From assembly GCF_036206005.1 (NCBI RefSeq), contig NZ_CP108143.1, positions 7,159,501 to 7,223,500 of the forward strand: a stretch of DNA of 64,000 nt. Direction: 5' to 3'. This DNA comes from Streptomyces sp. NBC_00178. Its GTDB lineage: Bacteria; Actinomycetota; Actinomycetes; Streptomycetales; Streptomycetaceae. The notes beneath the pieces were generated by a model. The model saw only the letters and a program-made list of their open reading frames with translations. It was not told the origin of the DNA and did no database searches. Positions within the stretch are counted from its first letter, which is position 1; every line of letters begins with the position of its first letter. Positions 1 to 64,000 of this stretch are shown piece after piece. A program made the position numbers and the translations under genes.

Positions 1-166
1 CCGTCAGAGGCCGTCCGGCTCCGGGCCGTACGGCTCCGCCGTCCGTGCGAGGGAGCAGACCGTGCACCGTGTTCCGAGCCGCCGCCGCGACTGGACTTCT
101 GCCCGACAGCCGGCGTTCACCCGTAAGGGCCCTGAGCGATCGCCGGAACTTCCTAACGTCACCCGC

Positions 167-2062
167 ATGCCTCGTACTTCTCGCACCTCACGCCCAGGCC
201 TCGCCCTCCTGGCATCCGCGCTGGTCGCCCTGTCCCTTCCGGCGATCGCCTTCGCCGACGACTCCGCACCGACAGTCGGAACCGGCCCGGGCCGGGTCGT
301 CGTCTCCTCGGACTTCTCCGGAAGCACCGTGCCCGAGGGGTTCAAGGTGGCGGAGGGTTCCTGGCAGGTCAAGGACGGTCGCCTGTACGGGAGTTCCGCG
401 AGCTCGTCGCAGCTGAGCCGGATCACCTTCGGCGAGCACCTCGGCGACTTCCGCATCGAGGTGACCGCGCGCTTCGAGTCCGCCGCCGACGCCGCCCGCT
501 GGACCGCCATGGGACTCGACATGCCTGCCGGCGGGAGCGTGCCCTGGTCCATCGCCACCATGCGGACCGGCACCACGGCGGCCAACGGGCTGGAGTTCGC
601 CCAGCGCACCTCCTCGAACACCTGGAACGTCACGGACACCCACGCGGCGCCGTCCAGCGCGGGGACCGGCAAGGACGTGAAGATCGCGGCGGAGGTGCAC
701 GGCACCAAGGCCGTCTGGTACTTCGACGGCAAGGAGGTCATGCGGACCGCCAAGGTCGCCCGCTCCGCGGACGGTGTCCAGGGCCTGCTGGTGAACGGCG
801 CCTCCGTCTCCTACGACGACCTCGAGGTGACGGAACTTCCGCCGCAGAGCTACATCCGCCCGGCCGGTGCCCCGTTGACCGTCATCGGCCACCGCGGCGC
901 CTCCGCGGCCGCCCCCGAGAACACCCTGGTCTCCCAGGAGATCGCCCGCCGCGGCGGCGCCGATTTCATCGAGAACGACGTCCAGCCCAGCAAGGACGGC
1001 GTCCCCTACATCCTTCACGACGCCACCGTCGACCGGACGACCGATGGAACCGGCCCGGTCCGTTCGCTGACCTCGGCCCAGCTCGACGCCCTCGACGCCG
1101 GTTCCTGGTTCGCACCCCATTACAAGGGAGCCCGTGTCCCGACGCTGGCCGCCCAGCTCGACGACCTGCGCACCCGTGGCGGTGACCTCCTGCTGGAGAT
1201 CAAGGGCGCGCACACCAAGGCAGAGGTGTCCACGATCGTGGACACCATCCGCTCCCACGGCATGACCGGACGGGTGTTCGTGCAGAGCTTCGAGGTCGAC
1301 GCCCTGCGCTACACCCACGAGCTCGCCCCCGACCTGCCGCTCGGCCTGCTGCGCAGCACCCTGGACGCCGACCCCGTCGCGCTGGCCGAGGAACTGCACC
1401 TGGCCGCCTACAACCCTGAGGACGGCGCACTCGGCAAGAAGCCGTCCGTCGTCGCCGATCTGCACAAGGCCGGCGTGGCCGTGATGGTGTGGACCGTCGA
1501 CAACGCCGACCGCTGGAAGGCTCTCGAAAGCGCCGGCGTCGACGGCGTCATCACCAACCGGCCGACCGAGCTCAACGGCTGGAACAGCGCCTTCCGGCAG
1601 GACGGGGCGACACCCCCGGCCGAGCCGAAGGTGACGATCACCTCGCCCGCCCCCTCCGCCGTGCTCGACCGCGCGCAGTCGCCCCTGCCGGCCGTGCAGA
1701 GCGATCACGCGGACTCGGTCGCCCTCAGCCTCGACGGCCGGCCCGTCACCGCCGGAACTCCGCTGGACCTGACCACCCTGACGGCCGGACCGCACACACT
1801 GCGGGCCGTGGCCTCCGGGCGCGGCGGCACCACCGAGGACACCCGTACCTTCACGCTGGACGCCACACCGACGGGCCTGGCGCACCTGATCTTCACCTCC
1901 GGCGCCAAGGACGCCTCCGTGAGCTCGATGACGGCCATGCTCGGGCTGAAGCAGTACGCGCTCCTCGGCACCTGGGCGAAGCTGCAGTCCGGCAAGTCGC
2001 TGAACGCAGACCGTGCGGCGCTCATCGCCGCCGACGCACACGCCCTCGCCGCCGCTCGCTGA
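167..2062 (+). CDS. secreted glycerophosphodiester phosphodiesterase family protein
   Basis: 631 aa, exported. Residues 1-30 form a signal peptide (TSR-rich start, LALLASALVALSLP core, AIAFA cleavage area). Residues about 35-235 look like a beta-sandwich glycan-binding (LamG/DUF1080-like) domain. The GDPD catalytic barrel follows at about 240-465: HRGASAAAPENT (His242), ENDVQPSKDG, LHDATVDRTTDGTG and a closing VDGVITNRPTEL. GDPD enzymes hydrolyse glycerophosphodiesters to sn-glycerol-3-phosphate and an alcohol; in streptomycetes secreted forms recover phosphate or degrade teichoic-acid-like polymers (family knowledge). The last ~150 aa hold an Ig-like segment and a helical tail resembling FIMAH domains. 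The ATG at 167 was chosen because the signal peptide begins there; an in-frame ATG at 62 would add an arginine-rich, non-signal extension. No strong Shine-Dalgarno (SD) sequence is visible. Confidence 0.9.
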   Translation: MPRTSRTSRPGLALLASALVALSLPAIAFADDSAPTVGTGPGRVVVSSDFSGSTVPEGFKVAEGSWQVKDGRLYGSSASSSQLSRITFGEHLGDFRIEVTARFESAADAARWTAMGLDMPAGGSVPWSIATMRTGTTAANGLEFAQRTSSNTWNVTDTHAAPSSAGTGKDVKIAAEVHGTKAVWYFDGKEVMRTAKVARSADGVQGLLVNGASVSYDDLEVTELPPQSYIRPAGAPLTVIGHRGASAAAPENTLVSQEIARRGGADFIENDVQPSKDGVPYILHDATVDRTTDGTGPVRSLTSAQLDALDAGSWFAPHYKGARVPTLAAQLDDLRTRGGDLLLEIKGAHTKAEVSTIVDTIRSHGMTGRVFVQSFEVDALRYTHELAPDLPLGLLRSTLDADPVALAEELHLAAYNPEDGALGKKPSVVADLHKAGVAVMVWTVDNADRWKALESAGVDGVITNRPTELNGWNSAFRQDGATPPAEPKVTITSPAPSAVLDRAQSPLPAVQSDHADSVALSLDGRPVTAGTPLDLTTLTAGPHTLRAVASGRGGTTEDTRTFTLDATPTGLAHLIFTSGAKDASVSSMTAMLGLKQYALLGTWAKLQSGKSLNADRAALIAADAHALAAAR

Positions 2063-2080
2063 CGCCTACGCCGGCGAGCG

Positions 2081-2119
2081 CGGGACCGGCCCGGCGCCGA
2101 ATGCGCCGGGCCGGTCCCG
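2081..2119. terminator. strong hairpin after the GDPD gene
   Basis: Perfect 17-bp inverted repeat: left arm 2081-2097, loop CGAAT, right arm 2103-2119. It sits 19 bp after the GDPD stop and before the convergent SDR remnant, so it probably serves both directions. There is no U-tract, as is usual in Streptomyces. Confidence 0.85.
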
Positions 2120-2122
2120 TTC

Positions 2123-2453
2123 TCAGATCGTGCGGGCCCCGCCGGCCACGGGGAGCAGTGCCCCGTGCATGCCTGACGCCTCGTCACCGGCCAGGAAGGG
2201 CCACCCCGCCGATCGAGCCCATGTCGATCGCCGAGCCCCCGTCCCGAGCCCCCGTCCCGCGCCACCGTGCCGGGCACCAGGGCCGCTGTGAGGAGGCGCG
2301 GGGCCTTGCTGTCGACCTCAAGGACCTTGTCGATCTGTTCCTCGGCCGACACCGTCACCGGATGAGGCGGTACGAGGAACGCCGCTTTGCCGACCAGGAT
2401 GTCGATGGGCCGGCCCGCCCGCTCCGTCGCCTCGAATCACCCGGCGCAGCGGT
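2123..2453 (-). pseudogene. decayed short-chain dehydrogenase/reductase remnant
   Basis: Minus-strand reading gives recognisable SDR pieces in shifting frames: EATERAGRPIDILVGKAA (the NAG motif altered to KAA), then SAEEQIDKVLEVDSKAPRLL and TAALVPGTVARDGG. A frame shift leads to IDMGSIGG, and another to FLAGDEASGMHGALLPVAGG, the usual SDR C-terminus. The N-terminal Rossmann glycine motif and the whole catalytic YxxxK segment are missing, so no active enzyme can be made. It is a deletion derivative of about 110 codons, ending where the downstream neighbour stops. Confidence 0.8.
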
Positions 2454-3157
2454 CACGGGCGGGAAGGGGTCAGGGAGCCGGTCTCCTCTCCGTGCTCGTC
2501 GAACAGGGTGACCCGGTCGATGGTGAGGTCGTCGTGGAGGGGGACGTCCGTGTACCAGGCACCCCAGCCCGGCGAACCGGGCAACCGCACCAGAGGTGCG
2601 GTGACCTCGCCGTCGGAGGTGCTGACGACGACATACCGGGAGCGATCGCCACCCGTGTACACCCCGGAGAGGAAGTAGCGGTCATCCAGAATCTCGGTGT
2701 TCAGTCCCACACCGGGGTGCCGGAGGTCGATGTTGCCGTCGACCACGCTCCGGAACTGGTGGTCCATCTCCGGTGTCGACCAGTGGGTGCCCTCCTCGGT
2801 GAGCCATATCTCGACGCCCGCCCCCGCCCGGACACGCTCACCCGGCGCGACGACCCGCACCGGAGGCACGGCCGGTACGTCCGGAGGCGACGGATGCGCC
2901 GCGACCCCCTCACGCACCGGTGGGACGGAGCCGGGGGAGACCGCGCGCACCGTGACCGAGACGAGCGGCAGCAGCAGCAGCCCGCAGCCGACGGCCAGCC
3001 CGGCCGCGCGCAGCCGCCGCCGGGCACGGCCCGCCCTCTCGATGGCGGCCAGGGGGACGGGGGAGGGCGCGAGCGCGTCGGCCACCGCGCCGAACGCGTC
3101 GTGCAGTCGCTCAGCCTCGTGCCGAGACTGTGGGGAGGGCTGGGAGGTCCGGGACAT
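2453..3157 (-). CDS. single-pass membrane protein coupled to the SigE-family sigma factor
   Basis: 234 aa. A cytoplasmic N-terminus of about 48 aa, rich in Arg and Glu, is followed by one transmembrane segment (about 49-70, AAGLAVGCGLLLLPLVSVTV) and an extracytoplasmic domain of about 160 aa. The start ATG overlaps the sigma-factor stop (TGATG at 3155-3159), showing translational coupling. This is the typical position of an anti-sigma or sensor partner in SigE-family loci, so an anti-sigma-like role is inferred, not shown. The outer domain (VRVVAPGERVRAGAGVEIWL to the end) is nearly identical to the secreted protein at 3830-4399, so the two arose by duplication. Family otherwise unrecognised. 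Confidence 0.8.
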   Translation of the reverse strand: MSRTSQPSPQSRHEAERLHDAFGAVADALAPSPVPLAAIERAGRARRRLRAAGLAVGCGLLLLPLVSVTVRAVSPGSVPPVREGVAAHPSPPDVPAVPPVRVVAPGERVRAGAGVEIWLTEEGTHWSTPEMDHQFRSVVDGNIDLRHPGVGLNTEILDDRYFLSGVYTGGDRSRYVVVSTSDGEVTAPLVRLPGSPGWGAWYTDVPLHDDLTIDRVTLFDEHGEETGSLTPSRP

Positions 3158-3678
3158 CAGCTCTTCGCTTCCTGGTCGGCCGGGCGGAGGGCGAGCAGTG
3201 GATGGGCGCGCAGGACCTCCAGACCTCGGCGGGCATGCGTCTTGACCGTGCCCACCGAGCAGTTCAGGGCCGCGGCGATCTGCTGCTCGCTCATGTCCTC
3301 CCAGTAGCGGAGCACCATGACGGCACGCTGACGGGCGGACAGGGCCGACAGGGCCTGCATGAGGACGGCGCTGTCCTCGACGGACTCGGCGTGGCCGCGG
3401 TGCCGGTGGGCCGACTCGGGCAGGAACGGCATCAACAGGTGGGCTATGCGCTTCTTGCGTAACCGGCTGATGTTGTTGTTGACCAGAGCCCTGCGCATGT
3501 ACACGTCGACTTCGGCGCGCGGAATCTTCCGCCATCGTGCGTACACCTTGACCAGCGTGGTCTGGACGAGGTCCTCGGCCTCGTGGAAGTCGCCGGTCAG
3601 CATGTGGGCCGTACGCACCAGGCGGGGCCAGGCCAGTGCGGTGAACTCGGCGAAGTCTGCCTGGCTCTCGTGCGTCAC
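3157..3678 (-). CDS. ECF RNA polymerase sigma factor, SigE family
   Basis: 173 aa, the usual size for actinobacterial SigE-family (sigma-70 group 4) factors. Region 2 covers about 8-72 (LTGDFHEAEDLVQTTLVKVY, then the ARWRKI segment for -10 recognition). Region 4 covers about 105-160, with the helix-turn-helix QIAAALNCSVGTVKTHARRG. It directs RNA polymerase to a small regulon. GTG start at 3678 with AAGGAT 9 nt upstream. It is co-transcribed with the membrane partner starting at 3157 (overlapping stop and start), and a strong hairpin separates it from the secreted paralogue upstream. Confidence 0.92.
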   Translation of the reverse strand: MTHESQADFAEFTALAWPRLVRTAHMLTGDFHEAEDLVQTTLVKVYARWRKIPRAEVDVYMRRALVNNNISRLRKKRIAHLLMPFLPESAHRHRGHAESVEDSAVLMQALSALSARQRAVMVLRYWEDMSEQQIAAALNCSVGTVKTHARRGLEVLRAHPLLALRPADQEAKS

Positions 3679-3747
3679 GGCAGCGGATCCTTGGGGGTCG
3701 GAGGTGGGGGAAGGTGGCGTGTGAGGAGTCGTCAGCGGGAGAGGGAA

Positions 3748-3774
3748 CGGGGGCCGGCCACCGGCCGGCCCCCG
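3748..3774. terminator. hairpin between secreted paralogue and sigma gene
   Basis: Perfect 12-bp stem, left 3748-3759 and right 3763-3774, with a 3-nt loop (ACC). It lies downstream of the minus-strand gene ending at 3830 and upstream of the sigma gene, so it should end the former transcript. Confidence 0.75.
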
Positions 3775-3829
3775 CCCTCCGGGTCACGTCATGAGCACTG
3801 CGACGGCCCTTCGAGAGTCCTCGGCGTAC

Positions 3830-4399
3830 CTACGGGTGCGAAGGGGACAGCGACGCGATCTGCTTGCCGCGCCCGTCGAACAGGGTGACGCGGTCGACGG
3901 TGAGCTCGTCGTGGAGGGGTACGTCCACGTACCAGGCGCCCCAGCCGGGCCTCCCGGGCAGCCGCACCACGGAAGCGTCGACCTTGCCGTCGCTGGTGTC
4001 GACGACGACCCGGACCGAGCCCTGCCTGGCCACGAGGATGCCGGAGAGGAAGTAGCGGTCGCCCAGAACCTCGGTGCTCAGTCCCACGCCGGGGTGCCGG
4101 AGGTCGATGTTGCCGTCGACCACGCTCCGGAACTGGTGGTCCATCTCGGGTGTCGACCAGTGCTTGCCCTCCTCGGTCAGCCATATCTCGACGCCCGCCC
4201 CGGCCCGGACGTGCTCACCGGGCGCGACGACCCGCACCGGTGCGGCTTCGTCCGCCGTCGCACCGGCCTGCCGGTCCTGGGCCTCGGCCTGCACCCGCAC
4301 CGGCGCCACCGCATGCGCCGCGGCCGGCACCGCTGCCAAGGCCGCTGCCGCGATCGCGGCAGCGGCCACGTACTTCTTCGTTCCCGTCAGGCGTGTCAT
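3830..4399 (-). CDS. secreted paralogue of the sigma-coupled membrane protein
   Basis: 189 aa. Signal peptide at about 1-30 (TKKY, then AAAAIAAAALAAVPAAAHA). The mature domain matches the outer half of the 2453-3157 protein over about 135 aa, with shared stretches such as WSTPEMDHQFRSVVDGNIDL, RHPGVGL and RLPG.PGWGAWY.DVPLHD. It has no transmembrane anchor, so it should be exported or released. ATG at 4399 with AAGGAG 10 nt upstream. The biochemical function of the domain is unknown. The pairing of an anchored and a soluble copy of the same domain around a sigma factor suggests decoy or sensor use (inference). Confidence 0.82.
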   Translation of the reverse strand: MTRLTGTKKYVAAAAIAAAALAAVPAAAHAVAPVRVQAEAQDRQAGATADEAAPVRVVAPGEHVRAGAGVEIWLTEEGKHWSTPEMDHQFRSVVDGNIDLRHPGVGLSTEVLGDRYFLSGILVARQGSVRVVVDTSDGKVDASVVRLPGRPGWGAWYVDVPLHDELTVDRVTLFDGRGKQIASLSPSHP

Positions 4400-4666
4400 G
4401 GACGTGGGACTCCTTGCGAATCGTTCGGGTCAACTGGTGGAGGGCGCCTCTCCATCCCTAGTAACGCCGTCCGTTCCCCATTCCGATGACACGGCGCGGC
4501 GTCGGATGTCGAGCGGTACAGGTGTGTGGGTGGAGGGCGGACCGGGCGGTGGCACCGCGGCTCACGGGCCCGCTGCTCCGGCACGCAGGTGCCGCTCCCA
4601 CGAGGCGGCGCGGGCGCGAGGGAAATCCGCTTTCGGCGGGCCGCTCGCGCGGCCTATGGTGGGCCG

Positions 4667-5101
4667 ATGGCGTCCATCAGGCAGGTCCAGGTCACCTTCG
4701 ACTGTGCAGACCCCGAGCGCGTCGCTCGGTTCTGGTGCGAGGTGCTCGGATACGTCGTCCCGCCGCCGCCCGACGGGTTCACCGACTGGGACGCGTACGG
4801 CCGCTCGCTGCCGCCCGAGCGTCAGGGGGCGGGTTTCGTCTGTGTCGACCCCTCGGGTGCGGGCCCGCGCCTGTACTTCCAGCGCGTCCCCGAGGGCAAG
4901 GTCGTCAAGAACCGGGTGCACCTCGACGTCAGGGTCGGCACCGGGCTCGTGGGGGAGGAGCGCCTGGCCGCCCTCGAGGCCGAGTGCGGACGGCTGCTCG
5001 CCCTCGGTGCGACCCGTGTACAGCTGCAGGTCGCCGACGCGTACGACGAGTCGTGCCTGACGATGCAGGACATCGAGGGCAACGAATTCTGTCTCGACTG
5101 A
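4667..5101 (+). CDS. VOC (glyoxalase/bleomycin-resistance) family protein
   Basis: 144 aa, one VOC-fold unit with paired beta-alpha-beta-beta-beta modules: IRQVQVTFDCADPERVARFW at the start, VHLDVRV in the middle and MQDIEGNEFCLD at the end, the usual metal-binding and closing motif. VOC proteins dimerise and serve as dioxygenases, isomerases or ligand-binding resistance proteins; the substrate cannot be told. The ATG at 4667 begins the fold exactly; the longer reading from 4526 is arginine-rich and unlikely. It stands alone between the sigma locus (opposite strand) and the glycan enzymes. Confidence 0.85.
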   Translation: MASIRQVQVTFDCADPERVARFWCEVLGYVVPPPPDGFTDWDAYGRSLPPERQGAGFVCVDPSGAGPRLYFQRVPEGKVVKNRVHLDVRVGTGLVGEERLAALEAECGRLLALGATRVQLQVADAYDESCLTMQDIEGNEFCLD

Positions 5102-5256
5102 GGTCGGTCTGCGTGATGCTCGCGCCGTCCCCTGGAGGCCGGCGGGCGTGACCGCTCGCGCGGTCCCGGGGAGAGGCCGGCGCGTGTGAACCACCCCAGG
5201 AGTTCGCGTACGTGACGCCAGGGTCGTCCCGGGGCGGGACGCGAACCCGCCCCGCC

Positions 5257-5291
5257 CCGCGTTCCGCGCCAGTTTCCTTGGCGGAACGCGG
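5257..5291. terminator. hairpin downstream of the VOC gene
   Basis: 11-bp inverted repeat CCGCGTTCCGC (5257-5267) and GCGGAACGCGG (5281-5291) around a 13-nt loop, about 155 bp after the VOC stop. Confidence 0.5.
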
Positions 5292-5476
5292 CGTGGCTGC
5301 GCCTCCTTGAACCCGCCGCCGACCAAGTGCGGCGAGATCCACTCCACGCGTGAGCGTCGCTCCGCGCCGTGAGTGGGTGCAGCGAAGTGTCCACCGCCCA
5401 GGGGGCGTTACTTAAATCAAGTCAAAAGAAAAGTCGTGTCGGAGTTATTGACCCTGCCGGGATGGGGCGGCATGGT

Positions 5477-5496
5477 TCGGGAGAGCGCTCTCCCGA
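5477..5496. promoter_or_regulatory. 20-bp perfect palindrome, LacI-family operator candidate
   Basis: TCGGGAGAGCGCTCTCCCGA is a perfect 20-bp palindrome with central CG. That form is common for LacI-family repressors of sugar genes in streptomycetes (CebR-type operators also centre on GAGCGCTC). It overlaps the expected transcription start of the secreted glycan-enzyme gene at 5526, a repressing position. No regulator gene adjoins it. Confidence 0.75.
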
Positions 5497-5525
5497 GCGC
5501 CGTATCCCTACAGGGAGTTCCCCCT

Positions 5526-7721
5526 ATGTCTCTATTTGGCATGCCCCTGGCGACCTGGTCGCCACCCCGTGGGCGCGTGCGCAGCGGCCTCGCGAGTGCG
5601 GTCGTCACCGCGCTGGCCGCGACGCTCCTGGCCGTGGTCCCGGCGTCGGCGGCGCACGCCGCACCGGTGCTGCTGTCCCAGGGGAAGCCGGTCACGGCGT
5701 CCAGTCAGGAGCACTACGGGACCGCGGCGGCCGGGGCCGTCGACGGGGACCTCGGTACCCGCTGGTCGAGTGCCGCGTCCGACGGTCAGTGGCTCCAGGT
5801 GGACCTGGGCAGTCCGGTCCCGCTCAGCCAGGTGGTGCTGCGGTGGGAAGCCGCGTACGCCAAGGCCTACCGGATCGAGCTGTCGACGGACGGCGCCTCC
5901 TGGTCGACGGCCTACGCGACCACGACCGGGGCGGGCGGCACGGAGAGCGTCGCCGTATCAGGCTCCGCCCGCTACGTGCGGATGCAGGGCGTGACGCGAG
6001 CGACCGGATACGGTTACTCACTCTGGGAGTTCCAGGTCTTCGGCGGAGGTGACGGCGGCGGCCCGACCCTGCCCGGGGGCGGCGACCTGGGACCCAACGT
6101 CCACATCATCGACCCCTCCACCCCGGACATCCAGGGCCGGCTGGACCAGGTCTTCGAGCAGCAGGAGTCCGCACAGTTCGGCACCGGCCGCCACGCCTTC
6201 CTGCTCAAGCCGGGCACGTACGACAACCTCAACGCGCAGATCGGCTTCTACACCCAGATCGCCGGACTCGGGCTGCGCCCCGACGACACGACCATCAACG
6301 GTGACGTGACCGTCGACGCGGGCTGGTTCAACGGCAACGCCACGCAGAACTTCTGGCGAGGCGCCGAGAACCTGGCCGTGGCTCCGGTCAGCGGAACCAA
6401 CCGGTGGGCCGTCTCGCAGGCCTCGTCGTTCCGCCGTATGCACGTCAAGGGCGGGCTCAACCTGGCGCCCGACGGATACGGCTGGGCGAGTGGCGGATAC
6501 ATCGCGGACAGCAAGGTCGACGGGCAGGTCGGCAACTACTCGCAGCAGCAGTGGTACACCCGCGACAGTACGATCGGCGGCTGGTCCAACTCCGTCTGGA
6601 ACCAGACCTTCTCAGGCGTCGAGGGCGCGCCGGCCACCGGTTTCCCCGAGCCGCGCTACACCACCCTCGCCACCACCCCGGTCTCCCGTGAGAAGCCGTT
6701 CCTCTATCTGGACGGCGGCGAGTACAAGGTGTTCGCTCCCGCCATGCGGACCAACGCCCGGGGCACGACGTGGGCGAACGGCACCCCTCAGGGGGAGTCG
6801 ATCCCGCTGAGCAGGTTCTACGTCGTCAAGCCGGGTGCCACCGCCGCCACCATCAACCAGGCACTCGCCCAGGGTCTGCACCTGCTGTTCACCCCGGGGA
6901 TCTACCACGTCGACCGGACGATCGACGTCGACCGCGCGAACACGATCGTGCTCGGCCTGGGCCTGGCGACGATCATCCCCGACAACGGAGTGACGGCCAT
7001 GAAGGTCGCCGACGTCGACGGCGTCCGGCTGGCGGGCTTCCTGATCGACGCCGGCCGCGTCAACTCACCCACCCTCCTCGAGGTCGGCCCCCAGGGCGCG
7101 GGCGCGGACCACTCGGCCAACCCCACCACGGTCCAGGACGTCTACGTCCGCATCGGCGGGGCCGGCGCCGGCAAGGCGACCACGAGCGTGGTCGTCAACA
7201 GTGACGACGCCATCATCGACCACACCTGGGTGTGGCGGGCCGACCACGGCGAGGGCGTCGGCTGGGAGACCAACCGCGCCGACTACGGGGTCCGCGTCAA
7301 CGGCGACGACGTACTCGCCACCGGCCTGTTCGTCGAGCACTTCAACAAGTACGACGTCGAATGGTTCGGCGAGCGCGGCCGCACGATCTTCTACCAGAAC
7401 GAGAAGGCGTACGACGCGCCCGACCAGGCCGCCATCCAGAACGGTGCCACGAAGGGCTTCGCCGCCTACCGCGTCGACGACTCCGTCACCACCCACGAGG
7501 CCTGGGGCCTGGGGAGTTACTGCAACTACAACGTCGACCCGGGCATTCGTCAGGACCACGGATTCAAGGCCCCGGTCAAGCCCGGCGTGAAGTTCCACAG
7601 CCTGCTCACCGTCTCCCTGGGCGGCAACGGCCACTACGAGCACGTCATCAACGACACCGGGGCCTCGACCGTGCCCGCCGGCACCTCCACCGTGCCCTCG
7701 ACGGTCGTCTCGTACCCCTGA
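5526..7721 (+). CDS. secreted discoidin (F5/8 C) plus beta-helix carbohydrate-active protein
   Basis: 731 aa. Residues 1-46 hold a long signal peptide ending near ASAAHA. The discoidin/CBM32-like domain spans about 48-178 (LLSQGKPVTASSQE to YSLWEFQVFGGG), followed by a Gly-rich linker. The remaining ~540 aa are a right-handed beta-helix type: NVHIIDPSTPDIQGRLDQVF, a LLKPGTYD turn, a second TPGIYHVDRTIDVDR turn, then NGDDVLATGLFVEHF. Relatives are annotated variously as F5/8 type proteins; GH55- or GH87-like glucanase activity is possible but not established here. ATG 5526 has SD AGGGAG. A second enzyme with the same discoidin domain follows in the same direction; a hairpin separates them. Confidence 0.8.
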   Translation: MSLFGMPLATWSPPRGRVRSGLASAVVTALAATLLAVVPASAAHAAPVLLSQGKPVTASSQEHYGTAAAGAVDGDLGTRWSSAASDGQWLQVDLGSPVPLSQVVLRWEAAYAKAYRIELSTDGASWSTAYATTTGAGGTESVAVSGSARYVRMQGVTRATGYGYSLWEFQVFGGGDGGGPTLPGGGDLGPNVHIIDPSTPDIQGRLDQVFEQQESAQFGTGRHAFLLKPGTYDNLNAQIGFYTQIAGLGLRPDDTTINGDVTVDAGWFNGNATQNFWRGAENLAVAPVSGTNRWAVSQASSFRRMHVKGGLNLAPDGYGWASGGYIADSKVDGQVGNYSQQQWYTRDSTIGGWSNSVWNQTFSGVEGAPATGFPEPRYTTLATTPVSREKPFLYLDGGEYKVFAPAMRTNARGTTWANGTPQGESIPLSRFYVVKPGATAATINQALAQGLHLLFTPGIYHVDRTIDVDRANTIVLGLGLATIIPDNGVTAMKVADVDGVRLAGFLIDAGRVNSPTLLEVGPQGAGADHSANPTTVQDVYVRIGGAGAGKATTSVVVNSDDAIIDHTWVWRADHGEGVGWETNRADYGVRVNGDDVLATGLFVEHFNKYDVEWFGERGRTIFYQNEKAYDAPDQAAIQNGATKGFAAYRVDDSVTTHEAWGLGSYCNYNVDPGIRQDHGFKAPVKPGVKFHSLLTVSLGGNGHYEHVINDTGASTVPAGTSTVPSTVVSYP

Positions 7722-7764
7722 GCCACCCTCTCCCTCGCACCGTCCGGTGGTGAGGACCACGACT

Positions 7765-7811
7765 CCCTTCCGGGCCGGGCGTCCACGCCCCGCCGGCCCG
7801 GCCCGGAAGGG
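7765..7811. terminator. long hairpin between the two discoidin enzymes
   Basis: Perfect 16-bp inverted repeat, left 7765-7780 and right 7796-7811, with a 15-nt loop, 44 bp after the first enzyme's stop. It implies separate or attenuated transcription of the second enzyme. Confidence 0.75.
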
Positions 7812-7919
7812 CGAGCACGACAGCACCCGCACGCCCTCCAGCAGCCACGCCGGACGCCGAGCCGACCCTCCCGAGTCCGGCTCGCCGCCCCGTGCGTCAC
7901 GAGACAGCCAGGAGCACAC

Positions 7920-10094
7920 GTGTCAAGACCTCCCTCCACCCCCACAACCTTCCGTCGGCGCAACGCGACCTCGCTCGCGATGCTGGGTGCCCTCCTGGCG
8001 TCCTCGCTGACCCTGACCCCGTCCTCACCGGCACAGGCGGCGGAGACGCTGCTCTCCCAGGGCAGGCCTGCCACGGCCTCCTCGCAGGAAGGCGAGGGCT
8101 ACAGCGCGTCCGCCGCCGTCGACGGCAACCTGACCGGCACCCGCTGGTCCAGCGAGCGGCGTGACGGCGAATGGATCCAGGTCGACCTCGGGGCGAGCAG
8201 GAGCCTCAGCAGGGTCGTCCTCACCTGGGAGGCCGCCTACGGCAAGAACTACGAGATCCAGGCGTCCGACAACGGCACCGACTGGCGCACGCTGAAGACG
8301 GTCACCGGCAGCGACGGCGGCACGGACGAGGCCGCCGTCTCCGGCTCCGGCCGGTACGTCCGTATGCAGGGCGTCACGCGCGCCGGCGGCTACGGGTACT
8401 CCCTGTGGGAGTTCCAGGTCTACGGCGGCGACGGCACCACCAACCCGCCCCAGGGCGGCGCCGTCAAGGTCACCGGCTCCCAGGGCAACTGGCAGCTGAC
8501 CGTCGGAGGGCAGCCGTACACGGTCAAGGGACTCACCTGGGGTCCGTCCGTCGCGGACGCCCCCAGGTACCTCCCCGACGTGAAGTCCATGGGCGCCAAC
8601 ACCATCCGTACGTGGGGCACCGACGGCTCCACGAAGCCGCTCCTCGACGCCGCGGCCGCCCAGGGCATACGGGTCATCAACGGCTTCTGGCTCCAGCCCG
8701 GCGGGGGCCCCGGCTCCGGGGGGTGCGTCAACTACGTCACCGACGCGACGTACAAGAGCACCATGCTCACCGAGTTCGCGAAGTGGGTCGACGCCTACAG
8801 GAGCCACCCGGCGACCCTGATGTGGAACGTCGGCAACGAGTCCGTCCTCGGCCTGCAGAACTGCTACAGCGGCACCGAACTGGAGGCGCAGCGCAACGCG
8901 TACACCTCGTTCGTGAACGACGTCGCCAAGAAGATCCACTCCATCGACCCCGACCACCCCGTCACCTCGACCGACGCCTGGACCGGAGCCTGGCCGTACT
9001 ACAAGCGGAACGCCCCGGACCTCGACCTGTACTCGATGAACTCCTACGGCAACCTGTGCAAGGTGCGCCAGGACTGGACCGACGGCGGCTACACGAAGCC
9101 CTACATCATCACCGAGACCGGTCCGGCGGGGGAGTGGGAGGTCCCCGACGACGCCAACGGCATTCCGGACGAGCCGACCGACGTCCAGAAGGCTGAGGGC
9201 TACACCAAGGCGTGGGGCTGCATCACCGGCCACCAGGGCGTCGCTCTGGGCGCGACGATGTTCCACTACGGCGTGGAGCACGACTTCGGCGGCATCTGGT
9301 TCAACCTGGTGCCCGACGGCCTGAAGCGGCTGTCGTACTACGCGGTCAAGAAGGCGTACGCCGGCTCCACCGCGGGCGACAACACCCCGCCGGTCGTCAC
9401 GAACATGGCCGTGACTCCGGCCACCGGGGCCCCCGCCGGCCGTGAGTTCACCGTGCGCGCCGACATCCGCGATCCCGACGGGGACCAGATCACCCCCAAG
9501 ATCTTCCTCAGCGGGAACTACGCCAACGGCGACAAGCGGCTCGTCGAGGCGCAGTGGCGCTCCACCGGCAACGGCACCTTCGCCGTGACCGCGCCCGACA
9601 AACTGGGCGTCTGGAAGGTCTACGTCCAGGCCGAGGACGGTCACGGCAACGCCGGCATCGAGACGAAGTCCGTCAAGGTGGTCGCACCGCCCGTGGCGGG
9701 CACCAACGTCGCCCTGAACCGGCCCACCACCGCCTCCTCGTACCAGACCCAGTACGGCGACTGCCCCTGCGCGCCCGCCCTGGCCACGGACGGGAACCCC
9801 ACGACCCGGTGGGCCAGCGACTGGAGCGACCCGCAGTGGATCCAGGTCGACCTCGGTGCTGCCAAGGCCATCCGCACGGTGCAGCTCGTGTGGGACCCCG
9901 CCTACGCCAAGTCCTATGAGGTGCAGGTCTCCGACGACGGCACCAACTGGCGCCCGGTCCACTCCACGACGGCCGGCAACGGGGACATCGACACGATCGA
10001 CCTGTCCGTCACCGCACGTCACGTCCGTCTCCAGCTGACGGCCCGGGGCACCGGATGGGGCTACTCCCTGCACGAGTTCGGCGTCTACAGCTGA
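7920..10094 (+). CDS. secreted glycoside hydrolase (GH2/clan-A TIM barrel) with two discoidin domains
   Basis: 724 aa. Signal peptide ends near AQA-AET (about 40). The first discoidin domain is at about 42-175, close to that of the 5526 protein. A TIM barrel follows at about 185-480: VKGLTWGPSV, then MWNVGNESV, whose Asn-Glu pair is the clan-A acid/base, and IITETGPAGEWE, whose Glu is the probable nucleophile. An Ig-like domain (about 490-590) and a second discoidin/CBM32 (about 600-724, ending YSLHEFGVYS) complete it. It hydrolyses an extracellular polysaccharide; the glycan is not identifiable by eye. GTG start at 7920 with AGGAG 6 nt upstream. It probably works with the preceding beta-helix protein on the same substrate. 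Confidence 0.85.
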   Translation: MSRPPSTPTTFRRRNATSLAMLGALLASSLTLTPSSPAQAAETLLSQGRPATASSQEGEGYSASAAVDGNLTGTRWSSERRDGEWIQVDLGASRSLSRVVLTWEAAYGKNYEIQASDNGTDWRTLKTVTGSDGGTDEAAVSGSGRYVRMQGVTRAGGYGYSLWEFQVYGGDGTTNPPQGGAVKVTGSQGNWQLTVGGQPYTVKGLTWGPSVADAPRYLPDVKSMGANTIRTWGTDGSTKPLLDAAAAQGIRVINGFWLQPGGGPGSGGCVNYVTDATYKSTMLTEFAKWVDAYRSHPATLMWNVGNESVLGLQNCYSGTELEAQRNAYTSFVNDVAKKIHSIDPDHPVTSTDAWTGAWPYYKRNAPDLDLYSMNSYGNLCKVRQDWTDGGYTKPYIITETGPAGEWEVPDDANGIPDEPTDVQKAEGYTKAWGCITGHQGVALGATMFHYGVEHDFGGIWFNLVPDGLKRLSYYAVKKAYAGSTAGDNTPPVVTNMAVTPATGAPAGREFTVRADIRDPDGDQITPKIFLSGNYANGDKRLVEAQWRSTGNGTFAVTAPDKLGVWKVYVQAEDGHGNAGIETKSVKVVAPPVAGTNVALNRPTTASSYQTQYGDCPCAPALATDGNPTTRWASDWSDPQWIQVDLGAAKAIRTVQLVWDPAYAKSYEVQVSDDGTNWRPVHSTTAGNGDIDTIDLSVTARHVRLQLTARGTGWGYSLHEFGVYS

Positions 10095-10135
10095 TCGCAC
10101 CCGACACTCCACGCGGGGACGACGCGGCTGACGAA

Positions 10136-10180
10136 GGGGCCACGCCGGGTGAGGGCACGACCTTCACCCGGCGCGGCCCC
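10136..10180. terminator. hairpin after the GH gene
   Basis: Arms 10136-10152 and 10163-10180 pair over about 17 bp with one mismatch. A second small hairpin (GCTCCCG/CGGGAGC, 10182-10198) follows at once. Confidence 0.75.
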
Positions 10181-10358
10181 GGCTCCCGTTGCGGGAGCGG
10201 AGGCGAGGGCCCAGGGCACTCCCCAGGGGCGGCCCGGCCCGCCCCGGGGAAGGGCGCGGCCGGGGCGTCGTCCACGTCCCGGCTGGTGAGGAGTGGTCGC
10301 GGAAGTGCCATACGATGCGCACACCTACACGCAAATTCCGTTAGAGGATGCACACGTC

Positions 10359-11210
10359 ATGTCTTTCGGTGTCACGTCCCGTTCCCTGCGCGGTATATCC
10401 GTCGTCGTCGCACTTCTCGCCATCGGCGCTTCGGGCTGCTCCGACGAGGGCGACGCGAACAAGCACGCGGTCTCCTCCCTCGCCACCGGTGACTGCTACA
10501 ACCTGGACGGTACGTCCAGCTCTTCCGAGGAGCCCGCTGTCCACTCCGTGTCGTGCGAGGAACCGCACGTGGGGCAGGTCGTCGACGAGTTCAAGATCGA
10601 CGACGAGGAGTCCTTCCCCGGGGACGACGCGGTCGCGGTGATCGCCGACGGCCGGTGCCCGGCCGCGGCGGAGAAGTTCGCTCCGGACCCCTGGGCACTG
10701 CCCGAGGGGGTCGACGTCTTCTACTACCACCCCTCGAAGACGAGCTGGGCGGCGGGCGACCGTGCCGTGAGCTGTGCCTACACCAGCACGACGGGCGAGT
10801 TCTCGGGCTCGCTGAAGAGCGACCCCCTGGACGACGACCAGCTCGCGTACCTCAAGGGTTCGGCGGCCGTCTACGAGGCCCTGTGGTCCCACCAGCCCGA
10901 GGGCGAGAAGGCCGCCGACGACCTCCCCGGATACAAGAAGCAGGCCGGCGCCGTGGCAGCGGCGCTCGACACCCACCTCCAGACGCTGCGGGGCATCGAG
11001 CAGCCCGAGACCGGCAAGCTGCGCGAGGAGTTGGAGAAGGCCGAAGCCGAGTGGAAGACGGCGGCAGCCGCCGGCGACGCCGACTCGTTCCAGACCGCCT
11101 ACGACGCGGCGTTCGCCGGGCTCGACCCCAGCAAGTCGGTCGCCGCCCGCAAGGAACTGAAGCTCGCCACGACCGTCCCGGCCGACGAGGCCGAGGGCTG
11201 GGCAGGCTGA
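10359..11210 (+). CDS. septum_form-domain lipoprotein
   Basis: 283 aa. Lipoprotein signal with hydrophobic GISVVVALLAIG and lipobox ASGC (Cys at about 27), so the mature protein is anchored outside the membrane. The next ~130 aa match the actinobacterial septum formation domain: LATGDCYNL, VHSVSCEEPHVGQVVDEFKI, ADGRCPAAAEKF and AVSCAYTSTTGEF, with two Cys pairs likely disulfide-linked. The C-terminal 100 aa are helical and charged. The domain is linked by name to septum formation in mycobacteria, but its molecular role is unclear. ATG 10359 with AGAGG about 11 nt upstream; the ORF extension to 10293 lacks signal features. Monocistronic. Confidence 0.8.
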   Translation: MSFGVTSRSLRGISVVVALLAIGASGCSDEGDANKHAVSSLATGDCYNLDGTSSSSEEPAVHSVSCEEPHVGQVVDEFKIDDEESFPGDDAVAVIADGRCPAAAEKFAPDPWALPEGVDVFYYHPSKTSWAAGDRAVSCAYTSTTGEFSGSLKSDPLDDDQLAYLKGSAAVYEALWSHQPEGEKAADDLPGYKKQAGAVAAALDTHLQTLRGIEQPETGKLREELEKAEAEWKTAAAAGDADSFQTAYDAAFAGLDPSKSVAARKELKLATTVPADEAEGWAG

Positions 11211-11610
11211 CCACCACCCGTCCGCCGCGAAACCGATGCCCCGGTCCCGCACCGGGGCATCTGCAGGCGCCCACGGTCACCGGTCACCTCGTACGCGTCT
11301 GCCACGCCGCAGCGCGCGCGACGCCGTCTCCCCGTGAGGCCGGCGGCCAACTCGCCCACCGCAGCGACGTCGTGGCGCCTGCCGCCGGGGCCGGCCCAGC
11401 GGGCCCTCGACCTCGTCGATGACCCCTCCCGCCCTGCTGGATGACGCCCCGGCACCACGACACCGGATGGCCGGCCGCCCCGGTCTCCCCGGGGACGAGG
11501 AACCCAGCCGAGGAGTCGGATCGGGCCGTCCGGCACTCCGCGGCCGTCCCGAGCGGTTGATGGTGTGGTGCCGACCGGCGGGAGCGGCCGCCTCCTGGCA
11601 GGATGAGGCC
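11211..11610 (+). other. intergenic region with terminator, otherwise empty
   Basis: 400 bp. Contains the hairpin at 11235-11261. The reading frame open from 11419 into the VOC gene has no recognisable protein sequence before 11611. Nothing else was seen. Confidence 0.5.
11235..11261. terminator. hairpin after the septum_form lipoprotein gene
   Basis: GATGCCCCGGT / ACCGGGGCATC, a perfect 11-bp stem with a 5-nt loop, 24 bp after the stop codon. Confidence 0.85.
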
Positions 11611-11964
11611 ATGGAACATGTGCTTGGAATCGGTGGCTACTTCATGCGTGCCGCCGACCCGGCGGCTTTGAGCGCCTGGTACCGCGACCGCTTGGGCCTC
11701 GACGCCGACGCGTCCGGCCTGTGGCGTCAGGACGACGGGCCGACGGTCTTCGCGACGTTCGATGCCGACACCGACTACTTCGGTTCCCGTGCTCAGCGAT
11801 CCATGGTCAACTTCCGGGTCCGCGACCTCGATGCGATGCTCGCGCAGCTGCGCGCCGGGGGAGCGGACGTGGCACAGGAGACGCAGGACATGGAGGGTGT
11901 CGGCAGATTCGGCTGGGTCACCGACCCAGAGGGTAACCGGATCGAGTTGTGGCAGCCCGCCTGA
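11611..11964 (+). CDS. VOC family protein, small
   Basis: 117 aa, one VOC domain: GIGGYFMRAADPAALSAWYR, LGLDAD, SMVNFRVRDLDAMLAQLRAGG and a closing GWVTDPEGNRIELWQ, where the Glu is the usual metal ligand. Relatives act as glyoxalase-like or resistance proteins; substrate unknown. ATG 11611 with GGATGAGG just upstream. The stop lies inside three copies of an 8-bp repeat (CTGACCGC) that supplies repeated TGA codons. Ends before a hairpin at 12020. Confidence 0.88.
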   Translation: MEHVLGIGGYFMRAADPAALSAWYRDRLGLDADASGLWRQDDGPTVFATFDADTDYFGSRAQRSMVNFRVRDLDAMLAQLRAGGADVAQETQDMEGVGRFGWVTDPEGNRIELWQPA

Positions 11965-11989
11965 CCGCCTGACCGCCTGACCGCCTGAG
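11961..11989. repeat. tandem CTGACCGC octamer repeat over a stop codon
   Basis: Three full copies of CTGACCGC plus CTGAG run through the VOC stop codon. The 8-bp period places TGA triplets in successive frames. Confidence 0.8.
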
Positions 11990-12019
11990 ATCGCGGGAGT
12001 ACCGCGCCGGGCCCTCAGG

Positions 12020-12039
12020 GGCCGGGCCCACGCCCGGCC
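12020..12039. terminator. hairpin after the VOC gene
   Basis: GGCCGGGC / GCCCGGCC, 8-bp perfect stem with CCAC loop, 56 bp after the stop. Confidence 0.65.
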
Positions 12040-12259
12040 TGCCGTGGAGCGCACGGCGTCAGCGCACAGGCCGCCGATCGAGGCCGGAGTCCCCGATTCC
12101 CCTGCCGGGACCCCGCTGGTGGATTCCTCCAAGCGCAGCCGGCCATCGTTGTGCCTGTCAAGATCACGTGCTTGTTCCTCACCGTCGCAGACTTGCATGA
12201 CGGGGTGGCCGAGGCGGGTGCCCCTTCCTTGTCCGTGACGACACCTGGGGGACCACACC

Positions 12260-13468
12260 GTGAGCGAACGCGTCATCGCGCCCAAGAGCCGGGGCTTCCT
12301 GTTCCTCGACTCCCATCCCACCGGCTGCCGACGGCTCGTGGACGAGATGTGGCAGGCCGTGCCCGAGCCCGTGCCCGCCGGGGGTGAGGGGCCGGTGGCC
12401 CTGATCATCGGCTCGTCCGCGGGGTACGGCCTGGCCGCCACGATCGCGGGCCTGGCCCGGGTCGGCATCCGTGGCATCGGCGTGTGCTTCGAGAAGGCGC
12501 CGGCGCGGCGCACCGGAACGGCCGGCTGGTACCGCACCGCCGCCACCGCCCGGCTCGCGCGTCAGCACGGGAGGGACATGGTCTTCCTCAACGGGGATGC
12601 CTTCAGCGACACCATGAAGGAGCAGGTCGCCGGCCTCCTGGCCGAGCGCTTCGGGGGACGGCTCGACTTCCTGATCTACTCCGTGGCCGCTCCCCGCCGC
12701 ACCGACCCCGACACCGGCCACGTCCATGCCTCGGTCCTCAAGCCGATCGGCTCGCCCTGCACCACCAAGACGCTCGTCTTCGACGACGACGGTGCCCCGG
12801 AGGTGAAGGAGGTCACCACCCCGCCGGCGGAAGGCGACGACGTCGAGCAGACCGTGGCAGTGATGGGCGGCACCGACTGGGAGCGCTGGATCACCTACCT
12901 GGACGACCGGTCCCTGCTCGCCGAAGGCTTCGCGACCGTGGCCCTGTCCTACATCGGCTCGCCGCTCACCGCGGGGATCTACCGGCAGGGCACCATCGGC
13001 GCCGCGAAGTCCCATCTGGAAGCCACCGCACGCGCGTTGGACGAGCGCCTGGGCAAGGCCCTGGGGGGCCGTGCCCTGACTTCGGTCAACGCCGCTGCCG
13101 TCACCCAGTCCTCCACCGCCATTCCCGGCATCGCCCGGTACGTCGGGCTGCTCCGGGGGGTTCTCGGCGACGCCATGGTCTCCCCGACGGGCCAACTGGT
13201 GGAGCTGTGGGACCAGCTGACGGGCGACGGTCCGCTCGTCCTCGACGAGGAGGGCCGGATCCGCCTCGACACCTGGGAACTCGATCCCGCCGTCCAGGAC
13301 GCCGTCGCCGAGCGCTGGAGCGTGGCCACCAGCGACACCGTCCCGGAGCTCGCCGATCTCGACTGGTTCGGTGACGAGGTCCGACGTCTGTACGGTTTCT
13401 CGGTTCCGGGCGTCGACTACTCCGCCGCTGTCGACACCGAGGTCGCCTGGCCCACCCGGATCAACTGA
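12260..13468 (+). CDS. fabV: trans-2-enoyl-CoA/ACP reductase, FabV family
   Basis: 402 aa, full length for FabV/TER (about 400). It reduces trans-2-enoyl-ACP or -CoA with NAD(P)H in fatty-acid elongation. The N-terminal ERVIAPKSRGFLFLDSHP block is diagnostic. The nucleotide loop is LIIGSSAGYGLAA (about 48-60). The catalytic signature Tyr-x8-Lys is present as Y241...K250 (IYRQGTIGAAK), the spacing that separates FabV from FabI (Tyr-x6-Lys). FabV enzymes are refractory to triclosan (family knowledge). GTG start at 12260 with CTGGGGGA 8-15 nt upstream. Monocistronic; no fab neighbours, so it is an accessory copy. Confidence 0.95.
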   Translation: MSERVIAPKSRGFLFLDSHPTGCRRLVDEMWQAVPEPVPAGGEGPVALIIGSSAGYGLAATIAGLARVGIRGIGVCFEKAPARRTGTAGWYRTAATARLARQHGRDMVFLNGDAFSDTMKEQVAGLLAERFGGRLDFLIYSVAAPRRTDPDTGHVHASVLKPIGSPCTTKTLVFDDDGAPEVKEVTTPPAEGDDVEQTVAVMGGTDWERWITYLDDRSLLAEGFATVALSYIGSPLTAGIYRQGTIGAAKSHLEATARALDERLGKALGGRALTSVNAAAVTQSSTAIPGIARYVGLLRGVLGDAMVSPTGQLVELWDQLTGDGPLVLDEEGRIRLDTWELDPAVQDAVAERWSVATSDTVPELADLDWFGDEVRRLYGFSVPGVDYSAAVDTEVAWPTRIN

Positions 13469-13960
13469 CCGGCGACACCTGTTCCGTGCCGCGCGTCGCG
13501 GCCGGACGGCGTCGACCGGCGACCGGGATCCGGCCAATTCGACGCCGACCGTCAGGGACTGTCGGAGCGTCGGCACATACGACGGGCCGGCCGGCGGCGT
13601 CTGCGCCGGCCCTCGGGCGGGTCGCCTTCCTGCCCTCCACCGGTGCCGCAGCCGCCATCCCACGTTTCCACGCTCTCGGACGGTGTGGTCCGGTTCCGCG
13701 GGGGCACATCATCACGCATCGCCCGGAGCGCGGGGCGGTCCGCCCGGCCAGGCGGTCGCCGTCCGGCAGGCACCGGGGCCGAACAGGTGTGATCCGGACA
13801 AGTGCAGAGACGTGTGACCCGCGTCAAACGAACTGCCGCTTGCGGGAGTTGAACAACAAGCGTATTACTTGCTACAGCAAGTACATGATGGTTCCGCTCT
13901 CGCGGCCTGCCTCTTCGTGACGGCGCGCGTGTGCGGGACCCTACGCAAAGGGGCACTCGC
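13469..13960 (+). other. intergenic region with operator-like inverted repeat
   Basis: 492 bp without a convincing gene. The AT-richer part at 13820-13890 holds TTGAAC (13849-13854, candidate -35) and the inverted repeat at 13866-13883. Confidence 0.5.
13866..13883. promoter_or_regulatory. inverted repeat TACTTGCT-AC-AGCAAGTA
   Basis: Perfect 8-bp arms with a 2-bp spacer, in the form of a MarR/TetR dimer site. It lies about 80 bp before the small secreted protein gene and overlaps the expected -10 region after TTGAAC at 13849. A related repeat (CCTCGCT-GT-AGCGAGG) occurs at 17806. Confidence 0.6.
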
Positions 13961-14341
13961 ATGGACACCCGCACGATCCTCCGCCGCAACAGGCGCGTCC
14001 TGGCCATCGCCCTCGCGGGAGGGGCACTCGTGGCCGGCGCGGCCGTGGCCCAGCCCGCGGCCGCGGCCGGGGTTCCCTGGGGGCAGGCCAACTTCTACAC
14101 GGAAGCCGATTTCGCCGGGACGGTGCATCCCGTCCAGGCCACCGGTTCCGAAGCCGAGTGCATCAACCTTCCGCAACCCATGAAGTCGGTCGCGAACTTC
14201 AAGTACGCCTATGTGGACGTGTTCTCGGGCACGGACTGCACCCATGGATTCGCCCGGATCACCGGTCTGCACGCCGGAACCCTCAGCATCCCGGCCGCGA
14301 GCTACAAGGTCCTCGTGTCCTACCCGCCGGTCCGCCCCTGA
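13961..14341 (+). CDS. small secreted protein of unknown function
   Basis: 126 aa. Signal peptide at about 1-34 (RRNRR, then VLAIALAGGALVAGAAVA, ending PAAAA). The mature ~92 aa carry two cysteines (SEAECINL and GTDCTHGF), likely one disulfide, and aromatic beta-strand segments (ANFYTEADFAGTVHPV, KYAYVDVFSG). The pattern recalls small crystallin-like or peptidase-inhibitor-like Streptomyces exoproteins, but no family is assigned. ATG 13961 with AAAGGGG 9 nt upstream. A strong bidirectional hairpin follows. Confidence 0.75.
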   Translation: MDTRTILRRNRRVLAIALAGGALVAGAAVAQPAAAAGVPWGQANFYTEADFAGTVHPVQATGSEAECINLPQPMKSVANFKYAYVDVFSGTDCTHGFARITGLHAGTLSIPAASYKVLVSYPPVRP

Positions 14342-14481
14342 ACCGCCCGTGGTGACCGTGCGGTGGCTCGGCGGGTGCCGGGAGAGGGCGATGGTGAAAC
14401 GACTTCCCGATCCGCCCTCTGTCGCCGCACCGACACTCGATGTGTCCGCCGGCCGGGGTCCGCTCGCGGACTCCGGCGGGG

Positions 14482-14508
14482 GAGCGGCGACGCTCGTCGT
14501 CGCCGCTC
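14482..14508. terminator. bidirectional hairpin between convergent genes
   Basis: GAGCGGCGACG / CGTCGCCGCTC, perfect 11-bp stem with 5-nt loop. It lies between the small secreted protein (plus) and the luciferase-like gene (minus). Confidence 0.85.
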
Positions 14509-14518
14509 GGTCCGTCGA

Positions 14519-15529
14519 TCAGGAGTCGCGCGGCCCGGCGGCCTCCGCCAGCAGTTCCGCGGACCGCAGCCAGGCCTTCCGGTCGACCGGCAGTGACGTG
14601 GTGATCAGCTCGTCCGCCTGCGTCGCCGTGGTGAAACGGTCGAGGTAGTCGCGGACCTCGGCCGGGGTGCCGACGGCGGCGTAGTTCAGCTCCTGGTCCA
14701 CCTGCCCCAGGACCTGCTTGCCGACCGGGGTCTCCAGGACCGTCGACGCCGCGTGGGCGGGCACGTCGACCCCCGCGCGCCCCAGCAGCTGGATCACCCT
14801 GCGGCGCTTGGCCGCCAGGAAGTGATCCTGGGCCTCCTGCTCGGTGTCCGCCGCGACCACGTTCACGCCGGCGATGAGATACGGCCTCTCCAGCTGCGCG
14901 GAGGGCCGGAACTCGCTTCGGTACAGGTCGGCCGCGTCCAGCAGCGCGCCGGGCGCGAAGTGGGAGGCGAAGGCGAAGGGCAGACCGAGCGCCGCCGCCA
15001 GGCCGGCCCCGAAGAGGGAGGAGCCGAGGATGTACAGGGGGACACCGGAACCCTTCCCCGGCGTCGCCTCGACACCCGGGACCAGGGTCTCGTCACTCAG
15101 GTATCCGCGCAGCTCGACCACGTCGTCCGGGAAGGTGTCGCCGGACTCAGGGTCCCGGCGCATGGCACGCATGGTCTGCATGTCGCCGCCCGGCGCGCGC
15201 CCCAGACCGAGATCGATGCGACCGGGGTAGAGCGTTTCGAGCGTTCCGAACTGCTCCGCGACGGACAGGGGGGCGTGGTTGGGCAGCATGACGCCGCCCG
15301 CTCCGAGCCGGATGGTCCGCGTCTGCGCCGCGATGTGCGCTATGAGCACGGAGGGGGCGGCGGAGCCCACGATCGACATGTTGTGATGTTCGGCATACCA
15401 GATGCGTCGGAATCCCCACGTCTCGGCGTGCTGCGCCAGGTCCACGCTGGCCCGGAAACTGTCGGCTGCTGTCTCACCGGCGTTGATGTACGCCAGGTCC
15501 AGGAGGGAGAGGGGGACGGACGCGGTCAT
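14519..15529 (-). CDS. LLM-class flavin-dependent oxidoreductase (luciferase-like)
   Basis: 336 aa, a single bacterial-luciferase TIM barrel. Motifs: [14 protein letters not shown] at the N-terminus, [60 protein letters not shown], typical of the MsnO8-like group. It would use reduced FMN to oxidise an unknown substrate. The ATG at 15529 was chosen because GGAAAGG lies 6 nt before it and homologous sequence begins there; the longer frame to 15580 is proline/arginine-rich. Monocistronic; follows the terminator of the amidase gene. Confidence 0.92.
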
Positions 15530-15638
15530 GGCAAACCTTTCCATTGGGAGAGGGCGCGGAGGATCTGCTTTCCGGCCCATGGCCGAAAACCGGCGGTGTG
15601 CCCGTTCTGTTCCCCTCGCGGGCCGCGCGGTCGTGAAA

Positions 15639-15678
15639 CATGGGCGGGGGTCCGGCCGAAGCCGGGCCCCCGCCCATG
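15639..15678. terminator. long hairpin after the amidase gene
   Basis: 18-bp stem, arms 15639-15656 and 15661-15678, one G-T mismatch, CGAA tetraloop. It lies 14 bp after the amidase stop on the minus strand. Confidence 0.85.
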
Positions 15679-15691
15679 CGGAGCGGGATGA

Positions 15692-17623
15692 TCAGTTCCC
15701 GCGGTTCTCCCAGTGCCTGGTCACCGGGGTCGCCGTGACGCCGTTCTCGTAGACGAGTCCGACGCGGTGGTTGTACTGGATCGTGTACATCTTCTTCTTG
15801 CCGAAGACGACCGTTCCGCTGCTCTTGAAGTAGTCGTCCGTGAGCGCCGGAGCCTGAGTGGCGACGTACGCCTGCCCCGCCGGAACGCTGTACATGCTGA
15901 GTGCCGACTGCGTCGACGGGCTCAGACCTGCCGGGTACTCCGCGGCGTCCGGGTAGCTCTGACCGTAGACGGCCACCGAAGCGGATCCCGACGGACGAAT
16001 GGTCTTCACGCCGTAGGTGATCTTGGCGTTCTTGCCGTCCGGGTTGTGGAACCAGACCTTCGCGCCGCTGAACCAGATGGCCGTCCACTCGCCCTGGACG
16101 TCGGCGACGACGAACTGCTGGCCGGACTGGGCGGTGCTGCCCCAGTCGTTGATGCGGTTGGTGCCGTCACCCTGCCCGTGGATCGACTGGTCGCCGAAGA
16201 GCGGAGCGCCGGCGTCCGGAGCCTTGCGCAGGTAGACGAAGTTCGACTCCTGCTGCTTGTCGGCGCAGGCCGTCGACGACGAGTCGCTCGGGTCGTCCCC
16301 GGGGCAGACGCGGACGGTCTGCACGTTCCCGGCGAAGCCGGGGTCGATGGTGACGACCGAGCCCACGGTGGGCGTGCTGTGCACTCCGCTGTAGCCGTGG
16401 CCGAGCAGCCCCATGAAGTGGCCCCAGTCCCAGCCGTTGCCCGGGTCCCAGTGCATGCCGGACACGTACTTGTCGGCCGGGCCGGGAACGTTGTCGTGGC
16501 CGATGACGTGCTGACGGTCCAGCGGTATGTCGAACCGCGCCGCCAGGTACTTCACGAGGGTCGCGGTGGCCTCGTACTGGGCCTCCGTGTACCAGGTGGC
16601 GCCCTGGGCGGCGTACCCCTCGTGCTCGATGCCGATGGAGTGCATGTTCGTCGAGTAGTTGCCGGCGTGGAAGGCGATGTTCGTGGTGGGCACCATCTGG
16701 GTCACCGCGCCGTCGGACGACCGCATCACGTAGTGGGTGGCCGCGGGATTGGTCGGCGAGGCCAGGCCGTTGACCCCGGCGTCGTAGGTGCTCTCCAGGT
16801 CGTGGATGACGATGGTGTCGATCCGGATGCCGTTCGCGGGCCGGTTCGACACCTGTACGCCTGCCGGGGACCCCGGCACGAACGTGCACTGGACGGCCGG
16901 CGGGCACTCGATGTCCGCGTTGGCCGAGTTCTTCAGATGCAGGCGGTCCACCTGGGTCTCGGTGGGGTCGACCGAGGGGGAGGCGGAGAGATGGAGGCGC
17001 TGGCCGTCCTGCGTCGTGTGGGAGGCGCCCTTGCGGACGGTGTTGAAGACGCGGTCGGCGAAGCTCACCGCGCCCTGGCGATGCGTCGACTGGCTGTAGC
17101 GGGCCACGGCGCCGTACCACTTGTCGGCGTCGGCGGTCGTGCTGCCGGCGACGGTCTTCTGGTACGACGCGAGGAGCGCCGCGCCACCGCGGATGTTCGC
17201 GGCCGAGTCCTTGCGCAGCGTGTCCGGCGACTCGCCGATCAGCTTCGCGGCGGTCTGCAGCGTGTGGAGCGCGGGATTCGAGGCCATGGACGCGAGGTCG
17301 TCACGGCCGGCGCCGCCCGCGTCTCCCGCGGCCATCATGGCCGGGGTGACATCGGTGAGGTGCATCGGGCCGAAGCCGCCGCTGGTGCTGTGGTGCCCCC
17401 CGTGGGTGTCCCACGCCGACTCCTGGTAGGCGAGGCCGAGCAGGACGCTGACGGGTACGTGGAACTCCTCGGCGGCCGAGGCGAATTCCTGCTGCCGAGA
17501 GGCGGAGTCGGTCTGGGGGTCGGCCGACGCGCTGAACTGCACCGTGGCTGCCAGACCGCCTGCGGCCAGGACGCCCGCCGCGATGACGACGGGGAGCCGC
17601 AGCCCTTTTCTCCTCTTGTGCAA
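15692..17623 (-). CDS. secreted N-acetylmuramoyl-L-alanine amidase
   Basis: 643 aa. Signal peptide KRRKGLRLPVVIAAGVLAAG... ending SASA. Residues about 45-200 form a helical, lysozyme/transglycosylase-like region (LLGLAYQESAWD, GGFGPMHLTDV). The zinc amidase_2 domain lies at about 245-390: IDTIVIHDLE, THYVMRSSDGAVTQMV, NMHSIGIEHEG and HVIGHDNVPGP supply the His ligands. The C-terminal ~230 aa are beta-rich, possibly wall-binding. It cleaves the MurNAc-L-Ala bond of peptidoglycan. A TTG start at 17623 is proposed because it begins the signal peptide and has AGGA 8 nt upstream; an ATG at 17806 would give an unlikely 61-aa extension. Confidence 0.88.
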   Translation of the reverse strand: MHKRRKGLRLPVVIAAGVLAAGGLAATVQFSASADPQTDSASRQQEFASAAEEFHVPVSVLLGLAYQESAWDTHGGHHSTSGGFGPMHLTDVTPAMMAAGDAGGAGRDDLASMASNPALHTLQTAAKLIGESPDTLRKDSAANIRGGAALLASYQKTVAGSTTADADKWYGAVARYSQSTHRQGAVSFADRVFNTVRKGASHTTQDGQRLHLSASPSVDPTETQVDRLHLKNSANADIECPPAVQCTFVPGSPAGVQVSNRPANGIRIDTIVIHDLESTYDAGVNGLASPTNPAATHYVMRSSDGAVTQMVPTTNIAFHAGNYSTNMHSIGIEHEGYAAQGATWYTEAQYEATATLVKYLAARFDIPLDRQHVIGHDNVPGPADKYVSGMHWDPGNGWDWGHFMGLLGHGYSGVHSTPTVGSVVTIDPGFAGNVQTVRVCPGDDPSDSSSTACADKQQESNFVYLRKAPDAGAPLFGDQSIHGQGDGTNRINDWGSTAQSGQQFVVADVQGEWTAIWFSGAKVWFHNPDGKNAKITYGVKTIRPSGSASVAVYGQSYPDAAEYPAGLSPSTQSALSMYSVPAGQAYVATQAPALTDDYFKSSGTVVFGKKKMYTIQYNHRVGLVYENGVTATPVTRHWENRGN

Positions 17624-17805
17624 AGTGCTGGTCCTAACGGGATGTGGGGGTTGCGAGGTGCTCAGGTGGATCGCTGCCAAGTGCGATGCGGACCTGAGGA
17701 TGTGACGGTCCGACGGGAACCGGACCGGGCCGGCGTCACAGTGACCGACGAGCCATGAGGGCGATTCATCCCCGGACTCGGCCATATGTGAACCGCGGCC
17801 GCGCA

Positions 17806-17821
17806 CCTCGCTGTAGCGAGG
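17806..17821. promoter_or_regulatory. inverted repeat CCTCGCT-GT-AGCGAGG upstream of the amidase gene
   Basis: Perfect 7-bp arms with a 2-bp spacer, about 185 bp upstream of the proposed TTG start of the amidase. The geometry matches that at 13866. Confidence 0.45.
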
Positions 17822-18056
17822 GGCCGCGATCCGCGGTCGTTCTCCGACTTCACACGTATCTTACGGGAGCCGCTTACTGCGGGTTGCACCCCCCTCGACG
17901 AGTTCTGCTGCGGGGGACGGTCGAAACCGGACGCAACGATGGCAGGTGTGACGTTCGGGACACCGGCGATCCAGTGGTGCAGCGAGGTCCGGGGAACGCC
18001 CGCTTTCCTGCGGGCCCCGCCATGGCCGACGGCTCCCACCGGTACTCGGCGGTCCG

Positions 18057-18077
18057 ACCGGCCCCGACGGGGCCGGT
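18057..18077. terminator. orphan hairpin in the divergent region
   Basis: ACCGGCCCC / GGGGCCGGT, perfect 9-bp stem with GAC loop. No gene ends nearby, so its role is uncertain. Confidence 0.35.
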
Positions 18078-18388
18078 GATGGTGCCGGCCCGCGGTGCGT
18101 GGCCGCCGTCCGGGGCGGGGCGACCGTTCTCCGGTACGCCGCCGGCCTCACCGTGAGACCTCGCCCGGGACCTCGCGTGACCGCCCGGCCGGCCGATCAA
18201 TATACTTGATCGAGCAATATGAGTAGGCGTGACTGGACCAGCGCCCGGGCCGCGTGCGGCCGCCGTCGGACACCTCCAGGACGCCGCGGTCGCCCCGTGG
18301 TGTGACACACCGGGGACACCACCGCGGCGCCGGAGGTTCCGTCACGCCGGACCGGCCTGTCACGCCGCAAGGATCAAGGAGGGCCCGG

Positions 18389-19138
18389 GTGCCCCGCGAC
18401 ACCGACCACGCCTACACCATCTGGCTCCGACTGGCGGCGGCCATCGTGAAGCCTGTGCTGTTCCCCCTCGTGTCCCGCCGCTGGCGCGGGCTCGAACACA
18501 TCCCCGCCACCGGCGGCTTCGTCACCGCCGTCAACCACATCTCGTACATCGACCCGCTCACCTACGGGCACTTCCAGTACAACACCGGCCGGCCGCCCCG
18601 GCTGCTCGCGAAGGCATCCCTCTTCACCATCCCCTTCGTCGGCATGATGCTGCGCAAGACCGGCCAGATCCCGGTGCACCGCGGGACCGCGGACGCGGCG
18701 ACCGCGCTGCGGGACGCGGTGGAAGCGGTCAACAAGGGGGAGTGCGTGGCGATCTACCCCGAGGGGACCGTCACCCGTGATCCCGGGCTGTGGCCGATGA
18801 CCGGGAAGTCCGGAGCCGCACGCATAGCCCTGACCACGGGTGCGCCCGTCATCCCGATCGCCCAGTGGGGCGCCCACCGCATCGCGCCGCCGTACGCGAG
18901 CGGAGGGCGCGGGAACCGGCGACTGAGCCTTGTCCCCCGCCGACGCGTCGACATCGTCGCAGGACCGCCCGTGGACCTCAGCAGGTACGCGGGCAAGCCG
19001 CTCACCCAGGAGGTGCTGCGAGAGGCGACCGAGGACATCATGGCCGCGATCACCGGGCTCCTCGCCGGAATCCGCGGCGAGGAGCCCCCTCAGGCACCAC
19101 ACCGCGCCCGTCGTTCCGTCTCCGAACAGGCGAGTTGA
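18389..19138 (+). CDS. PlsC-type 1-acylglycerol-3-phosphate acyltransferase
   Basis: 249 aa, the usual length of actinobacterial LPLAT proteins. The acyltransferase signature His-x4-Asp is NHISYID (about residue 50), followed by VHRGTADAA and the glycerophosphate-binding YPEGTVTRD. The N-terminal helix LRLAAAIVKPVLFPLV should associate with the membrane. It transfers acyl groups to lysophosphatidic acid or a related acceptor. The GTG at 18389 was chosen for its AAGGAGGG (18377-18384); a longer frame to 18254 is Arg/Pro-rich. An 11-bp hairpin follows the gene. Confidence 0.9.
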   Translation: MPRDTDHAYTIWLRLAAAIVKPVLFPLVSRRWRGLEHIPATGGFVTAVNHISYIDPLTYGHFQYNTGRPPRLLAKASLFTIPFVGMMLRKTGQIPVHRGTADAATALRDAVEAVNKGECVAIYPEGTVTRDPGLWPMTGKSGAARIALTTGAPVIPIAQWGAHRIAPPYASGGRGNRRLSLVPRRRVDIVAGPPVDLSRYAGKPLTQEVLREATEDIMAAITGLLAGIRGEEPPQAPHRARRSVSEQAS

Positions 19139-19148
19139 GCCCGCAGCC

Positions 19149-19174
19149 CGGCCCGGCCGCGGTCGGCCGGGCCG
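19149..19174. terminator. hairpin after the acyltransferase gene
   Basis: 11-bp stem, arms 19149-19159 and 19164-19174, CGGT loop, directly after the stop codon. Confidence 0.8.
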
Positions 19175-19218
19175 CGCCTCGAACGCGGCCGGGCCGACTG
19201 CGTCCGGCCTCGGCCCCG

Positions 19219-19238
19219 GTGTCCGCCCGGGCGGACAC
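19219..19238. repeat. 20-bp perfect palindrome
   Basis: GTGTCCGCCCGGGCGGACAC. It has no loop, so it is a poor terminator and is more like a protein-binding site. It lies between convergent genes, where an operator is not expected. Confidence 0.6.
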
Positions 19239-19614
19239 GGGTGGTCGGTGAAGCACCGATGCCCACCCGGCCCGCGCACCGCGATCAGCTGTCGTGCATG
19301 CGGTCCGCCGGCCCGCGGAGACGTCCCGGGGCGGACCGGCGAACCCAGGGCGCTGTGCGACTTGTCCACGTAGCGGTGCCCAGGACGGGAACCGGGCCGC
19401 GCGCGGTGCGCTGCGTGGCGCGCGACTGGCCCGTGCAGGCGGGGAGCCGGATCTTCGGGCCGTATCCGTCGGAGACGGTGTACGGCTCAAGTGGGTTGCC
19501 GGGCAACGGCGTTGGTTCGCCGGACCGGACCCGGCGGGCAGGGAGGGCGCCCCGGGTGCGAACTCCTCGGCCGACCGGTCGCGAGTCCACCTCGGTGGTG
19601 CGCCGTCGTCCGTC

Positions 19615-20484
19615 CTATGGGGCGTCCTCCAGCACCTCGCGCAGCCGCTGTGCGAATTCATCGGGCTTGCCCGGGTATCCGTGAGCTCCGTCGAGGAAAC
19701 CGCCGTGATGACTCGGAAACGTCGTCACGCGCCGGCCGAGCAGCTCGGCCGTCGCGACGGAGGTGCGCCCCGTCTGCACGCCGGTGGACTCCTCGCCGAC
19801 TGCGATCACCACGCGGGTCGACGCCGTGGCGACCGCGCCCGCGTCGGGCCGGTAGCCGCTGATCGCCCATGACCGGTCGGACAGCAGCGGATCATGGCGC
19901 GAGCCGTCGTCCTCGGCGGGCATACCGAACGCGGCGGGATCGGCATCGGGCTGTGCGAAGTACGCGTCGGTGAATTCGCCCTCCCATGAGGTCATGGCGA
20001 TGAAGGCCGCCATTCCGGCCCCCCACCCCCGCTCCTCGTACGCGTCCCGCACCCGGGCCCGCGCCCGCACGGCTGCCGGGCCGTCTGGAGTCAGGGTGAT
20101 GAGAGGCGGCTCGTGCGCGACCAGTGTGGTCACGTCCCCGGGGTGCCGGGCCACGAGGGCGAGCGCCGTGACCGCGCCGCCGCTGCTGGCGAACATCTCG
20201 ACCGGCCCGGCACCAAGTGCCTCGATGACGGCGTGTACGTCCTCGGCCTGGACCTCGGGAGTGTGGTCGGTCCGCCCGTCCTTGCGGATGCTGCGACCGA
20301 GCCCGCGCGGATCGTAGGTGACGACGGTCCGGTCGGGGAAGCGCGCCGCGAGTGCGGCGAACCCCGAGGCGTCCATGGGCTGCCCGATCATGAGCAGCGG
20401 CGGCCGCCCGCCGTCGGCCGGCAGCGGCCCGCGCACGTCGTGGACGAGATCCGCGCCCGGTGTCTCCAGTGTGTAGGTCTTCAT
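19615..20484 (-). CDS. alpha/beta hydrolase fold protein
   Basis: 289 aa, one alpha/beta hydrolase domain. PPLLMIGQPMDASGF is the strand-3/oxyanion region and VVTYDPRGLGRS is typical of the fold. The nucleophile elbow is MFASSGGAVTALAL (Gly-x-Ser-x-Gly relaxed to Ala-Ser-Ser-Gly-Gly). The acid is expected near VVIAVGEES and the catalytic His is in FPSHHGGFLDG near the C-terminus. Substrate unknown; an esterase or haloperoxidase-like activity is likely. ATG at 20484 has no clear SD. Separate from the ATPase gene upstream. Confidence 0.88.
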   Translation of the reverse strand: MKTYTLETPGADLVHDVRGPLPADGGRPPLLMIGQPMDASGFAALAARFPDRTVVTYDPRGLGRSIRKDGRTDHTPEVQAEDVHAVIEALGAGPVEMFASSGGAVTALALVARHPGDVTTLVAHEPPLITLTPDGPAAVRARARVRDAYEERGWGAGMAAFIAMTSWEGEFTDAYFAQPDADPAAFGMPAEDDGSRHDPLLSDRSWAISGYRPDAGAVATASTRVVIAVGEESTGVQTGRTSVATAELLGRRVTTFPSHHGGFLDGAHGYPGKPDEFAQRLREVLEDAP

Positions 20485-20566
20485 ACCCGTGCAGACCCGG
20501 CCCGCACCGGGAACTCATCGGTGCGGCACCGCTTTCCCGCGACGCCGCTTGCCGCCGCCTGCTGTG

Positions 20567-21007
20567 TCAGCCGATGGTCCCGCTGTGCCGGGGTTCGGGG
20601 GCGCCCGGCGGGACGAAGCAGGCGGTGACGGTCTTGCCCGACGCCTGGGAGTGCGTGGACCATTCGTCCGCGAGTGCGTCGATGATGGCCATCCCGCGCC
20701 CGCCCGTCGTCGTGACGTCCTGGGGCCGCTGGGAGGGGGGCAGGGGATCGGCGTCGTGGACGCTCACGTGCAGACACCGGCTGTCCCAGGTGAGGACCAG
20801 CTGGGCGTCGCTGTGTGCGTGCACGTGGGCGTTGGTGATGAGCTCGGAGACGCTGAGCAGGATCGCGTCCACGGTCTCGGGGGCGTCCTTCGTCCACCCC
20901 AGGGACGCCAGGTGCTCCCGCGTCCAGTGGCGGCCAGCCCGCACCCCTTGCGAGATCGGGAACGACTGCGCCCATCCCACCGCCCGCAGTGACGTTTCCT
21001 TCGTCAT
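20567..21007 (-). CDS. HATPase_c anti-sigma-factor-like serine kinase
   Basis: 146 aa, the single-domain GHKL ATPase found in dozens of copies in streptomycetes (RsbW/SpoIIAB-like). The N-box is LLSVSELITNAHVHA and the G1 box is TGGRGMAIIDALADEW; the lid ends in a SGKTVTACF strand. Such proteins phosphorylate anti-sigma antagonists or bind sigma factors; the partner is unknown. The ATG at 21007 was chosen for GAGGAGGGG 6-14 nt upstream. It stands alone. Confidence 0.88.
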   Translation of the reverse strand: MTKETSLRAVGWAQSFPISQGVRAGRHWTREHLASLGWTKDAPETVDAILLSVSELITNAHVHAHSDAQLVLTWDSRCLHVSVHDADPLPPSQRPQDVTTTGGRGMAIIDALADEWSTHSQASGKTVTACFVPPGAPEPRHSGTIG

Positions 21008-21216
21008 CGGCCCCCTCCTCGTTCGGCTCTCCCTCCTCATGTACCCCCGCATTCGAAGCCCACCGCTCGCTCGCGCGAGGGGCGTCGAGGGCGGCCCGGC
21101 CGAGCTTCCGCGCGAGCGGAGCGGGCGTGCCGAGCCCGGGGACGTGACGGGCGTTCAGGCCGGGGGCCCGGGGCGGGCGGCCGGGCCGAGTCCGGGGGGG
21201 CCCGCCCCGCGAGTAG

Positions 21217-21246
21217 TTGCTTGACGCGTCAAGTACTGCTTATACT
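21217..21246 (+). promoter_or_regulatory. promoter with embedded palindromic operator
   Basis: TTGCTT (21217-21222), an 18-bp spacer and TATACT (21241-21246) make a plausible vegetative promoter. The spacer overlaps the perfect palindrome CTTGACGCGTCAAG (21220-21233), so a dimeric repressor bound there would block RNA polymerase. It drives the membrane-protein/PEP-utilising operon. Confidence 0.65.
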
Positions 21247-21276
21247 TGCGCAGTCAACAAAGTGAGGCGGTCACCC

Positions 21277-22038
21277 GTGGAAATCCAAGCTGTGATGACG
21301 TCGGGCGCCGCAGCTCAGACGTGCGTCCACCGGATCGGCGCCCGGCGCGGCACAGCCGTGCGCGAGGTGCGATTGCCCCGCATTCTGCGGCACTTGGCCA
21401 CGGCGGCGGCGGTCACCGCCATGCTGCACGCGGCCGTCCTGGGAGTCTCCTCCCGCGGTGGGCCCCACCCCGAACTGTCATGGGTGGACCCGGCCGAGGT
21501 GGCGAAGTCCCTGTACATGCTCGGGCCCTGGCCGCTGACCGCGCTGGTCCTGCTCGCGCCGGCGAGCCGCCGGCCCGCCCTCTGCGTCCGCACGGCCCTC
21601 GCGCTGCTCCTGACCGGCGTCACCGGTCTCGCCTTCGCCTGCTGGGCGCCTCTCACGCACCTTCCTGCTCACGAGGGAAGCCTCTTCCGCGCGTACGGGG
21701 CACTTCCGGGGGCCCTCACCGGCTGGTACCTGCTGGCGATCCTCGCTACGGCGACCGCGGTCCTGTCGCACCGCGTGCGTGCGGTCCTCGTCACCGCGGG
21801 TCTGGGCATCGTGGTCATCTCGACCCTGATTTCCACCGACCCCGCACTCGCCGTCGTGTTCGCCGCCGGAGTGCCCCTGCTCGCCTGGTTCACCGCCGGC
21901 CGCATCGTGGTGGGGCGCGAGCGAGGGACGAAGGCCGCCGGCTCCCGGGCACCGCAGTCAGGAGAGGTGCCCGCCAGGACCCGCACCGGGCCCCGGACTC
22001 CCGTCCGGGGCCCGGTGCGGACGCGGCAGGCAGCCTGA
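21277..22038 (+). CDS. multi-pass membrane protein, first gene of a three-gene operon
   Basis: 253 aa with five or six hydrophobic helices: about ATAAAVTAMLHAAVLG, WPLTALVLLAPA, ALALLLTGVTGLAFACW, WYLLAILATATAVL, VLVTAGLGIVVIS and AVVFAAGVPLLAWF. No family recognised. The GTG at 21277 is preferred (GAGGCGG 8-14 nt upstream and 30 nt after the -10); ATG 21295 is the alternative. The C-terminal 20 residues (Arg/Pro/Thr-rich) are encoded by the two arms of an 18-bp hairpin, an oddity suggesting the ORF runs into a terminator. Confidence 0.75.
   Translation: MEIQAVMTSGAAAQTCVHRIGARRGTAVREVRLPRILRHLATAAAVTAMLHAAVLGVSSRGGPHPELSWVDPAEVAKSLYMLGPWPLTALVLLAPASRRPALCVRTALALLLTGVTGLAFACWAPLTHLPAHEGSLFRAYGALPGALTGWYLLAILATATAVLSHRVRAVLVTAGLGIVVISTLISTDPALAVVFAAGVPLLAWFTAGRIVVGRERGTKAAGSRAPQSGEVPARTRTGPRTPVRGPVRTRQAA
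21981..22020. terminator. 18-bp perfect hairpin overlapping the 3' end of the membrane-protein gene
   Basis: Arms 21981-21998 and 22003-22020 with loop TCCC. Lying inside the last 60 nt of the ORF, it would terminate or attenuate transcription before the PEP-utilising gene. Confidence 0.75.
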
Positions 22039-22355
22039 CGGCCACGATCGGCGCGCTTCTTCCGCACACCGCCCACCAGAGGGACGCTCCCGGCTGCACC
22101 TCTGCCGGACCGAACGCCACAGCGTGCGACCACGATCCGGGCCGCTCGGGTTCAGCGTGGACGCGCGCACAACCCGGTCGGTGTCGTCTCCCGCCCGCCA
22201 TGCCCGCCCCGGCCCACGTGGTCGTGAGGGCCCGCGCCCGTCGCCGGGAGCGCGTCGTCCGGCCGGGTGCGCAGCCCCGGCCCCACGCTTCCCGCGGTAT
22301 CCGCGACAGCGGAAACCCGTCCGACTCCACGCACACAGAGAGAGAAAGCGAAGCC
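22039..22355 (+). other. leader region before the PEP-utilising enzyme gene
   Basis: 317 bp. The frame upstream of 22356 is open but Arg/Pro-rich, without recognisable sequence. No second strong promoter was identified. Confidence 0.4.
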
Positions 22356-24458
22356 ATGCGATTCGAGACTGCGGAATGGGCCGTGGTGCCCCTGGGGACT
22401 CCCTCGGCCGTGGACGCGGCGATCACCGGGGCCAAGGCCGCCAACCTGGCCCGCGCCGCCGTAGCCGGTCTGCCGGTTCTGCCTGGATTCGTCCTGGTGC
22501 CTGCCGGGCGTGCACCCGACGCCCTGACCGGGGACGAGGCATTGCGCGGCGCCTGGCGGACCTTGGCCGGCGGGGATGGCCGACAGCCGCTGGTCGTACG
22601 GTCCTCGTCCCTCTACGAGGACACCGAGAACTCCTCCATGGCGGGACGCTTCGACTCCGTGCTGGACGTACAGGGCTGGGACTCCTTCGTCTCGGCCGTG
22701 AGGACGGTACTGGCCTCCGCCCGACGCGTCAGACCGCTGCGTCCGGCCGCACAGGACGTAACGGCCGACGGCATGGCGGTCCTGGTCCAGCCGATGCTCA
22801 CGTCCGCCGTCGGCGGGGTGATGTTCGGCGCGGATCCCGTCGAGGGCCGTGCCGACCGCATCCTGGTGAGCGCCGTCCGGGGCGGCCCCGACCAGCTCGT
22901 CGACGGCAGCACACCCGGAGTGCGCTACCAACTGACGCGCCTGGCACGGCCGGTGGGCGGCGACCCCGCCGGCCGGCGCGGTGACCGCCTGCTTACGCGG
23001 GCACGGCGGCACCAGCTCGTCAACCTGGCCAAGTCGACCGAGCGCGTCTTCGGTGGTCCGCAGGACATGGAGTTCGGCTTCGACGGCGACGGGCGGCTCT
23101 GGCTCTTCCAGTCCCGCCCCATCACAGCCATGACCCCGCGGCCGCCGCGCGGCGCCCGTCTGTTCGGCGCCGGCCCTGTCGTGGAGACCCTGCCGGGCGT
23201 GCTCCAGCCGCTCGAGGAGGACCTGTGGGCGGTGCCCATGTCCCACGGCCTGACCGTGGCCCTCGACATCGCCGGGGCGGCCCCGCGGCGCCGCCTGCGC
23301 CGGCTCCCCGTGGTGACGACCGTACGCGGAAGAGCCGTCGCCGACCTGCGTCTGCTGGGCACTGTGCCTCCCGCCCATCCCTTCCTCGACCGGATCAACA
23401 CCGCCAACGGCGCACGGCGAGCCGCGGCGGCGTGGCGGGTGGGCAGGCTGCGTTCCGCGCTGCCGCTGCTGGCCGTCGACCTGATGGCGGACGTGGACCG
23501 CGCCCTCGCCGGCTTCCCGCCCGCCGGTGACATGCTCAGCGGGCGGCTGCTCGACGCCGTCGCCTGGGGGCGGCAGGCGCTGTCCGCCCTCCATGCCCAG
23601 GAGTCCCTCGCAGGTGCGCTGCTCGGCACGGGAAGCGGTGCGACCGCCGCGGGCGAGGCGCTGGCGGAACTCGCCGAGGACCGCGACCGCGGGCTCGGCC
23701 ACGAGGAGCTCATCGCCCTCCACCCCGTACTGCTCGCCCTGCTGCCACCCGCACTCTCCGGGCGGCGCTCGCTCCCCGACGCGGGCAACGTCACGTTCCT
23801 GCCCCGGGGTGTGGACTCCCTCCCCGTACGCGAAGGACTGCGGCTGCGCATCCGCTGGGTGCAGGAGATGCAGGTCAGGATGCTCGCGGAACTGGCCCGG
23901 CGGCTGTCGGCCGGGCAGGGGGCACTCTCCCTGTCCCGCCTGGCCCTGCTGCGCTGGGACGAACTCGTGCGGGCGGCCGGAGGTGAGGGACTGCCGGCCG
24001 ACCTCGTCGAGCGGGTCCCACGTCCGGAATCCGGCGCTCTGCCCGCGGTGTTCCGTCTCGCCGACGGCGTGCCGGTGGCAGAGAAGCCGTCGGGCGCGTC
24101 GGTGCCGGGGCAGGGACAGGGCGCGGGCGGAGGCTTCGGCGTCGGCACGGCCTGGGACGGGCGGGGCGAGCGCCCCGAACGCCCGGTGCTGATCGTGGAG
24201 CACCTGGACCCCGCGCTGGCATCCCTGCTGCCCGGACTGGCCGGGCTCGTCGCGCAGACGGGAAGTCCGCTGTCGCACCTCGCCGTTCTCGCCCGTGAAC
24301 ACCAGGTGCCCACCGCCGTGGGCGTCGCGGAGGCGATCGAACGATTCCCCGTCGGCACGACCCTGGCCGTCGACGGCGGCACGGGAGCCGTGACCTCGCA
24401 CGACCTGCCCGGGGCTCCCGCGGCACCGGCCGCTTCACGACAGGAGACCGCGGCATGA
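22356..24458 (+). CDS. PEP-utilising enzyme, rifampin-phosphotransferase/PEP-synthase-like
   Basis: 700 aa. The N-terminal ATP-grasp domain (PPDK_N, about 15-265) starts GAKAANLARAAVAGLPVLPG, continues with VRSSSLYEDTENSSMAGRFD and QPMLTSAVGGVMFGADPVEG, and ends GDGRLWLFQSRPI. A helical middle (about 275-590) follows. The swivelling phosphohistidine domain closes the protein: QTGSPLSHLAVLAREHQVPT, with His641 as the phosphate carrier. The PEP-binding TIM barrel of true PEP synthase is absent, as in rifampin phosphotransferases, which move the beta-phosphate of ATP to a drug or similar acceptor; the acceptor here is unknown. The TGA overlaps the ATG of the next gene (ATGA at 24455), so they are coupled. 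Confidence 0.82.
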   Translation: MRFETAEWAVVPLGTPSAVDAAITGAKAANLARAAVAGLPVLPGFVLVPAGRAPDALTGDEALRGAWRTLAGGDGRQPLVVRSSSLYEDTENSSMAGRFDSVLDVQGWDSFVSAVRTVLASARRVRPLRPAAQDVTADGMAVLVQPMLTSAVGGVMFGADPVEGRADRILVSAVRGGPDQLVDGSTPGVRYQLTRLARPVGGDPAGRRGDRLLTRARRHQLVNLAKSTERVFGGPQDMEFGFDGDGRLWLFQSRPITAMTPRPPRGARLFGAGPVVETLPGVLQPLEEDLWAVPMSHGLTVALDIAGAAPRRRLRRLPVVTTVRGRAVADLRLLGTVPPAHPFLDRINTANGARRAAAAWRVGRLRSALPLLAVDLMADVDRALAGFPPAGDMLSGRLLDAVAWGRQALSALHAQESLAGALLGTGSGATAAGEALAELAEDRDRGLGHEELIALHPVLLALLPPALSGRRSLPDAGNVTFLPRGVDSLPVREGLRLRIRWVQEMQVRMLAELARRLSAGQGALSLSRLALLRWDELVRAAGGEGLPADLVERVPRPESGALPAVFRLADGVPVAEKPSGASVPGQGQGAGGGFGVGTAWDGRGERPERPVLIVEHLDPALASLLPGLAGLVAQTGSPLSHLAVLAREHQVPTAVGVAEAIERFPVGTTLAVDGGTGAVTSHDLPGAPAAPAASRQETAA

Positions 24459-25339
24459 AGGCACTGAAGCTGTCCGCGTACGCCTTCGGCGGCCTGGCCG
24501 GTGTCTACGCCGGCTACTACACCGTCCTCTATCTGACCCGATGGGAATGGCAGCGGGCCCTGATCTCGGCCATGCTCTTCCTGATCACCGAGGTGCTCAT
24601 GGCCACCCTCGTGCTCCTCACCCGGTTCGCCCGCCTGGAGAGCCGCATGGAGCAGTCCTTCGCGCGGATGGAGGACGTGCGCAGCCGGCTGGAGCAGACC
24701 AGGGCCCCGGCCCGGGGCCGATTCGCCTGGCTGGACACCGCCGACCTGGACGGAACGCAGCGCACCTTCGTCTTCGTGCCGGTGCTCATGGTCGCCGGCG
24801 CCGCCCTGTCCGGCCTCGCGACACTCCTCCAGAAGATCGCGGGCGCCAGCGCGGGGCGCGGTGCCGAGCGGCGGCTGGCCGGGCGGCTGACCGCCCTGAC
24901 CGTCCCGGCGGTCGGGGACGCCGACTCCCTCGAAGACCATCCGGCCGTCACCCCGGTCCGTCCGGTGCGCAGGGCCCTCGCGGTGGCGTCGGTCGTGGGA
25001 GCGCTGCTCCTCGTCCCGCTCCTGTGGTCCGCCCTGGCCGATGCCACCCAGACCCGGCCGGAGCCGGCACCCCGAGCCGCGAGCACCAGCATGACCTTCG
25101 CGGTTGAGACACGCGGGAGCGGAGGTGCCGGCGAGGTCCGGCTGGCCGCGAACGACCTCTGGCAGACCTGCCGTCGTTCCACGGCGGCGTCCAACGGGGA
25201 CGCCGGACTGAGGCAGCTGCACGACGGCGTCTACGTCGCCGTCATCCGGCCCGCCCTGCCCCCGCACGACGTGATGCGACTGCGAGGCTGCATCGAGGAC
25301 GCCAACACCAACCGGACGAGCGCGGTCGTGCTGCGGTGA
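24455..25339 (+). CDS. membrane protein coupled to the PEP-utilising enzyme
   Basis: 294 aa. Two N-terminal helices (LSAYAFGGLAGVYAGYYTVL and ALISAMLFLITEVLMATLVL) precede a short coiled segment (RLESRMEQSFARMEDVRSRL). A third helix lies near VFVPVLMVAGAALSGLATLL and a fourth near ALAVASVVGALLLVPLLW. The last ~90 aa are predicted outside, with two Cys (WQTCRRS, LRGCIED). No family recognised. Start ATGA overlaps the preceding stop. It probably forms a membrane complex with the phosphotransferase-like enzyme and the 21277 protein (inference from the operon). Confidence 0.78.
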   Translation: MKALKLSAYAFGGLAGVYAGYYTVLYLTRWEWQRALISAMLFLITEVLMATLVLLTRFARLESRMEQSFARMEDVRSRLEQTRAPARGRFAWLDTADLDGTQRTFVFVPVLMVAGAALSGLATLLQKIAGASAGRGAERRLAGRLTALTVPAVGDADSLEDHPAVTPVRPVRRALAVASVVGALLLVPLLWSALADATQTRPEPAPRAASTSMTFAVETRGSGGAGEVRLAANDLWQTCRRSTAASNGDAGLRQLHDGVYVAVIRPALPPHDVMRLRGCIEDANTNRTSAVVLR

Positions 25340-25453
25340 GTGCCGGACGACGGTGTGAATGCCGCCCCCACGCGGCGCCGTCCGACTCGAGGGGCGGAAC
25401 GCCGGAGCCGCGGTCACGGCCGATCATGCGCGGATCCCGAGGAGTTCGAGCGC

Positions 25454-25615
25454 TCAGCGGCGCATGGCCCTCACCAGATCGTTGTGGGTGCGGCTGAGGA
25501 ACTTCGCCGCAGGGCACATCCTCCCCTCGGCGCGGCAGGGCTTGCACACGGCGCGATGCGTCTCCAGCGACTCACGCGCTCGTGCGATGGGGTCGGACTC
25601 CGACTCCGCGTACAT
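25454..25615 (-). CDS. small cysteine-containing protein, possible zinc-binding
   Basis: 53 aa: MYAESESDPIARARESLETH, then RAVCKPCRAEGRMC and a basic tail. The C-x2-C-x6-C spacing, with a His before the first Cys, could bind zinc. ATG 25615 has AAGGAG about 12 nt upstream. No named family assigned; similar tiny helical Cys proteins are common in streptomycetes. Convergent with the membrane-protein gene ending at 25339. Confidence 0.55.
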   Translation of the reverse strand: MYAESESDPIARARESLETHRAVCKPCRAEGRMCPAAKFLSRTHNDLVRAMRR

Positions 25616-26418
25616 ACAGGCACTTCTCCTTCTACGGTGACCCGCGGGTGTGAGCATGCGGCCCCGGACTCCGGGTGCGGACGGACACCTCACGGATGGC
25701 GACCATGAGGGGTGAGGTGTGTGAGCGCATCCGGGCGGCCACATCCTTGCCGTGCGCAGCACGAATGTGTTCCGTAGGCACACACATGATCAGTCATCGT
25801 GTGGGTTTCGTGCAACGTCGGTGCGCTCCTTCGACACCCTGTTCGCGGCGTCTCCACCTTCGCTCCCTCCTCCCGGCCCGACCTCATCCGCGGGCGCGGA
25901 CCACGAGGAGGTGTGATCACCATCAGCGGCCCCGTGGTGCGCGCCGTTTCGCACCGCTCGACGAGCGCCACGACCGACTCCCGGGGTGTCGCCCCGTGCG
26001 GTCACGGTCCGGGTGCCGCGGCTGCCGTCGCTCTGCCGGACCGGGCCGGGCGTCGCTCGGTCCGGTGCCGCCCCCGACGGCGTGCCTGTACGTCGTGCCC
26101 CGTACGGACGTCGTGTCTGCGTACGGGGTGGACGACACCCCGCGGAAACACGCAGATCTCATGACATCTTTCCGCCAGGGAAACCGTTGAGTAGGCAAAT
26201 GTCTTGCTGAAGTATGCCTACCTATGTTGTTTTCTGATCAAGTGTGATTTTCTCGCCCCTGTGACCAACGACCCGGCCGGCAGCCCGGGCTGACCGGGTA
26301 TCCGACCGCATCCGCCACGCGGCTGCCCAAGCCGGCCCCCGGGTGTCCGGCAGCCGCCGGTACCTCACTTGTCCGCCGCCCGCTCACCGGTCTCCGGGCG
26401 GCCAGAAGGTACTCATAC
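25616..26418. other. 803-bp intergenic region with AT-rich promoter area
   Basis: No gene recognised on either strand. The right part (26185-26260) is unusually AT-rich and holds the inverted repeat GTAGGCA (26191-26197) / TGCCTAC (26215-26221). It is the likely control region for the subtilase, whose SD AGAAGG is at 26404-26409. Confidence 0.5.
26191..26221. promoter_or_regulatory. inverted repeat GTAGGCA-N17-TGCCTAC
   Basis: Perfect 7-bp arms separated by 17 bp in AT-rich DNA about 200 bp upstream of the subtilase start. It may be a regulator site or part of the promoter; no regulator gene is adjacent. Confidence 0.45.
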
Positions 26419-29400
26419 ATGCGCATACGAGCGAGATGGGCCCTGCTGCCCGCAGTGGCCGGCCTGGTTGCGGGCGTGGTGCCCAACGCAGCCGGGGCTT
26501 CCCCCGGCTCCACCCCGGCCGTCGCCGCGCCGGCCCCCTCCGTCCCAGGTGCCCAGGGCGTCCGCACCCTCACCCTCATCACCGGCGACAAGGTCACCGT
26601 GACCCGCGGCTCCAGCGGCGCTCCCGCGGTGAGCGTGGAGCGCGGTCCCGGCCGCACCCACATCGGCTTCCAGACGTCGCACCAGTGGCACGGAACCGAC
26701 CACCACATCTCGGTGGTCCCCTCCGACGCCCAGGCCCTGCTCGGCGCCGGCAGGCTGGACCCTCGGCTGTTCGATGTCACCGAGCAGCTCGACGCCGGCT
26801 ACGACGATGCCGCGGACGGCTCACTGCCGCTGCTCTACTCCGGCCGCGACGGCGACTCCGTCGCCGCCCGCGCCGCGATCCAGCGGCACGGGGCACGAAT
26901 CACCGGCACCCTGGACGTCCTGGGGGGCGGCAGCTTCGCCACCGCCAAGCGGGACGCCGCCTCGTTCTGGAAGTTCGTCACGGGCACGGAGGGACTCCGC
27001 GGCCCGCTGAACAAGCTGTGGCTCAACGGCCGCAGCCGTATCGCCCTCGCCGAGAGCACCGCCATCATCGGTGCGCCGAAGGTCTGGGACAGCGTCGACG
27101 CCGCCGGGGAGCACATCACCGGCAAGGGGGTCACCGTCGCGGACCTGGACACCGGCTACGACCCCACGCACCCGGATCTCGCGGGCAAGGCCGCCGGGGG
27201 CCGGGCCAAGGACTTCACCGGCTCCGGTTCCGCGGTGGACGGGCACGGCCACGGCACCCACACCGCCTCCGTCATCGCGGGCACCGGCGCCGCCTCGGGT
27301 GGCACGTACAAGGGAGTCGCCCCCGGCGCCCAGCTGCTCGTGGGCAAGGTCTGCGACGACGACGGGTTCTGCGCCGACGACGCCGTGATCAACGGAATGA
27401 CCTGGGCGGCCGAGAGCGGCGCCACAGCGGTCAACCTCAGCCTCGGATCGCCTCCTTACGCCCAGTCGGACCCGCTCACCGAAGCGGTCGACCGGCTGAC
27501 CGCCGATCACGGCACCCTGTTCGTGATCGCTGCCGGCAACGAAGGCGCACCGGCGGCCGACTACTTCGGCGGGACGGTCGGCAGCCCCGGGATCGCCGAC
27601 TCCGCTCTCACCGTGGGCAGTTCCACGAAGCAGGACTCCCTCAGCGACTTCTCCAGCCGCGGCCCGCGGATCGGCGACTTCGCCGTCAAGCCGGACCTCC
27701 TCGCCCCCGGCCAGGACATCACCGCTGCCCGCGCCGCCGGCACCACCATGGGCGATCCGGCCGGCGCCTCGTACGTCACCGCCTCCGGCACCTCCATGGC
27801 GACCCCCCACGTGACCGGGGCCGTCGCGCTGCTCGCCCAGCAGCACCCGGCATGGAGGGCGGCCGACTTCAAGGCCGCCCTCACGAGCGCCGCGAAGGGA
27901 CTCCCCGGCCTGACGTCCTACGACCAGGGCAGCGGCAGGCTCGACGTCGCCCGCGCCGCCACGCAGCATGTGCGCGCCACCTCCGGCAGCATCAGCCTCG
28001 GCAAGGCCGACTGGCCGCACCGGGACGTCACGAGAACCGGCACCGTCACCTACACCAACGACGGCGGCACCGACGTCGTACTCGACCTGTCCGTGGACGC
28101 GCACGGGCCGCGGGGCCAGGCCGCGCCCGTCCGGGCCTTCCGCCTGTCGGCCGACACCGTGACCGTCCCGGCCGGCGGCACCGCCTCCGTCGGTCTCACG
28201 GCCCTCGTCGACGACGCGATGGCGGGGGCCTACGGCGGATCCATCGTCGCCGCCACCAAGGACGGGACCACCACGGTCCGCGACGCCTTCGGCGTGTACG
28301 CCGAGCCGCTCACCCACGGTCTGTCGCTCACCGTCCTCGGCCTCGACGGCAAGCCCGTGGGCGCCGACACCTCCGTCTCTGCCTTCGACACCCGCACCGG
28401 CCTGCAGTACAGCGTGCCCACCGACGCCGACGGCAAGGTGTCGATGCAGCTGCCGGAGAGCGAGTACGACATCTCGGCGAACAAGTTCGACCCCGTGGCG
28501 CACACCTCGGTCCTGTTCTCGGAGCCGGGCCTGACCCTCACCGCCGACACCTCGCTCCTCCTCGACGGTACGACCGCCAAGGAGGTCAACCTCGTGGTGG
28601 ACAAGGACCGGGCCACGAACGAGGGGATCTTCGCCACCACGACCTCCATCACCGCGGACGGGCGCTACGGCACCCAGAAGCTGGTGATGGGCTTCCCCGG
28701 TGACCGCATCTACGTCACGCCGACGGCGAAGGTCACCGGCCACCCGTACTGGTTCCTCGCCACCCAGCGCTGGAGCGGCACGGTCCCCAGCACCGCCACC
28801 GAATCCGCCCGGAGTTACACCTACAACCTCGCGCTCCACACCAAGGGCGGCGTCCCCGCCGATCTCACCCGCAGGATCCACGACGCGGAACTCGGCCGCG
28901 TCGAGGAGACCTACGCGGGCCAGGGCGGCAAACCGCTCGGCGTCCGCATCGACTCCGCGGTCCCGGCCTACGGCGCCGTCACCTTCGGCGACGGCAACGT
29001 GATCCCGGTCCCCGGCAGGCAGACCCGCTACTACAGTGACGACGCGGCGATCGTCTGGGACCGTTCGCTCGGCATGCGGGCCCAGGGCACCGCCGGCTTC
29101 GACGAGGTCCAGCTCGCGGGCGCCACGCGCTTCCGGCCCGGCGGAACCTACACCCGCCGCTGGAACCAGGCCCCCCTGCGCGCACGGTCCGTGCAGGCCA
29201 CACGCGTCGAGGACACCCTCTTCCTCACGCCCGGACTGTTCTCCACGGCGTCCGAGAACACGGCCACCCACTCGGGAGAGGCCAGGGCCACCACGGGCTC
29301 GTCGACCCTGTACCGCGACGGGGTGAAGACGGCGTCCGTGAATTCCCTGGGCCGTCTCCAGACAGCCGTGCCCTACGAGAAGGGCACCTACACCCTGACG

Positions 29401-29826
29401 TCGACCGGCACCCGCAAGGTCGCCTGGTCCGCCCTGGGCAGCAGGGCTTCGGCGACCTGGACCTTCACCTCCGGGCGCCCTTCGGACTCCCGCCCCGCCG
29501 AGCTGCCGCTGATGAACGTGCGCCTCAACGGCCCCGTCGGCACCACCGGCGCCATCGACGGAGGACGCACGTACCGCTTCATCGTGGCGGCCGAGCGCGG
29601 AAACGCCAGGGCGGTCACCACCTCGCTGGGACTCAAGGTGTCGTTCGACGACGGCAGGACCTGGAAGACCGCCAAGGTCAGACGCTTGGGCGACCTCGGT
29701 TTCGTGGCCCTGCGGCTGCCTCCGGGCGGCGGATACGCCTCCATCCGTCTCACCGCGGCCGACGCGGCCGGTGACAAGGTCGACCAGACCGTCATCCGCT
29801 CCTTCCAGGTGATCCGGAAGCGCTGA
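26419..29826 (+). CDS. large secreted S8 subtilisin-like serine protease
   Basis: 1135 aa. Signal peptide at about 1-27. A propeptide-like region (about 45-200) begins RTLTLITGDKVTV, the usual start of this Streptomyces family. The S8 domain is about 230-520: catalytic Asp244 (VADLDTGYD), His278 (DGHGHGTHTASV), oxyanion Asn in IAAGNEG, Ser459 (GTSMATPHVTGAVA). The last ~600 aa are beta-sandwich/Ig-like modules ending DQTVIRSFQVIRKR. It degrades extracellular protein. ATG 26419 with AGAAGG 9 nt upstream. Monocistronic; a 14-bp hairpin follows. Confidence 0.95.
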   Translation: MRIRARWALLPAVAGLVAGVVPNAAGASPGSTPAVAAPAPSVPGAQGVRTLTLITGDKVTVTRGSSGAPAVSVERGPGRTHIGFQTSHQWHGTDHHISVVPSDAQALLGAGRLDPRLFDVTEQLDAGYDDAADGSLPLLYSGRDGDSVAARAAIQRHGARITGTLDVLGGGSFATAKRDAASFWKFVTGTEGLRGPLNKLWLNGRSRIALAESTAIIGAPKVWDSVDAAGEHITGKGVTVADLDTGYDPTHPDLAGKAAGGRAKDFTGSGSAVDGHGHGTHTASVIAGTGAASGGTYKGVAPGAQLLVGKVCDDDGFCADDAVINGMTWAAESGATAVNLSLGSPPYAQSDPLTEAVDRLTADHGTLFVIAAGNEGAPAADYFGGTVGSPGIADSALTVGSSTKQDSLSDFSSRGPRIGDFAVKPDLLAPGQDITAARAAGTTMGDPAGASYVTASGTSMATPHVTGAVALLAQQHPAWRAADFKAALTSAAKGLPGLTSYDQGSGRLDVARAATQHVRATSGSISLGKADWPHRDVTRTGTVTYTNDGGTDVVLDLSVDAHGPRGQAAPVRAFRLSADTVTVPAGGTASVGLTALVDDAMAGAYGGSIVAATKDGTTTVRDAFGVYAEPLTHGLSLTVLGLDGKPVGADTSVSAFDTRTGLQYSVPTDADGKVSMQLPESEYDISANKFDPVAHTSVLFSEPGLTLTADTSLLLDGTTAKEVNLVVDKDRATNEGIFATTTSITADGRYGTQKLVMGFPGDRIYVTPTAKVTGHPYWFLATQRWSGTVPSTATESARSYTYNLALHTKGGVPADLTRRIHDAELGRVEETYAGQGGKPLGVRIDSAVPAYGAVTFGDGNVIPVPGRQTRYYSDDAAIVWDRSLGMRAQGTAGFDEVQLAGATRFRPGGTYTRRWNQAPLRARSVQATRVEDTLFLTPGLFSTASENTATHSGEARATTGSSTLYRDGVKTASVNSLGRLQTAVPYEKGTYTLTSTGTRKVAWSALGSRASATWTFTSGRPSDSRPAELPLMNVRLNGPVGTTGAIDGGRTYRFIVAAERGNARAVTTSLGLKVSFDDGRTWKTAKVRRLGDLGFVALRLPPGGGYASIRLTAADAAGDKVDQTVIRSFQVIRKR

Positions 29827-29862
29827 GGCCCCGGCCTGAGCCGGCTCTCGGACAGCCCGCGT

Positions 29863-29899
29863 TCACACACCCGCCCGCCTGGCGTGGGCGGGTGTGTGA
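29863..29899. terminator. hairpin after the subtilase gene
   Basis: TCACACACCCGCCC (29863-29876) pairs perfectly with 29886-29899 around a 9-nt loop, 37 bp after the stop. Confidence 0.85.
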
Positions 29900-29961
29900 G
29901 AGCAATGTGGAATGTGCGAGCGAAATACGAACGGACTCCGCACGCCAGGAGGACGGCGAAG

Positions 29962-30381
29962 ATGCGCACCCACCAGCCCGATCAGGACGTCTTCAGGTCC
30001 ATCGCGTCGGAGGACATCGTCTGGAAACAGTTTCCGGCATTCCCGCCCGCGGCGCGTCTGGCCGTCGTCGTCGGTGATCCGGCGAAGCCCGGCCCGTACG
30101 TGGTCAGGGTCAAGCTGCCCGGCGGCCAGAAACTGATGCCGCACCGCCACGAGGAGGACCGGATCTACACGGTCATGTCCGGCGTCTTCTACATCGGTCA
30201 CGGCGATACGTTCGACGAGGACAAACTGCAGGCGCACGCACCGGGGTCCGTCGTGGTGCTCCCGGGCGGAACGCCGCATTTCCACTGGGCGAAGTCGGGA
30301 GAGTACATCACGCAGGTGACCGCCCTCGGCCCGATCACCCTGGAATACCTCGATCCCCGGAACGACCCGCGCAACAGCTGA
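29962..30381 (+). CDS. cupin-domain protein
   Basis: 139 aa, single cupin barrel. Motif 1 is LMPHRHEEDRIYTVMSGVFYIG (two His and one Glu for metal), motif 2 is PGGTPHFHWAKSG. Such proteins are metal-dependent isomerases, dioxygenases or sensors; the substrate is not identifiable. ATG 29962 with AGGAGG (29947-29952). It is followed after 58 bp by the enolase-superfamily gene on the same strand, so the two may act on one substrate. Confidence 0.87.
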   Translation: MRTHQPDQDVFRSIASEDIVWKQFPAFPPAARLAVVVGDPAKPGPYVVRVKLPGGQKLMPHRHEEDRIYTVMSGVFYIGHGDTFDEDKLQAHAPGSVVVLPGGTPHFHWAKSGEYITQVTALGPITLEYLDPRNDPRNS

Positions 30382-30439
30382 CCCCCTGCCGGGCGGCCCG
30401 TGGGCCGCCCCGCGGGGAACGGCGAGGTCTGGAGCAGAC

Positions 30440-31540
30440 GTGATCATCACCGACATCACCACGTTCCCGCTGCGCATCCCGTTCGCGCCGGGCACGGACT
30501 CCGCGGACGCCGCCTGGGGACCGAAGGGCCTCAAGGCCGTCGATTCGCTCCTGGTCCGCGTGACGACCGACGAGGGAGCGGTGGGCTGGGGCGAATCCTT
30601 CGGTTTCATCGGTGCTCCGATCACGGGCGAGGCCGTCGAAGCTGCCGTCGCACCGGCATGCGTGGGCCAGGATCCCCTCCGGATCGCACCCCTCATGCAC
30701 GACGTGCAGCGCCAACTGCACGTCTTCGGACGAGCCGGACCGCTGATGCACGGTCTCTCGGCGGTGGACATCGCCCTCTGGGACATCGCGGGGAAGGCCG
30801 CCGGCATGCCCGTCCACCAGCTCCTGGGCGGCGGAAGATCCGCCGATCTGCCCTGTTACGCGAGTCTGGATGCCTACGCCGACCCCGACCTCGTGCGTGC
30901 CGCGGTCCGGCGGGCGATCGACAGCGGCTTCGTCGGGGTCAAGCTGCACGAGAAGGAGTTCCGGGAGATCAGCGCCGCACGCGACGAGGCCGGGCCCGAA
31001 GCGGCCCTCATGGTCGACGTGAACTGCGCCTGGACCCCGCACGAGGCGTCGGCGATCGCCGAGAAGGTGCGGCCCCTGGGGCTCACGTGGCTGGAGGAGC
31101 CGGTCTGGCCGCCCGAGAACTTCGCCGGCCTCGCACAGGTACGCAGCGCCGGCGTACCCGTCGCGGCGGGGGAGAACGTGTCGACCCAGCTCGGGTTCCA
31201 GCGCCTCCTGGAGTCCTCGGCCGTCGACTTCGTCCAGCCCAGCCCGGCCAAGGCGGGCGGTGTCACCGAGTTGAGCAAGGTCTTCACGCTGGCGGCCCTG
31301 CACAACACCCCCGTCATGCCCCACACCTTCTACGACGGGCCTGGCCTGCTGGCCGCCCTGCACGCCTCCGCCGTACTGGCCACACCCGAGACGATGATCG
31401 AGTGGCGGTACTTCGACCTCGAGGCGCAGATCTACGGAGACGCGCTGACCGTGCGGGACGGCCGGATCCGGGTGCCGCAGGGCCCCGGACTCGGCCTGGA
31501 TCCCGACCCCGACGTGATCAGCGCCTACCTGATCCGATGA
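30440..31540 (+). CDS. enolase-superfamily (mandelate racemase/muconate lactonising) enzyme
   Basis: 366 aa, full length. N-terminal capping domain about 1-125; barrel after it. Catalytic Lys-x-His is in GVKLHEKEF, metal ligands are the Asp in MVDVNCAW, the Glu in LEEPVW and the Glu in AAGENVS; a His near MPHTFYDG closes the barrel. These enzymes abstract a proton alpha to a carboxylate; the sequence does not reveal whether it is a sugar-acid dehydratase or racemase. GTG start at 30440 with GGAG (30431-30434). Probably transcribed with the cupin gene. Confidence 0.9.
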   Translation: MIITDITTFPLRIPFAPGTDSADAAWGPKGLKAVDSLLVRVTTDEGAVGWGESFGFIGAPITGEAVEAAVAPACVGQDPLRIAPLMHDVQRQLHVFGRAGPLMHGLSAVDIALWDIAGKAAGMPVHQLLGGGRSADLPCYASLDAYADPDLVRAAVRRAIDSGFVGVKLHEKEFREISAARDEAGPEAALMVDVNCAWTPHEASAIAEKVRPLGLTWLEEPVWPPENFAGLAQVRSAGVPVAAGENVSTQLGFQRLLESSAVDFVQPSPAKAGGVTELSKVFTLAALHNTPVMPHTFYDGPGLLAALHASAVLATPETMIEWRYFDLEAQIYGDALTVRDGRIRVPQGPGLGLDPDPDVISAYLIR

Positions 31541-31584
31541 GCGGCCGTAGCGACGCCGGCCCTGCGTATCCCCAGGCGGGACGC

Positions 31585-31609
31585 CCGGCCGGGTGCCCCG
31601 ACCGGCCGG
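31585..31609. terminator. hairpin between convergent genes
   Basis: CCGGCCGG (31585-31592) and CCGGCCGG (31602-31609) around a 9-nt loop, directly adjoining the minus-strand stop. Confidence 0.5.
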
Positions 31610-32332
31610 TCACCTGAGGTGCCGTTCCAGGAACCGGCACCCGTCCTCGAGCTCGAACCACGGCGTGCCCGTGTGCCCTCCGAGATTGGCGTGCAGCGTC
31701 TTCTCCTTGCTGCCGAAAGCGTCGAACAGGTCCAGAGCCCGCTGCCGGGGGTTCCCCTCGTCGTCCCACTGCAGCAGGAACAGCAGCGGAATGGTGACCT
31801 GCCGGGCTTCCTCCCGCTGCGCACGGGGAACGTACCCTCCGGCGAAGAAGCCCGCGGCCGCGATACGCGGCTCGACGGCCGCGAGCCGGATTCCGAGCGC
31901 GGTCCACCCGCCGGAGTATCCGACCCGGCCGCTGACACCGGGCAGCCCGAGGAGGGCGTCCAGCGTTGCCCGCCACTCGGGAACCGCGTTCTCGACCAGT
32001 GGGCCGATGAAGGACTCGAAGATCTCGTCGACCGGCTCGCCGGCCTGCATCGCCTGCCGGAGGCGGGCGCGGGCCTGGTCGTCAGCGGCGGTGCGAGGAC
32101 GGTCCCCGCACCCGGCGGCGTCGATGGTGGCCACCGCGAAGCCGCGCGCCGCGGTGTATCGGGCTCGGGCCACGAGCCGGGCATCCGCCTTGGGCAGGCC
32201 GTTGTTGTGGGCCATCAGAACCAGCGGAGCGGGTGCGGATCCGGGCGTCCACAGGGTGCCGGGGATCTCGCCGAGGGTGAACTCGCGTTCCAGGACGCCG
32301 TCGTCGAGGCGTCGTTCGGAGATGAAGTGCAC
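31610..32332 (-). CDS. dienelactone-hydrolase-like alpha/beta hydrolase
   Basis: 240 aa. LVLMAHNNGLPKAD marks the oxyanion strand and FAVATIDAAGCGDRP the following loop. The nucleophile elbow is VGYSGGWTALG (Ser, not the Cys of classical dienelactone hydrolases), and the C-terminal His is in LGGHTGTPWFELE. Likely an esterase or peptidase-like hydrolase. The GTG at 32332 was chosen for GAAAGG 7-12 nt upstream; an ATG at 32413 would add 27 unsupported residues. Convergent with the enolase-superfamily gene. Confidence 0.85.
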   Translation of the reverse strand: MHFISERRLDDGVLEREFTLGEIPGTLWTPGSAPAPLVLMAHNNGLPKADARLVARARYTAARGFAVATIDAAGCGDRPRTAADDQARARLRQAMQAGEPVDEIFESFIGPLVENAVPEWRATLDALLGLPGVSGRVGYSGGWTALGIRLAAVEPRIAAAGFFAGGYVPRAQREEARQVTIPLLFLLQWDDEGNPRQRALDLFDAFGSKEKTLHANLGGHTGTPWFELEDGCRFLERHLR

Positions 32333-32876
32333 GGTCGTGCCTTTCGGGAGAGCTGAAAGCGGCGCTCCCGGACGGCCTATCGTCCGACCATGACCCCGGA
32401 GGGGAGCACCCACGTCGATACTGCGTCCACGGGTACCACCTCCTTGTTCTCACGCACGGCCTCCGGGAGATTAGCAACGGTGCCGTCCCTGCGCCAACCG
32501 GATTACGCGCGCCTATGGTTCGGCGGGGGCGCGCCCCGGCGTGGGAGACGTTGCGCCCGGCGTGACCGTGCCCTTCCGCCCAGCACGGCCCGCTTCGTCT
32601 CACTGCCGCCCGTCCCCGCCCTCGTCGAAGGCCGCCCTCTCGACGGCCTGGCCGCCAACGGACTCGCCGCCGTGCTCGCCGAGACCGGTGACCGGAGGCA
32701 GCCGGTTGCGGGACGTGCTCCTCGACCCGCAGGAGCAGAGCCTCCTCCTCCCCGACCGGGAGGGGGGCCGTGGCGGCGCTGCTGGCCGGCTTTCGTGAGG
32801 CGGCGGGCACGGAGACGGGCGACGCGACGCCGTATGGGCGTCGTCGATGTGAACCGCCGTACGCGGGCCGAGCCCT
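32333..32876 (+). other. degenerate region, possible pseudogene fragments
   Basis: 544 bp. From 32480 (a GTG) the plus strand reads VPSLRQPDYARLWFGGG, which resembles the first helix of an MFS transporter, then becomes low-complexity Arg. Further on, short protein-like pieces occur in different frames: LVEGRPLDGLAANGLAAVLA, then LRDVLLDPQEQSLLLPDREG, then ALLAGFREAAGTE. This is how a frame-shifted, decayed gene looks; the parent family is not identified. Confidence 0.4.
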
Positions 32877-33401
32877 CTACGCGCTGAGCGCCTCCTCGAA
32901 GCGTGCGTACGCCTCCTCGTCGAAGAGCACGAACCGGACCTCGGTGACCGGGGGAAGCGTGGTCTCGCGGACCGTACGCACGGCGATCCGGGCCCCGTCG
33001 TCGAGCGGCCAGCCGTAGACGCCCGTCGAGACAGCCGGAAAGGCGACGGTCCTGGCGCCCAGCTCCGACGCCACGCGCAGGGACTCCCGATAGCACGACG
33101 CCAGCAGCGCGGAACGGTCCTCCGCGGACGACCAGACCGGGCCCACCGTGTGGACGACGTGCGACGCGTCCAGTCGGCCGGCCGTGGTCGCCACCGCCTG
33201 ACCGGTCGGCAGTCCCTTCCCGTAGTGCGAGGCCCGCAGACTGCGGCAGGCCGCCAGGATCTCGGGCCCACCACGCCGGTGGATCGCACCGTCCACCCCG
33301 CCACCGCCGAGGAGGGAGGAGTTGGCGGCGTTGACCAGGACGTCCGCGTGCTGCTCGGTGATGTCCCCGCGCACGAGGGTGATCGTCGGCTCTGTCTTCA
33401 T
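32877..33401 (-). CDS. macrodomain protein (ADP-ribose hydrolase, YmdB-like)
   Basis: 174 aa, one macro domain. ITLVRGDITEQHADVLVNAA, the GGGGVDGAIH loop and the FPAVSTGVYGWPLDDGA phosphate-binding turn are all intact, including the catalytic-loop Asn-Ala-Ala-Asn. These enzymes remove O-acetyl from ADP-ribose or reverse ADP-ribosylation. The ATG at 33401 has AGGATGG 5-11 nt upstream; an earlier in-frame ATG at 33473 is not supported. Stands alone. Confidence 0.93.
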   Translation of the reverse strand: MKTEPTITLVRGDITEQHADVLVNAANSSLLGGGGVDGAIHRRGGPEILAACRSLRASHYGKGLPTGQAVATTAGRLDASHVVHTVGPVWSSAEDRSALLASCYRESLRVASELGARTVAFPAVSTGVYGWPLDDGARIAVRTVRETTLPPVTEVRFVLFDEEAYARFEEALSA

Positions 33402-33640
33402 GACGCCATCCTGCCCGTCGACGGCGCACGAGGGGGACACCGGCTGCCTGGGTTCGTCCATGACCCACGCCACGGACTTGAGTTTCCTCCGATGACGGAT
33501 CCCGGCCCCTCACCCATACCTGGCACATCGAGGACGGGGAGTGCCGGCGCCAGGTCGCGGCTCGGCTCACGCCAGGGGGTGCGCGGCGGAGACCTCCGGG
33601 GAGCCGGCCCGCGCGGCCGGTCCCCGGAAGCCTCCGCGCA

Positions 33641-36055
33641 TCAACTCACCGTCAGGTTCTGCGCAAGGGTGTGTGCCGCGAAGCCGTTCACCCCGAACAG
33701 CCCCTCGGTGTAGGCGGAATCGGTCGCGTCGATCACGGGATCGGCGCCGTCACCCAGCCAGACACGGATGCGTGAGCCATCGGTGCGCACCTTCAGGTGG
33801 TACGTGCGGCCCTCGACGACCGGGGTGGTGTGCGAAGCGATGTCCCGGCCCGGGCGCCACAGTTTGACGGTCCCGTTCGTGTCGATGTTCGCCGTGTAGC
33901 CGACTCCGTCGGCGCCCGCCCGGAAGGTCAGTCCCGCCGCGGTGCCGTTGGTCACCGACAGGTCGCCCTCGTAGGTGAAGTCGCCGCCCGAGCGGTCGCT
34001 GAGGTAGAAGCCGTCCTGCGCGGAGTTCCCCCGAAGGCCGGCAGGGGTGACCGTCCACGTACCCCCGCGTGGCGTCCACCGTCCCGCGGGGAAGGCGGTG
34101 AACCCGGCGCTGCCGGTGTTGAGGTTCTGCACCGTCGCCGTCCCGTCGTACGCGTTCACACCGAACAGGCCGCTCGTGTACGCGGTGTCGGTGGCGTCGA
34201 TCACCGGCTCGCTGCCGTTGTCGAGCCACACCCGGATGCGGGGGCCGTCCGTCTGCACCTTGAGGTGGTAGGTGCGGCCGGCCGTGATGGGAGTGGAGTG
34301 CGCCGCGATGTCCTTGCCCGGGCGCCAGAGCTTGACCACACCACTGGTGTCGATGTTCGCCGTGTAGCCGGCGCCCGACGTACCGGCCCGGAACGTCAGG
34401 CCCGCGGCCCGTGCGGTGTCCAGGGTGATGTCCCCCTGGTAGACGGCGTCCGCCCCGCTGCTCGCGCTGATGTAGAAACCGTCACCGCCGGTCGACACTC
34501 GCTTGCCGCCGCTCACGTCGCTCCACGAACCGCCGGCGGCGTGCCACGGCCCCTTGAGGTTGCCGGCGAGGGTCGACTGGGACGTACCCCAGCTCGTGTT
34601 GAGCCGGGTGAAGGACGCACTGTCCAGCTTGACCTTGCCGCCGTCCGCGAAGAGCCGGATGCCCTGGCTGTCGGCGGCGGAGTCGAAGTCGGCGTTGTCC
34701 GAGAGCGAGTACTTCCCGCCGTCCGCGAAGACCTCCAACTGGCCCCGGTCGACGAGCATCCGCAGCTCGACCTTGCCGTTCTCCGGCTTGAGCGGCTTGC
34801 CCTGCAGGGTCTGCGCCGCGATGTCGTAGACCACGCTGCGGTCCGCTGAGCCGTCCGACCTGGCGTGCAGGTCGAAACCGAACCTGCCGGCGCTCGCGCC
34901 CTTGACGTCGAACTGCGCGGTGATCTCGTAGGTGTCGGCCTTGACACCCGCGAAGAGGTTGTCGCTCCTGGCGGCATTGACCGTCTGGTTCTTCCAGCTC
35001 CTGGTCTCCGAGGCCAGCGACGAGAGTTCGGCAACCGGGGTACGGGTGATCCGGGGGCCGTCCGGGGTGCTGACCAGGCCGAGCGCCGCCGGGAAGGTCG
35101 CGTTGCCCGTCCAGGTGCTGCCGCGGTTGCCGCCCTGCCAGGCCATCTGCACGGTGCGCCCGTCGGGGACGTCGTTGAAGGTCTGCGCGGCGTAGAAGCT
35201 GCCGCCCGCGTGCGTCGTGCCCAGGTCCATCTGCTGCGGGCCGGACCAGTCGGTGCGGAAGGTCGTGCCGTCGAAGGAGCCGACGACGTACTGGCTGGAG
35301 GCGGAGGTCAGGACCCACCGCTGCTGACCGGTCCTGCCGTCGAGCGGGAGCTGGAACATGTCCGGGCACTCGAAGAGCCAGGGGGCCGAGTACCGGCTGG
35401 CGAACGTCCAGTCCAGCAGGTTCTTCGAGGTGTAGATGTTCACCCCGTTGCCCCCCTGGTCGGACCAGACGACCATGGCCCAGCGCCGGTGCGCCGCGTC
35501 CCAGAAGACCTTCGGGTCACGGCTCTCGTTCGGGATCTCGATCTGCTTGCGGCCCTTGTCGTAGGCCTGGAAGGTCTGACCGTTGTCGTTGCTGTAGTAG
35601 ACGCTGACGCCGTTGGTGTTGGCGAAGACCACGATCGGGTCGAGGGCGCCGGTCTTCAGGCCGGAGGTGTTGGCCTTGTCGACGACACCTCCGCCCGAGA
35701 ACAGGGTGCCCGGGTGCACACCCGGTTCGAGGGCGATCGGCTTCTGCGTCCAGTGCACCAGATCGGGGCTGGTGGCATGGCCCCAGTGCATGGTGTCCCA
35801 GGCCAGGCCGTGCGGATTGTGCTGGTAGTAGAAGTGATACAGCCCGTTCGCGTACACCAGCCCGTTCGGATCGTTCATCCAGCCCGACTGCGAACTGAAG
35901 TGGAACTGGCCCCGGTACGGCTCACTGTAGGTGGTGGCCGGGTACGGGAACTCGGAGTAGTCGGACACGGTCCCGGCGACCGCGGGTGCGCCCGGGAGGA
36001 CGGCGACCAGGCTGGAGACCAGGGCGACGAGCAGCGCCCTGACTTTTCGGCGCAT
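33641..36055 (-). CDS. secreted GH32 fructan hydrolase with tandem C-terminal beta domains
   Basis: 804 aa. Signal peptide at about 1-27 (RRKVRALLVALVSSLVAVLP). The GH32 propeller spans about 40-350: WMNDPNGLVY carries the Asp nucleophile, SRDPKVFW the stabilising Asp, and LFECPDMFQL the Glu acid/base. The GH32C beta-sandwich follows at about 360-520. Two ~120-aa repeats end the protein, each containing GLTFRAG...GYTANIDT.G.VKLWRPG and GLFGVNA/G, LamG/DUF1080-like folds that may bind glycan. It releases fructose or fructo-oligosaccharides from levan or inulin outside the cell. ATG 36055; paired LacI boxes lie at 36089-36118. It feeds the adjoining kinase/ABC locus. Confidence 0.93.
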   Translation of the reverse strand: MRRKVRALLVALVSSLVAVLPGAPAVAGTVSDYSEFPYPATTYSEPYRGQFHFSSQSGWMNDPNGLVYANGLYHFYYQHNPHGLAWDTMHWGHATSPDLVHWTQKPIALEPGVHPGTLFSGGGVVDKANTSGLKTGALDPIVVFANTNGVSVYYSNDNGQTFQAYDKGRKQIEIPNESRDPKVFWDAAHRRWAMVVWSDQGGNGVNIYTSKNLLDWTFASRYSAPWLFECPDMFQLPLDGRTGQQRWVLTSASSQYVVGSFDGTTFRTDWSGPQQMDLGTTHAGGSFYAAQTFNDVPDGRTVQMAWQGGNRGSTWTGNATFPAALGLVSTPDGPRITRTPVAELSSLASETRSWKNQTVNAARSDNLFAGVKADTYEITAQFDVKGASAGRFGFDLHARSDGSADRSVVYDIAAQTLQGKPLKPENGKVELRMLVDRGQLEVFADGGKYSLSDNADFDSAADSQGIRLFADGGKVKLDSASFTRLNTSWGTSQSTLAGNLKGPWHAAGGSWSDVSGGKRVSTGGDGFYISASSGADAVYQGDITLDTARAAGLTFRAGTSGAGYTANIDTSGVVKLWRPGKDIAAHSTPITAGRTYHLKVQTDGPRIRVWLDNGSEPVIDATDTAYTSGLFGVNAYDGTATVQNLNTGSAGFTAFPAGRWTPRGGTWTVTPAGLRGNSAQDGFYLSDRSGGDFTYEGDLSVTNGTAAGLTFRAGADGVGYTANIDTNGTVKLWRPGRDIASHTTPVVEGRTYHLKVRTDGSRIRVWLGDGADPVIDATDSAYTEGLFGVNGFAAHTLAQNLTVS

Positions 36056-36088
36056 GTGAACCCACTCTCTGCGCGCGTGTGGATGGGG

Positions 36089-36118
36089 TGTCATCGTTGA
36101 CATATGTCATCGCTGACT
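36089..36118. promoter_or_regulatory. paired 14-bp LacI-type boxes upstream of the GH32 gene
   Basis: TGTCATCGTTGACA (36089-36102, palindromic except at the W positions) and TGTCATCGCTGACT (36105-36118), separated by 2 bp (TA). The same pair arrangement occurs at 37364-37393. Central CG and dyad form are typical of LacI-family operators. The adjoining LacI gene (40418) is the obvious candidate binder. Confidence 0.8.
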
Positions 36119-36190
36119 TCAGGCCGATGTCAGATGATGGGCCTCCGCGAAGAGCCCGTCAACGTCTCGAGCGGGATCAGCTCCCGCCGT

Positions 36191-37201
36191 TCACGAGACG
36201 GTCGCGACGTCCGCGGCTCCGTGCGCAGCTCCCAACTGCCTTTCCCACGGGGGGTTCGGCCCCGCGACGGCGCAGGTCAGCGCGGCCACGCGTGCCGCGT
36301 AGCCGCAGGCCTGGGCCACGTCGGTCAACGCGAGCCGGTCGAGCCGGCCGCCCAGCATCCCGCGCGTACCGAGGTGGTGGAGCAGTCCCGCGGTGAAGGC
36401 GTCCCCCGCGCCCACGGTGTCGACGACCCGGGTGGGCACGCCGGGCACGGTGACCCGTTGCCCGTCCAGGGAGGCGACCGCGCCGTGTGCGCCACGGGTG
36501 ACCACGACCAGCCGGGCGCCCGCTGCGTGGAACCCGTCGCAGGACGCCTCCAGTGTCGTGTCCGGTGCCACCACGCCGAGGTCGTCCTCGCTCAGCCGGA
36601 GGATGTCCGCCACCGCGCACCACCTCGGCAGCCGCTCACGATAGACCTGCGGGTCCACCAGGGCGGGCCTGATGTTCGGGTCCACGCTGACCGTGGAGTG
36701 CGGCCGCGCCCCGGCCAGCGTCTCCTCGACCAGGGAGCCGCCCGGCTCGCGCACCAGCGCGAGCGAACCCGAGTGCACACAGGCAGAGTTGAGCAGGTCC
36801 GCCCGGCCCAGCTCCTCGCGCGTCCACTGCCAGTCGGCGGTTCCCTCCGCGTGGAACGAGTACGAGGCCTGGCCTCCCGAGTCGACATCGGCGACGGCCA
36901 GTGTGCTGGGCTCGGCCGCTTCCGGGGCATCGGACAGGTCGACCCCGGACTCCAGCAGATGGGCGCGGAAGAGGCGGCCGAACACATCGCCCGACAAGCG
37001 CGCCAGGAGCCGGGTGGGGGTGCCGAGCCGGGCCAGGCCGACAGCGGTGTTGGCCGGGCCGCCGCCCGGCAGGACGCGCAGCGACAGACTGCGGCCGTCG
37101 GGGGACGGGCCGTGGGCGGTGCGGGCGAACTCGGTCCCGGGGCCGGTGAAGGCGTCGGCGACGCACTCTCCCAGCACGGTGACCTGACGTGGCGACTGCA
37201 T
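36191..37201 (-). CDS. PfkB-family sugar kinase, probable fructokinase
   Basis: 336 aa. PfkB signature 1 is LRVLPGGGPANTAVGLARLG and signature 2 is VVDTVGAGDAFTAGLLHHLG, with the catalytic Asp in GAGDAF. LGECVADAFTG opens the ribokinase fold. It would phosphorylate fructose brought in by the ABC importer divergent from it; fructose is inferred from context. The ATG at 37201 has GGAGGG 9-14 nt upstream, and is much better than the longer frame to 37378. It shares a divergent control region (paired boxes at 37364) with the importer. Confidence 0.9.
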   Translation of the reverse strand: MQSPRQVTVLGECVADAFTGPGTEFARTAHGPSPDGRSLSLRVLPGGGPANTAVGLARLGTPTRLLARLSGDVFGRLFRAHLLESGVDLSDAPEAAEPSTLAVADVDSGGQASYSFHAEGTADWQWTREELGRADLLNSACVHSGSLALVREPGGSLVEETLAGARPHSTVSVDPNIRPALVDPQVYRERLPRWCAVADILRLSEDDLGVVAPDTTLEASCDGFHAAGARLVVVTRGAHGAVASLDGQRVTVPGVPTRVVDTVGAGDAFTAGLLHHLGTRGMLGGRLDRLALTDVAQACGYAARVAALTCAVAGPNPPWERQLGAAHGAADVATVS

Positions 37202-37363
37202 GCGAAGGACCCTCCAGGTGGGGACGCGGAAGAAGGCCCGCCGGGCCCACCGCCCGGACTGGCGGAGGGGGCCTCGGAGACTGGCTCGTCGATCGGCCGA
37301 CGGGCTTTCCGGGCAAGGGCATTGACGTTGACGGACGGGGAGTCCATCATCCTCCGCAAGCGG

Positions 37364-37393
37364 TGTCAACGATGACATGTGTCAACGATGGCA
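37364..37393. promoter_or_regulatory. paired 14-bp LacI-type boxes in the kinase/transporter divergent region
   Basis: TGTCAACGATGACA (37364-37377) and TGTCAACGATGGCA (37380-37393), 2 bp apart. Same motif, spacing and pairing as 36089-36118. The site lies between pfkB (minus) and the substrate-binding protein gene (plus) and could control both. Confidence 0.82.
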
Positions 37394-37468
37394 TCGCCCG
37401 GCCACGGCACACGTCCGCGCCGCAGGTCTGCCCCACCGCCACCCTCACCGCTTCCGCAGGAGTCGCAC

Positions 37469-38470
37469 ATGTCCCGTAGAGCCCGCCCCGTCCTCGCCGT
37501 AGGCGCCCTCGCCCTCGCCCTGTCCCTGACCGCGTGCGGATCCGGCTCCGGCGGTGGCGCCCAGTCCGGCGGCAAGATCAAGGTCGGTCTGATCACCAAG
37601 ACCGACACCAATCCGTACTTCGTCAAGGTGAGGCAGGGAGCCGAGCAGGCGGCCAAGACGTCGGGCGTGGAACTGACCACCGCAGCCGGGAAGTTCGACG
37701 GCGACAACACCAGCCAGGTCACGGCGCTGGAGAACATGGTCGCCTCCGGGGTCAAGGGCGTGCTGATCACCCCGAACGACTCCAAGGCCATCGTCCCCGC
37801 CATCGCGAAGGCCCGCGCCAAGGGCGTCATGGTCATCGCTCTCGACACCCCTCCCGAGCCGCAGTCCGCCGTGGACGCCCTGTTCGCGACCGACAACGTG
37901 AAGGCCGGCGAACTGATCGGCGCCTACGCGAAGGCCGCGATGGGCGGCAAACCGGCGAAGATCGCCACGCTCGACCTCGCACCCGGTGTGTCGGTCGGTG
38001 TCCAGCGGCACGAGGGCTTCACCAAGGGCTTCGGCGTAGCGGCATCCGATCCGTCGATCGTCTGCTCCCAGGACACCGGCGGAGACCAGGCCAAGGGCCA
38101 GACCGCCATGGAGAACTGCCTGCAGAAGGCCCCCGACATCAACCTGGTGTACGCGATCAACGAACCCGCCGCGCTCGGCGCGTACACCGCCATCAAGGCA
38201 AAGGGCCGCGAGAAGGACGTGATGATCGTCGCCATCGACGGCGGCTGCACCGGCGTGCAGGCGGTCAAGGACGGCAAGATCGCCGCGACCTCGCAGCAGT
38301 ACCCCCTGAAGATGGCGCAGGACGGCGTGAAGGCGATCGTCTCCTTCGCGAAGTCCGGTGACAAGGCGTCCGGCTACACCGACACGGGCGTCCAGCTCAT
38401 CACCGACAAGCCGCAGGCCGGCTCGGAGTCCAAGGACTCCGGCTTCGGCCGAGAGAACTGCTGGGGCTGA
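37469..38470 (+). CDS. sugar ABC transporter substrate-binding lipoprotein (FrcB-like)
   Basis: 333 aa. Lipobox SLTACGSGS (Cys23) anchors it outside. A periplasmic-binding-protein type 1 fold follows: KIKVGLITKTDTNPYFVKVR, VKGVLITPNDSKAIVPAI, VMVIALDTPPE, DIVLVYAINEPAALGAYTAI-type strand and GKIAATSQQYPLKMAQDGVK, as in ribose/fructose-binding proteins. It captures the sugar for the permease and ATPase that follow. ATG 37469 with GCAGGAG (37457-37463). First gene of the importer operon; 6 bp separate it from the permease. Confidence 0.92.
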   Translation: MSRRARPVLAVGALALALSLTACGSGSGGGAQSGGKIKVGLITKTDTNPYFVKVRQGAEQAAKTSGVELTTAAGKFDGDNTSQVTALENMVASGVKGVLITPNDSKAIVPAIAKARAKGVMVIALDTPPEPQSAVDALFATDNVKAGELIGAYAKAAMGGKPAKIATLDLAPGVSVGVQRHEGFTKGFGVAASDPSIVCSQDTGGDQAKGQTAMENCLQKAPDINLVYAINEPAALGAYTAIKAKGREKDVMIVAIDGGCTGVQAVKDGKIAATSQQYPLKMAQDGVKAIVSFAKSGDKASGYTDTGVQLITDKPQAGSESKDSGFGRENCWG

Positions 38471-38476
38471 GACGCA

Positions 38477-39472
38477 GTGACCGCAACCACCTCCCTCGCC
38501 GTCCGCGCCAAGGACCCGGCAGCGCTGCGCCGGCTCCTCACCGCCCCCGCCGCCGGGCCGCTCGCGGCCCTGATCCTCGCCTCGGTCTTCTTCTCCCTCA
38601 GCACCGAACAGTTCCTGTCCGGCGGCAACTTCTCGCTGGTCCTCCAGCAGGTCATGGTCGTCGGAACGCTCGCCATCGGCCAGACACTGATCATCCTCAC
38701 CGCCGGAATCGACCTCTCCTGCGGCGCGGTCATGGCGTTCGGCGGCATCCTCATCGCCAAGACGGCAGTAGAAGGGCCCCTGCCCCCGCTGCTCGCCATC
38801 GCCCTCGGGATCCTGGCCTGCGGTGCGTTCGGTCTGGCCAACGGGCTGCTCGTGCGGGCCGTTCCGCTGCCGCCGTTCATCGTGACGCTGGGCATGCTCA
38901 ACGTGGCCTTCGCCCTGACCCACATCTACTCCGCCGAGGAGACGGTCACCGGCCTGCCGGAACCCCTCACCTTCCTGGGCCGCACCTTCCCCCTCGGCCG
39001 GACCGACGTCACCTACGGGTCGCTGGTCACCATCGCCCTCTTCCTCGGCTTCGCCTACGCCCTGAGCAGCACCGCCTGGGGCCGGCACGTCTACGCACTC
39101 GGCAACAGCTCCGAGAGCGCCCGCCTCAGCGGCATCCGCGTCAACCGGCTCACGGTCGGCGTCTACGCGATCGCCGGACTCGTCTACGGCATCGCGGCCC
39201 TGCTGCTGGTGTCACGGACCGGGGTCGGCGACCCGCAGGCGGGACAGACGGACAACCTCGACAGCATCACGGCCGTCGTCCTCGGCGGTACCAGCCTGTT
39301 CGGCGGGCGCGGGACCGTGCTCGGCACCTTCGTCGGCGTACTCATCGTGGGCATCTTCCGCAACGGCCTCCAGCTGATGGGGGTTTCGTCCGTCTACCAG
39401 ACGCTGGTCACAGGCGTCCTCGTGATCCTGGCGGTCACCGTCGACCAGCTCTCACGAAAGGGGACCCGATGA
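38477..39472 (+). CDS. sugar ABC transporter permease (FrcC/RbsC-like)
   Basis: 331 aa with eight to ten transmembrane helices. BPD_transp_2 family landmarks: VVGTLAIGQTLIILTAGIDL, SCGAVMAFGGI, NGLLVRAVPLPPFIVTLGML and TAVVLGGTSLFGGRGTVLGT. It forms the membrane channel of the importer. GTG start at 38477, 6 bp after the binding-protein stop; the stop TGA overlaps the ATG of the ATPase (ATGA at 39469). Confidence 0.93.
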   Translation: MTATTSLAVRAKDPAALRRLLTAPAAGPLAALILASVFFSLSTEQFLSGGNFSLVLQQVMVVGTLAIGQTLIILTAGIDLSCGAVMAFGGILIAKTAVEGPLPPLLAIALGILACGAFGLANGLLVRAVPLPPFIVTLGMLNVAFALTHIYSAEETVTGLPEPLTFLGRTFPLGRTDVTYGSLVTIALFLGFAYALSSTAWGRHVYALGNSSESARLSGIRVNRLTVGVYAIAGLVYGIAALLLVSRTGVGDPQAGQTDNLDSITAVVLGGTSLFGGRGTVLGTFVGVLIVGIFRNGLQLMGVSSVYQTLVTGVLVILAVTVDQLSRKGTR

Positions 39473-40371
39473 CCGGGCCCGCCTCCCCCCGGAACCCGAG
39501 TGCGGGCGAGCCCGGCGACGTACCCGCCGGCGTGGCAGAGCTCCCGCCGGCGCCCGTGCCCGTGCTCAGCGCCCGCGGCCTGGTCAAGCGCTACGGGCAC
39601 GTCACCGCGATCGACGAGGCGGACTTCGAACTGCTGCCCGGTGAGGTGCTGGCCGTCATCGGCGACAACGGCGCCGGGAAGACGAGTCTGATCAAGGCGC
39701 TCACCGGCGCCTTGGTGCCGGACGCCGGGGAGATCCGGCTGCACGGCAGACCGATCCGGTTCGGCGGTCCGCAGGACGCGCGGGCGCACGGCATCGAGAC
39801 GGTGTACCAGGACCTCGCCGTCGCCGCGTCCATGGACATCACCTCCAACATGTTCCTCGGCCGTGAGATCCGCCGGCCGGGTGCGCTCGGATCGGTCCTG
39901 CGCATGCTCGACAAGAAGGCGATGCGCAAGGAGGCGGCCGCGCACCTGGCCGAACTCAAGGTCGGGGTCGGACAGCTGAGCCAGTCCGTCGAGACCCTGT
40001 CCGGCGGCCAGCGCCAGGCGGTCGCGGTGGCCCGGGCGGCCGCCTGGGCACGCAGCGTCGTCGTGATGGACGAGCCCACGGCCGCCCTGGGCGTCAAGGA
40101 GTCGGGCCAGGTGCTCGACCTCATCCGCCGGGTACGGGACAAGGGCATCCCCGTGATCCTCATCAGCCACAACATGCCGCACGTCTTCGAGATCGCCGAC
40201 CGCATCCACGTGCACCGGCTCGGCAGGCGCGAAGCCGTGATCAAGCCGTCCGACCACTCCATGGCCGAAGTGGTGGCCATCATGACCGGGGCACTCACCG
40301 TGCGTCCGGACGGGGGTACGGTCGTGGCGGACAGTGACGCGGCCTCGGCAGCCGGGGTGCGCGGGAGCTGA
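39469..40371 (+). CDS. sugar ABC transporter ATP-binding protein, single domain (FrcA-like)
   Basis: 300 aa with one nucleotide-binding domain: Walker A GDNGAGKTSLIKAL, signature LSGGQRQAVAVARA, Walker B VVVMDEPTAALG and switch His in LISHNM. Ribose-type importers usually have a fused double ATPase (RbsA); the single-domain form matches the FrcBCA fructose system described in rhizobia, supporting fructose as substrate. A Pro/Ala-rich ~35-aa N-terminal extension precedes the domain. Coupled to the permease by ATGA overlap; 46 bp upstream of the LacI gene. Confidence 0.92.
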   Translation: MTGPASPRNPSAGEPGDVPAGVAELPPAPVPVLSARGLVKRYGHVTAIDEADFELLPGEVLAVIGDNGAGKTSLIKALTGALVPDAGEIRLHGRPIRFGGPQDARAHGIETVYQDLAVAASMDITSNMFLGREIRRPGALGSVLRMLDKKAMRKEAAAHLAELKVGVGQLSQSVETLSGGQRQAVAVARAAAWARSVVVMDEPTAALGVKESGQVLDLIRRVRDKGIPVILISHNMPHVFEIADRIHVHRLGRREAVIKPSDHSMAEVVAIMTGALTVRPDGGTVVADSDAASAAGVRGS

Positions 40372-40417
40372 ATCCGCCCCGGCAGCCGAGGGGACGACTC
40401 CGAGGAAAAGGTGGTTT

Positions 40418-41440
40418 ATGGCATCGGCCCGCAGACCGACACTCGCCGACGTGGCCCGCGAGGTGGGTGTCAGTGCCAAAACGGTCTCCCGGGTCCTCAA
40501 CGAGGACGGCCCCAGCTCCCCGGAGACCAGGAAGCGGGTGCTCGCCGCAGTTGCCAGACTCGGCTTCCAGCCCAACCTGATGGCCAGGAGCATCCGCGTC
40601 GGAGGGCCCGACACCACCGTCGGACTGGTGGTGCCGGACCTCGGCAACCCGTTCTTCGGCGCCGTCGCCGGGGGCATCGAGGAGGCGGTACGCGACCGCG
40701 GGCTGACGCTGCTGATGGGGTCCTCCGCCGACGACCCCGAGCGCGAGCACACGCTGATCCGTACGTTCCTGGCCCGCCGGGTCAGCGTCCTCATGGTGGC
40801 GCCCGCGGTGGGCGCCGACCACGCCCATCTCAAGGCGCACCGGTCGGCGGGCATGCCGGTCATCTTCCTGGACCGGCCGGGCAGCGGCCTGACGGCCGAC
40901 ACGGTCGTCAGTTCCAACCGCTCCGGCACGCGGGAGGGGACCGCCCACCTGATCTCCGGCGGACACCGGCGGATCGGATTCATCGGCGACCTCCCGGCCC
41001 GGCTCTACACCCGCCGCGAGCGCGTCGCCGGATACCGCGCGGCGCTCGCCGACTCGGGCCTGCCCTACGACCGGGCCCTGGTCGCCGACGCCCACGACCC
41101 GGAGGGTGCCGCGCGGGCGACAGCACGGCTGCTCGCCCTGCCGGAGCCACCGACGGCCCTGGTGTCCGGCAACAACGTCATGTCCACCGGCGTACTCACG
41201 GAACTCGCCCGCGGCCGGCGCAGGGACGTCGCGGTCGTCGCGTTCGACGACGTCCCCATGGCCGCCATTCTGGAACCCGGGCTCACCGTCGTGGCACAGA
41301 ACCCCGCGGCAATGGGTGAGGTGGCGGGCGCCGTCGCGGTCGAACGCCTCGACGGCGACCGTTCGCGAGCCCGCACGATCATGGTCGAGACCCGCCTGGT
41401 CCACCGCGGCTCCGGCGAGCTCCCACCGCCACGGAGGTGA
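40418..41440 (+). CDS. LacI-family transcriptional regulator of the fructan/fructose locus
   Basis: 340 aa. N-terminal HTH: PTLADVAREVGVSAKTVSRV plus the hinge LNEDG...RKRVLAAVARLGFQPN. The ligand-binding domain is LacI/RbsR-like (TVGLVVPDLGNPFFGAVAGG, PVIFLDRPG, RRIGFIGDL, VAVVAFDDVP). It should repress in the absence of a fructose-type inducer. Likely targets are the paired TGTCAWCGWTGACA boxes at 36089 and 37364 (inference from proximity and operator form). ATG 40418 with GAGGAAAAGG upstream. Last gene of the importer operon or with its own promoter. Confidence 0.93.
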   Translation: MASARRPTLADVAREVGVSAKTVSRVLNEDGPSSPETRKRVLAAVARLGFQPNLMARSIRVGGPDTTVGLVVPDLGNPFFGAVAGGIEEAVRDRGLTLLMGSSADDPEREHTLIRTFLARRVSVLMVAPAVGADHAHLKAHRSAGMPVIFLDRPGSGLTADTVVSSNRSGTREGTAHLISGGHRRIGFIGDLPARLYTRRERVAGYRAALADSGLPYDRALVADAHDPEGAARATARLLALPEPPTALVSGNNVMSTGVLTELARGRRRDVAVVAFDDVPMAAILEPGLTVVAQNPAAMGEVAGAVAVERLDGDRSRARTIMVETRLVHRGSGELPPPRR

Positions 41441-42982
41441 ACGGGGCGCGCACCGATGCGGGCGGTGACGCGACGTGGGTCCGGAGCACTCGGTCCGACA
41501 CACAGAACGCACCCTCCGAGAACCCGGGCGGCAGCGTGGAGGGGAGCGGAACGCGGACTTTCCCCGCCTGCGCCGCGCTTGCCCCGGTGCCGACCGGCAC
41601 CCCGCTCACCCGCACACGCCCGCACCGCGATGTCACGCCCATCACGACTGCTCAGAGGGCGATTTCACCTGAGGAACGGCACAGCTGACCAGCGTCGTCC
41701 GGCCCCTGCGGGCCACCCGGAATCTCCCTCATGAATCACTCCGGAAGGCCGATCAGGAAGACGTCCTGCGAGCGCGGAACGCGCTCCTCGCGGTGGGCCG
41801 CCGCGTGAGGAAGTGGACGGGCCGAACCGTCCGGAAGCTCCGTGGTGCGAGGACTGGATGTCCAGGCGCCCGGACCCTCCGAGGAAGGCCGGTACTCCGA
41901 AACTGCCGACGCCGAGACCGAGCGTGTCGAAGCGATCCTGCCCGACGGGCCACGAGACGGGACTCCCGCCCGGTCGCTCCTGGAGTGGACAGCCGATCTC
42001 CGTGACGCCGGGACCGGCGAGGCACTCGCCGCGTTCGGAACGCTCGTCCGCAGCGAGGTGTCAGAGGCCGCGAACAACCGCAGGCCGATGGCCTGCCACC
42101 TCCAGCCGCTCATCGGGTACGCACAGATGCTCGACACCTTCGGCCGGGGCGAACCGGCTGCCCTCGCGCGGCATGAGGCACCGGCCGTGCTCGGGAGTGG
42201 GCCGACACGGGTGAGCGGACGTCCCGGGGCGGCTGTCAGCCGTCGTACCGGGCGGCTGCCGGCCCCTCTCCGCTGCCGGTACCGATCGGCCCCGGCCCGG
42301 TGAACCCCGCCCGTCTCGGGCGCGTTGCCCATGGAATGGTCGTCCGACACCAAGCGTCGCTACTTCGAGAGCCGTCACGCCCTCCGCGACGAGGCGGACA
42401 CCCTTGCTTCACCGGCCACCGGCCACCGGAGACCCGGACCGCCACCTGGCCGAACTGGTCCGCCTGCAGCGCGTCCTCACCATCCGCTCCGCCGTGTACC
42501 GGGAGGACCGGACCCACATGTACGCGGAGCGGGTGCGTCCCCTGTCCGACGAGGCAGTCGGACCGGCCCGCCGGGGGGTTCCACCACGACCGGCACGGGG
42601 AACGCGTACGCCGGGCAGAAGCCTGATCGACCGGTCGGCCTTTCACATCGTCGCCCGTGGGCACGGGCCCGCAATCGATGACTTCCGCCGGGCCCTGAGG
42701 CACCTGGGGGAGGACGGCTGAGGCGCCGGCACGCAGGCGGCGGTGGGCGAGGGGCCGCGGGGGAGTCAGGGAGTCCCGCCCCTGTGTCCGGTCGTCGTGT
42801 CCGCCGGGCCGATGACACCGTCCGTCCGGCATGCCGCGCTGCACGTACGGACGGCAGGAGGACGTCGAGCGCCCGTACCGCCGGACATGGTCGCCGACCC
42901 CGTTCCACCTCAGGATGGATCACGGCGCCGACGAGACCGAGGCGCCGGCCCCTTGGGTGAACCGACTGAGCGAGGACGGCGA
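41441..42982. other. 1.54-kb gene-poor region left of the deazapurine cluster
   Basis: Several short open frames exist but none is convincing. The most protein-like are plus-strand 41842-42303 (contains LLEWTADLRDAGTGEALAAF and RRPMACHLQPLIGYAQMLD) and 42404-42721 (contains DRHLAELVRLQRVLTIRSAV). They lack SD sequences and recognisable families. The stretch may be decayed genes at the cluster boundary. SD GAGGA for queC lies at about 42972. Confidence 0.4.
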
Positions 42983-43705
42983 GTGTCGAAGATCATTGCG
43001 GTGGTGTCCGGCGGAATCGACTCCGTCACCATGGCCTATCACCTCCGGGCCCAAGGCCACGAGCTGCACTTGCTGGGGATCGACTACGGCCAGCGCCACC
43101 GGCGCGAACTCGCCTGCGCCCGACTCGCGGCCCGGCGTCTCGGCGCCCCGTACGAGGAGGCCGACCTCTCCGGGGCTCGTGGGGTCCTGCGCGGGTCCTC
43201 CCTCACCGACATGTCCGTCGAGGTCCCGGTCGAGGGCGGCGGCGCCGTCACGGGGACGGAAGGCGACGGCGTCGCCGTCCCGGGCCGCCCCAACATCGTC
43301 CCCAACCGCAATGCCCTGCTGCTCTCGGCGGCATTCGCGCTCGCCGTCGTGGAACGAGCCGAGGCCGTGGCCTTCGGGATCATGGCGGAGGACATCGGCC
43401 CCTCGGACACCTCGCTGGAGTTCCTGGACGCCTTCCTGGCCATGGAACGCATCGCGACACGCGGTCACGCGCACCCAGACCTGAACCTCCTCGCGCCCTT
43501 GGCCCACCTGCGCAAGCGCGAGGTCATCGCGCTCGGCGACCGGCTGTCCGTGCCGTTCGAGGACACCTGGACGTGCTTCCGCGGCGAGGAGCTCCACTGC
43601 GGGCGCTGCGCCTCCTGCACCGAGCGCCGCGGGGCATTCGTCACCGCCGGCGTTCCGGACCCCACCGTCTACGCCGCCGAGGCGGCGGCCGTCGAAGAGG
43701 TGTGA
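42983..43705 (+). CDS. queC: 7-cyano-7-deazaguanine (preQ0) synthase QueC
   Basis: 240 aa, standard QueC length. The PP-loop SGGIDSVTMAYHL binds ATP; GIDYGQRHRRELACA follows as in all QueC. Substrate-loop VPGRPNIVPNRNALLLSAAF is intact. The four zinc cysteines are in TWTCFRGEELHCGRCASCTERR. QueC turns 7-carboxy-7-deazaguanine into preQ0 using ATP and ammonia. GTG start at 42983 with GAGGA 7 nt upstream. First gene of the operon; one base separates its stop from the aminotransferase GTG. Confidence 0.95.
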   Translation: MSKIIAVVSGGIDSVTMAYHLRAQGHELHLLGIDYGQRHRRELACARLAARRLGAPYEEADLSGARGVLRGSSLTDMSVEVPVEGGGAVTGTEGDGVAVPGRPNIVPNRNALLLSAAFALAVVERAEAVAFGIMAEDIGPSDTSLEFLDAFLAMERIATRGHAHPDLNLLAPLAHLRKREVIALGDRLSVPFEDTWTCFRGEELHCGRCASCTERRGAFVTAGVPDPTVYAAEAAAVEEV

Positions 43706-43706
43706 T

Positions 43707-44969
43707 GTGAACGTGTTCGAGGAGCTGGAATCCGAGGTCCGCAGCTACAGCCGGGCGTGGCCCGTGGTCTTCGACCAGGCCCGGGGAAGCTGGCTCCACG
43801 ACGAGGACGGCCGCCGCTATCTGGACTTCTTCACCGGCGCCGGAGCGCTGAACTACGGCCACAACCCGCCCGTCCTGAAGCGCGCGCTGATGGACTATCT
43901 CAGCCGGGACGGCGTCGCTCACTCCCTGGACATGTTCACCGTGGCCCGGAGGCACTTCCTGGAAGCGCTGCGGGAAACGGTTCTCGCTCCCCGCGACCTC
44001 GACTACCGCGTGGTCTTTCCCGGACCGGGCGGGGCGAACGCGGTCGAGGCCGCGCTGAAGCTCGCCCGTCGAGTCACCGGCCGCACCACCGTGGTCAGCT
44101 TCACGAACTCGTTCCACGGCATGACGCTCGGCGCCCTCGCCGTCAGTGGCAACGCGGCCAAGCGCGCCGCCGCCGGAGTCCCGCTCACGCACACGGTCGC
44201 GCTGCCGTACGACGGCTACGGGACCGACGCACCCGAGTTGCTGGACCGCATGATCGGCGATCCCGGCAGCGGCCTGGACAAACCCGCCGCCGTGATCGTG
44301 GAGACGGTCCAGGGCGAGGGCGGGGTGCGCGCGGCCTCGGACGAGTGGTTGCGCTCCCTCGCCGAGGTCTGCCGCCGGCACGCCGTGCTGCTCGTCGTGG
44401 ACGACGTGCAGATGGGCTGCGGCCGCACGGGGCCGTTCTTCAGCTTCGAGGACGCCGGGATCGTCCCGGACATGGTGTGCCTGTCGAAGTCCATCGGCGG
44501 CTATGGCTTTCCCCTGGCGCTGACGCTGATCCGCCCCGAACTCGACGTCTGGAAGCCCGGCGAACACAACGGCACGTTCCGCGGCGTGGGCCCCGCTTTC
44601 GTCACCGGCGCCGCGGCCCTGCGGGCCTACTGGTCGGGCAACGACCTTGAGAAGGCCGTGCGCCGCTCAGGCGAACGCCTCGCATCCGCCCTGGGGGCGA
44701 TCGCCGACAGCCACAGCGCCGCCCGGCTCACCGTCAGCGGCCGGGGTCTCGCCATGGGGCTCGGCTTCCGGGAAGCCCCCGGGGCCGACGGCGGTGATCT
44801 GGCCTCCCGGGTCTCCACAGGGGCGTTCCGCCGGGGACTCCTGGTCGAGACCTCCGGCGCGGACGGCTCCGTCGTCAAACTCCTGCCCCCGCTCACCGTC
44901 ACCGAGAGCGAGCTGGACCAGGGCATCGACATCCTCGCCTCGGCCGTCGACGCGGTCCTGCATCCCTGA
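43707..44969 (+). CDS. class III aminotransferase, EctB-like (diaminobutyrate-forming)
   Basis: 420 aa. The sequence closely follows diaminobutyrate-2-oxoglutarate transaminase: FEELESEVRSYSRAWPVVFD, FFTGAGALNYGHNPPVLKRA, VSFTNSFHGMTLGALAVSGN, VETVQGEGGVRAASDEW and the PLP lysine in VCLSKSIGGYGFPLALTL. EctB makes L-2,4-diaminobutyrate from aspartate semialdehyde and glutamate. ectA and ectC are absent, so this is not ectoine synthesis; inside a preQ0 cluster it probably supplies diaminobutyrate or a similar amine. One change from canonical EctB is FPGPGGANAVEAALK where FPGPTGTNAVEAALK is usual. GTG 43707 with GAAGAGG upstream. Confidence 0.88.
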   Translation: MNVFEELESEVRSYSRAWPVVFDQARGSWLHDEDGRRYLDFFTGAGALNYGHNPPVLKRALMDYLSRDGVAHSLDMFTVARRHFLEALRETVLAPRDLDYRVVFPGPGGANAVEAALKLARRVTGRTTVVSFTNSFHGMTLGALAVSGNAAKRAAAGVPLTHTVALPYDGYGTDAPELLDRMIGDPGSGLDKPAAVIVETVQGEGGVRAASDEWLRSLAEVCRRHAVLLVVDDVQMGCGRTGPFFSFEDAGIVPDMVCLSKSIGGYGFPLALTLIRPELDVWKPGEHNGTFRGVGPAFVTGAAALRAYWSGNDLEKAVRRSGERLASALGAIADSHSAARLTVSGRGLAMGLGFREAPGADGGDLASRVSTGAFRRGLLVETSGADGSVVKLLPPLTVTESELDQGIDILASAVDAVLHP

Positions 44970-44996
44970 ACACGCACCACACGAAAGGAACCTTCC

Positions 44997-45998
44997 ATGG
45001 ATGACGCCATCCCCACCATCGACCTCGGGGCCTGGCGAAGCGCCTCCCCCCAGGAGCGGCGGAGCACCGCGACGGCACTGGACCGGGTGCTCCGCGAGAC
45101 GGGCATGTTCCTCCTGGAGGGCCACGGCGTGCCGAGGGCGGCGATGGACGATCTACGCGCGCGGGGAAAGGAGTTCTTCGCCCTGCCTCACGACGCCAAG
45201 AAGCCGTACGCCGTCGGCGCGTCGTACGAGAGCGGATGGCTGGAGAGACACCCCGGCGGCGGTGTCGGGGTGCCCCGCGAGGAAGGTGTGGAACCGCCCG
45301 CGGCACCCGACCTCCACGAATCCTTCTACGCCGGCCCCGCCCATCGGACGGGCGACGAGGCGGTCGACCGCTACTGCTACCCGTCCAACCGCTGGCCCGA
45401 CCCGGTCCTCCCCGGGCTGCGCCCGGCCGTCGACACGTACACCGATCACATGCAGCGCGTGGCCCACTCCCTCAACGAACTGTTCGCCCAGGTGCTCGGC
45501 CTGCCCGACGACTTCTTCACCCGGCGGGCCACCCGCGCCACCTGGACCCAGAACGTCAGCTGGTACCCGTCGCTCAACACCGTGGGGACGGTGGCGAGCG
45601 GGCAGATGCGCAACGGCCCGCACACCGATCTCGGCACCTTCACGATCCTCAGCCGGCAGCAGGGTGTGGGCGGCCTGCAGGCGTGGAACGAAGCCGAGGG
45701 CTGGTTCGCGCCCCCCTACGGGCCCGACGCGCTGGTGGTGAACCTCGGGGACCTCATGGAGCGGTGGACCGACGGGCGCTGGCGGGCACTGCGCCACCGG
45801 GTACTGGCGCCCAGCCCCAGCGCTCCCGACGAGGAACTGCTGTCCCTCGTGTACTTCTTCGAGTCCGACCCGGACACGCTCGTCGAACCCCTGGCCCCGC
45901 CCGTCGGCGGGGGCGCGGGGATGAAACCCGTCCTCGCCCGCCGGTCGGTGCTGGAGAAGCTCGGCGTACACCTGGACGCCACCCAGTTCCCGGCCTGA
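44997..45998 (+). CDS. IPNS-family Fe(II) oxygenase lacking the usual 2-oxoglutarate Arg
   Basis: 333 aa. DIOX_N at about 5-120 (IPTIDLGAW, LRETGMFLLEGHGVP). The double-stranded beta-helix carries the iron triad His209, Asp211 (GPHTDLGTFTIL) and His267 (LRHRVLAP). In this family the strand after the distal His reads Arg-x-Ser (e.g. RLSLVFF) and that Arg binds the 2-oxoglutarate carboxylate; here it is Leu-Leu-Ser (EELLSLVYFFE). The enzyme may use another anchor, another co-substrate, or none. Product unknown; hydroxylation or oxidative cyclisation of the amino-acid part is plausible. ATG 44997 with GAAAGGAA upstream. Mid-operon. Confidence 0.87.
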   Translation: MDDAIPTIDLGAWRSASPQERRSTATALDRVLRETGMFLLEGHGVPRAAMDDLRARGKEFFALPHDAKKPYAVGASYESGWLERHPGGGVGVPREEGVEPPAAPDLHESFYAGPAHRTGDEAVDRYCYPSNRWPDPVLPGLRPAVDTYTDHMQRVAHSLNELFAQVLGLPDDFFTRRATRATWTQNVSWYPSLNTVGTVASGQMRNGPHTDLGTFTILSRQQGVGGLQAWNEAEGWFAPPYGPDALVVNLGDLMERWTDGRWRALRHRVLAPSPSAPDEELLSLVYFFESDPDTLVEPLAPPVGGGAGMKPVLARRSVLEKLGVHLDATQFPA

Positions 45999-46052
45999 CC
46001 CACCCAGACCGACTCAGGTCCGTATCCGCCGTAGAGAGGCTTCAGCCGCGTC

Positions 46053-46415
46053 ATGACCTTGCACATCACCAAGCGATTCGACTTCTCCGCCAGTCACCGG
46101 CTCGAGGGCCTGCCGGAGAGCCACCAGTGTGCACGTCTGCACGGACACAACTACGCGGTGGAACTCCAACTGAGCGCCGAGCGTTCCGCGCTGACGAGCA
46201 CCGGCTTCGTCCGCGACTACGGCGACCTCTCGGTGTTCAAGAAGTGGCTCGACGACACCCTCGACCACCGTCACCTCAACGACGTCTTCGACGAGAACCC
46301 GACCGCAGAGAACCTCGCCGTCTGGATGTTCGGGCAGTGGGAGAAGGACTTCCCAGAACTGACGGCGGTCCGCGTCTCGGAGACCCCCAAGACCTGGGCG
46401 GAGTACCGGCCCTGA
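46053..46415 (+). CDS. queD: 6-carboxy-5,6,7,8-tetrahydropterin synthase QueD
   Basis: 120 aa, PTPS/QueD family. Zinc His ligands are in FSASHRLEG and LHGHNY; the catalytic Cys is in HQCARLHGHNY; the second half has LDHRHLNDVF and NPTAENLAVWMF, where Glu binds the pterin. QueD converts dihydroneopterin triphosphate, made by FolE, to carboxytetrahydropterin, the QueE substrate. ATG 46053. It lies between the oxygenase and queE on the same strand. Confidence 0.95.
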   Translation: MTLHITKRFDFSASHRLEGLPESHQCARLHGHNYAVELQLSAERSALTSTGFVRDYGDLSVFKKWLDDTLDHRHLNDVFDENPTAENLAVWMFGQWEKDFPELTAVRVSETPKTWAEYRP

Positions 46416-46481
46416 CCTCGGCCCGCCCCCAGCACCCATCACAAACGGCTCATGCCCGACACGAAGAGGAGGTGGTGCCCT

Positions 46482-47200
46482 GTGGAACCGGAACTCGTCG
46501 TCAATGAGATCTTCGGCCCCACTTGACCGTCCAGGGAGAGGGACGGTCGCTCGGCCGCAGGTGCGGCTTCCTGCGGCTCGGCGGCTGCAACCTGTCCTGC
46601 CGCTGGTGCGACACGCCCTACACCTGGGACTGGCAGGGCACCAGCGACAGCGGCGTTCGCTACGACCCCAGGACCGAACTGCACCGGCGATCGGTCGCGT
46701 CGGTCGCCGAGGAACTCCTGGGACTCGGTGTCGACCTCATCGTGATCTCCGGAGGGGAACCCCTGAGCCAGCAGGTGCGCCTGCTGCCCCTGGTCGACAT
46801 CCTCCTCGACGCCGGCATGGAGGTGGAGTTCGAGACCAACGGGACACGCGTCCCCCACGAGCGGCTGGTGCGGCCCGGCCTACGCTTCAACGTCTCGCCG
46901 AAGCTGTCGCACGCCGGCGACCCGGCCGAGCGGCGCATCGTCCCGCAGGCACTGCGACGGTTCGCCGTCACACCGGGGACCACCTTCAAGTTCGTCTGCC
47001 GCACCACCGCGGACCTGGACGAGGTGGCCGCGCTCGTGGCCGACCACGGCATCGACTCGGTGTGGATCATGCCCGAGGGGCAGAGCCCCGACGAAATCAA
47101 CAGACATATGAAGGAAATCGTCTCCTCGGTCATCGACCGGGGATGGAACGTGACCACCCGGCTGCACACGCTGGTCTGGGGACATGAGAGAGGCGTCTGA
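46482..47200 (+). CDS. queE: 7-carboxy-7-deazaguanine synthase QueE, with apparent frameshift
   Basis: Radical-SAM enzyme. The main frame from TTG 46523 reads TVQGEGRSLGRRCGFLRLGG, then CNLSCRWC (Cys-x3-Cys-x2-Cys cluster motif), CDTPYTWDW, GGEPLSQQ, FETNGTR, FNVSPKLSHAGD and TTRLHTLVWG. The conserved N-terminus lies in another frame: GTG 46482 (AGGAGG 11 nt upstream) reads VEPELVVNEIFGPT then TGA at 46524. Adding one C to the CCCC run at 46517-46520, or a -1 slip there, restores VEPELVVNEIFGPHLTVQGE. So this is a mutation, a sequencing error, or programmed slippage. Without the N-terminal strand the enzyme is probably impaired. It rearranges carboxytetrahydropterin to carboxydeazaguanine. 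Coordinates cover both frames. Confidence 0.85.
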
Positions 47201-47201
47201 A

Positions 47202-47786
47202 GTGACCATGAACACCGTCGTACCGCGGACCGGAGCCGAGGAGAGCGGCGCCGACCCGCTCGTGGACCTGGCGCAACGCCTGCTCAAGGAGATCGGGGAG
47301 GACCCCGACCGGGACGGGCTGCGACAGACGCCCGAACGGTTCGCGCGCTGGTGGCGTGAGTTCATCGACTACGATCCCGGAACCATCGACACCCTCTTCG
47401 AGACCACGACCACCAGCCAGATGGTGGTGGTCTCGGACATCCGGGTGTGGTCGCTGTGCGAACACCACCTCCTCCCGTTCAACTGCTCGGTCGACATCGC
47501 GTACCGGCCCACCCACCGGCTCCTCGGCCTGTCGAAGTTCGCCCGGGTGGCCCACCGCCACGCCCACCGCCTCCAGGTGCAGGAGCGGCTGGTCGCCGAC
47601 ATCGCCCAGGAGGTGGCGGACATCACGGAGACCCAGGACGTCGCGGTGATCGCCAAGGGGGAGCACCTCTGCATGACGATGCGCGGCATCAAGGCCAGCG
47701 CCGAGATGACCTCCACCGCGTTCCTCGGAGCGTTCGGCGACGACAGCACCCTGCGCAGCGAACTGTTCGCACTGCTGCGCTCGTGA
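47202..47786 (+). CDS. folE: GTP cyclohydrolase I FolE
   Basis: 194 aa, full-length type I enzyme. Zinc ligands are in WSLCEHHLLPF and GEHLCMTMRG; RYDP-like FIDYDPGTID, GLSKFARVAHRHAHRLQVQE and SAEMTSTAFLGAF are all present. It converts GTP to dihydroneopterin triphosphate, the first step of preQ0 synthesis. A pathway-dedicated copy in a cluster is typical of deazapurine clusters. The GTG at 47202 fits the AGAGAGG SD at 47185-47191; ATG 47184 (overlapping queE) and ATG 47208 are alternatives. Last gene of the first operon, convergent with the LuxR gene. Confidence 0.95.
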   Translation: MTMNTVVPRTGAEESGADPLVDLAQRLLKEIGEDPDRDGLRQTPERFARWWREFIDYDPGTIDTLFETTTTSQMVVVSDIRVWSLCEHHLLPFNCSVDIAYRPTHRLLGLSKFARVAHRHAHRLQVQERLVADIAQEVADITETQDVAVIAKGEHLCMTMRGIKASAEMTSTAFLGAFGDDSTLRSELFALLRS

Positions 47787-47853
47787 GGCGGTAGCCGCCG
47801 CGGCGGCCTGCGACCACCCCTGTCGGGTGCGCCACGGGCCGCCGCTCCGGCCG

Positions 47854-48573
47854 TCACATGTAGCCCTCCCGGATGGCGTATGCGACCGCGTGCGCGCGAT
47901 TGCGCAGGTGCAGGCGGGTCATCGTGTCGTGCAGGACGCCCTTGATGGTGCGCTCGGAGTAACCCAGCTGCTCCGCTATCTCCTTGGTCGCCAGTCCATG
48001 CGCCACCAGTTCCAGCACGTTCAGTTCGCGGCCGGTGGGGCGGCCGGTCGCCACCGTGCTCAGAGCCGTGCCCTGCGCCCGGCGCTCGAGGTGGGTGAGG
48101 AGCCGACGGAGCAGATCCCCCGGCATGTTCCCCTCGTTGCGGGCCGTGGCCTGAATGGCTTTCACCAGTCCGGCGGGCGTGGCCTGATGGCGCCAGACGA
48201 CCGCTGAGATACCTGCCTCGACAACTATGTTCAAGCGGTTCTCATCGAGCTCGTCGACCACCAGCACCACGCGTTTCGCGTGGTCCGAGGTCACCTTGCG
48301 CAATCTGGTGACCGATGGGGCGTCCAGCCGGTCGTCCAGCACCAAGGCCACGCCGCGCGCGGGGCCGTCGGCAGCACGATTCCTGTCCAGGAGCAGGGAT
48401 ATCCCGCGTTGATGGCCTATGTGGGCCATCACACCCGCACGGGTGAGGAGGTCTCCGCCGTACAGCACGACGGGGATGGGAGATGACGACATGTGTGCCT
48501 CGAGATCGATCGGCTCCCGATGCTCAGTGTGAACGGACACATCGGTGCGCAGGGTGGGGTGAGACCGAGACAT
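47854..48573 (-). CDS. LuxR/NarL-type transcriptional regulator
   Basis: 239 aa. A receiver-like N-terminal domain (VVLYGGDLLTRAGVMAHIGH, VALVLDDRLDAPSV, RVVLVVDELDE) lacks a clear acidic pocket and phospho-acceptor Asp, so it may be phosphorylation-independent. The C-terminal LuxR HTH is TGRELNVLELVAHGLATKEI, AEQLGYSERTIKGVLHDTMT. Start at ATG 48573 (AAAGGA 6-11 nt upstream); ATG 48492 with GAGG is an alternative. It lies between the two halves of the cluster and reads towards folE, so it is the likely pathway-specific regulator. Confidence 0.88.
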   Translation of the reverse strand: MSRSHPTLRTDVSVHTEHREPIDLEAHMSSSPIPVVLYGGDLLTRAGVMAHIGHQRGISLLLDRNRAADGPARGVALVLDDRLDAPSVTRLRKVTSDHAKRVVLVVDELDENRLNIVVEAGISAVVWRHQATPAGLVKAIQATARNEGNMPGDLLRRLLTHLERRAQGTALSTVATGRPTGRELNVLELVAHGLATKEIAEQLGYSERTIKGVLHDTMTRLHLRNRAHAVAYAIREGYM

Positions 48574-48836
48574 TTTCGTCCTTTGCTGGCAAGCATGCGG
48601 TGAAGCCCCCGTACTGACCGGAGATCGTAATTCCTGGAAGCCCTTCCACCGGAGAGTGAGACCTCGCCGCCACGCCATGTTGGCGCGAAATACGTGTGTG
48701 TGGCCGAAAGTAGCTGACGCTGCTTGCGTGCGATGGGGGAGTGCGTATTACTGCTTGAACCTGTGTAGTGAAGAACATGTGAAGGCGTCAGGTGTCAAGG
48801 AGTCGCACATCTTGCGAGCTTCGGGCGTACCAGGCA

Positions 48837-48920
48837 TCAAATCCACGGCTGGTGCGCAAACGGGTGCAGTGAGCACGAGCAGTGCGACTCAGCTGACTGC
48901 TGGGCAGACAGCGTTGTCAT
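48837..48920 (-). CDS. candidate 27-aa peptide ORF
   Basis: Minus-strand ATG at 48920 to TGA at 48837 encodes MTTLSAQQSAESHCSCSLHP plus FAHQPWI. Its features are a polar first half, a Cys-Ser-Cys pair and an aromatic end. The upstream AAGAGACGG is a weak SD. It may be a leader peptide, a precursor peptide, or chance; codon use is not strongly Streptomyces-like. Reported only because it sits inside the control region of a cluster with an ATP-grasp ligase. Confidence 0.2.
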   Translation of the reverse strand: MTTLSAQQSAESHCSCSLHPFAHQPWI

Positions 48921-48988
48921 GGCCGTCTCTTGCTCGTTCACCGTCGCAATCAAGACAGCTCGCGATGACACACTCGCCGGATCCGTGA

Positions 48989-49012
48989 CCGCAGTGCAGT
49001 TACGTGACTGCG
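48989..49012. promoter_or_regulatory. nested inverted repeats upstream of the ATP-grasp gene
   Basis: CCGCAGT (48989-48995) pairs with ACTGCGG (49006-49012), and inside it GCAGTTACGTGACTGC (48996-49011) is a 16-bp dyad with one mismatched pair. About 230 bp before the ATP-grasp start. A plausible binding site for the LuxR-type regulator. Confidence 0.45.
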
Positions 49013-49241
49013 GGTATGGCCCTGCGGCAACGTGACCGCGGACTCGGACCCGCGGAAGAGGCGATCCAGTCCCAGCGTCGTACCGACCGGGCGGGCCATC
49101 TGCACCTTCGGCCGTCCAGCCGCCCGTCGGAACGGTCTGGACGTACATGTCCCCGCCGCCCGACCGGCCTGAACAATGACGGACAGCACGCCCCCGGCCC
49201 GCGGTACCCCCGGCAGGCCACACCTCAAGGAGAGACGGCAC

Positions 49242-50516
49242 ATGACCACCAGCCCACCCGCGGTAATCCTTGTGGATCCGGTGCGGCAGCACGGGAAGCC
49301 CTTCAAGACCGCTGTCCGTGAACTCGGTTACTCCGTCGTCTCCCTGTACACCAACGAATTCCTCGCCTCCCCGGACGGCCACGCCGACGGCGACGACCTG
49401 TCCTTCTACTCCGCTGACCCGCTGGAGGCCGAGCGACTCATCACCGCCTCGGGCGTCGACGCACGGGCGGTGGTTCCCTGCCTGGAACCCGCGGTGCACC
49501 TGACCGACGTGCTGGCTCACCGGCTCGGTCTGCCCGGCAACGACCACACCCTCGCCCGCGCGCGACGGGACAAGTCGGTGATGCGGGCACACGCCGCCGA
49601 CGCCGGTGTCCGGATCCCGGAGTTCCGACTCGTCCACTCGGCCGACGACATAGCGGCGGCGGCCCGCGAGGTGGGATTCCCGGTCATCGTCAAACCCACG
49701 ATGGGCGCCGGCTCCCAGGGTGTGTGTGTCTACTCCACCGCCGCCGACCTGGAGGGGCGGGAGCCACCGGCCGCCCACGACATCTACCACGAGCCCGTAC
49801 GCGCCTGGCTCGTCGAACGCTACGTGCGAGGACGGGAGTTCGCAGTCAACTTCTTCAGTGCGGACGGTGAGCACCGGTTCGTCGACATGTGGGAGTACCG
49901 TCGTCCGGACGACTCAGACTACGACTTCCCCCTCTGGGACATCGTCCAGGCCGGACCCGACCACGCCGACCGCGCACGCGTGGAGGAGTACACCCGCAGC
50001 GTCCTGGACGCGTTCGGCATCCGGCGGGGCCCCAGCCACACGGAGGTCAAGTGCACCCCCGACGGCGTCTATCTGATCGAGGTAGGAGCCCGGCTCTCGG
50101 GCGGCCCGGCCGTCGACCTGTGGACCGCCCACGGCGGGCTGCGCCCCTTCCACGACACGATCGCCTGCTACCTCGGGCAGCGGCCGGCCCTGTTCGACCG
50201 GCCGGCCGGCTTCCCGGTCCGCCTCGGCTCGGTCGTCGTGCACAACGAGCAAGGCCCGGGCACCCTCGTCGCAGTTCACGGAGCCGAGCAGGCCGCCGCC
50301 CTCCCCGGGGTGGACAACGTCGAACTCGGCTATGCGCCCGGCGAGTACGTCCCGGCGACCAACGACAACGTCAGTATTCCCTTCAGCGCCACCGTCCACG
50401 GAGCCGACCCCGAAGCCGTCCTCGCCACCCTGGCCGCCATCAGGTCCCTGGTGCGGGTGGAGACGCGGCCGGACCTGCCCCAGCACGTCACCGACGTGAC
50501 CACGGCAGCCCACTGA
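49242..50516 (+). CDS. ATP-grasp carboxylate-amine ligase
   Basis: 424 aa. N-terminal Rossmann-like part (AVILVDPVRQHGKPFKTAVR), central domain and ATP-grasp core: RRDKSVMRAHAADAGVRIPE, GFPVIVKPTMGAGSQGVCVY, VERYVRGREFAVNFF and the metal-binding HTEVKCTPDGVYLIEVGARL. The pattern is that of L-amino-acid ligases/carnosine-synthase-like enzymes, which form amide bonds through acyl phosphates. In this cluster it could join carboxydeazaguanine or an amino acid to a diaminobutyrate-type amine (inference). ATG 49242 with AAGGAG (49228-49233). One base separates it from the MFS gene. Confidence 0.9.
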   Translation: MTTSPPAVILVDPVRQHGKPFKTAVRELGYSVVSLYTNEFLASPDGHADGDDLSFYSADPLEAERLITASGVDARAVVPCLEPAVHLTDVLAHRLGLPGNDHTLARARRDKSVMRAHAADAGVRIPEFRLVHSADDIAAAAREVGFPVIVKPTMGAGSQGVCVYSTAADLEGREPPAAHDIYHEPVRAWLVERYVRGREFAVNFFSADGEHRFVDMWEYRRPDDSDYDFPLWDIVQAGPDHADRARVEEYTRSVLDAFGIRRGPSHTEVKCTPDGVYLIEVGARLSGGPAVDLWTAHGGLRPFHDTIACYLGQRPALFDRPAGFPVRLGSVVVHNEQGPGTLVAVHGAEQAAALPGVDNVELGYAPGEYVPATNDNVSIPFSATVHGADPEAVLATLAAIRSLVRVETRPDLPQHVTDVTTAAH

Positions 50517-50517
50517 C

Positions 50518-51759
50518 ATGCCGGACCCGCAGTCTCCCGAGCAGCCGGCGACCGGAGACGCCCCTCCACGGCCCACCGACGGGCCCCTCGCCGCCTACCG
50601 GGACGTACTGGCCGTACCCGGCGCCAAGAGGCTGGCCACGGCCAGCCTCGTGGCCAAGTGGCCCATCAGCATGTTCCCCGTCAGCGTGCTCCTGCTCGTC
50701 CCGCCCCGCTACTCCTACGGCCAGGCCGGCGCCGTAGTCGCCGCCGTGCTCCTCGCCAACGCGATCAGCAGCCCGATCCGCGGTCGGCAGGCTGCGCGAC
50801 ACGGAGCACACCGGGTACTGCGGATCTGTCTGGCCGGCTACGTGACCGGCATCGCCGGGATCGGCGCCCTGGCCGCCTTCACCGCCCCGCTCCCGTTCGT
50901 CCTGGCCGCAGCGCTGCTGATGGGCTCGTTCTTTCCACCGGCAGGCATCCTTCTGCGGTCCCACTGGACCGTGGTGGACCGTGAGCGAGGACGGGCCTCG
51001 GCCAACGCCCTGGAATCAGCCCTGATGGATCTGTCGCTGATCACCGGTCCCGTACTGGCCGGCTGGCTCAGTACCTCCTTCGCGCCCGTGCTGCCTCTCG
51101 CGCTGAACGCCGTACTGATGACGCTCGCGGTCGTCCTGCTCACCAAGCTGCCAGACTGGGCGGCGGCGCCACCCGGTCCTGCCGAGGGACGGCACCGAAG
51201 TGTCCTGAACGCTCCGCTGTATCGCTTGTTCGGTGCTCAGTTCCTGTTCTGTGCAGCTCTGGCCGCCACCGAGGTGTCGTTGCCCGTCTACGCCCAGCAG
51301 CAGCACGCGGCCTCCGCCAGCGGCTGGTTCCTGGCCGGGCTCTCGGCCGGCAGCATCATCGGCACGCTGGCCCTCGGCAGGCTGCGCAGCGCCCGGGCCA
51401 CCCGCCTCCCGACCCTGCTCGTACTGCTGGCCGCAGGGACGAGCGGGATCGGGGCGGCCATGTTGTTGGGCCCGTTCGCGGTGGCTCTCGTCTGCATCCC
51501 GGCGGGCCTCGCCATCGGTTCGGTCTTCGCGAGCTACTTCACCGTCCTCGGTTCGGTGACGCCCCCTGGCACGGACCATGAGGTCCAGGGCTGGGCCAAC
51601 AGCATGAACACGGTCGGCTTCGCGACGGGATCCTTCGGAGGGGCTGCACTGGCAGAGGCGTTCGGCGCCTCCGCCCTCCTGCTCTCCGCCCCGGCCGCGG
51701 CCGTCGCGGCGTCGGCTCTCGCGGCCCGGTCGAGCAGGACCGGGCGAACCGACTCGTAG
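50518..51759 (+). CDS. MFS transporter, probable product exporter
   Basis: 413 aa with 11-12 hydrophobic helices, for example ISMFPVSVLLLVPP, AGAVVAAVLLANAIS, LAGYVTGIAGIGALAAF, LPLALNAVLMTLAVVLL, AALAATEVSLPVYA and LLSAPAAAVAASALAA. A GRQAARHGAHRVLR basic loop after helix 2 fits the MFS motif A position. Directly behind the ATP-grasp gene (ATG 50518, 1-bp gap), so the pair is an operon. It likely exports the cluster's product and gives self-resistance. Confidence 0.9.
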   Translation: MPDPQSPEQPATGDAPPRPTDGPLAAYRDVLAVPGAKRLATASLVAKWPISMFPVSVLLLVPPRYSYGQAGAVVAAVLLANAISSPIRGRQAARHGAHRVLRICLAGYVTGIAGIGALAAFTAPLPFVLAAALLMGSFFPPAGILLRSHWTVVDRERGRASANALESALMDLSLITGPVLAGWLSTSFAPVLPLALNAVLMTLAVVLLTKLPDWAAAPPGPAEGRHRSVLNAPLYRLFGAQFLFCAALAATEVSLPVYAQQQHAASASGWFLAGLSAGSIIGTLALGRLRSARATRLPTLLVLLAAGTSGIGAAMLLGPFAVALVCIPAGLAIGSVFASYFTVLGSVTPPGTDHEVQGWANSMNTVGFATGSFGGAALAEAFGASALLLSAPAAAVAASALAARSSRTGRTDS

Positions 51760-51911
51760 AACGGTCGCCGCGGTTGATCGGCGGGTGCCTGGTGCACCGG
51801 CCCATCAACCGCGCCTGCTGCGCGTCATACGACGAGTCGCGGCCTCGCCCCGTTGTCACCTCGTGCGCCGTTCCGTGCGGTGTCGCCCGGACGACCCAAG
51901 GCGGTGGTCGA

Positions 51912-51937
51912 CGATCCGGAAGGCCGATCCGGAAGGC
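51912..51937. repeat. tandem 13-bp direct repeat
   Basis: CGATCCGGAAGGC occurs twice head to tail (51912-51924 and 51925-51937), immediately left of the palindrome. Confidence 0.8.
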
Positions 51938-51940
51938 AGA

Positions 51941-51960
51941 CGGCAGACCATGGTCTGCCG
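51941..51960. promoter_or_regulatory. 20-bp perfect palindrome upstream of the secreted trypsin gene
   Basis: CGGCAGACCATGGTCTGCCG, no loop. Its dyad form suggests a TetR/LacI-like operator. It is 250 bp before the trypsin ATG. Confidence 0.55.
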
Positions 51961-51979
51961 CCGACCGACTTTCTGATGA

Positions 51980-53014
<1,035 letters not shown>

Positions 53015-53180
53015 GTCGGAGGCCGCCCGGACCGTCGGCAGCGCACCACGGGGAGCGGACCGGAACGACGACCACCGGACCAGGACGGAGGCGGCGCCTC
53101 CCGTGCCCATCGGCTGACAAGGCTCCTTGGACGCAGGGGATCGCGAGGTGCCGCACCTGGCCCGGACCTACGATCGAGGA

Positions 53181-53603
53181 ATGACGATCGAGTACGAGTG
53201 GCGGGGCGACGTCGACAACGCTGACCTCGACGCGCTGCACGCCGACGGCTTCGGCCACCCCGTCACTCGGACCGACTGGCGGGAACGGCTTGAGCGCCAC
53301 AGCCTCGGCTGGGTCTGTGCGCGGGAAGACGGCCTGCTGATCGGCTTCGTCAACGTGATCTCGGACGGCGGAGTCCACGCCTTCGTCCTGGACACCGTGG
53401 TCGCCCGGCACCGCAGGCGGAGCGGCATCGGCGGGGCGCTGATCGCAGCTGCTGCTCATGAAGCCCGTGCCGCGGCGTGCGAGTGGTTGCACGTCGACTT
53501 CGAGGAACACCACAGTTCGTTCTACGTCGATGTCTGTGGCTTCGAGCGGACGGCGGCCGGACTGATCGCCCTGCAGCAGGGTGGACCAGGATCAAGGGGC
53601 TGA
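53181..53603 (+). CDS. GNAT-family N-acetyltransferase
   Basis: 140 aa. The acetyl-CoA loop is VVARHRRRSGIGGALIAAAA, preceded by GFVNVISDGGVHAFVLDTVV and followed by WLHVDFEEHHSSFYVDVCGF, a complete GNAT fold. Acceptor unknown. TACGAT at 53167-53172 lies 9 nt before the ATG at 53181, so a leaderless transcript is possible; the adjoining GAGGA is too close for a normal SD. Monocistronic. Confidence 0.9.
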   Translation: MTIEYEWRGDVDNADLDALHADGFGHPVTRTDWRERLERHSLGWVCAREDGLLIGFVNVISDGGVHAFVLDTVVARHRRRSGIGGALIAAAAHEARAAACEWLHVDFEEHHSSFYVDVCGFERTAAGLIALQQGGPGSRG

Positions 53604-53793
53604 ATTGCGCTGCGGCATGGGCGCTGTCAGCAAGCCCTCGCCGAGCCCTTCACCCGCTCCTGTACGTCAGTTGGGCGGGACCGCACCCTGGAAGCGAATC
53701 GGCCCCCCGGTGGTGAAATCGGCTGTCGACGAGCCGGGAGGCAGCAGCGCACCCGTCGGAACAGCACCCGCGCACGACCCGCCGATCCACTAT

Positions 53794-53805
53794 TGAACGT
53801 GTTCA
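53794..53805. promoter_or_regulatory. inverted repeat TGAAC-GT-GTTCA
   Basis: 5-bp arms with a 2-bp centre, overlapping TTGAAC (possible -35) and about 80 bp before the membrane-protein gene at 53882. The motif resembles TetR-family operators of actinomycetes. Confidence 0.45.
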
Positions 53806-53881
53806 GTTGTGGGTAGGGTGGCGGTCGAGGGCCCGCAGCCTGTTTGTGGTGCGGCTTGTGTGAACCGGGGCAGGGGGCGAG

Positions 53882-54454
53882 ATGGCACATGTGTGGGGCA
53901 GACGTGCGGCCGACCGGGTGGGGGCAGCACCTTCGTCCATCTCGATGGCTGTGCTTTGCGTGGTCCTTCCCGCGATGGCGGTGGCAGTGGCGTGGGCCGC
54001 CCGGCTCGTCGGTGCCCCGGAGGGTGTGCTGCTGCTGATTCTGTTCACGCTGGTGGTCGGGCCGCCGGTGCTGTTGGCTGTGAGCGCGCTTCTGACAGCC
54101 GTATACGTGCTGCCGACTGTGGCTCTGGGGCACCGGCTCGGGCGGCTCTCGGGGCACGGGAGAAGGTGGTGGTGGGTGGTGGCCGGCACGGCGCTCCCGC
54201 CTTTGCCCGTGATCGGCCTGCCCGTGGCGGCCCTGATGTTGCGAAACGGAACCCACGAGTGGCGGCAACTCGCCATGGCCGGGTCGCTGACTGCGGGTGC
54301 GCTGTGGGCCGCGTCGGTGCCGGCTTGCCTTGCCGTCCACATGGCCGTGCTGCGTGAGGACGAAGGCCGTCCGGTCCGTCCGGTCGGTGACATCCTCATC
54401 TGGGGGACCCTCGGGTTGTCCGTCGAACTCATGGCGTTGCCGGCGTTCCACTGA
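53882..54454 (+). CDS. small multi-pass membrane protein
   Basis: 190 aa with about five hydrophobic helices (SMAVLCVVLPAMAVAVAWAA, VLLLILFTLVVGPPVLLAV, LTAVYVLPTVALG, WWWVVAGTALPPLPVIGLPV, GSLTAGALWAASVPACLAV). No family recognised. ATG 53882 with GGGGGCGAG just upstream. Monocistronic. Confidence 0.75.
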   Translation: MAHVWGRRAADRVGAAPSSISMAVLCVVLPAMAVAVAWAARLVGAPEGVLLLILFTLVVGPPVLLAVSALLTAVYVLPTVALGHRLGRLSGHGRRWWWVVAGTALPPLPVIGLPVAALMLRNGTHEWRQLAMAGSLTAGALWAASVPACLAVHMAVLREDEGRPVRPVGDILIWGTLGLSVELMALPAFH

Positions 54455-55102
54455 GCTGTCGCGGACGAGCCGCGATGGGCCGGCGTGCACCCCGGCGGTC
54501 GCACGTCCCATCTGAACCCGGCCGCTGCGTGGGCTCACGGAGACGAGGTGCACGGGACGCCCCAGCGGCGTGAGAACCTTGCTCCGGGGTCGGATGGATG
54601 TCGCCCCATGAAACCGCTGTCCAGTGAGCGGTTCGAGCGCAGGTTGGACAGCCCTTCGATCAGCTCACGAGGGTCGGCATCGTCGCACGACTACGACGAC
54701 CGGGAACGGCGCCGGTGCCGACGGCTGAGCCGGGACGACGATGGCCGGGGGACGCCAGCAGACGGCACGAACGACGCCGGCACGAACGACGCCGGCACGA
54801 ACGACGCGCAGGCTGGTTGCCAGGCGACCGCCCGGCGCATCGTTGCCCTGCGCGGATGCATGAGCCTTCGGCGGCATCATGCGGGCCCCTGGTCGAACTC
54901 GACGACGGCGGGTCGTTTCTCCAGTCCCTCGTTCGTCGTCTGTGACTCGTTGGTACGGGCTGCGAGTTGCTCGGCTTCGAGATCCGGCGCAGATGCTGTC
55001 CGGGCTGCGCTCAACGGCCGTAGCGAGGCAGTCCGCTCGTCGCGGACGGTCGCCGACTCGGCAGGTCCATAACCGAATCCGGTCTTTTGAGATGCTGTAG
55101 CG
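54455..55102. other. 648-bp region without recognised gene, holding a 15-bp tandem repeat
   Basis: Open frames on both strands give only low-complexity Arg/Ser/Pro sequence. It contains three copies of a 15-bp unit at 54764-54808. It precedes the peptide deformylase gene, which has no obvious SD. Confidence 0.45.
54764..54808. repeat. 15-bp tandem repeat, three copies
   Basis: GGCACGAACGACGCC at 54764-54778, 54779-54793 and 54794-54808 (last base changed). The period is a multiple of three, which keeps any reading frame open. Confidence 0.9.
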
Positions 55103-55786
55103 ATGGAAACCAGGATGCTTGTCGATCTTGTTGAGGAACTTCTCTCCGGCCCCCGCCCCCTGCCTGTCGTCCGTACCGGGAATCCGGTCTTGCGGCAGCC
55201 GGCCATGTCCTACGAAGGACAGCTCGGTGCGGAGCTGCTGGCTCGCCTCGTCGAGGCGATGAAGGAGTCCATGCGTGCCGCGCCCGGAGTGGGTCTGGCG
55301 GCACCGCAGATCGGGGTCCCGCTGCGGCTCGCCGTGATCGAGGATCCGGTGGAGCTGCCGCCCGAGCTGCGCGGAACACGTCCGGAAATGCCCGCGGAAG
55401 TACGCCACATCCGTGGCCGAGTGCCTCTTCCCTTCCGGGTGCTGGTGAACCCGCTGTACGAACCCGTCGGCGAGCGCCGTGCCGCGTTCTTCGAAGGATG
55501 TCTGAGCGTCCCCGGTCTGCAGGCCGTCGTTGCACGGCCCGAGCGCGTGCGCCTGCGCGGGGAGGACGAGACCGGACGGAGCTTCGACGAGGAGTTCACA
55601 GGCTGGCCCGCACGAATCGTTCAGCACGAGACGGACCACCTTGATGGCACGCTCTATCTCGACCGCGCTGAACTGCGTTCCCTGGCAACGCACGAAGCGG
55701 TAGCCGAGCACTGGCAGCAACCTACTCCTGCAGACGCCGCTCTGGCCCTGGGTTTCCCGCTGCCCGAGCTGAGGCTCGAGCGGTGA
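55103..55786 (+). CDS. def: peptide deformylase
   Basis: 227 aa. All three signature motifs are intact: PGVGLAAPQIGVP (motif 1), FFEGCLSVPGLQ (motif 2, Cys ligand) and IVQHETDHLDGTLY (motif 3, HExxH-type with two His ligands and catalytic Glu). It removes the N-formyl group of new proteins. The C-terminal tail of about 40 aa and the N-terminal ~25 aa are longer than in E. coli, as is common for extra actinobacterial copies. ATG 55103 lacks a clear SD; ATG 55115 is alternative. A 14-bp hairpin follows. Confidence 0.94.
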   Translation: METRMLVDLVEELLSGPRPLPVVRTGNPVLRQPAMSYEGQLGAELLARLVEAMKESMRAAPGVGLAAPQIGVPLRLAVIEDPVELPPELRGTRPEMPAEVRHIRGRVPLPFRVLVNPLYEPVGERRAAFFEGCLSVPGLQAVVARPERVRLRGEDETGRSFDEEFTGWPARIVQHETDHLDGTLYLDRAELRSLATHEAVAEHWQQPTPADAALALGFPLPELRLER

Positions 55787-56245
55787 GGCCGACTGGTCGG
55801 CGGGGGCTGCCGGCTTCCGGGAGTGCGGGATCGGCCGGCGCAACTCTCGAAGCTGCGGGCTGAGATACCGTCCGCCCCGTCACCAGACGGCTGTGCCGGT
55901 CGACAGGGCAGCCTGCCCTGTCGACCGCCGAGACGGGACCCACGTCGATGCTCCGTGCCCAGCCCTTCGCGAGCGGGGCGGTGCGCTGGAGCAGATACGC
56001 CGGTGCGTCGGCGGGCAGTGGTATGCACGACTGGGGGCGCGGCCCGCGTTCTGGCGCATGAGACAGGCTCAACCCGGCGCGTTGCAAAGTGACACGAGGC
56101 TGCGAGCCTTGAGCTACTGTTGCCGTCCCGGTCCTGGGGGAGTCTCGATCGGGTCGCTATGACTGGTGCCGAACAGCGCAGGGCCTCCTGGCAGCTTGAA
56201 GGTTGTCCAGCCAACGTCCCGTCCAGAAGGCCCTGCTGCCCGCTC
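55787..56245. other. intergenic region between convergent genes
   Basis: 459 bp; holds the hairpin at 55897-55927 and no recognised gene. Confidence 0.45.
55897..55927. terminator. 14-bp hairpin after peptide deformylase
   Basis: CGGTCGACAGGGCA / TGCCCTGTCGACCG around GCC, a perfect stem, about 110 bp after the def stop. Confidence 0.75.
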
Positions 56246-56938
56246 CTACGCTCCCGCCGCCGATCGCCGCACGTGCTGCGGCGTGTCGAGCAGCCCGACG
56301 CGTGTCAGGTCGGTGCGCCCGTCGGTCGGAGTGCCGAGGAGCTTCGAGTGCTTCGCCGCATCGAGGGAACCGAGATCGTGGATGGTGAGCTCGAAGTCAC
56401 GATGAGCCTTGGCGTCCAGGGCCAGCGGCAGGTGGATACGCCCGTCCCCGACCATGCGTCGTACCCCACTCCGGCTGAGACCGAGCCCGAGCATGAGCAG
56501 TCGTTCGACCCGGACCGGCGCAGGCAGCTCGAAGCTGACCAGGACCTTGAACGGTGCCGGGTCGTCGAGAGCGTAGAGGGGCGTGCGGGTCTCCACCTCC
56601 CACGTGCCGGTCCAGTCGAGGCGGTAGCCGTTCCTCGCGGCCAGCGACGCACTCATCGTCAGCTCCCGGACCACGGCTGGGTCATTGTTCTCGTAGGCCA
56701 CCAGGCGAGCGGGCTCCAGCGACGAGACGTGGACGCGCTCGTGGACGGGCACCTTCGAGGTCCGGTCGCACCCTGCACAACTCAGGAGTAGCCAGACGTC
56801 GAGGAGTTTGCCGCTCGCGTTGACACGGATCCTGCCCGAGGGCCGGTGCCGGCTGCCGGAGCAGTCCGGGCAGGAGCGTATGACGGTGGGCAGCGCGGAC
56901 TCACGCACGGCCCACAGGGCCTTGCGGTCAGTATTCAT
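56246..56938 (-). CDS. DUF1062 family protein
   Basis: 230 aa. N-terminal zinc-ribbon-like motifs: RSCPDCSGSRHRPSGRIRVN and LSCAGCDRTSKVPVHERV (two Cys-x2-Cys), then a helical region and an S4-like RNA-binding segment (VERLLMLGLGLSRSGVRRMV, GDGRIHLP). This layout is typical of DUF1062 proteins, whose function is unknown. ATG 56938 chosen because the family N-terminus starts there; no strong SD. Convergent with def. Confidence 0.87.
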   Translation of the reverse strand: MNTDRKALWAVRESALPTVIRSCPDCSGSRHRPSGRIRVNASGKLLDVWLLLSCAGCDRTSKVPVHERVHVSSLEPARLVAYENNDPAVVRELTMSASLAARNGYRLDWTGTWEVETRTPLYALDDPAPFKVLVSFELPAPVRVERLLMLGLGLSRSGVRRMVGDGRIHLPLALDAKAHRDFELTIHDLGSLDAAKHSKLLGTPTDGRTDLTRVGLLDTPQHVRRSAAGA

Positions 56939-57478
56939 GGATGTGGTTGCTTTCAGGACTGACCAGGAGCCCTCGCAGGCGAGGCTGCGGCTCCTGGGAC
57001 ATGACGGATGCACACGAGGGCGCGAGTCATCGCCTCGGGGCCGAGTCGTCAGGCTCCGGGGTCGACCGCGCGACAGGTTGGCTTTGCTTCGTGGCAGCCG
57101 TTACAGGTCCATGCGGGGGATCATGATCGAGGCCCCGGCCCGCGAGCAACTCGTTTTCCGCGCCGCCGGCCGAGAGGCCGTGGCAGCGCCCCGACCTCGT
57201 TGAAGGCAAAGCCTGAATAGCTTGGCCTGCCACGAACGTGCTTGCGGTGCCTTGGGGTTGGCTCAGAGATGAGTGGCTGTTCTCTTTGTTCCGATGCCGA
57301 GGGGGTGTCCGAACGGGATCCCCGATCGAGCTGCTTCGACCGACGACCGATGCCGTGCCTGAGACCAGGGCACCGTGCCGTCCGAGGGTGCGCGGCCCGA
57401 GTCCCGAGTCCCGCGCCCGCCGCGCCGGTTGTGAAAATCCGCATGCGGTCGCACGGGGCGCAGTGATAGACATCCGGC
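56939..57478. other. 540-bp intergenic region
   Basis: Contains a 41-codon plus-strand ORF (57001-57126) of doubtful status and no recognised gene otherwise. Confidence 0.4.
57001..57126 (+). CDS. candidate 41-aa peptide ORF
   Basis: ATG 57001 to TGA: MTDAHEGASHRLGAESSGSG, then VDRATGWLCFVAAVTGPCGG and a final Ser. An acidic/polar first half and a hydrophobic, two-Cys second half recall a precursor peptide, but the SD (CTGGGA) is weak and no modifying enzyme is adjacent. It may be chance. Confidence 0.15.
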   Translation: MTDAHEGASHRLGAESSGSGVDRATGWLCFVAAVTGPCGGS

Positions 57479-58279
57479 GTGGAAAAGAACCTTGAGTTCC
57501 CTGACCTGCTGCGACTCATCGACGAACGGTCGACCGCATTCCGCGCCGCGGTCGTTGCCGCGCCCAGCCTCGATGTGCAGGTGCCGAGCTGCCCCGGGTG
57601 GACGCTGTTCGATCTGGTGAAGCACCTGGGTGGGGGAGACCGCTTCTGGGGCGCCATCGTCGGCGCGGGTCCTGCCGACGCTCCCCCGGCCGAGGCCGCT
57701 GCTGCGCGCGCCGCCCTGGAAGTGCCGCGGGAGCGTGAGGCACTGTCGGCCTGGCTGGCCGCGTCGACGGAGCTTCTGCTGAGCGCGCTGCGCGAGGCGG
57801 GACCGGAGAACGGTTGCTGGACGTGGTGGCCTGCGTCGCAGTCACCGCAGACGTCCGGTGGTGTTGCCCGGCACCGGGTCCAGGAGACCGCGGTGCACAC
57901 GTACGACGCCCAGCTCGCCGGGGGCGCCCCGCAGCCGCTGCCGGTCGCGTTGGCACTCGACGGTGTGGAGGAGTTCCTGTTCACCGTCTGCGCAACGCCG
58001 AGTGCCTGGCCGCACAAGCCCACGGCCTTCGACTTCCACACCTCCGAGGGCCGCTCCTGGCGCCTCGCGGTCGACGCCGACGGCGCACGCGTCACCCGTA
58101 TCCCTGCGCCGACGGCCGCGACCGGTGAGAGCTCGGATGCGGCCGGCGCCTCCGTCCATGGCACAGCCAGTGAGCTGGTCCTCTACTTGTACGACCGCAT
58201 CCAGGCCGACTCCTTGCACGTTGACGGAGACGCGGGGCTGCTCGACCTGCTTCGCGTATGGGAGCCGGAGGAGAAGTAG
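57479..58279 (+). CDS. maleylpyruvate isomerase family mycothiol-dependent enzyme
   Basis: 266 aa. DinB-like metal-binding N-terminal domain: PGWTLFDLVKHLGGGDRFWG (His ligand) and RHRVQETAVHTYDAQ (Glu and His ligands). C-terminal MDMPI_C-like domain: LDGVEEFLFTV, VHGTASELVLYLYDRI, LLDLLRVW. Members use mycothiol, the actinobacterial thiol; the reaction here is unknown. GTG start at 57479 without SD, possibly leaderless. Monocistronic. Confidence 0.88.
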   Translation: MEKNLEFPDLLRLIDERSTAFRAAVVAAPSLDVQVPSCPGWTLFDLVKHLGGGDRFWGAIVGAGPADAPPAEAAAARAALEVPREREALSAWLAASTELLLSALREAGPENGCWTWWPASQSPQTSGGVARHRVQETAVHTYDAQLAGGAPQPLPVALALDGVEEFLFTVCATPSAWPHKPTAFDFHTSEGRSWRLAVDADGARVTRIPAPTAATGESSDAAGASVHGTASELVLYLYDRIQADSLHVDGDAGLLDLLRVWEPEEK

Positions 58280-58518
58280 GATTTGGCGGGGGCCCGGTCG
58301 GCAGCTGTTCGCATTCTTCGCCGCGATGGCCGGGACCGAGCGGGAGTGCATCCGGGCTTCCACCGTCGAAGTCTCGATCCCGCCCGCAAGGGAAAACACG
58401 CCGGGGCCGGCGCCCGGTCATCGCCGACGCCATGCCCCGTACCGTCACCGGCCCTGGACGGCGGGCGAGTCCGTCGAGGAGATCCAGCCCGGCCAGCGGT
58501 CGGCGACGCTCGCGCCCG

Positions 58519-58845
58519 CTAACTCCTGGGAATCGACTCCTGCTTGATATCGCGCCGCAGTACCGGGTGGCGATACCGCTGGAAAAGATGAAGGGCCGTC
58601 AGCGGACTGCAGTCGTTCAGTGCCAGATTCCGCAGGTGGGTGCTGACTGCTTCGATCTCGTCGTCGTGCGCGTTCACGATGATGTACTGCCCAGAGAGCC
58701 ATCGCTCCCGCGATGGTGCCCGCAGGACGAGCGGCTTCGCGGTCACCCCGGGGAGCCACACGTTGTTCTGCCTTCGCATCGTCCAGCCCGGCTTCGGATC
58801 CGGCAATCCAGGGGCGGAGGCCAGCGGCGGGGTACTCGTCCTCAC
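58519..58845 (-). CDS. hypothetical protein, third gene of the DUF6000/DUF5958 operon
   Basis: 108 aa from GTG 58845, which overlaps the stop of the DUF5958 reading frame (GTGA), indicating coupling. Contains GWTMRRQNNVWLPGVTAKPL, SGQYIIVNAHDDEIEAVSTH and LNDCSPLTALHLFQRYRHPV. ATG 58779 is the alternative start. No family recognised. Confidence 0.55.
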   Translation of the reverse strand: MRTSTPPLASAPGLPDPKPGWTMRRQNNVWLPGVTAKPLVLRAPSRERWLSGQYIIVNAHDDEIEAVSTHLRNLALNDCSPLTALHLFQRYRHPVLRRDIKQESIPRS

Positions 58846-59247
58846 CCGCAGGCGACGGAAAGGTTGTGCCACCAGTGACCGCATCCGCCGGAGCAGAAGC
58901 GTTCGCGGCGCCGTTCGTCTGCGACCGCGAGGACCTCGACCAGTAGCCGGAACGCCTTGCGTCGTTCGTCGGTAAGGGTGAGGCCGGCGATCTTCCCCAG
59001 TTGCTGGTCGATCGGGCCGCGGTTGATCAAGACCGCCGGGGTGTGCGTCGGTCGCAGCCCGGCACGTCGGATGCTCTCCGGTCCGTCTTCGGTGACGGCG
59101 CGCGCCTGCATGCAGTAATGGCGCAGGAACAGGAGCATGTCGGCCTGTTCGTTCCTCCAGGCTGTGGGCGTCGAACCACTTGATGCCCTGTGACATCGGG
59201 CGCAGTCCCTGGGCGAGTTCGTTCAGGATGATGTCCCACTCGGTCAT
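58842..59247 (-). pseudogene. DUF5958 family protein, frameshifted
   Basis: Two frames make one DUF5958 protein of about 134 aa. From ATG 59247: MTEWDIILNELAQGLRPMSQ, GIKWFDAHSLEER. Then the second frame (58842-59138): MLLFLRHYCMQARAVTEDGP, ESIRRAGLRPTHTPAVLINR, ending FCSGGCGHWWHNLSVACG. Removing one A from CGAACAGG near 59147-59150 would join them (LEERQADMLLFLRHY). So one inserted base, or an assembly error, breaks the gene. Start lies 2 bp after the DUF6000 stop; end overlaps the next start. Function of DUF5958 is unknown. Confidence 0.82.
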
Positions 59248-59249
59248 GA

Positions 59250-59876
59250 TCAGATCCCGCGGGCCAGCGAGGCGAAGAGCTCAGCGGTCTCGTCGACGAA
59301 AGCGCACAGTTGCTGCACCGCCTGCATACGGTCATGCGGGTCGAGAGCCGCCACGGCCCGGACTTCGAGCCATCGGTCCCAGGGACCGGCCGGGGCAAGG
59401 AACCGTGTCGTGTACTCGGAGCCGAGAATCTCATCGAGGTACAGAAGCGTCCCAAGGACGACTGCCTGGTCGTAGTCGAGGTCGGGACGCGACAAGTAGT
59501 GGTCAAGGTATGCGCTGAGCAGTTCGGCATCCGCTGCCGTACCGAACTTCGCGAGGGCGACGCAGTATGCCGCGCCCGCATACGGCCCCTCGCTGGCCAG
59601 CAGGAGCCGGCCTATGAGCTTGCGGAACTCGGACCTGTGGGCCACAGCAACCAGCCAGGCGGCAGTCTTGCGCTCGCGCCATCCACCCTCGAAGAGGACG
59701 CCGAGCTCCGCCGGAGTGATTTCGTACGCAGCCTGAGCCAGATCCCGCGCAAACGCGGAGCGCTCGACCGGGCTCAACCGGAAAACGCTCCCGCCCAACC
59801 GAAGGTATCGCCGACCAGGCGTGACGAACCGCCGAACCAGATCCTGCAACTCGGGATCGCTCTGGACATCACGCAT
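59250..59876 (-). CDS. DUF6000 family protein
   Basis: 208 aa. Matches the DUF6000 pattern: DPELQDLVRRFVTPGRRYLR, LGVLFEGGWRERKTAAWLVA, RLLLASEGPYAGAAYCVALA, FGTAADAELLSAYLDHYLSR and DYDQAVVLGTLLYLDEILG. All-helical; function unknown. ATG 59876 has AGGA 8 nt upstream; ATG 59906 and 59933 are alternatives. First gene of a three-gene minus-strand operon with DUF5958 and a hypothetical protein. Confidence 0.85.
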   Translation of the reverse strand: MRDVQSDPELQDLVRRFVTPGRRYLRLGGSVFRLSPVERSAFARDLAQAAYEITPAELGVLFEGGWRERKTAAWLVAVAHRSEFRKLIGRLLLASEGPYAGAAYCVALAKFGTAADAELLSAYLDHYLSRPDLDYDQAVVLGTLLYLDEILGSEYTTRFLAPAGPWDRWLEVRAVAALDPHDRMQAVQQLCAFVDETAELFASLARGI

Positions 59877-60041
59877 AGCCGCATCCTGGCCCGGGACGGT
59901 ACTCATGTGCCACAGGTTTGCCGGCTGCCTCAACGCCCCGTAGCCGCTGGTTCAGAGAAACATGCGTCAGCTGCCCAATGCTCCACATCAACCCCGAGAT
60001 GCCCGCCCGGCTCTCCGAGCTCGAAACCGATGCTCCGGGTC

Positions 60042-60091
60042 TCATGTCAGGGATTCTTGACAATGGTTACATGTCAGGGCAGCCTGACATG
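60042..60091. promoter_or_regulatory. ATGTCAGG repeats before the HTH/Clp_N pair
   Basis: Perfect inverted repeat CATGTCAGG (60070-60078) GCAG CCTGACATG (60083-60091) ending 1 bp before the HTH gene ATG. A further ATGTCAGGG stands at 60044-60052, followed by TTGACA (60057-60062, possible -35). Likely autoregulatory operators of the small HTH protein. Confidence 0.6.
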
Positions 60092-60092
60092 C

Positions 60093-60335
60093 ATGGGAGC
60101 TGAGGAAACACCGGCCTCGCTGGTCGGCCAGGTAACCAGCAAGGACCCCGAAGTGGGACTACAGGCGGTTGTTGCGCTGCGTCGCCTCCTGGAAGAGCTC
60201 GAACGGGTCCACGTCGACAACGCCCGCGACCAGGACTGGTCGTGGCAGAGCATCGCCACGTCGCTGAGTGTCAGCCGGCAGTCGGTGCACGAGAAGCACG
60301 CGAGCAGGCGCAAGGCCGAAGGCAAGGAGAAGTAG
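60093..60335 (+). CDS. small helix-turn-helix DNA-binding protein
   Basis: 80 aa. Helical N-terminus (VGLQAVVALRRLLEELERVH) and a C-terminal HTH: DWSWQSIATSLSVSRQSVHE KHASRRK, matching the family of small HTH proteins found next to Clp_N proteins in streptomycetes. ATG 60093 lacks an SD; GTG 60153 (with AAGGA) is an alternative. The stop directly abuts the ATG of the Clp_N gene, so both are co-translated. Confidence 0.8.
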   Translation: MGAEETPASLVGQVTSKDPEVGLQAVVALRRLLEELERVHVDNARDQDWSWQSIATSLSVSRQSVHEKHASRRKAEGKEK

Positions 60336-60881
60336 ATGTTCGAGTTCTTCACGGACCGGGCGAAGCACGCCCTTACGTTGTCCCAGGACGAGGCGATCGC
60401 CCTCGGGCACGACTTCATCGGTACGGAGCACCTGCTGCTCGGGCTGGTCGGCACCGACCAGTCCACGGCCGGGGATGTGCTGCGGGAGGAGGGTGTCGAG
60501 CTGGCGCAAGCCAGGGAGCAGACCGTACGCATCCTGGAGGCGGACGGAATCGTCGCCACCGGCGGACAACCTGCCAAGGATGCCCTGTCGGCACTCGGCA
60601 TCGACGTCGAGGAGATCCAGCGTCAGGCCGACACCAACTTCGGCCCCGGAGCCTTCCAGTACCCCAGGCCCGCCTACGCGCCGGATGCCAGGAAGGCGCT
60701 CGAACACACCCTGAGCGAGGCCCGCGCGCTGGGCCAGGAGAAGTTCGGCACCGAGCACATCCTCCTCGGCATGCTGGCCGCAGGAGAGGGCCGCGGCCTG
60801 AAAGTACTGGGCGCCCTGAAGGTGACCCCCCGTAGCCTGCGCGCGGCGGTGCATGCCCGCGTGGCCGAGGACGCTTCGTAG
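60336..60881 (+). CDS. Clp N-terminal (double Clp_N repeat) protein
   Basis: 181 aa, two Clp_N repeats and no ATPase domain: FTDRAKHALTLSQDEAIALG, HDFIGTEHLLLGLV, then DARKALEHTLSEARALGQEK, FGTEHILLGMLAAGEGRG. Such stand-alone proteins may act as adaptors or inhibitors for ClpC/ClpP, or bind arginine-phosphorylated or aggregated proteins (inference from the domain). ATG 60336 with AAGGAGAAG upstream. Operon with the HTH regulator. Confidence 0.9.
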   Translation: MFEFFTDRAKHALTLSQDEAIALGHDFIGTEHLLLGLVGTDQSTAGDVLREEGVELAQAREQTVRILEADGIVATGGQPAKDALSALGIDVEEIQRQADTNFGPGAFQYPRPAYAPDARKALEHTLSEARALGQEKFGTEHILLGMLAAGEGRGLKVLGALKVTPRSLRAAVHARVAEDAS

Positions 60882-60899
60882 CGACGCCGAGGGGGGCAG

Positions 60900-60930
60900 G
60901 CGCCGCCTGGCGGGAAAGGCTGGGCGGCGC
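60900..60930. terminator. hairpin after the Clp_N gene
   Basis: GCGCCGCC (60900-60907) / GGCGGCGC (60923-60930), perfect 8-bp stem with 15-nt loop. Confidence 0.55.
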
Positions 60931-61093
60931 GTTGCACGGTCCTGGCGTCCTGCCAGGTCACCGCAGGCCCAAGCCGTCGTCAACGTGGGTGGCGGGGGAC
61001 GCAACTTGGGACCGGGTCACGCTCGCGGATGTCGGCGTCGGAGCCAACCGGCGGCGCAGCGGCCCGAGGTGGTCACGGCACTAGGGTGCCGCA

Positions 61094-61436
61094 ATGAGGT
61101 TACGCGGAGTGTTCATCGCACTTTTCATGATCCCGCTGGCGTGGGGGGTGATCGCCCTGCTGAGGGCCGGGGCGGCCCATGGCGCCCCATACTGCCCGGG
61201 GCCACAGGAGGACAGGGACGGCGAGGCTCGCCCCGGCCCCATGCGGGCCCAGCTACACCTGCGCGCTCGGCTACAGCACCAGCAGCGGAAAATCGACCGG
61301 CACGGCCACGTACGATCAACTCACGTACGCCCAGAAGGTGAAGCGCAAAGACCTCTTAGGAGAGGGATTGCTGTTCACGTTGTACGGAACTGCGGGCACG
61401 GCCGCCACTCTGATCGCCACCCGGGCACGGCACTGA
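61094..61436 (+). pseudogene. two-helix membrane protein, frameshifted, with TTA codon
   Basis: Frame 1 from ATG 61094 reads MRLRGVFIALFMIPLAWGVI plus ALLRAGAAHGAPYCPG (first transmembrane helix, then a Cys). The matching C-terminal half is in another frame: GPSYTCALGYSTSSGKSTG, TYDQLTYAQKVKRKDLLGEG, then the second helix LLFTLYGTAGTAATLIATRA, stop 61434-61436. The shift lies near 61205-61240 in C-rich sequence. The second frame contains TTA at 61356-61358, a rare codon that links expression to bldA tRNA in streptomycetes. TAGGGT 6 nt before the ATG suggests a leaderless start. Confidence 0.65.
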
Positions 61437-61648
61437 CTGATCGTTTCGTTGCAGCAGGTCAGTGCCAGGAGACCGTGGTGGAGGTCGGGGCTGCGTTCGT
61501 GGTGGATTCGTAAGGGCATGGTGCACGGTCGGCCACGCTTCGGCCTCGGCCACGATCCCGCAGTCGGCGCGGACTGCGCATGCCGGAACAGCCCACCACC
61601 TGTACCGGAACGTCACACCAGGCGACGCCCCGGGAGGGTAGTGCGTCG

Positions 61649-62338
61649 TCACTTGCGCAGACGCTGCCACCAGCGCCGCGGGCGCTCCTCCTCGACGCGG
61701 GCGTCTTCCTCGACGCGGGACGCGGCCTCGGCCGCCGCCTTGAGCCTCGCGGCCATCGCGACGACGCGTTCGGCCTGGATGCGGGCAGCCGTGCGGGTGG
61801 TCTCGTCGACGGGGTTGGTTCCCTGGGCGTCCACGTGCGAGGTGCCGTAGGGGTTGCCGTCGACGAACTTGGCCGGCTTCGTGAAGCCCGGGGTGACGAC
61901 GATGCCACCGAAGTGGTGGACGGAGTTGTAGAGGGCGAGCAGGGTCGACTCCTGGCCGGCGTGCGCTGTGGCGGAGGAGACGAAGCCGCTGTAGACCTTG
62001 TCGGCGAGGCGGCCCTCGGCCCAGAGTCCGCCGAGGGTGTCGATGAACTGCTTCAGCTGGGACGAGACGTTGCCGAAGCGGGTGGGGGTGCCGAATATGA
62101 CTGCGTCCGCCCATTCGATGTCCGCAGGGGTGGCCTCGGGAACATGTGCGGTGGCGGCGTGGTTGGCGGCCCAGGCGGGGTTGGAGTCAATGGCGGCCTG
62201 GGGGGCCAGTTCGCCCACCTTGACCAGACGGACCTCGGCACCGGCCTTGACGCCGGCGTCGTGCAGTTCCTTGGCTATCTCCGTGATGGTGCCGGTGGAG
62301 GAGTAGTAGACGATTGCGAGCTTCACGGGGGTGGTCAT
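61649..62338 (-). CDS. wrbA: NAD(P)H:quinone oxidoreductase, WrbA family
   Basis: 229 aa. Flavodoxin fold: VKLAIVYYSSTGTITEIAKE binds the FMN phosphate, FGTPTRFGNVSSQLKQFIDT and SSATAHAGQESTLLALYN, then FGGIVVTPGF. WrbA reduces quinones by two electrons to prevent redox cycling. A C-terminal tail of ~25 aa (EEDARVEEERPRRWWQRLRK) is extra to the core family. ATG 62338. A strong promoter (62415-62443) and a TetR-like operator (62397-62412) precede it. Confidence 0.94.
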   Translation of the reverse strand: MTTPVKLAIVYYSSTGTITEIAKELHDAGVKAGAEVRLVKVGELAPQAAIDSNPAWAANHAATAHVPEATPADIEWADAVIFGTPTRFGNVSSQLKQFIDTLGGLWAEGRLADKVYSGFVSSATAHAGQESTLLALYNSVHHFGGIVVTPGFTKPAKFVDGNPYGTSHVDAQGTNPVDETTRTAARIQAERVVAMAARLKAAAEAASRVEEDARVEEERPRRWWQRLRK

Positions 62339-62396
62339 GATCGGCGATTTCCGTTCGCTGTCGGCAGGTGAGGCGGGGGAGTGCGGCCATCACGCA

Positions 62397-62412
62397 AGAC
62401 GACCGGTCGTCT
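62397..62412. promoter_or_regulatory. 16-bp palindrome, TetR-type operator of wrbA
   Basis: AGACGACCGGTCGTCT is a perfect palindrome of the form bound by TetR-family regulators. It begins 3 bp downstream of the wrbA -10 box, covering the transcription start. The regulator gene is not in the window. Confidence 0.8.
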
Positions 62413-62414
62413 AT

Positions 62415-62443
62415 AAGGTAGGCGATCAGTGGGCACCTGTCAA
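62415..62443 (-). promoter_or_regulatory. wrbA promoter
   Basis: On the minus strand TTGACA (62438-62443), 17-bp spacer, TACCTT (62415-62420): a consensus -35 and good -10. Transcription would start inside the palindrome at 62397-62412. Confidence 0.78.
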
Positions 62444-62672
62444 AAAGTCGGTGAGGTGGGTAGTCCTGATGGGCATACTCGGGCGGCGGCCGAGCGTCGC
62501 CAAGCCAGCGCTCATCCTCGTGCGGCCCGGGTGGTGCGCGCGGGCGCGGTGGCTGTGACTACCGCGTGGCCCGGGGCGTACCTGTCTTCGGCTCACCGCA
62601 GACCGCGACGGGGCACGGCTGTCCTCACGATCGCGCAATGGCCTCCCAGGCCGCGGTGACACACTCCTCCTC

Positions 62673-63112
62673 CTAATGCCACCACTCCGCCGCCTCACCA
62701 TGCTCCAACAGCTCGCGGATCTTCAGCAGGTCCGCCTGCGGGGGGATGCCCCAAAGCACCATTCCGATCCGCTCGATGCCTTCGCGTGTCGTGCCGAGGC
62801 GATGGAAGGCCTCCAGCACGCTCGCCCGGGCGGCAGCAGCGCCGTTATCCGTCAGCACGATCAGTCGGATGGTGCAGTTCTGCGAAGGCTGAACCGTCTC
62901 CCCGGCCAGAGAAGACCATCATCATCCGGTCGAACCCTGATCATGTCTCCGCTGGCGACCCAGCGGGCGAACCGGGGAGTGTTGTCCAGCCCACCGTGCC
63001 GTCGGCAAGGTCCAGAGGCCCACAGGGCGTCGACACTCGCCAGTGGCCGGCCTTCCTCGTCTGTCTCCAAGCGGAAATGGACCTTCACCTGGTCGTCACT
63101 GGTGTCAGTCAC
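62673..63112 (-). pseudogene. DUF4265 family protein, frameshifted
   Basis: N-terminal part, frame from GTG 63112: VTDTSDDQVKVHFRLETDEE, GRPLASVDALWAS, DNTPRFARWVASGDMIRVRP, DDDGLLWPG. C-terminal part in the next frame: ETVQPSQNCTIRLIVLTDNG, SVLEAFHRLGTTREGIERIG, VLWGIPPQADLLKIRELLEH, GEAAEWWH. One missing G (CTCTGGCCGGGG for CTCTGGGCCGGGG, near 62910) separates them. Together they match DUF4265, of unknown function. Start codon is uncertain (no SD). Confidence 0.8.
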
Positions 63113-63625
63113 CGAGTCATCATCGACTTCGCACCCACCTGACCGGACTGCGGGCACGAAGGTGTGGGGCCGGACACCAGGTGAGGGGCCGGACACCGCT
63201 ACCGCTTCGACGGCGTCCGTAACGGCAGCCACGTCACCGTCCGCCGAACCATCTCCGCAGGAGGAGGACGGGTGATCTTGCCGCGTACGCGTGCCGCTCC
63301 AGACCGCCTGCATGCCCGCCGGTCGGGCGTGAAGGCGCTCTTGACCCCGATCACCACGTGCCGGCCGTGCTGGTGCACGAGGCAGTCAGGCTCGTCCTGG
63401 CTGCCGCGTGCGCCTGCTGTCGCGCGGTGCCGGCTTGCCTCCGCGGGTGGCATGTTCTGGACGCGGTGGTCAGCGGCGACCACGCCTGCGTCGGGGTGGC
63501 TCTCCTGGTGCGCGCACAGAGCGCGGTGCAGCAGAAGAGCTCATACCGCCTCAACTCGGCGCCTGCGCAGGTAGATTTGCTCGATTGGCAGTGCGGGAGC
63601 CGCCCGCGCGGGCTTGGAGGGCGGG
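63113..63625. other. 513-bp region without recognised gene
   Basis: The minus strand has a protein-like piece (DEPDCLVHQHGRHVVIGVKS, AFTPDRRA, about 63290-63400) but no family and no clear start. SD GGAGG for the last gene is at 63616-63620. Confidence 0.35.
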
Positions 63626-64000
63626 GTGGGCGTGGGGGGCACCGCAGGTATCTCGGACCGCGAGTTCGAGGTCCTCAAGACGGACTACGAGATGGCGCGG
63701 GAGGACGAGCGCACCTTCGCCACCATCCAGGCGGCAGTCGCCGGGATCGTCGTCGCGCTCCTGGCCGCCCTGGCCACTGTCCTGACTCAGACGTGTCAGC
63801 TCAACGACCGGGCGAAGAACTGCACCGAGGCGCCCATCCTATTCCTGGCAAGTGCGCCCGCCATCCCCTTCGCCGCCCTGGCGCTGCTGCAACTTCTCGG
63901 CCTGGTCGCCACCGTGCGCAGCTATTACCTGCGGGCCGTGGAGGCGGAGCTGCGCCGGGCGGCCGCCGTCCCACTGAGGGAGTTGACCGGTGCCGGCATC
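63626..64000 (+). CDS. membrane protein, truncated by the window end
   Basis: At least 125 aa, open to the window end. GTG 63626 with GGAGG 6-10 nt upstream. An acidic N-terminal helix (SDREFEVLKTDYEMAREDER) precedes a first transmembrane helix (IQAAVAGIVVALLAALATVL). A short loop with two Cys (QTCQLNDRAKNCTEAP) and a second helix (APAIPFAALALLQLLGLVAT) follow. Family not recognised; the C-terminus lies outside. Confidence 0.7.
   Translation, partial: MGVGGTAGISDREFEVLKTDYEMAREDERTFATIQAAVAGIVVALLAALATVLTQTCQLNDRAKNCTEAPILFLASAPAIPFAALALLQLLGLVATVRSYYLRAVEAELRRAAAVPLRELTGAGI

Follow-up and report, generated by a model that had tools for sequence, protein, structure and literature searches.

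In the isopenicillin N synthase (IPNS) subfamily of Fe(II) oxygenases, the arginine of the RxS motif is the textbook signature of 2-oxoglutarate (2OG) use. IPNS itself and ACC oxidase work without 2OG, yet both keep this arginine for the carboxylate of their substrate. In FIH and the JmjC enzymes, the C5 end of 2OG is bound by a lysine from another strand. Thymine-7-hydroxylase (T7H) of Neurospora crassa (PDB 5c3p-5c3s) is, level with TraH, the best structural match discussed below. According to the accessible part of its published report, Tyr194, Arg286, and Ser288 bind the C5-carboxylate of 2OG, Arg190 binds the C1-carboxylate, and Leu223 touches the co-substrate (PMC4787775). The same text describes a drastic loss of activity when Arg190 is replaced by lysine or alanine and a moderate drop when Arg286, Ser288, or another residue in contact with 2OG is mutated; it adds that the arginine serving the C1 end comes from different structural elements in T7H and TET2 (PMC4787775). 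In TraH, as far as the available part of that paper describes it, 2OG is bound by R280 and Y195, and K191 is conserved (PMC13083874).

The window analyzed here, a stretch of 64,000 nucleotides from Streptomyces sp. NBC_00178 (contig NZ_CP108143.1), encodes an oxygenase of this kind in which a leucine occupies the position of the RxS arginine. Below, Leu type and Arg type refer to the residue at this position, numbered 281. The gene and the residues discussed are as follows.

44997-45998, plus strand: IPNS-fold Fe(II) oxygenase of the Leu281 type, 333 aa (from the ORF, Pfam, the predicted model, and fold matches)
45552-45554, plus strand: Asn186, aligned with T7H Arg190, which binds the 2OG C1-carboxylate (Leu type N66 Q4 Y3 T3; Arg type R26 K6 C1)
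45564-45566, plus strand: Tyr190, equivalent of T7H Tyr194, which binds the 2OG C5-carboxylate (76/76 Leu type, 33/33 Arg type)
45621-45623, plus strand: His209, iron ligand 1 (invariant in 62 aligned sequences)
45627-45629, plus strand: Asp211, iron ligand 2 (invariant in the same 62)
45654-45656, plus strand: Arg220, which may be the relocated anchor; it directly follows the predicted strand 215-219 (76/76 Leu type, 0/33 cellular Arg type, 24/43 distinct viral sequences)
45792-45794, plus strand: Arg266, candidate basic residue before the third iron ligand (R73 K3 in the Leu type; of 33 Arg-type sequences, two have R and two K)
45795-45797, plus strand: His267, iron ligand 3 (invariant in the same 62)
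45831-45833, plus strand: Glu279, clade-invariant, possible partner of Arg220 (76/76 Leu type, 5/33 Arg type)
45837-45839, plus strand: Leu281 (CTG), standing where the motif RxS has its arginine (76 Leu to 33 Arg and no third state among 109 cellular sequences)
45843-45845, plus strand: Ser283, the RxS serine, kept (76/76 Leu type; S31 T2 in the Arg type)

By its domains, its double-stranded beta-helix (DSBH) fold, and its HxD...H triad, the product is a member of the IPNS subfamily of Fe(II)/2OG oxygenases. The Pfam domains DIOX_N (2.6e-18) and 2OG-FeII_Oxy (5e-13) both score over their cut-offs, and the alignment to the latter stops at residue 274, before the RxS motif is reached. The iron triad, described as intact in the preliminary description, is found at the positions given there. 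We used a predicted model built with 33 sequences (pLDDT 81.5, pTM 0.84); an earlier model from five sequences was poor (pLDDT 57.6) and was set aside. Compared with solved structures by VIA-align, the model matches T7H best (Z 33.0, rmsd 3.0, 302 aligned residues, about 21% identity), tied with TraH (Z 32.2). Among the matches listed, 50 entries range from Z 28.4 to 33.0, and all belong to the IPNS subfamily by title. Foldseek ranks 9ovh, an ancestral ethylene-forming enzyme, first, and the profile match to T7H reaches 3.5e-52. In four comparisons the gene is under purifying selection, with dN/dS about 0.24 to 0.34.

The local motif reads A-P-D-E-E-L281-L-S283 (E279-E280-L281-L282-S283). Alignments to the solved relatives 6jyv and 9ovh set Leu281 under the arginine of R-x-S, which bears out the reading of this motif as Leu-Leu-Ser. 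A change from CGG or CGC to CTG had been proposed as sufficient: a single base change is enough from CGG, and two are needed from CGC. CTG is also the codon in the four clade members compared at this level (G005, L002, L005, and G297). With leucine in 76 sequences and the same codon in these four, a private mutation or a sequencing error can be ruled out. The alignment with orthologues that the preliminary description had called for places leucine in 76/76 sequences of one clade and arginine only in relatives outside it.

This clade is large. E-E-L-x-S is present in all 33 relatives that are 45 to 79% identical. A scan of the genus gave matches at E 1e-40 or better in 171 of 392 sampled genomes, one of the class at 1e-30 in 61 of 394, and one of the phylum at 1e-20 in 26 of 396, the Streptomyces sp. 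NBC_00178 genome being included each time and holding one clade member at the thresholds used; the plasmid scan returned 187 records at 1e-10. Sequences read at the 1e-40 strength are of the Leu type, the residue having been read, among the 171 genomes of the genus, in those made into loci. The alignment comprises 109 cellular sequences, including that of the window, after one short match (L122) was dropped. One of these, L068, was blank at the key columns of the first alignment and is absent from the 62-row set; it is counted among the 109 as Arg type. Scores against a Leu-type profile leave a gap between the two types, at least 346 bits for Leu and at most 219 bits for Arg. Percent identity to the window gives no clean split: the Arg-type L124 has 39% identity over its match, as do some Leu-type rows. 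In a tree of 56 of the 109 sequences, computed with columns 186, 220, 266, 279, 280, and 281 left out, the Leu type forms one clade (support 100/99), requiring one change. Judging from these alignments, Leu281 is common to a large actinobacterial clade and not a stray mutation. Two plasmid-borne members have a public annotation, "2-oxoglutarate and iron-dependent oxygenase domain-containing protein." On a Rhodococcus qingshengii plasmid (L103, positions 3416-6957), genes for a nucleobase:cation symporter, an Arg-type oxygenase, and a Leu-type oxygenase lie in a row.

A second change, absent from the preliminary description, concerns the other end of 2OG. In the profile alignment, T7H Tyr194, Arg286, Ser288, and Arg190 map to Tyr190, Leu281, Ser283, and Asn186. 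As aligned, both carboxylate-binding arginines are gone in the Leu clade, including the one that T7H needs most, and the tyrosine and serine are kept. Set against canonical 2OG-dependent members, the clade thus lacks the arginine for the C5-carboxylate and retains the RxS serine and the tyrosine of the YP motif in every sequence. Leu218 and Phe287, equivalents of T7H Leu223 and Phe292, are likewise found in 76/76 Leu-type sequences.

Arg220 is a possible case of what the preliminary description had named as a refutation of its reading, another arginine or lysine in the same place. It follows a predicted strand, 215-219, and residue 281 opens another, 281-289; we take these to be DSBH strands III and VIII, side by side. 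The equivalent of T7H Leu223, the 2OG contact, stands two residues before position 220. Other basic residues are candidates as well. Arg54 is found in 76/76 Leu-type and 1/33 Arg-type sequences and Arg205 in 76/76 and 10/33; either of these, or Arg/Lys266, could be the true substitute or could bind the substrate. Glu279 may simply pair with Arg220 and neutralize it.

Phage and viral relatives, 60 kept matches reduced to 43 distinct sequences with two that ended too early dropped, provide an outside comparison; a viral scan using the window protein itself as query gave no match, and two of the DNA patterns gave none either. Of the 24 distinct viral sequences with Arg220, 21 also have Arg281, and Arg220 therefore serves another purpose there. 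Going by these sequences, Arg220 is independent of the loss of Arg281. The three viral sequences that lack Arg281 (L140 with Ser, L146 and L161 with Cys) all have Arg220. The combination of Arg220 and Arg281 may represent an in-between state, in the order of events that a relocation of the anchor needs. This phage evidence is weak, because Arg220 is already the background in 24/43 sequences, on which all three losses fall, and because position 220 is a gap in the alignment for 13 of the 19 sequences without Arg220.

The oxygenase gene lies within a cassette whose other genes are the following.

42743-43705, plus strand: QueC-like 7-cyano-7-deazaguanine synthase (PF06508 8.7e-43 from ORF residue 83; TIGR00364 130.6 bits, under the cut-off of 150.3)
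43707-44969, plus strand: EctB-like diaminobutyrate-2-oxoglutarate transaminase (TIGR02407 605.4 bits, cut-off 552.2)
46053-46415, plus strand: QueD-like 6-carboxytetrahydropterin synthase (TIGR03367 90.8 bits, cut-off 89.25)
46523-47200, plus strand: QueE-like radical SAM enzyme (PF04055 9e-12; best TIGR03365 75.7 bits, under the cut-off of 206.1)
47184-47786, plus strand: FolE GTP cyclohydrolase I (PF01227 5.4e-55; NF006826 176.7 bits, cut-off 162)
47854-48678, minus strand: LuxR-type regulator (GerE 1.5e-12; relatives at 41 to 70% at the other five cassette loci)
49176-50516, plus strand: ATP-grasp ligase with an L-amino acid ligase C-terminal domain (PF13535, PF18603; relatives at 45 to 77% at the other five loci)
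50518-51759, plus strand: MFS transporter (PF07690; at 4/6 loci, one only 33% identical)

QueC, EctB, the oxygenase, QueD, QueE, FolE, the LuxR-type regulator, and the ATP-grasp ligase occur together at all six loci of the subgroup, namely the window, G005, G080, G297, Kitasatospora sp. GAS204B, and Streptomyces sp. NBC_01306. Within the preQ0 gene set, QueC, QueD, and FolE are assigned to their families by Pfam and QueE there only as a radical SAM protein; FolE and QueD pass the NCBIfam cut-offs. As QueE and QueC score under theirs, their step-by-step functions are putative, and the true start of the QueC-like ORF is probably further in. Two EctB proteins in the genome, including that of the cassette, pass the TIGR02407 cut-off, and with another copy elsewhere the cassette EctB is probably dedicated. 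The gene content points to a likely scheme in which GTP is converted to preQ0 or 7-carboxy-7-deazaguanine and aspartate semialdehyde to diaminobutyrate, followed by oxidation by the oxygenase, ligation, and export. A literature search for preQ0/7-deazaguanine and diaminobutyrate clusters in Streptomyces found none with the words tried, and PMC11888242 mentions neither diaminobutyrate nor isopenicillin. Just upstream of the cassette, at 38477-41440, lie genes for sugar-type ABC permease and ATPase proteins and one for a LacI-type regulator. ATPase- or LacI-like genes (37 to 41% identical) are also found near the cassette at L036 and L037, and none matched at L035 and L002.

Other members of the clade are found in different gene settings. 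In the tree, a sister group comprises L003, L004, L009 (context L038), and L010 (context L039). Genes that lie no more than about 10 kb from them encode a GT2 glycosyltransferase (4/4), a 3-dehydroquinate-synthase-like cyclase (3/4, not L038), a nucleotidyltransferase (3/4, not L003), and a VOC protein (2/4, L004 and L039). This setting resembles cyclitol-type clusters such as that of VldW, which Almabruk et al. are said to have described in 2012 as a 2OG-dependent enzyme that hydroxylates validamycin A. The likeness is one of cluster setting, and VldW is possibly a clade member, as a lead only. In validamycin-type clusters, so far as the accessible text of the sources goes, ValG is a glucosyltransferase (PMC12041759), ValD a large VOC protein (named so in a reference title in PMC3424136), and VldB a cyclitol nucleotidyltransferase (PMC9200736). 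VldW is named in neither PMC12041759 nor PMC9200736, and PMC3424136 mentions neither a dioxygenase nor ketoglutarate. In more distant Streptomyces members, a deaminase-like gene often adjoins the oxygenase gene. A gene like that of yeast cytosine deaminase is found at 23/65 Leu-type loci with flanks versus 0/22 Arg-type loci, a count that leaves aside eleven of the 76 Leu-type loci and the other Arg-type loci, those without long flanks. In the widespread group, a deaminase-like gene stands beside the Leu-type oxygenase gene at six of nine long loci (L040, L042, L044, L045, L047, and L048); the family assignment covers L040 and L048 only, and the likeness to yeast cytosine deaminase the L040 neighbor. 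A nucleobase substrate for the whole clade would fit the preQ0 cluster and misfit the cyclitol-type clusters, and we do not claim it.

How an enzyme of this clade could manage its co-substrate is best explained, with about an even chance of being right, by a relocated anchor: Arg220 would replace Arg281, and 2OG would still be used. From the end of the strand next to that of Leu281, the side chain of Arg220 would reach into the space left by Arg281 and, together with Tyr190 and Ser283, hold the 2OG C5-carboxylate, with Asn186 covering the C1 end. The enzyme would stay a 2OG-dependent hydroxylase or desaturase. It would act on the diaminobutyrate unit, for which EctB would be dedicated, or on the 7-deazaguanine/preQ0 core, either ahead of the joining step by the ATP-grasp ligase or following it. 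The alignments argue for this relocation by the pairing of Leu281 with Arg220 in all 76 Leu-type sequences and the absence of Arg220 from all 33 cellular Arg-type ones, and the sister genes in a VldW-like setting, VldW reportedly being 2OG-dependent, point the same way by analogy. Against it, by analogy with T7H, the counterpart of Arg190, the residue whose loss is the drastic one in T7H, is missing here without an obvious replacement. A further alternative is that Tyr190, Ser283, and the iron, along with contacts to the main chain, hold 2OG in the usual way and no arginine acts as a substitute. The retained tyrosine and serine would suit this, as would the moderate effect, in the accessible text, of mutating T7H Arg286, Ser288, and other contacts (PMC4787775). 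It would leave a buried carboxylate uncompensated and would not explain why every clade member has Arg220 while none of the 33 cellular Arg-type relatives does, and we rate it as distinctly unlikely. Given the retained Tyr190 and Ser283 and the invariance of Arg220, we favor relocation with 2OG retained both over this reading and over one free of 2OG.

That the clade no longer uses 2OG, and relies on another co-substrate, on electrons of the substrate as IPNS does, or on ascorbate as ACC oxidase does, we consider unlikely. Both cationic 2OG contacts known from T7H are absent, the Arg190 mutants of T7H being drastically impaired in the accessible text (PMC4787775), and the changes are common to the clade in several contexts (preQ0 cassette, cyclitol-type clusters, cytosine deaminase neighbors, nucleobase symporter). 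However, the invariant Tyr190 and Ser283 are hard to explain without a bound carboxylate, IPNS and ACC oxidase retain the arginine, and VldW, possibly in the clade, is reported to be 2OG-dependent. In its boldest form, this alternative would describe a clade without any 2OG use that lost both arginines, gained Arg220, Glu279, and Arg266, and activates O2 through another co-substrate or a four-electron oxidation of the substrate, here perhaps as an oxidase-type reaction on the diaminobutyrate or 7-deazaguanine unit; this we hold to be improbable. The different co-substrate or mode proposed in the preliminary description is upheld in part: the altered mode gains from the leucine in every sequence of one clade and from the second missing arginine, but another co-substrate is unlikely, and retention of 2OG is favored. 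A degenerate, inactive oxygenase could be read from the replacement of two normally conserved active-site residues. Because the triad is intact and dN/dS is in the range given above, a dead enzyme is very improbable, and the conservation across the clade and the place in the cassette kept at 6/6 loci also speak against it. To return to the relocated anchor, the chances are evenly poised that the product of 44997-45998, in this reading a working Fe(II) oxygenase, has a rebuilt cationic grip on its co-substrate.

Compared with known systems, the cassette resembles the preQ0 clusters of toyocamycin, tubercidin, and the like in having FolE, QueD, QueE, and QueC homologs side by side. It differs from them by the addition of EctB, the oxygenase, and the L-amino acid ligase-like ATP-grasp enzyme, and as a preQ0-diaminobutyrate cassette (42743-51759) it is an uncharacterized biosynthetic lead. 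In the titles and opening lines of abstracts returned by a literature search for IPNS-family enzymes without the arginine or without 2OG, we found no description of the Leu281 clade. IPNS and ACC oxidase share the family and the fold, but the parallel drawn with them in the preliminary description is weak: both dropped 2OG while keeping the RxS arginine, the opposite of the change to Leu281. If true, a clade independent of 2OG would form a new branch beside them, and a relocated anchor would, if true, correct function calls based on the motif. Together with TraH (9ig3-9ig5), 9ovh and 6jyv, the latter from Pseudomonas aeruginosa, have the same fold and are among the best solved sequence matches; 9ovh and 6jyv have an arginine at the aligned RxS position where the window enzyme has Leu281, and K191 of TraH aligns with Asn186. 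With T7H, the window enzyme has in common the iron triad and the tyrosine, serine, leucine, and stacking phenylalanine of the pocket. T7H grips 2OG by Arg190 and Arg286, whereas the window enzyme has Asn186 and Leu281 instead. A clade without both arginines but with the tyrosine and serine offers a direct test of how far, and in what order, a co-substrate site can be rebuilt.
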